The notes under the pieces: generated by a model
The model's input: the letters and a program-made list of their open reading frames with translations, nothing else
Database searches by the model: none
What the model was told of the DNA's origin: nothing
In this document: positions 1-20,189 of the stretch, piece after piece
How positions within the stretch are numbered: the stretch's first letter is position 1
How the letters are laid out: each line of letters starts with the position of its first letter
Source: a virus
IMG/VR virus record: IMGVR_UViG_3300030382_000963
Location: 1-20,189 of that record
Length of the DNA stretch: 20,189 nucleotides
Direction: 5' to 3' (one strand)
Position numbers and translations under genes: made by a program

Positions 1-904
1 TATATTTCAACCCCTCACCTACATATAAATTATTAGTTGAAAATCTAAAACTTTCTGAAATTAAATGTGTTTGGGTATCTGCTGTGACTGTGTATGACGG
101 TACTTGCCAACTACAAGTATTATCTCCATCTACTCTTAAAAATTTAGTTGTTCCTGTTACCCCTGTTGAAGCTACTTCTGTTCCCTCTAAATTACAGGCA
201 AATTCTATACTATCTGTCCCACTATTTCCTGTTACTGCAATCCCTGTTCCTGCTGTTAATGTTAACGTGTCTGTATCACTATCAGCAACAGGGTCAGTTC
301 CACTTGGACAATCAATAGTTGAAAAGGCGTTTGTTGCTGCTGTTGGAAATGCTGAAAATTCTAGTTTCCCTGTTGTTCCTTTTGATATCAATGCTAAATC
401 AACTGAAGAAGCTGTGTCAGTAGTTACAAACGTCCACCCTGTATTTCCATCAATTACGGCAGGTGAGTTTGTTTGAACTAACGTTAAATTCGTTGTGTTG
501 TCTGTTGCACTATCATAAAGCACATAATTCCCTGCACCACTCACTGAATTCAATGCTGCTACTGTATCGTCAATAATACTTTCAACATTATCTCCGGATG
601 AAATTGCAACTTCTATTAATTGGTCGTAACCGTCAGGCAATGTTAATGTTCCGTCTGTGTCTACGTTATACCAAACACAAAATAATTTACTCAGTTGTTT
701 AGAGTAAATTGAAAAATACTTATTATTTGTTACACCACCTACATCAGAAGTTGGAGTTATAACGGTGGAATGAGAAGTTAACCCCTCAACATAACCAACC
801 GTGTTATCTTTTGTTTTTGTTAAAACACTATTTTGTGGTGCTGAACTGTGTTTTTGTGGCTTGTGTAATTGTGTCCCTGTTTGCTCCGAATGTAAATTAC
901 TCAT
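1..904 (-). CDS. Fibre-like virion protein, 3' end outside window
   Basis: An open frame starts at ATG 904-902 and stays open for 301 codons to the window edge, so its stop and C-terminus are not seen. The start lies three bases after the stop of the connector gene upstream. The N-terminus contains LHKPQKHSSAPQNSVLTK, close to the LHKPKG...ASNNTVLTK type of sequence found at the N-terminus of phage head- or tail-fibre proteins (family knowledge recalled, not searched). The rest is rich in Thr, Ser, Gly, Asp and Val with beta-repeat-like pieces such as TLTLTAGTGIAVTG, and few Lys or Arg. This composition suits a beta-structured fibre or decoration protein exposed on the particle. Which part of the virion carries it cannot be said from the sequence. 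I am confident that it is coding and less sure of the role. Confidence 0.72.
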   Translation of the reverse strand, partial: MSNLHSEQTGTQLHKPQKHSSAPQNSVLTKTKDNTVGYVEGLTSHSTVITPTSDVGGVTNNKYFSIYSKQLSKLFCVWYNVDTDGTLTLPDGYDQLIEVAISSGDNVESIIDDTVAALNSVSGAGNYVLYDSATDNTTNLTLVQTNSPAVIDGNTGWTFVTTDTASSVDLALISKGTTGKLEFSAFPTAATNAFSTIDCPSGTDPVADSDTDTLTLTAGTGIAVTGNSGTDSIEFACNLEGTEVASTGVTGTTKFLRVDGDNTCSWQVPSYTVTADTQTHLISESFRFSTNNLYVGEGLKY

Positions 905-907
905 AGT

Positions 908-1450
908 TTAGTAAAAAATTATTCCACCTTTTTTATTTGCTGCACTTCCATCATTGATAATATCTGTGTCGTGTGTATTATCTCTAAAAGTTGGATAGTT
1001 ATTTATATTTGTTGCGTCAGTTAAAAAATCTAACATATCTTGTAAGAACAATCCTGCTTTTCTTTCAACATCTATCTTCATCATATTAAACTCTGCCGGT
1101 GTTACTTTTACGCTATAATCATCTATGTTTGTCATAACACCACTAGAAGTTACATTATTTTGTATTTCGTTCATTGCTTCTAGTTTAACAAACCACGCTA
1201 AACACCGTGTTAAATAATCGTCCATCAAAAGTTGGTTTGCTACTGTTAACACTCCACCGCTATCGTGTTGTGTTACAAGTTCCTCGTAAAACTCTCTGCT
1301 TAAAGGTTTTTCTAAATGAGAAATTTCTGCTATTTTAATAATACTGCTTGTAAGAAGTGCCGTATCAAACACTTGACTAACCATTGAAATAGAAATAACC
1401 TCTGTTGCAAGAATCAAAGGGTCTAAATTATTAATATTGTTATAAGCCAT
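908..1450 (-). CDS. Head-tail connector-like protein
   Basis: A 180-residue, largely helical protein encoded two genes after the portal, the usual place for the adaptor that sits under the portal ring. Its layout, with an early LEKPLSREFYEELV helix, a central LLMDDYLTRCLAWFVKLEA helix, a short GVMTN turn and a long C-terminal helix ending near NNYPTFRDN, resembles the Bacteroidetes phage head-completion/connector family that I recall as DUF6712. The family match is from memory of its pattern and is not proven. Its ATG overlaps the upstream stop as TAATG, so the two genes are probably translationally coupled. Alternatives are another neck protein or an uncharacterised head protein. Confidence 0.6.
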   Translation of the reverse strand: MAYNNINNLDPLILATEVISISMVSQVFDTALLTSSIIKIAEISHLEKPLSREFYEELVTQHDSGGVLTVANQLLMDDYLTRCLAWFVKLEAMNEIQNNVTSSGVMTNIDDYSVKVTPAEFNMMKIDVERKAGLFLQDMLDFLTDATNINNYPTFRDNTHDTDIINDGSAANKKGGIIFY

Positions 1451-1893
1451 TACGAGCTAACACAAAGAATTTCAATATCACATAAATCACCGTTTGACTT
1501 ACCGGAACATTTAGTCATATCTTCTAACGTTCCCATTGTAACCGTGTTAACTGCATCCATCTGATTATTCATAATTACATAACTTTCTAAAGCATTTAAT
1601 TTTACACTATAATTTTCTGCTGCTGTTTGGAAATTTAACTGTACATAGTTAGTATCATCTAAATTCGTTATTCTTAAATACACTATACTATCTCCAACAA
1701 CTTGTCCTGCCTCGTCATTTGCTCCAAAAAGTAAGATATTTGCCTGTGATGTTGGTAGTGCTAAAACTCTTTGGATTACGTTTCCAACCACCTCGCTTGA
1801 TTTTGTAACTGTGTTTCCGTAAGTTTGACCATTTAAACTTATGCTTTCCGTTATTGTGCTTGTCAGTTCTACTGCTGTTACTGTTGTTGCCAT
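1450..1893 (-). CDS. Small virion protein, probably beta-rich
   Basis: A 147-residue protein whose N-terminus is rich in Thr, Val and Ser, with predicted strands throughout and the segment YLRITNLDDTNYVQLNF followed by a second strand pair (YSVKLNALESYVIM). This style, a strand carrying a Leu-Asp-Asp-Thr/Asn-Tyr-Val turn, is seen in small structural proteins of marine phages, although no named family is certain. It lies between portal and connector genes, so a capsid decoration or neck role is possible. The C-terminus has three Cys in KCSGKSNGDLCDIEILC. The start is preceded by an A-rich stretch (AAAAAAGTAAAATAAA) with no Shine-Dalgarno sequence. Confidence 0.6.
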   Translation of the reverse strand: MATTVTAVELTSTITESISLNGQTYGNTVTKSSEVVGNVIQRVLALPTSQANILLFGANDEAGQVVGDSIVYLRITNLDDTNYVQLNFQTAAENYSVKLNALESYVIMNNQMDAVNTVTMGTLEDMTKCSGKSNGDLCDIEILCVSS

Positions 1894-1907
1894 TTTATTT
1901 TACTTTT

Positions 1908-3185
1908 TTAATTTTCTAATTCTTTTTTTTCTTCAACTGTTGTTTCTTCTTCAGGTTCTTTTAAATTACTTAATTTATCATAACCGTCTTTTACTTTAAA
2001 TCCTAACGCTTCTCTTAATTCATTAATTTCTAAAACTGTATCAACTTTTATATCACTCATAAAAGAAATTGGTGGTTCGTATTTTATTTCTAAATCTGTA
2101 ACATCAAAACTGTTATCATTTAAAACACTTTTTATTGGGTTAAATAATAAATTCATTGTCCCCCTAATTACAGTTGACATAACCATTTCATAAGCAATAC
2201 GAATTTCATTTCCCTGTGAACTCATTTTGCCACTACTAACAACTCCACTTAAACTTGGTTGCCATCTATGAGCAGTTATAATATTTTGGTTTGTAATTTG
2301 TTGTAACTCCATAAAACTTCCGTCTTGGTTGTCGTTTATAGTTGTTACCGTTGCAGGACTTGTATCACCATTTTTTACTAGAAAAAGTATCTTGCCATTA
2401 TTCCCCTCTCCTGTAAATCTATTTCGTGCCTCTGTTACAAAATCTTCTGCTTCCTCGTCACTCATATCCCCATTAATTTCAACGATTGAACTAGGTTGAA
2501 AGTGCTGTTTGAATTTAGTATTATTCCACCTACCGATTTCATAATTTACGCTAATATCTTCAAGTGCTGCAATGTAATCCGGTAAACCATAATAATCAAA
2601 CTCAGGTTCATAATCTTTAACGTGTATCACACTTCTTTTATTCCCACCCTCTTTTATAAAATTTGGATAAAAAGGAATAACGTGTGCCTCATCAATTCTT
2701 TGTTTGTACTCACTCCAATCTGGGTGTACGATTACATTTTCTTTATCTTTTGCAATCCGTACTTTTGTTGCGTCTATGTGGTAAACACTAACTCCACCAT
2801 CATAAGTTACAATTTCATAATAGGCGTTTCCAAAAGTGTAATAATCATCTACAATCTTTCGCCATACGGACATAAAATTATCCCCATTAACATCCGTTGC
2901 TGTTAGATACTGCAATAACGGTTCGTTTTCTGTCAAAAAGCCACTACCAACTGTGTATGTTACTTTCTGTGAAAGTATAGAACGGTGAGTAGCAGACTTT
3001 CGTTTTAAATCTGCTAAATGATTTGGAAAATCATTATCATCACTTTCGCCAAAAGGAATGTAGTCAAATTGTAACTTATCTAAATTCTTTTCTTCTGCTA
3101 CGTTTCGTTGGGTTGTTAAATTTAAGACATCAAAAGCGACAATTCCGTTAGGACGATTGGTTTTTTTATTTGTCTTTTTTGCCAC
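1908..3185 (-). CDS. Phage portal protein (HK97/PBSX-like)
   Basis: At 425 residues this is the usual size for a portal of the HK97/SPP1-like siphovirus class. The portal forms the dodecameric ring through which terminase packages DNA and to which the tail connector binds. Visible features are an early helical clip region (about 45-80), the segment VWRKIVDDYYTFGNAYYEIV (108-127), the portal-like piece YYGLPDYIAALEDISVNYEI (198-217) followed by NNTKFKQHFQPSSIVEINGD, and an acidic C-terminal tail (407-425). The spacing of the GLPDY...A...N...F..N..P motif is the main reason for the call. Its start overlaps the end of the preceding 89-residue gene by 20 bases. In most tailed phages the portal follows the large terminase directly; here about 14 kb lies between them. 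Confidence 0.85.
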   Translation of the reverse strand: MAKKTNKKTNRPNGIVAFDVLNLTTQRNVAEEKNLDKLQFDYIPFGESDDNDFPNHLADLKRKSATHRSILSQKVTYTVGSGFLTENEPLLQYLTATDVNGDNFMSVWRKIVDDYYTFGNAYYEIVTYDGGVSVYHIDATKVRIAKDKENVIVHPDWSEYKQRIDEAHVIPFYPNFIKEGGNKRSVIHVKDYEPEFDYYGLPDYIAALEDISVNYEIGRWNNTKFKQHFQPSSIVEINGDMSDEEAEDFVTEARNRFTGEGNNGKILFLVKNGDTSPATVTTINDNQDGSFMELQQITNQNIITAHRWQPSLSGVVSSGKMSSQGNEIRIAYEMVMSTVIRGTMNLLFNPIKSVLNDNSFDVTDLEIKYEPPISFMSDIKVDTVLEINELREALGFKVKDGYDKLSNLKEPEEETTVEEKKELEN

Positions 3186-3435
3186 TTGATAATTCTATTT
3201 TTTCAACTTGTGGATGTCCACTATCATATAACATTTTTAATGTTGCCTGTGACATATCTTTTACAGACATTCGCATTTTTTTAAATACTAATCTTGCGTT
3301 CTCGCCAACACTTTCTAAAACTTGATACTTGTACTTTGCCATTTCTTTTTTTAATTTAATTGCTAATTCTTTTTGTATTCTGTGTAAATCTGCCCTCTTT
3401 TTTATTATGTTCTTGCTGCCACAATTACACCCCAT
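3166..3435 (-). CDS. Small basic protein with N-terminal CxC
   Basis: An 89-residue, Lys-rich, mainly helical protein beginning MGCNCGSKNIIKKR. Small proteins that begin with a Cys-x-Cys or Cys-Gly-x-Lys motif are often found next to portal genes in Bacteroidetes phages (recalled pattern), but I know of no assigned function. It overlaps the portal start by 20 bases and is the first gene after the terminator hairpin at 3459-3505, so it would be first in any portal transcript. A nucleic-acid-binding or small head protein role is conceivable. There is no membrane segment or signal peptide. Confidence 0.65.
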   Translation of the reverse strand: MGCNCGSKNIIKKRADLHRIQKELAIKLKKEMAKYKYQVLESVGENARLVFKKMRMSVKDMSQATLKMLYDSGHPQVEKIELSSGKKDK

Positions 3436-3458
3436 TTTGCAATGATACGACTTATTAA

Positions 3459-3505
3459 TTAAAAAAGGGTTGAGTTGTTATAAAAACTTCCCAACCCCTT
3501 TTTAA
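3459..3505 (-). terminator. Rho-independent terminator after tail tube gene
   Basis: On the minus strand AAAAAGGGGTTG (3503-3492) pairs with CAACCCTTTTTT (3472-3461), with one G-T pair and an extension of two A-T pairs, around a loop of about 19 bases. The distal arm ends in a run of six T. It lies in an 85-base gap between the tail tube gene and the small CxC gene, which is where a transcript of abundant capsid and tube mRNA would be limited. The gap holds nothing else that I can name. Confidence 0.75.
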
Positions 3506-3520
3506 AACTATAAATTATGC

Positions 3521-4129
3521 CTATGCCAATGTGTATCCTAATGCTGCTGCAATAGCAGGAGCAGAATCTATTGTAATAGCACCTGTGTACTCTCTTGGAT
3601 ATTCTGCCATAAATCCTTTCAGTTTCACAACTGTTTCGTTAGGGTCTTGTAATCCACTACCTGTGTTTTGTTCTCCACTAGAAAATTCTAAGAATGCGTC
3701 AGGGCTAAACACCTCATCATAACCAATACAGAAATGATATGTTGGTGGTGGTGCACCTACACCTGTGTCTGCATAAGTTTCCAAAATCGCAAATAAACCA
3801 CAAGTGTCTTTCAACTCCTCTAATCTTGCTTGAACTGCTGCTGTTATTTTTGGAACATTGAACCCTACTTCACATTCAACAACTGTTGAACCGTTTTCTC
3901 TTGAAGCGTTTGCGGTAAAATATGCTGTTTCTCTATCAAACTCAAACTTCCAAACATTAAACCCTGTTCCACCTGTGCCTGTTATCCCACCGATAGAATT
4001 ATAAGTATGTGGTGCGATTGGATTCGTTCCTGTTACATTCGCAACCTCTCCCAAGTATATTGTTTTGATACCACCTCTACGATTTCTATCATTACATAAT
4101 ATGGTATGACCTGCTGTTAATACTCCCAT
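3521..4129 (-). CDS. Likely major tail tube protein
   Basis: A 202-residue protein with the outline of siphovirus tail tube subunits, whose hexameric rings stack around the tape measure protein. Seen in the sequence: an N-terminal CNDRNRRGGIKTIYLGEV, a middle FEFDRETAYFTANASRENGS followed by VGFNVPKITAAVQARLEEL (the segment typical of tube proteins in which a strand leads to an amphipathic helix), then a Gly-Tyr-Asp turn, SSGEQNTGSGL, and a closing strand VKLKGFMAEYPREYTG resembling the final LxGxExxPA strand of the family. It sits directly after the capsid gene with a 28-base A/T gap and before a strong terminator, which suits a highly expressed product. An alternative is a capsid decoration protein. 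Confidence 0.6.
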   Translation of the reverse strand: MGVLTAGHTILCNDRNRRGGIKTIYLGEVANVTGTNPIAPHTYNSIGGITGTGGTGFNVWKFEFDRETAYFTANASRENGSTVVECEVGFNVPKITAAVQARLEELKDTCGLFAILETYADTGVGAPPPTYHFCIGYDEVFSPDAFLEFSSGEQNTGSGLQDPNETVVKLKGFMAEYPREYTGAITIDSAPAIAAALGYTLA

Positions 4130-4157
4130 TTTATTTTATTTTTTAAAAGTTATTATT

Positions 4158-5174
4158 TTATGAATTAGAATCAGAAACTACCGTTAACTCTGTGTTCTTA
4201 AAGTTAGTACCAATTACGTATTCAAATCTAAATCTATTCATTTTTTGGTCTTTATTGTACCACATATCAGCACCACTTACGCTATCGTAATCAGTTGCAA
4301 CAACAATATTGTTTTTAACTGTTAAAACAGAAATATGAGCATCAAAATCCTGTGCTCCATTATTACAAGACGCTGCTAATAAAGTTGTTCCTGCTCCACC
4401 ATCTGCTGCTATAACTGAATCCCATAATCCCAATTCTACAATCGGTATTCCTTGATAAGCTAATACAGGAACTCCACCAACCAATGCCGAATAACTACTG
4501 TCTGTTGCTGTTGCTGAAAGTGTTGCTCTGTAATTATCACACATTGAACGAGTAGCAAAGAAAACTAAATCTGCTCTGTTTTCTAATCCCTCACTTGGCA
4601 TAGCTACTAACTGTGCATCAAATTCTGCTTGTGCAACATTTGCTCCTAATGCACCGGAAGCAATCGCTAATTTTTGTCCTGCTGGTAAACCACTTAATTG
4701 AGCAAAAATTCCATTGTAAGGAGTGTAATCTGATGCTCCTACACCTACTGCGTTTGTGTTACCAAACCATAATTGTCTTTCTAAATCTCTTTTAACACCT
4801 CTTAACATAATATCTGCCACAATGCTTTGTAACTTTGTGCCGGAAATATCATCTTTGTTGTTTCCTGTTCTTAACAACTCTGCTTTGATAGAGTTCCAAA
4901 ATGCTCCACCTGCTTGTTCTACTTCTGCTTCCATACGTGCAACAGAGACTGTTCTTTGTGTCATTGTAACACCTGTTGCACCTGTAAAACCACTTGCTTC
5001 TGCCTTAGTAATTTTTGATAAGGTAGAAAATTTATCTAGTTGCTGACTAGATTTCACTCCTGTCATTATTTCAAAATAATCTAGTGCTGAATTGCCTACA
5101 AATAAAGGTTGCAGGAAATACTTTTGAGCATCTTCTTTTGAATACGTCAGTGCGTGAGTAATTAAATTTGCCAT
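4158..5174 (-). CDS. Major capsid protein (HK97-fold expected)
   Basis: A 338-residue protein encoded 32 bases after the maturation protease, the standard place for the major capsid protein. It is rich in Ala, Gly, Val and Ser, as capsid proteins usually are. It has an N-terminal helix region, a Gly/Thr-rich loop with GFTGATGVTMTQRTVS that could be the E-loop, a helix in NSIKAELLRTGN, and a C-terminal strand-rich region with VGGVPVLAYQGIPIVELGLW, a pattern typical of the A-domain of HK97-fold capsid proteins (VLxxGxPVV). There is no long N-terminal delta domain, so scaffolding may come from the protease C-terminus. The fold is inferred. Confidence 0.82.
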   Translation of the reverse strand: MANLITHALTYSKEDAQKYFLQPLFVGNSALDYFEIMTGVKSSQQLDKFSTLSKITKAEASGFTGATGVTMTQRTVSVARMEAEVEQAGGAFWNSIKAELLRTGNNKDDISGTKLQSIVADIMLRGVKRDLERQLWFGNTNAVGVGASDYTPYNGIFAQLSGLPAGQKLAIASGALGANVAQAEFDAQLVAMPSEGLENRADLVFFATRSMCDNYRATLSATATDSSYSALVGGVPVLAYQGIPIVELGLWDSVIAADGGAGTTLLAASCNNGAQDFDAHISVLTVKNNIVVATDYDSVSGADMWYNKDQKMNRFRFEYVIGTNFKNTELTVVSDSNS

Positions 5175-5206
5175 TTCTTTTTAATTTTTATTATTAATTA
5201 TTTTTA

Positions 5207-6484
5207 TTATTCCATTAATGATTTCATTGCTTCATTCCAACCGTTTGTTTCTTTGCTGTCCCCTTTTAAATTTAAGCTAGGGTCTTTGTCTGCTAAAACT
5301 TTATCACTTGTTGGTGTTGCGTTCAACTTATTAAGTTCCTCCACTTTTTCTTGTAGTTCTTTATTTAATATCTCTATCGTACTTTCGTGTGTTGCTACAA
5401 TAGAAAGCGTGTCAACTAACTCGTCTTGGATGTTTACTGCTTCCCCTATTGTTTGAGATAAATTGACCAATTCTCTTTTCACTGCTTTGTCGTCTAAAAT
5501 TCTAACTCCTTTTGGGGTGTCTTCTTTTATTCCGGAAATTCTATTTTTAAGATTTGTTAACATTCCTAAAATATCGTCCATAATATTTGGGTTTTGTTTT
5601 TTCTTAAAATCAACAACCCAACTCGGTGCGTTAGAAAATACTGTTTCGTTTACTGCTGCAACTTTAATTGGTTCACCAATGTTTGAAATAAAACCTTGCT
5701 CCATTGCTTCTGTTGCTGTAAACCACGTTTCAGCGTTCATCATTTCAATTATATCAGTATCTTTAATTCCTGTTCTTGTTGAATAGATACCAACCATTTG
5801 TTCTTTAATTTTATCTAACAACTCTGCTTTTTTTGTAAGGTCTTTTGCGTCACCCTGTATTCCAACACTTGGATTATGTATCATAATTAGTGAATTTTCA
5901 CTTGCACTAACTTCATCACCTGCTAACATAATAACAGAAGCCATACTTGCTGCTAATCCCTCTATTTCTACTGTTATATGTCCTTGATGTTTTTTTAGCG
6001 AATTATAAATTGCTATCCCCTCAAACACATCACCCCCTGCTGAATTAATTCTTAAATTAATTGGTGTGGTTTTTCCTGCTTTTGATAATTCATTAACAAC
6101 TTGTTTAGCAGTAAGTCCACCACTACCAATCATATCGTAAATAAAAATATCTTGTGTATTTTCAACCACTTCTTCTTCTTCTTCTTCTGGTTGGTTTTCG
6201 TCCCAACTTATTGAACACATTTCATTATCGTATTCATCAGTAACACATCTTTCCATAAAAGTTTCTTTGTCTTCTCCCTCTTTTGGAACTGCTATTTCGT
6301 TTGTTGGTTTGTCTTCTGCTTCTGCTTCTTCTACGTCTTCTTGTGGGTTTGCTTCGTTAAATTGTAAAGTACAGTACTCCTCTCTATCTTCCTCGTCAGA
6401 ATATTCTTTTGTAGTTCCCTCATCAGACATACAACGAGTTATAAAATCAACTTTTGTTTCGTCTTCGTTTGGTGTAATAGGCAT
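5207..6484 (-). CDS. ClpP-like head maturation protease with scaffold-like tail
   Basis: A 425-residue protein. Residues 110-295 are a ClpP/S49-like serine protease domain: INSAGGDVFEGIAIYNSL (146-163) gives the oxyanion strand, Ser180 in EGLAASMASVIMLAG is the nucleophile and His203 in LIMIHNPS the base. Such proteases cleave scaffold and capsid precursor during prohead maturation. The N-terminus (1-105) holds two copies of a short Cys-containing motif, DFITRCMSDE...YC (13-38) and TFMERCVTDE...MC (75-90), each followed by an acidic stretch. The C-terminal third (about 300-400) is predicted coiled coil with a Lys/Glu heptad pattern and could be the scaffold. It is followed by the capsid gene. 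An internal ATG at 5581-5579 (Met302) may give a separate scaffold product. Confidence 0.85.
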   Translation of the reverse strand: MPITPNEDETKVDFITRCMSDEGTTKEYSDEEDREEYCTLQFNEANPQEDVEEAEAEDKPTNEIAVPKEGEDKETFMERCVTDEYDNEMCSISWDENQPEEEEEEVVENTQDIFIYDMIGSGGLTAKQVVNELSKAGKTTPINLRINSAGGDVFEGIAIYNSLKKHQGHITVEIEGLAASMASVIMLAGDEVSASENSLIMIHNPSVGIQGDAKDLTKKAELLDKIKEQMVGIYSTRTGIKDTDIIEMMNAETWFTATEAMEQGFISNIGEPIKVAAVNETVFSNAPSWVVDFKKKQNPNIMDDILGMLTNLKNRISGIKEDTPKGVRILDDKAVKRELVNLSQTIGEAVNIQDELVDTLSIVATHESTIEILNKELQEKVEELNKLNATPTSDKVLADKDPSLNLKGDSKETNGWNEAMKSLME

Positions 6485-6503
6485 AATTTTTATTTTTAAT
6501 TTA

Positions 6504-6511
6504 CAAAAATA
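6504..6511 (-). promoter_or_regulatory. Possible Bacteroidetes-type -7 promoter element
   Basis: The minus strand reads TATTTTTG, an exact match to the Bacteroidetes -7 consensus TAnnTTTG, 19 bases before the ATG of the protease gene in a 57-base gap. No clear TTG or TTTG element is seen about 20 bases upstream, and in AT-rich DNA the match could arise by chance. If real, it would give the protease, capsid and tube genes their own transcript, ending at the hairpin at 3459-3505. Confidence 0.3.
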
Positions 6512-6541
6512 GAAAAACCGTAACTTTATTCTGCGCAGTTT

Positions 6542-6862
6542 TTAACGACAAACATTATTCTTAATCTCAAACTTTTTTTGGTATTCATAAATTATTGTCT
6601 GTATTTGCCTTTCGCTTAAATTGTATTCAATACTCATATCCATAAACGTATATGTCATATGACCTTTGTTTTTTATTAATTGCTTATAAAAATCATTTAC
6701 AATTAAAAAGTTTCTTATTGTGATTGGTTTTATTAAACCGTGTTGAGATAAATGTAAAATCAAATCTTTAACCGTTGCGTCTATTCCAAACCTTAAATTT
6801 ACTTCTTCACTAATAACGTCACAAAAACGTTGTATATCTTTCAAACTATTTTTTTTTCCCAT
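6542..6862 (-). CDS. Helix-turn-helix protein
   Basis: A 106-residue protein with a probable helix-turn-helix at residues 72-94 (TFMDMSIEYNLSERQIQTII), of the kind seen in Mor-like and resolvase-like DNA-binding proteins. The rest is helical, with FLIVNDFYKQLIKN just before the motif. It overlaps the upstream gene by 22 bases and stands directly before the protease gene, so it may act on transcription of the head genes; this is inference from position. A run of nine A at the overlap (6857-6849) is a possible slippery site. It could instead be a small virion or packaging-related protein. Confidence 0.6.
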   Translation of the reverse strand: MGKKNSLKDIQRFCDVISEEVNLRFGIDATVKDLILHLSQHGLIKPITIRNFLIVNDFYKQLIKNKGHMTYTFMDMSIEYNLSERQIQTIIYEYQKKFEIKNNVCR

Positions 6863-7107
6863 AAGTCATAAATTATTGTACTCCATAATTTAATTACTGT
6901 TGTTTGACACTCACCACAATCTAAATCGTCTTTTGTAAATGTTTCCGTCACCCCTGCAAAATGAGTATTGAAATAATTAAATAATTTTTTAATGTATTGT
7001 GAATGATGTTTATTGTGTTTAGAAAAGTAATTTGCGTTTTCTTCAAATACCTTTTGAATTTCACCTCTTTCTTTTTCTTTTACTTTTTCTGCAAGTTTTT
7101 CTACCAT
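6841..7107 (-). CDS. Small CGxC-containing protein
   Basis: An open frame runs from 7161, but I place the start at the internal ATG 7107-7105 (88 residues). The upstream start would overlap the cysteine-rich gene by 61 bases, whereas the internal one gives a 7-base overlap. The first part is a charged helix (KLAEKVKEKERGEIQKVF) and the second contains FNYFNTHFAGVTETF then DLDCGECQTTVIKLW. The shape of an aromatic helix followed by a CGxC and a final helix is one I associate with small phage proteins found next to zinc-ribbon genes; function is unknown. Only two Cys are present, so metal binding would need a partner or a dimer. Confidence 0.55.
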   Translation of the reverse strand: MVEKLAEKVKEKERGEIQKVFEENANYFSKHNKHHSQYIKKLFNYFNTHFAGVTETFTKDDLDCGECQTTVIKLWSTIIYDLWEKKIV

Positions 7108-7298
7108 TTGTCTATTGGACAACTTGTGTTCTTTAACGCTACTTTTTTTTGAATGGAACAACTACATTTGGAACAACTGTCCTCATTAAATAACGTTAAC
7201 CACTTGTCTCTTTTGTGCTCACATTTGTTACAAAATTCTAGTCGTGTTTTTCTTAATTTTTTGTCAGTAAATAGTGCTTTAAACAATTCAAACCCCAT
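7101..7298 (-). CDS. Zinc-ribbon-like small protein
   Basis: A 65-residue protein with Cys at 23, 26, 42, 45, 47 and 60, in the order CNKC, CSKCSC and SCPIDKW at the end. This matches a zinc-ribbon-like family common in phages (ICxxC..RCxxCGCxM..K..L..A.CP..KW), whose function is not known. The N-terminus is basic (KKLRKTRLE). It is the first gene after the 123-base intergenic region and is followed, with overlaps, by the CGxC and helix-turn-helix genes, so the three are likely expressed together. Confidence 0.65.
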   Translation of the reverse strand: MGFELFKALFTDKKLRKTRLEFCNKCEHKRDKWLTLFNEDSCSKCSCSIQKKVALKNTSCPIDKW

Positions 7299-7421
7299 TT
7301 TTTTTCTTTTCTTTTTTATATCTAGTAAATCCTCTAACTTTCTTTTTTAATACTAATACACTTTACACCTGTGAAAGTCCGTTAAATCGCTTTAAAACCA
7401 CGTTAAAACGAGTTTTAAGAA
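7299..7421 (-). promoter_or_regulatory. Intergenic region with phased repeats and a dyad
   Basis: This gap separates the tape measure gene from the zinc-ribbon gene. On the minus strand it holds GTTTTAA at 7409-7403 and 7398-7392 and the variant GATTTAA at 7388-7382, spaced 11 and 10 bases apart, with an inverted copy at 7412-7418 forming TTAAAACTCGTTTTAA. Further downstream is an imperfect dyad, CTTTCAC and GTGTAAAG, at 7361-7377. Helical spacing suggests an operator or activator site. No exact TAnnTTTG element is present, and no convincing gene. Confidence 0.4.
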
Positions 7422-10400
7422 TTAGAACGTTGCTCTACTTTCTAACACCGAAATTGTGTTTTGTGTGCCTGTAATATCTGACTCTGTTACTGTCACTCTT
7501 TGGTGTGAAAGTGCTTGTGCAATTCCTGTGATATCTTCTTCTGTTAACAAACTTCTTGTCTGTGCTTTTGCTAACGCTCCCATCACCAAACCACCGTCTG
7601 CAAAACGTTTTCCTCCACCTGCCACATTTATATCACTTAACTGATTTCTAAACATTGCTGTACTCCGTTTATTTATAACTGCCTCACCACCCTCTAATTC
7701 TGCAACTGCTCCCCCAACTTTAAATCTTACCCCACCTTGTGCGTGTGATTTCCCATTTACCATTCCACCATCAGCAAGTATTCCACCCCTCTCTCCTTTA
7801 AATTCTACTGCGTCAATAGCTTGAATCTGTTTACTTGTTCTGCTTAACTGTGCAATCATTAACCCTGATTTTATAATTGTGTCAATAATAGGGTTTCCTG
7901 TAATCTGTCCACTCCAAATTCTCATAATAGCCATTGCTCCTGCCATTTTTGCTTCTGCCTTTTGTAAGTCTTTATTTTTATTAAACTCTGTCTTTTTTAA
8001 TTCTGTTGTTTGGTCGTCATATTTTTTAGCAATATTTTTTTTAGCTGTTGCTTTTGCTTCTTCCGACATTTTTGAATTTTTAGTACTTTCCTCGTACCTT
8101 TGTAATTCTGCTTCTTTTTCTTTATTTAGGTTATGTATTTTATTATCCGATTCCACTTTGTCAAGACTTGCGTTACCGGACATCAGCCCACTGATTGCAC
8201 TTAACGCACTATCTAGCCCTGCAAACGCTGCTTTCACTCCCTCTCCATACATCATTTTTTCTAATGGAGATTTGCCATCATCATCTTCCGTTTGCTTTTG
8301 TAGGGCTGCTAATTCAGCTTTTAGATTTTTAATGTTTTGAAGTTGTGTTGCTCCTAAGGTTTTTTCTGATTCTGCTTGTAATAGTATCAGACTTATTTCT
8401 CTTTGTAATTGGGCAACTCTTTCTTTATTGTATTCATCGCTTACCTCTTGTTTCCCTTTTAATATTGCTAATATAGTTTTGCTTTTATTTATCTCTATTT
8501 GTAATGATTGTATGTTTTGCTTTGTAACATCTGCACTTTGTCCCTTTGCCTTTTTTTCTAAATCTCGTAACCGTGTAAGCTCTTTTGTTATTGTTATGAA
8601 ATTAGCACTATTGATAGTTTCTGTTTGTAATATTTTAGTTAACTCTTTTCTTTTTGTAGATATTTTTTCAAGGGTAGTATCTTCTAATTTTAAAGCATTT
8701 GCTAATCCCATAACTCCACCACCTTTGCTTGTGCTACCATCACCAATTACGTTATCTATAATATCTCCATATTTCGCTGCCCTTTCGTTAGCTTTCTTTT
8801 GTACTTCAATCTGTTTATTTTGAACATCTATTATTGCACTTTCAACACCTTTCTTTTTATTTTTGATGTCCGTTAATACTCCCTCTGATACTGCTAAGAT
8901 TGTGTTTTGAGCATTTTCTTTCTCTTTGTTTTTTACATTACCTTGGATTAAATTGCCCTCCGCATCCACCATCTGAATTGCATTCTCCTTATTTTTATTC
9001 AGTATCTCTTGTTCTTTATTATTATTTGCTATCTGATTATTGATTTCCTTTTGCATACCTAACTCATCCTCTTTCAGATTGTTTAGTTTATCTTCTAATG
9101 TTAATTCTTGCTCAATCATTGCTAGAATTTCTTTCTCAGCCATTTGTAAAACTAATCGTGCTTTAATTTTATCAATATGTAATGAAACGGCAGCAGCCAT
9201 ATCTTTTTGTAACTGAGAATAATCTGATGAAAACTGAACAGTTGTATTGTAGGTTTTATTAAATTCATCTAACGACTTTCTTCTATCGTCCTCTGACCTA
9301 CTTATTGCTAATATCCTTGCTGATAATATTCTTAAATCAGCTATTTCTTGTTTATGATTTTTGTTTAATTCTTCTTGTTCATCAGCAATTTTCTTTTTTG
9401 TTTCTATCTCTAATTTTTCTATATCAGTAAGCTCTTTCTTTTTTCCGGACAAAGTAGAAATGAGCATTATTAATGTTGTTACTGCTGAAATAGCTAACGC
9501 ATAAGGATTCATCTTTGCAACTTGATTAAAAATTCGTTGTTTAATAGTTAAATCAACCACGGAAGCTGCTAATAATTTATTCCTCGCCCAAGCCAACATA
9601 GTAACAACATTATATGCTGCCCAAGAAACCACGGCAATTTTAAGCAACCTTGCAATTCCGGATAAGTGAGTAATAAAATAACTCAACATATTTAATAGTT
9701 TTTCTATTATCGGTTTTGTCTGTTCCCCTAAAAGAATTTTCTGTTTTGTCCACTCTCCGTTTAATCTATTTTGTGCTTGTGTTAATGTGTCTTGTTGCAT
9801 TGTTACTGCATTTGCTAACGAACTATTCTCACCATAATCTAAATTAACAGATTGTAATATATTGTCATAATCTTCCAACTGTGCTGTTCCCATTGCACTC
9901 ACACCTGTTAACGCTCTTATGTTTGGAATTAACTCGGTTAACACATCTGCGTTCTCTGCTCCTGCTTCTGTAATTTTTGTAAGAATATTCATTAACCCTT
10001 GACTTCTTACTGCTGTTGTTCCATAACTAATTCCCAACTTATCAAAAGTTGCTTTCGCTTTCTCACTTGGTTTTTCTATTGCAGTAATTGTACTTTTTAG
10101 TGCTGTTGCTGCTAAGTCAGTTTTAATTCCCTGTTTTGTTAATTCTGCCATTGCTGCTAACAATTCTTGGTAACTCATTCCTGCTCTTTTTGCGTGTGGT
10201 GCAACATTACCAATTGAAACAGATAATTCTTCTACTGTTGTTTTACCAAACTTTTGTGCTGTAAAGAAAGCGTTTGCAATTTTGTTTGCTTCACTTGTTT
10301 CTAATTGGAACGCATTCATAATGGTTGTCATACCGTCAACTGCTGTGCTTAAATCAGTAACACCACCTAACGCCAAGTTACTTGCAACATTCATAAATTC

Positions 10401-11126
10401 TACACTTTCTGCTGCCGGTACACCTGCCGAAACACTATCAAATAACGCTTTGTTTACGTCCTCAATAGCAAACCCATATTCAGCAATAATATTTAACATT
10501 CCACTTTGCATTTCATCGTGGAATTGTGTAATGTCATCACTCGTCATTAATGTTAAAACGTTTGTAAAACTTTTTTCAAACTCACCAAAATCAGCAATCA
10601 ACATTGTAACAACTCTGCTCATAGCAGCAAACGCCATAACTGCTGCACCAATCGCCATTCCTACTGCTGCCATTTTTTCTTTCATTCCACCTAAGGCAGA
10701 ACCATAATTCCCTACATTTCGTTGATTATGTCCTAACGTTTTATCAAACTCTTTTAACTTATCGTTGTTCTTTTTGTACTCCTCTTTCATCTTTTTAATC
10801 TCCTCAGATGAACCTTTCATACCAACCTTTGATGCTTTTAAAGATGTTATAAGTGCTTTGTTTCTTTGAACCAAACTATTATAAGAACCATCTAATTTTT
10901 TAGTGGCTGTATTAACTGCTAAAACTGTTTTCTGTTCTTGGTTTCTTTCGCTTCTTAACCCTTTTAACTTAACACGTTTTTCTGCAATAGTTTTTGCATT
11001 TTTCTTATCTGTCTTGTCTAGTTTTTTTAACGCTGCTTCGGTTTTTTGAATTTCCTTTTCTAAATTAACTAGCTTTTCTGTTCCTAGAATTTTTAAATCT
11101 AATATCGTTTGTATTTTCCCTGCCAT
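7422..11126 (-). CDS. Tail tape measure protein (TP901 type)
   Basis: At 1234 residues this is the longest gene. It starts with a Lys/Glu-rich coiled coil (about 1-130), followed by a hydrophobic segment AVGMAIGAAVMAFAAM, then the conserved TP901-type core with EFEKSFTNVLTLM, NVASNLALGGVTDL, AFFTAQKFGKTTVEELS and AGMSYQELLAAMAELTKQGI. Two further hydrophobic segments lie in the middle (around LLKIAVVSWAAYNVVTMLAW and ALAISAVTTLIMLIS), then long coiled coils, and a Gly-rich C-terminus with GGILADGGMVNGKSHAQGGV and a later FADGGLV, as is usual for the family. By the rule of about 0.15 nm per residue the tail would be near 185 nm. It sets tail length and may pass into the host envelope. Confidence 0.93.
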   Translation of the reverse strand: MAGKIQTILDLKILGTEKLVNLEKEIQKTEAALKKLDKTDKKNAKTIAEKRVKLKGLRSERNQEQKTVLAVNTATKKLDGSYNSLVQRNKALITSLKASKVGMKGSSEEIKKMKEEYKKNNDKLKEFDKTLGHNQRNVGNYGSALGGMKEKMAAVGMAIGAAVMAFAAMSRVVTMLIADFGEFEKSFTNVLTLMTSDDITQFHDEMQSGMLNIIAEYGFAIEDVNKALFDSVSAGVPAAESVEFMNVASNLALGGVTDLSTAVDGMTTIMNAFQLETSEANKIANAFFTAQKFGKTTVEELSVSIGNVAPHAKRAGMSYQELLAAMAELTKQGIKTDLAATALKSTITAIEKPSEKAKATFDKLGISYGTTAVRSQGLMNILTKITEAGAENADVLTELIPNIRALTGVSAMGTAQLEDYDNILQSVNLDYGENSSLANAVTMQQDTLTQAQNRLNGEWTKQKILLGEQTKPIIEKLLNMLSYFITHLSGIARLLKIAVVSWAAYNVVTMLAWARNKLLAASVVDLTIKQRIFNQVAKMNPYALAISAVTTLIMLISTLSGKKKELTDIEKLEIETKKKIADEQEELNKNHKQEIADLRILSARILAISRSEDDRRKSLDEFNKTYNTTVQFSSDYSQLQKDMAAAVSLHIDKIKARLVLQMAEKEILAMIEQELTLEDKLNNLKEDELGMQKEINNQIANNNKEQEILNKNKENAIQMVDAEGNLIQGNVKNKEKENAQNTILAVSEGVLTDIKNKKKGVESAIIDVQNKQIEVQKKANERAAKYGDIIDNVIGDGSTSKGGGVMGLANALKLEDTTLEKISTKRKELTKILQTETINSANFITITKELTRLRDLEKKAKGQSADVTKQNIQSLQIEINKSKTILAILKGKQEVSDEYNKERVAQLQREISLILLQAESEKTLGATQLQNIKNLKAELAALQKQTEDDDGKSPLEKMMYGEGVKAAFAGLDSALSAISGLMSGNASLDKVESDNKIHNLNKEKEAELQRYEESTKNSKMSEEAKATAKKNIAKKYDDQTTELKKTEFNKNKDLQKAEAKMAGAMAIMRIWSGQITGNPIIDTIIKSGLMIAQLSRTSKQIQAIDAVEFKGERGGILADGGMVNGKSHAQGGVRFKVGGAVAELEGGEAVINKRSTAMFRNQLSDINVAGGGKRFADGGLVMGALAKAQTRSLLTEEDITGIAQALSHQRVTVTESDITGTQNTISVLESRATF

Positions 11127-11127
11127 T

Positions 11128-14100
11128 TTATCTTACTTTATTAATGTAGTCCGTATAATCATCTACGTTATTCGCTCCCTCGTTAACTCTCCTAACAGTT
11201 GTATATAAGTCCATATAAGCACCTGTATCGTCTGTTGTTACTAAATTAGTACTTTCACCACCTAACTCAATAGAACCGTCTGATTTAACCGTTAAAACGT
11301 TTCTTCTATTGTTTTCATCCCAACCACCACCAATAATTAAAAGAGCATCATTATCCTCTTGGTTGTATCTTCCTAACACAACTTGATTTTGTAACCTTGA
11401 AATTAAATTATTTCCTAAAACAATGTTACCGTTATTTCTTGGTGCTATATTGTTTGCTCTAATTACCATACTGCTACCCTGTGTTCTTCTTTCTACTGAA
11501 AGTTGGTTAGGATTTCTTAATGTTGCAACAGGGTACGGACTATCAATAGTAGCAGTAACATTACTGCTTCCTGCTGAAAAACTTGGTGGGCTTATTAATC
11601 TTTCCCCCTGTTGTCCTCTTGTATAATTTACGTTGCTATACGTTGCCAATGTTGGTTGACTTCTGTCTTTTATTTGATATTGTAATAACTCCACTTTTGT
11701 TAGTCCATCATCTTGTGGTTTGTAATCTATTATTTTATGTATTTTCCAATAAGAACTGTTTGCTCCACCGTCCTCTGTAATATAAACCATTCGTCTTAAA
11801 TCTAACTGTGCTATGTCAGTTGGTGTCAAATGAAAGTAAGCAATTTTCATACGTGGTAAAGCAATTAAATCTTGGAATAAAGTATCAAAATATGTTGTAA
11901 ACAATCCCTCGTAAAATAACCCACCAACAGTTATATCGTGGTATGCTAAATTTGCGTGTTTTTGTCCACTTTTTACAACACCGTCTGTCATATAAGATAC
12001 TGCTCTTGGATATGTGCTTGTCGTACTATTAGCCCAAGAACCCCAAACGTTTTGTGTTCCTGTGCTTTGCATTCCCTCATAACTTAGTATTCTAATTCCA
12101 TAACCTGCTGCTCTTTCTGGTTTGTCGTAATTACCAATATCGTCTAACCATTCTTGTACAATTAATGGAATCCACGGTGGATTAGCATCAATCAATTCTA
12201 CCAACTGATTATCTTTTATCATAATAGTTGGAACAAATAAAGTTGTTCCATACTCTTTTGTTTGGTTTAAATATTGTGCTCCTAAGTCTACAAACTGTGA
12301 ATGATATGGATATTCAAGCGAAGCGTTTAACGTTTCTTGGTAACCGTCTTTGCTTGGTGGTTGGTATCTGTAAAGTGCGTTTCTTCCAATTAAATCTGTA
12401 ATAAATTGTGTTGTGTGTGGTGTAAATAAATCCATTTTTTTTCTCCAATCAACTGCCTCTGCTTTTGATGTATAGAAATTTTCATACGGTTCTACATAAA
12501 CTTTTTTTGTCATTTCGTCTGTAAACCAATATAAATTAAACAACCCTGTTAAACCACCAATAAAATCTTTTTGTGTTATATCACAAGGCAAAAAATCACC
12601 CCACGCTACTGAATCACCATATAAAATACCGTTTCCTGTTGTAACTTTAAACTTTGTTTCTCTTGCTTTTGTTCCTGTCATATCTGTTGTTTCCCACGCT
12701 GCATCCCACTTTGTAAAATCTCTATCTGCCACAAACGCATAACTATAAAAATCACTATTGTTTTGTCTTATATTAAATGCTTGTACTACAATGTGTGCTC
12801 CGGCAGGAATTGTTCCTGTCCACGTTAAATCAACTTCTTTATAATGAAACGTTCTGTGGGTTTGACTACTTGGAGTGCTTACTGTGCTTGTTGCTAAAAC
12901 AGTTTCTGTTCCTGCGTTTGTTGCTGCTGTTACTCCTGTCCAAGTGTTGTCAGTATAGTTCCACCCACTAGCACTTTCAATCATTACTAAATTTGTTTTT
13001 ACTTTTGCTCTACCGTCACTTACTGCTGCTTCCCATTTATATAAAAGATATGACATTTCAACCGTTATTGTATAATCTGCTGTTGCAGGACATACCCACC
13101 TGTGCCACGTCATAGGATAAGTACAATAACAGTGAGTAACTATTCTTTCCTTTTCCCCTGTTGATATTGCATTATTTTGACTAAAACCATTTATTCCATA
13201 TTCATCTGCAGCACACCATTGAGAAGTGTATAAATCTTGGGTATTATAAACGTCAACAATTTCTTCATTAAACATTCCGTATCTGTGTCCCATATATTCA
13301 TCAGCTATTGGTGGTGAATAACTCCAAGACACTTGATTTAAGGGCTTACAATGATTGACAGTTGCTCGTGGTTTATTTGGGTCATAACAGGGGTCAGGAT
13401 AAGTTTCTTCGCAATCAACCCACTTCCAATTAGGAGACATATATCCGCCACAATTATGTAATGATGTTGCTTGGCTATTCCCACGTCCGTTGTCGTGGTA
13501 AAAATTTGCTTCTGCAACAACAACTGTTGTGCTTGGTTGTCCACCCCCCAATGTTTGTATGTTACCGTGATTAAAACGTGTTGGGTCGGTTGGCATAATA
13601 AGTTTCTTAAAAAACTTATCTTCCATAAATTTACTCACCACCTCATAACCTGCGTCTTTAAAAAAAGCGTACACTAATTTCTTAATAAAGAATGATGGAG
13701 TTTGTTCCATTAAGTGCATTTTTTTCCACGTTGGAATAGAATGGTTGTATCCGTATTCTCCCCAACAAATATGTGGAAGACAAACAGTATAGGTTGGAAT
13801 TGTGGTTGGGTGATTTACGTCATCAACGGTTACGTTGTTGTTATACCAAGCCCACATTCCATTGTCCCAATTATGCACACTATGATAATCAGGGTCTAGT
13901 AATTCGCACATCATTTTTCCATCCATAATAGCTGTCCAATTATTACTATCTCCTAAAATTGTTATTGTGTAACCAACTTCTTTCTGTCCTTTTTGATAAC
14001 CCTTTATTGTGAACGTTCCTGTTAACACAACAAAACCGTTTATTCGTACTCTACATTTTATGCTATTATCAACAAACTGTGTAATATCCTTTAAATTGTC

Positions 14101-14331
14101 TTTTAAAGCGTGTTTAAGCAACTTATTATTATGTTTGGTAGCAGGTATATCAAACGTCTTTGTGTACGACCCTTTGCTGTCGTTTAACGTTTCTATGTTT
14201 TTAACTCCGTATTGTATAGATAATGGAAAATTTTCACTTTCATAAATATCTAAAACTCCTGTATCATTTGCAGAATCAATCCCACTACCACCACCATACA
14301 GTATTTCTAATTTAACTTCTTTGTAAGCCAT
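11128..14331 (-). CDS. Tail-tip / baseplate protein
   Basis: A 1067-residue protein with an N-terminal region like Bacteroidetes phage minor structural proteins: SKGSYTKTFDIPATKHNN (52-69), then RVRINGFVVLTGTFTIKG and YTITILGDSNNW, and later CDITQKDFIGGLTGLFNLYW followed by YVEPYENFY. These suit a hub or baseplate protein next to the tape measure. Residues 184-414 are unusually rich in Cys (184, 189, 294, 307, 315, 328, 373, 401, 403, 414) and Trp. The C-terminus has RLQNQVVLGRYNQEDNDALL and NVLTVKSDGSIELGG, the form of trimeric adhesin-like head repeats, so the tip may contact the host. It overlaps the upstream stop as TAATG and ends one base before the tape measure start. Confidence 0.75.
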   Translation of the reverse strand: MAYKEVKLEILYGGGSGIDSANDTGVLDIYESENFPLSIQYGVKNIETLNDSKGSYTKTFDIPATKHNNKLLKHALKDNLKDITQFVDNSIKCRVRINGFVVLTGTFTIKGYQKGQKEVGYTITILGDSNNWTAIMDGKMMCELLDPDYHSVHNWDNGMWAWYNNNVTVDDVNHPTTIPTYTVCLPHICWGEYGYNHSIPTWKKMHLMEQTPSFFIKKLVYAFFKDAGYEVVSKFMEDKFFKKLIMPTDPTRFNHGNIQTLGGGQPSTTVVVAEANFYHDNGRGNSQATSLHNCGGYMSPNWKWVDCEETYPDPCYDPNKPRATVNHCKPLNQVSWSYSPPIADEYMGHRYGMFNEEIVDVYNTQDLYTSQWCAADEYGINGFSQNNAISTGEKERIVTHCYCTYPMTWHRWVCPATADYTITVEMSYLLYKWEAAVSDGRAKVKTNLVMIESASGWNYTDNTWTGVTAATNAGTETVLATSTVSTPSSQTHRTFHYKEVDLTWTGTIPAGAHIVVQAFNIRQNNSDFYSYAFVADRDFTKWDAAWETTDMTGTKARETKFKVTTGNGILYGDSVAWGDFLPCDITQKDFIGGLTGLFNLYWFTDEMTKKVYVEPYENFYTSKAEAVDWRKKMDLFTPHTTQFITDLIGRNALYRYQPPSKDGYQETLNASLEYPYHSQFVDLGAQYLNQTKEYGTTLFVPTIMIKDNQLVELIDANPPWIPLIVQEWLDDIGNYDKPERAAGYGIRILSYEGMQSTGTQNVWGSWANSTTSTYPRAVSYMTDGVVKSGQKHANLAYHDITVGGLFYEGLFTTYFDTLFQDLIALPRMKIAYFHLTPTDIAQLDLRRMVYITEDGGANSSYWKIHKIIDYKPQDDGLTKVELLQYQIKDRSQPTLATYSNVNYTRGQQGERLISPPSFSAGSSNVTATIDSPYPVATLRNPNQLSVERRTQGSSMVIRANNIAPRNNGNIVLGNNLISRLQNQVVLGRYNQEDNDALLIIGGGWDENNRRNVLTVKSDGSIELGGESTNLVTTDDTGAYMDLYTTVRRVNEGANNVDDYTDYINKVR

Positions 14332-15674
14332 TAAATTCTATTTGTTGTTTTTGGGTTTGCGTATTCTAGTTCTAATTCTATTTTGCTAAGTGAACTCCCT
14401 CGTTTTTTTTCTTGGAAACTTGGCGACCTAACAATAACAGGAGTTAATTTCCAAAAGAAAGCAGAAAGATTACTGCCTTTATCTTGGACAAACACTTCTG
14501 TTGAATTTATGATATTGCTTAACCATTCTAGCGTTTCTTTGGTTTCCCAACCGGAATAAATTTTCATTCTTTTATTGCTATCTACATTTACTTTGTGTGT
14601 TCCACTACTTTGTTGATTAAACGTGTTGTTGTTGTACCAAGAATAACCACTCGTTGTTGTGTCTTCGTTACGGTGTCGCCTGTGTCCTAATGGAGATTGA
14701 AAACGTTTGTACTTGGAAAGAATTTTTATTGAGTGTGTTCCTTTAAACGTATAGCAATCAACACCGTTTCTATTATTTCTCCACCACAACCTAACGTGTT
14801 CCTCACTACACCCACACGTTGTAAAAACAGAAGTATAAGTTTCACTCACATCAGCCCAAGGATATGTTCTAACCATTCTATATTCAAATTTTGCCCAACC
14901 ATTTGTTGCAGACCAAAATGAATTTAATATACCTAAGTCGTCAAGTAAACTTTTTATCTGTGGTGCACCTATTCCAAACTGATTAACTCCATAAAACTCT
15001 GTTGGGTAACTAACAGGAACGTCAGTGTGTACCGTTCCGTCTTCTCTATAAATATTTAGATATAATTGTAACTCTCTAATATCTGCTCCAAACGAAATAA
15101 TTTTATCGTCTTCTATACATTCCTGCGTTACTAATGGTTGGTCTGTCATAAACTTACAGGTATCTCTTCCATTCCAACTTCCTAATATGTGCCACGTTTT
15201 ATAAAATTCGTGCTGTGGTAAAAGCCACGTATCCTCGTGGTCAACCCCACCGTCTATTGCATAAAATTCAGAAAATCTTTGCCAATTATTTATGTTTTGG
15301 TTATACGATAATTCCCCTTGTGAATTTATAGTTTCCTCTGTCATAACTAACCTACATTTTATTCTATGATTTTTACCATACGACCAATTATTTCCTGTTA
15401 TCCCTGCTGAATTTAACACGTACATATCTTGTGCTATTTCCCACCTTACAAAATCTGTACATAATTGGCTAACGTCAATCAACCAAAAATTCATATCCCA
15501 TTCTATCGGTTGTTTAAGGTGGTTTGTTACTATCCCCCACGTTAACGTTATTGGGTCTTGTATTTCTAAAACGTAAACTATATTTATTGTGTTATTATTA
15601 TTGCTTTGATACATAAACGGAAACGGTCTACTTGTATCATACCACGCTGTATAATTATTAATTGCATTTATCAT
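14331..15674 (-). CDS. Minor tail structural protein
   Basis: A 447-residue protein rich in Trp, Tyr and Asn, encoded between the gp10-like gene and the tail-tip gene. Toward the C-terminus it has RLWWRNNRNGVDCYTFKG and later ETKETLEWLSNIINSTEVF and FFWKLTPVIV. A similar order (LxWLNxxGGxDxFxF, then a GWETKE..L..L..S.EV segment) is familiar from tail or baseplate proteins of Bacteroidetes phages, which I recall only as a pattern. The stop shares a base with the next ATG (TAATG). A distal-tail or neck role is inferred from position. No enzyme motif is seen. Confidence 0.6.
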   Translation of the reverse strand: MINAINNYTAWYDTSRPFPFMYQSNNNNTINIVYVLEIQDPITLTWGIVTNHLKQPIEWDMNFWLIDVSQLCTDFVRWEIAQDMYVLNSAGITGNNWSYGKNHRIKCRLVMTEETINSQGELSYNQNINNWQRFSEFYAIDGGVDHEDTWLLPQHEFYKTWHILGSWNGRDTCKFMTDQPLVTQECIEDDKIISFGADIRELQLYLNIYREDGTVHTDVPVSYPTEFYGVNQFGIGAPQIKSLLDDLGILNSFWSATNGWAKFEYRMVRTYPWADVSETYTSVFTTCGCSEEHVRLWWRNNRNGVDCYTFKGTHSIKILSKYKRFQSPLGHRRHRNEDTTTSGYSWYNNNTFNQQSSGTHKVNVDSNKRMKIYSGWETKETLEWLSNIINSTEVFVQDKGSNLSAFFWKLTPVIVRSPSFQEKKRGSSLSKIELELEYANPKTTNRI

Positions 15675-15675
15675 C

Positions 15676-16161
15676 TTACCTACTTAATTTATTTATTATT
15701 TGGCTAAATTCTTTTCCCATTTGAAAGTCAACAATGGTTTGTATTTTTGCCCTGCTTTTGTGTATTGCCTTGTCTACAAAATTCATACGTTTGAAATCTC
15801 TTTTTCCTTTCCTTTGTGGCATTCCTTTTTTAGCGTGTACTGTTGCTATCGCAAACGCTATTCCACGTATCATTTCATCCCCACTTCCAATTCCTTTTCT
15901 TATTAACCATTTCATTAAACCCTCTATTCTTGGTCTTGCATAAGGGTTTTTTATATGTCCTGCTGAAACACCGTAATTTATAAACCTCCAATAATGGTTT
16001 CCCTGTATTCTAATTGTGGGTTGAAACCCTGTAAATTCTTTTTGTCTTAAACTTGAAATTAAACTTCCACTTCTTTTTGTTTGTCCTTGTCTTAACAATT
16101 CTTTTCCAAGTGCAATTCTATATTGTAACCCAATTCTTTTCAATGACATTAAACTAATCAT
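15676..16161 (-). CDS. HK97 gp10-like tail completion protein
   Basis: A 161-residue, strongly basic protein. The segment NHYWRFINYGVSAGHIKN (55-72), followed by RPRIEGLMKWLIRKGI (76-91) and a helix IAFAIATVHAKKGMPQR, has the outline of the HK97 gp10-like family (YWxFxxxGxxxG...P...I..Wi..KGI...laf.i...I...G). These proteins act at the head-tail joint or in tail completion. The ATG overlaps the upstream TGA as ATGA, so translation is probably coupled to the tail-terminator-like gene. Arg/Lys clusters (QRKGKRDFKR) may contact DNA or an acidic partner. Confidence 0.65.
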   Translation of the reverse strand: MISLMSLKRIGLQYRIALGKELLRQGQTKRSGSLISSLRQKEFTGFQPTIRIQGNHYWRFINYGVSAGHIKNPYARPRIEGLMKWLIRKGIGSGDEMIRGIAFAIATVHAKKGMPQRKGKRDFKRMNFVDKAIHKSRAKIQTIVDFQMGKEFSQIINKLSR

Positions 16162-16625
16162 TGCTCATACGTTAAACAATGAGTAAATTTATTAATTTGA
16201 ACTGTACATATAATACCAACTAATGCGTCATTGTATTCCTCATTGATACGTTCTACCGTCCAAGACCCTGTTAATATATACCTATGCTCAAACCCAAAAG
16301 AAAGTGCCTGCATAGTTTCTTTAAATTGGTTTAATAGCTTGTCGTATGTTTCTTCTAACATTTGTAATTGTGACCCTACTCCTGCTGCTAAATCTGTTCT
16401 AACATCTACAATTTGGTAACAATGAAATACACACGTCATTGTTTCATCATTTTTATAAGGACTAATAAAAGCACTTGTTGGTGGTAATAATAATATAAGT
16501 GGATAATTAGTATTGTGACTTGCGTTTACCATTCCTAAATTGCCAAACATATATGTATTAAACCAACCAACTCTCGCTGTGTCAACATCTGCACTTAAAT
16601 TTCTTAAATCTCTTAGTAAAGCCAT
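16158..16625 (-). CDS. Tail-terminator-like protein
   Basis: A 155-residue protein with a strand YPLILLLPPTSAF (41-53), a strand CVFHCYQIVDV, a helix QMLEETYDKLLNQFKETMQAL (quoted 20 at most: QLQMLEETYDKLLNQF) and a final strand LVGIICTVQI with a closing THCLTY. The order strand, strand, helix, strand and the Cys-containing end resemble proteins that end the tail tube, located next to gp10-like genes in many siphoviruses. The family is inferred from outline and neighbours. The start is preceded by AAAAATAAAAACAA without a Shine-Dalgarno sequence. Confidence 0.5.
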   Translation of the reverse strand: MALLRDLRNLSADVDTARVGWFNTYMFGNLGMVNASHNTNYPLILLLPPTSAFISPYKNDETMTCVFHCYQIVDVRTDLAAGVGSQLQMLEETYDKLLNQFKETMQALSFGFEHRYILTGSWTVERINEEYNDALVGIICTVQINKFTHCLTYEQ

Positions 16626-16637
16626 TTGTTTTTATTT

Positions 16638-17521
16638 TTAATAATTCATTCCACCACCTTTGTTTTTTGCTGCTCTTTCTGCTGCTTTTTGATACTGCAC
16701 TTCGTGTTCAATATTTGCACTTTCCCAACTCATATATGTCAACACTTCTCTTAATCCTGTTTCCTCTACGTTCTCAATACTGTTAAGACCGTTAGACTTA
16801 TTAAACACCCCTTTTTCTGCTACTCTGTAGATTGAGTTGAGCCACCCAAATCCTGCAATGATGTGTCTAACCTTTGCTGCTGTTCTGTCTTTTTCTGTTT
16901 GTCCGAATATATTTGGGTAAGTTTCTGTAAGGAACTTATCCGTTTCTGCAAAAAAAAAGTTAATTTCATTACTGTGTCCATTGTAATATCTTTAAACAGT
17001 TCTGCCCTTTCTTCTATATTGTAACTTTCTTTTTTTTCGTTTTTCTTTCTACAACAATAAGCAATTTGATTTGCTAAAATATCAAACCGTTTATCGTTAT
17101 CGTTTGCTAACACTTGCTCATATTGTTTTAGTGAAGCGTATTCCCCAAACGACATTCCCTCAAAGTTATATTTTGGAAAGTAATATGTTTCTCCTTTGTG
17201 TTTAAATTTGTGTTCACTCCAATCACCATCAAAATCATTTTGGTCTAGCATATTATTAAAGACATTAACTATTTTTTCTGCCTGTGTGTATTCAATTCTA
17301 TCAACATCCTTAGGACTTAACCCTAACAGTTTTGCAACTAACTCTTTTGTTAAATTTATTTCGTCATTTACATACGCATCAATTTCCTCGTCTTCTGTTG
17401 GTGGTTTGTCTAAATTATATTTACATAAAATTTTCCATATTGCACAAAACTCATTTAACGTTAACTCGCTATATGATTGTGGAATTTTAACTTGTTTTTT
17501 ATCTACTTCTATAACTATCAT
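16638..17521 (-). CDS. Frameshift product of tail assembly chaperone (gpGT-like)
   Basis: The frame one base back from the chaperone gene is open from beyond the T run at 16958-16950 to a stop at 16640-16638 and fills an otherwise gene-free 180-base gap. It reads as protein: AETDKFLTETYPNIF, GFGWLNSIYRVAEKG, LREVLTYMSWE, then a charged helix. It has no good start of its own before the gap. A -1 slip after Phe190 or Leu191 would give a fusion of about 294 residues, against 233 for the unshifted form, as in the lambda G/GT pair that assembles tails around the tape measure. The coordinates span the shifted product. A one-base sequencing error in the T run would give the same picture. Confidence 0.65.
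16820..17521 (-). CDS. Tail assembly chaperone, unshifted form (gpG-like)
   Basis: A 233-residue soluble protein following the large terminase after a 51-base gap. The N-terminus has IEVDKKQVKIPQSYSELTLN, then an acidic helical middle with LAKLLGLSPKDVDRIEY-type segments (KLLGLSPKDVD), YYFPKYNFEGMSFGEYASL and FFLQKR. After the slippery run the unshifted frame continues for 43 residues, rich in Gln, Ser and Lys, to a TAG. The shape, an N-terminal domain common to two products and a site for -1 shift near its end, is that of tail assembly chaperones, but the gene is about 6 kb from the tape measure gene rather than next to it. Role is inferred from the frameshift and from its place in the tail block. 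Confidence 0.6.
   Translation of the reverse strand: MIVIEVDKKQVKIPQSYSELTLNEFCAIWKILCKYNLDKPPTEDEEIDAYVNDEINLTKELVAKLLGLSPKDVDRIEYTQAEKIVNVFNNMLDQNDFDGDWSEHKFKHKGETYYFPKYNFEGMSFGEYASLKQYEQVLANDNDKRFDILANQIAYCCRKKNEKKESYNIEERAELFKDITMDTVMKLTFFLQKRISSLQKLTQIYSDKQKKTEQQQRLDTSLQDLGGSTQSTE
16915..16960 (-). other. Candidate -1 ribosomal frameshift site
   Basis: On the minus strand ACT TTT TTT TTG contains nine T (16958-16950). Two heptamers are in phase for a -1 slip: T TTT TTT (16958-16952) and T TTT TTG (16955-16949). After a spacer of seven bases, CAGAAAC, the sequence GGATAAGTT (16941-16933) can pair with AACTTACCC (16923-16915), with one A-C mismatch and a nine-base loop. Slippery run, spacing and hairpin together match the usual layout of such sites. 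Confidence 0.6.
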
Positions 17522-17572
17522 AATTTTGCAAATTTAATTTATTAGTTTGTTTTATTCACGCACTTTTTACTG

Positions 17573-18880
17573 CTAACCAAAATATGTTATCTTGGTTTTA
17601 TTTAATTCAAAATAACACCTCATCATTAAAGCGTCAGCAATATCAGGTGAACGACCTAAATGTTCTTTCATTTTATCTTTACCAACAATATTTAATTTAT
17701 TGTCTTTGTCCACGTCTTTCATTTGTATTATTTCCAACTCTTGTATAATGTCTTGTTTATACTGTGTTTCTTTAATAAAAATTTCTCCTTTGTTTACCTT
17801 ATCAGCGAATTTATAATAACATTGCGTTTTAAGGTTTTGATAGTTCTCCTTACCCAATGCTTTAGAATTATTAATAAAGCCCTTAGAACCTCTTAAAATG
17901 TCTTTTAAACCACCACCCACACCGTCTTCGTCTAACACAATATTACTTCTTTGTACTTTGTGTTTTTGTGCTGTGTCTAATACGTGTGTTTGTAGTTTGT
18001 CAATTCCAATCTTATTGTACTTAATTATCTTAACCACAACCCAACCACTCCACACACAAATAACAGAACTGTCTTTTCCAAAACGTGCCACATCAACGCT
18101 TATATATTTTTCACCCTCGTTAATATAAGTGTTGGTGAAAAGATTAATAATATTATCATATTTAAACAACCTACCCTCTGTGTCGTCATACTCCCAATTT
18201 CCATACAACAATCTTTCCTTTGTTATTGTGTCCATCTTACTCAACGTTTCAATGTAGTGTTTAGAAATATTTGGGTTGTCTGTAACCAACGATTGTAAGA
18301 ACCGTTTATCTTTACCTAATATGTTTTGTTTGTTTGGAATATACCACTCGCTGTACAACCAATTCTTTGCAGGGTTACAGGTCAACAATAGTTTTGGAAT
18401 AAGGTTATTTTCATCTAACCTAAATCTTATTCTACTTAAAACAATGTTTTTTGCTTTCTGTGTTATTTGGTTTGCTTCATCAATAAACGCTCCGGTTAAT
18501 TCAAGTGAACCAAGAGAATCAAAGTTTGGGTCGCTAGGAAAAAGGAACATATCTTTCAATAAAATTTCTGAACCATTGTAGAATTTAATTATATTACTCT
18601 GTGCGTTAAACATATAGTGTTGTCCACTTTTTATTTCCCACTTTCCACACACTTCAAAGAATGTGTTTAGTGTTGTTTTTTTTAAAGCGTCTAATCTGCT
18701 TCTTCCTAAAAGATAACGTGTGGTTGGGTACTGTAAACAACTAATGATTAACCACGCACAACCACAAAAACTTTTACCACCACCTGCTCCACCACCAAAC
18801 AGTAATTCGTTAGTTGTATTGTCGGTTAAATATGTTAATGCTTTTTTTTGTGTGTCCGTAAACTTAGGTGTTATCTCCAC
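17573..18880 (-). CDS. terL: Terminase large subunit
   Basis: A 435-residue packaging motor, with ATPase and nuclease domains as usual. Walker A is GGGAGGGKS (29-37), Walker B is AFIDEA (131-136) with Glu135 catalytic, and LLLTCNP (164-170) is the coupling motif. The RNase H-like nuclease domain has SVDVARFGKD (261-270, Asp263), IVLDEDGVGGG (314-324) and SPDIADALMM (411-420), which supply the acidic metal ligands. It cuts and pumps genome DNA into the prohead through the portal. Its start overlaps the small subunit by 17 bases. All catalytic motifs are present, so it appears intact. Confidence 0.95.
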   Translation of the reverse strand: MEITPKFTDTQKKALTYLTDNTTNELLFGGGAGGGKSFCGCAWLIISCLQYPTTRYLLGRSRLDALKKTTLNTFFEVCGKWEIKSGQHYMFNAQSNIIKFYNGSEILLKDMFLFPSDPNFDSLGSLELTGAFIDEANQITQKAKNIVLSRIRFRLDENNLIPKLLLTCNPAKNWLYSEWYIPNKQNILGKDKRFLQSLVTDNPNISKHYIETLSKMDTITKERLLYGNWEYDDTEGRLFKYDNIINLFTNTYINEGEKYISVDVARFGKDSSVICVWSGWVVVKIIKYNKIGIDKLQTHVLDTAQKHKVQRSNIVLDEDGVGGGLKDILRGSKGFINNSKALGKENYQNLKTQCYYKFADKVNKGEIFIKETQYKQDIIQELEIIQMKDVDKDNKLNIVGKDKMKEHLGRSPDIADALMMRCYFELNKTKITYFG

Positions 18881-19220
18881 CGTCTAAATTTATGTTAATT
18901 TTTATTGGCTCGTTACCACTGCTAATATCTAACTCTTGTTTTTCAACGTACCCTCTGTGCTTTCCACGTGTCTTTAAAAAGAATATTAACTCCGGTGTTG
19001 AACCCTTTTTAATTTTCTTTATCAATTCGTTTTCCCCTAAGTCTAAATACTTCTCACGTATGTCCTCACACACTTCTTTTAACTCGCTGTAACGGTCTAA
19101 GTAATTGTAAATAGTCTTACGTGTACAACCTAACGTTTCTGCTGCAATAGAAAGAAACCCACCTGCACTCTCTAATGCCTGTTTGACTTGTTCTATTGTG
19201 TATTTATTTTTGTTTGCCAT
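18864..19220 (-). CDS. terS: Terminase small subunit
   Basis: A 118-residue DNA-binding protein with a helix-turn-helix at residues 22-45 (IAAETLGCTRKTIYNYLDRY), a central helix and the closing segment ELIFFLKTRGKHRGYVEKQE (77-96) that is typical of small terminase subunits (A/E...F.Lk.kg..RGY.E). It recognises the packaging site and loads the large subunit. It overlaps the large-subunit start by 17 bases, and its own ATG lies inside a tiny frame upstream, so the block is read as one unit. Confidence 0.85.
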   Translation of the reverse strand: MANKNKYTIEQVKQALESAGGFLSIAAETLGCTRKTIYNYLDRYSELKEVCEDIREKYLDLGENELIKKIKKGSTPELIFFLKTRGKHRGYVEKQELDISSGNEPIKININLDGGDNT

Positions 19221-19278
19221 CTTTCATTATTTGATATAAGTAATATGTTATAAGGAACAGAAAAAAATTAGTTATCAT
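19204..19278 (-). CDS. Tiny hydrophobic frame, 24 residues, doubtful
   Basis: ATG 19278-19276 opens MITNFFLFLITYYLYQIMKD and ends at TAA 19206-19204, inside the start of the small terminase gene. It overlaps the end of the 30-residue frame by 11 bases. It is strongly hydrophobic. It may only be a chance frame that bridges translation to the terminase, or a real membrane peptide. It is listed because it continues an unbroken chain of overlapping starts and stops. Confidence 0.25.
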   Translation of the reverse strand: MITNFFLFLITYYLYQIMKDGKQK

Positions 19279-19360
19279 TACATTTCTTTTTTATTAATAT
19301 ATATAACGCAAACAATAGATTAATTGCTATAACTACTGCTAGTGCTTTCCAATCAATCAT
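19268..19360 (-). CDS. Tiny single-span membrane protein
   Basis: A 30-residue frame, MIDWKALAVVIAINLLFALY followed by ILIKKKCNDN, with one clear membrane helix and a basic C-terminal end. Its ATG lies inside the GATGATTGA end of the 89-residue gene, an eight-base overlap, and it fills most of the gap before the terminase. This layout suits a small phage membrane protein such as a holin-like or envelope-modulating peptide, but no family is recognised. Confidence 0.45.
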   Translation of the reverse strand: MIDWKALAVVIAINLLFALYILIKKKCNDN

Positions 19361-19622
19361 CTTTCTTCTTTTTTATATATGTATAATAATGTGAAATATT
19401 CCCATTTCCTTTTATGTGTTTTTCTATTGTTTCTTTATCTAATGTATAATGTTTTTTTACAAACTCAGGATACGTTTCTTTTATTCCTAGTTCTTTTTTT
19501 GACATTTTCATTTTGGGGTTTACTTGTTTGAAAACGTGTTTTTTAATTTGAGTTGAAATATACATTCCTATTGCTACTCCTGCTGTTATACAACAAACAA
19601 ACGATATTAGATTTAGTGTCAT
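19353..19622 (-). CDS. Small membrane protein, N-terminal anchor
   Basis: An 89-residue protein with one hydrophobic segment at the N-terminus (about residues 4-25, LISFVCCITAGVAIGMYI) followed by a basic, soluble part with many Lys and a Lys/Asp end. There is no lipoprotein box: the two Cys are inside the helix and not followed by a typical start of a mature lipoprotein. The shape, an anchor plus a charged tail, fits inner-membrane parts of lysis systems or membrane-tethered regulators, but no match is recognised and the role is unknown. Confidence 0.6.
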   Translation of the reverse strand: MTLNLISFVCCITAGVAIGMYISTQIKKHVFKQVNPKMKMSKKELGIKETYPEFVKKHYTLDKETIEKHIKGNGNISHYYTYIKKKKDD

Positions 19623-19626
19623 TTTT

Positions 19627-19725
19627 TTAAAATTTATATGTTAATCCTATTTTGAAATCTTTGAAATTCCAACTTGGTTTAAACGTAAACACCAACACTC
19701 CTTTCCAAATCTTTATCTTAAACAT
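19627..19725 (-). CDS. Tiny protein of 32 residues
   Basis: ATG 19725-19723 lies inside the last codons of the 58-residue gene, a 13-base overlap, and the frame runs MFKIKIWKGVLVFTFKPSWN and on to GLTYKF, ending four bases before the next start. It is basic and alternates hydrophobic and polar residues like two or three beta strands. It fills a gap of 90 bases without other content, and AAAGGAG within it could instead serve an internal GTG. No function is recognised. Confidence 0.4.
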   Translation of the reverse strand: MFKIKIWKGVLVFTFKPSWNFKDFKIGLTYKF

Positions 19726-19889
19726 TCGTCAGGTATATTCAGTGCCTCTATTATAGCAAACTCTATTGTTTTGCTTGGGTTGTTAAACCCTGTTAATTTA
19801 TGTATCTTAGAACGTAACTCTTTCCATCTTCTGTACGTTTCTTTTGTTACCTTAACTTTAATTTCGTAGCTATAATCGTTATCCGCCAT
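19713..19889 (-). CDS. Small ribbon-helix-helix-like protein
   Basis: A 58-residue protein whose ATG overlaps the upstream stop as TAATG. It reads YEIKVKVTKETYRRWKELRS, then a turn, then NPSKTIEFAIIEALNIP. A short strand of alternating residues followed by two helices, the second beginning with Pro-Ser-Lys-Thr, is the layout of ribbon-helix-helix DNA-binding proteins, which act as dimers and often repress their own operon. A regulatory role just before the packaging genes is inferred. Too short for strong family assignment. Confidence 0.55.
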   Translation of the reverse strand: MADNDYSYEIKVKVTKETYRRWKELRSKIHKLTGFNNPSKTIEFAIIEALNIPDECLR

Positions 19890-20189
19890 TATACCATTGT
19901 AATCTTTGAAGGCGTTCCCATTACTGCTGGAGTTGGATTATGCACTATCTTTGTATAAGTTGTAAAACCATTTGCATGATTATTCTCATCTTGTACTCCC
20001 ATAATTTTTAGAGTTACTGTGCATACTTTAAACTTCCCACTGTATTTCTTTGTAGCAGGATAGTCAAACTTTTCTAATTCTTCAGTTATAAATCTTAGTA
20101 CGCCTTCGTTTGTCATTTTTAAACCAGTTAGTTTAAGTCCTTGAACAAAGCTTTCAACTTCTAAGAACGTATCTTTAAAGGCAGGGAAT
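19889..20189 (-). CDS. Uncharacterised protein, 5' end outside window
   Basis: The frame ends at TAA 19891-19889 and is open up to the window edge; an internal ATG at 20116-20114 would give 75 residues. The 24 codons before that ATG read as plausible protein (DTFLEVESFVQGLKLTGLK) and the other two frames have stops there, so I take the gene as beginning outside the window, though the A-rich bases before the internal ATG also fit a start. It contains LRFITEELEKFDYPATKKYS and a strand-rich middle. No family is recognised. Confidence 0.5.
   Translation of the reverse strand, partial: FPAFKDTFLEVESFVQGLKLTGLKMTNEGVLRFITEELEKFDYPATKKYSGKFKVCTVTLKIMGVQDENNHANGFTTYTKIVHNPTPAVMGTPSKITMV

Follow-up and report, generated by a model that had tools for sequence, protein, structure and literature searches.

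A conserved nine-T run at a putative -1 frameshift site in a probable phage tail assembly chaperone gene

Among conserved cases of ribosomal recoding, the frameshift of the tail chaperone genes is a textbook example. In the viral DNA analysed here (IMG/VR record IMGVR_UViG_3300030382_000963, positions 1 to 20,189; this whole stretch of 20,189 nucleotides is called the window) a gene on the minus strand carries a run of nine T (T9), behind which a second reading frame, shifted by -1, extends beyond the end of the first. A first-pass annotation, made from the letters alone, had proposed that an unrecorded -1 frameshift joins a chaperone gene to this hidden second frame. The locus raises the questions whether both frames belong to one protein, which machine would slip on the run and what the protein does.

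Layout of the locus and selection on the second frame

The features of the locus and its neighbours are listed in Table 1. Residues 1-190 of the 233-residue open reading frame (ORF) are common to the short product and the fusion, while the last 43 form the unshifted tail. Two heptamers lie inside the run, T_TTT_TTT (16958-16952) and T_TTT_TTG (16955-16949), and a net -1 shift at T9 gives a fused product of 294 aa. The -1 frame translation from 16952 reads FAETDKFLTETYPNIFG...GGGMNY*, with the stop codon at 16640-16638. The coordinates and lengths given by the first-pass annotation for the 233-residue ORF, the T9 and the 104-residue -1 segment were correct; the overlap of the 0-frame ORF end and the -1 segment, put there at about 130 bases, was measured as 133 bases, and the next gene starts 12 bases past the -1 stop. 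In the ORF list of the window no -1 frame ORF of at least 60 aa with its own ATG, GTG or TTG is present at the locus, and an independent start for the second frame was rejected on this ground. The T9 is the only one on the coding strand of the window, where the other T runs of seven or more are two T7.

Table 1. Features at and around the nine-T run, in window coordinates
Feature	Position	Strand	Remarks
0-frame ORF, short G-like product, 233 aa	16820..17521	-	from the ORF list
T9 slippage run	16950..16958	-	in-frame ACT TTT TTT TTG
-1 frame segment, 104 aa and stop	16638..16952	-	C-terminal part of the GT-like fusion
Weak hairpin of the first-pass annotation	16915..16941	-	forms in the window, not conserved
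Terminase large subunit	17573..18880	-	immediately upstream of the chaperone gene
Next downstream gene, 155 aa	16158..16625	-	no family match
Tape measure protein	7422..11126	-	downstream; PF10145 E 3.8e-32; PHROG tape-measure families

The codon changes show purifying selection on the -1 segment. In the overlap, the comparison of the window with one relative (L010) gave 10 synonymous changes to 1 non-synonymous change in -1 frame codons; in this stretch it is therefore the second frame that is preserved. Among pairs of family-1 loci (the family to which the window belongs) the share of changes that fell on third positions of the -1 frame was 55% in the overlap and 69% downstream of it. Between the window and distant relatives, conservation amounted to about 40% in the -1 segment and about 25% in the first domain. 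TTG makes up 11% of the leucine codons elsewhere in the family-1 gene and 100% at the slippage site.

Run length and codon phase in two families of relatives

Searches of relatives with the -1 segment, as suggested in the first-pass annotation, and with the first domain returned homologs of both parts, and T9 was kept in them. The -1 segment search yielded 91 relatives, 80 of which were kept; its homologs had 33-100% identity, and the distant relatives found via the -1 segment alone had T9 in the same register in all cases kept. The search with the first domain only, which is blind to the second frame, gave N-terminal homologs in 197 viral stretches, and T9 was present in all 77 of those read, near relatives of the window not being counted. 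The position of T9 is also unchanged in three close relatives that come from other samples and share 93-97% identity with the window protein over 233 aa. In 557 kb of family-1 loci 77 T9 runs were counted, about one per locus and located at the slippage site.

A further match, a protein encoded by the cultured Nonlabens phage P12024S, was reached through the fold predicted for the first domain. The gene P12024S_38 directly follows the terminase gene and contains a T9 at JQ823122 23578-23586; P12024S_39 is the end of the -1 extension of P12024S_38 behind this run. In the deposited record (JQ823122, 23136-23830) the two are annotated as two hypothetical genes. Searches starting from P12024S_38 gave 63 loci, and a search with the -1 segment of this second family (family 2) gave at least 581 relatives, a part of which was read, as well as a Winogradskyella metagenome-assembled genome (MAG) and a Bacteroidetes MAG. 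Family 2 thus includes the cultured Nonlabens phages P12024S and P12024L and MAGs of Bacteroidota. Homology between the two families extends to both halves of the protein (hhalign E 5.6e-11 for the first domain and 1.3e-10 for the -1 segment).

The run length was counted with a method based on hidden Markov models (HMM) in all fetched loci, 306 in total, which were reduced to 229 distinct loci in which a homologous -1 segment is present. T9 was found in 228 of these and an in-frame T10 in one (L186 near position 2903; ATC TTT TTT TTT TAT), the sole in-frame length variant found. The layout of a gene continued into a second frame by a -1 shift, proposed for the window, was kept across the 229 distinct loci, none of which has an unbroken version of the gene.

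The codon phase of T9 differs between the families, while the total stays nine in each. In family 1 the site reads xxT TTT TTT TTG, where xxT is AGT, GCT, GGT or ACT. In family 2 it reads NTT TTT TTT TNN, with GTT, CTT or ATT before and TGG, TAT, TAC, TCG or TGC after the run, so that the flanking residues are V, L or I before and W, Y, S or C after it. One family-2 locus (L298) has AGT TTT TTT TTG, still with nine T. The exact nine across a change of codon phase points to selection on the run itself. This indication is suggestive only, because coding constraint explains part of the pattern, as the codons of one frame, or of both, partly dictate the T positions outside the heptamer, and because independent phase changes are few (the family split and L298).

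In-frame T8 versions that keep T_TTT_TTT in the family-2 context were sought in the viral collection by a scan that covered copies with the TTTAGG context only, and none turned up. The scan returned 16 hits, 14 of them with one common motif; when all were screened with an HMM, a single contig (L335) matched. Five of the motif-sharing hits were read and rejected, as they had long open frames on the opposite strand only, or none that matched. The lone family-2 hit (L335, 282-306, minus strand) is one T short, has a broken frame and lies near the contig end; it is either an error or a dead copy.

Slippage by RNA polymerase or by the ribosome

The conserved layout and run make it very likely that a programmed -1 frameshift at T9 produces a short and a long, G/GT-like product from one start. 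Part of expression would end in the 0 frame and give the 233-residue G-like protein, while another part would pass T9 with a net -1 shift, read 104 residues more and give the 294-residue GT-like fusion, which is presumably made. Both RNA polymerase and the ribosome could cause such a shift. Host RNA polymerase would slip on T9 and add one U to part of the mRNAs, and ten U would bring the second frame into phase; ribosomal slippage on T_TTT_TTT may contribute as well. A and T runs of nine are known to cause efficient RNA polymerase slippage in vivo, which is used in dnaX of Thermus (reviewed in PMC5009743), and for A runs in E. coli the frameshift efficiency was 10% with A7, 40% with A9 and 63% with A11 (PMC3711429). 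An A/T homopolymer of about nine or more with conserved length, as expected for transcriptional slippage, is present here.

In classical programmed -1 ribosomal frameshifting, tandem tRNA-Phe would slip from UUU UUU on U_UUU_UUU, and the same products would arise from a uniform mRNA, similarly to lambda G/GT but on a U run. The 0-frame heptamer of the X_XXY_YYZ type that such a shift calls for was found as T_TTT_TTT in every locus, and each of its three wobble positions is always T, although TTC or other third bases occur elsewhere in the gene. Moreover, the frameshifts published for tail chaperones of phages are regarded as translational events (PMC5009743, PMC3711429). T9 in any phase contains an in-frame heptamer, and therefore the sequence alone always permits ribosomal slippage. 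However, versions with an in-frame T8 or T7 that keep the heptamer were not found, and the first T of the family-2 run, which lies outside the heptamer, is almost invariant.

The conserved stimulator that would accompany a ribosomal shift was likewise not found. The hairpin described by the first-pass annotation (16941-16933 with 16923-16915) can form, though weakly: alone it has -4.9 kcal/mol with z -1.7, and 14 of 200 shuffled sequences fold as well, while in a 61-nt stretch it has -6.0 kcal/mol with z -1.5. Its proposed role as a stimulator was rejected. On average 3.2 of its 9 pairs are kept in 121 family-1 loci and 3.5 of 9 in 108 family-2 loci, and no conserved downstream structure was detected in 21 family-1 and 9 family-2 representatives, whose mean z against shuffled sequences was near 0; the window hairpin is probably incidental. 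A Shine-Dalgarno (SD)-like GGAG, AGGA or GAGG was present within 20 nt upstream of the run in 102 of the 121 family-1 loci, most of which have GGAG a few bases upstream, a point in favour of the ribosome, and in 9 of the 108 family-2 loci. In family 1 this is a Trp-Glu coding site, which is absent in the window lineage, and no SD-like site precedes the window run. Because the window lineage and almost the whole of family 2 lack such a site, an SD-like stimulator was rejected. Neither a stem nor an SD-like stimulator is thus kept across both families.

RNA polymerase is favoured over the ribosome because of the lack of a conserved stimulator, the exact nine and the tolerance of codon phase. A run of exactly nine T, kept in two codon phases, is explained by slippage of RNA polymerase no less well than by a ribosomal heptamer. 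On this sequence evidence RNA polymerase is, by a modest margin, the more probable main slipping machine, while frameshifting by the ribosome as the main cause is the less probable but a serious alternative. Regarding the wider statement that this Bacteroidota phage group sets the ratio of short to long product by RNA polymerase slippage at an exact T9 and not by the ribosomal frameshift of lambda-like phages, with run length and not codon phase as the conserved signal, the chances are judged to be about even.

Two further explanations are far less probable. A phase-variable contingency tract that changes its length in replication and turns the fusion on and off, as homopolymeric tracts in genes can do (discussed in PMC3711429), is very improbable and was rejected for almost complete lack of length variation, with 228 T9, one in-frame T10 and one frame-broken T8. 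A sequencing or assembly error, i.e. a T dropped from one unbroken frame, which the first-pass annotation had regarded as the main alternative, has a negligible probability; homopolymers are error-prone and the contig one T short may be such a case, but T9 recurs in distinct relatives from many samples and in phage isolates, and the unbroken relative with another run length that would betray an error was sought in the 229 distinct loci and did not turn up.

As in dnaX of Thermus thermophilus and in mxiE and spa33 of Shigella, an A/T run without a conserved stem was found here, and the dnaX run is also nine long. In genes with transcriptional slippage, as here, one base added to the mRNA would open the -1 frame. 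Unlike the window gene, which belongs to a phage, those of Thermus and Shigella are bacterial genes. The overlapping second frame without its own start is shared with lambda G/GT and HK97 gp13/gp14, whereas the slippery sequence is a nine-T run here and GGGAAAG in lambda, and the second segment is conserved more than the first here, unlike in lambda G/GT. The genes _38 and _39 of P12024S and P12024L have the homologous gene right after the terminase, the T9 and the -1 extension in common with the window; they differ in the codon phase of T9 and in being annotated separately. In the open-access literature no tail chaperone frameshift on a T run and no slippage in phage tail genes was found.

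Identity of the protein and gene order

The protein is likely to be a tail assembly chaperone, and the G/GT layout named by the first-pass annotation fits: an overlapping second ORF in the -1 frame, lacking its own start, is kept in relatives, and the same strand carries a tape measure gene further downstream. A match to a named chaperone family was not detected by sequence; the window protein had no family match in Pfam, NCBIfam, PHROGs or PDB sequences, and for family 2 convincing matches were obtained only to PHROGs of unknown function, namely phrog_32199 and phrog_38404 for its two halves. An AF2 model of the first domain, based on a 24-sequence alignment, reached a pLDDT of 79. Its best PDB match among the chains compared was the HK97 tail assembly chaperone 2ob9; this match was weak (Z 6.1, rmsd 3.1 over 78 residues; Foldseek E 8.4), and Z 6.1 is in the range of chance matches, as values of Z < 8 can reflect a common arrangement according to the tool's warning. 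One BFVD match was annotated as tail assembly chaperone (E 7.5e-4). The model of the C-terminal segment was poor (pLDDT 52). As a tail assembly chaperone the protein would act on the tape measure protein.

Alternatively, the frameshift is real and the protein is another morphogenesis or regulatory protein made in two forms. This is rather unlikely; the lack of a match to Pfam, NCBIfam or a named PHROG and the place of the gene behind the terminase, away from the tape measure gene, speak for it, while the HK97 and BFVD matches and the combination of an overlapping two-frame layout with a downstream tape measure gene in family 1 speak against it. The gene is not placed directly between a major tail protein gene and the tape measure gene; it adjoins the terminase gene, which is the upstream neighbour also in P12024S. 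Four ORFs (155, 161, 447 and 1067 aa) lie between it and the tape measure gene, unlike in lambda, where the chaperone gene is directly before the latter. As in lambda and HK97, a tape measure gene is located downstream, and it was found in 13 of 13 family-1 contigs examined. In family 2, P12024S gave a weak tape measure match only and the other six contigs examined gave none; PF10145 was not found in the contigs of this family.

In transcription order, the genes of the window (1908-19220) are terminase, chaperone, tail genes, tape measure, ClpP-type head protease, capsid-like protein and portal, so that the head genes come after the tail genes. Elsewhere in the window an A9 is located on the coding strand (6849-6857) where two adjacent ORFs of 106 aa each (7161-6841 and 6862-6542) overlap in -1 relation; the second has its own ATG, and the site may be an ordinary overlap or a second slippage site.

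The phage probably infects a member of the Bacteroidota, since the nearest terminases to that of the window are from Cellulophaga, Flavobacterium, Bacteroides and Polaribacter phages and since MAGs of this phylum were hit. The phages 11b, phi10:1 and P12002L have only the terminase in common with the window, and their annotated gene order differs at this place. Flavobacterium phage 6H (KC959568, 10352-10927) has a structurally similar gene, found as a BFVD match, which contains a run of six T and is followed by a segment in a different frame; this represents either a sequence error or a different recoding, because two frame changes seem to be needed.

A nine-T switch is thus present in hundreds of related phages, where it was previously unrecorded, and the protein probably helps to build the tail. 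In this widespread, uncharacterised phage group the two-product layout is kept with a bare nine-T run and no conserved stimulator, and the run stays nine long although its codon phase has changed. The frameshift at T9 accounts for the failure of gene callers to find the second half of the gene, and the two PHROG families of unknown function are halves of one protein. If the polymerase slips, the ratio of the products would be fixed at the mRNA level, and phages would have two solutions to one problem. The cultured phages P12024S and P12024L make the nine-T switch directly testable.
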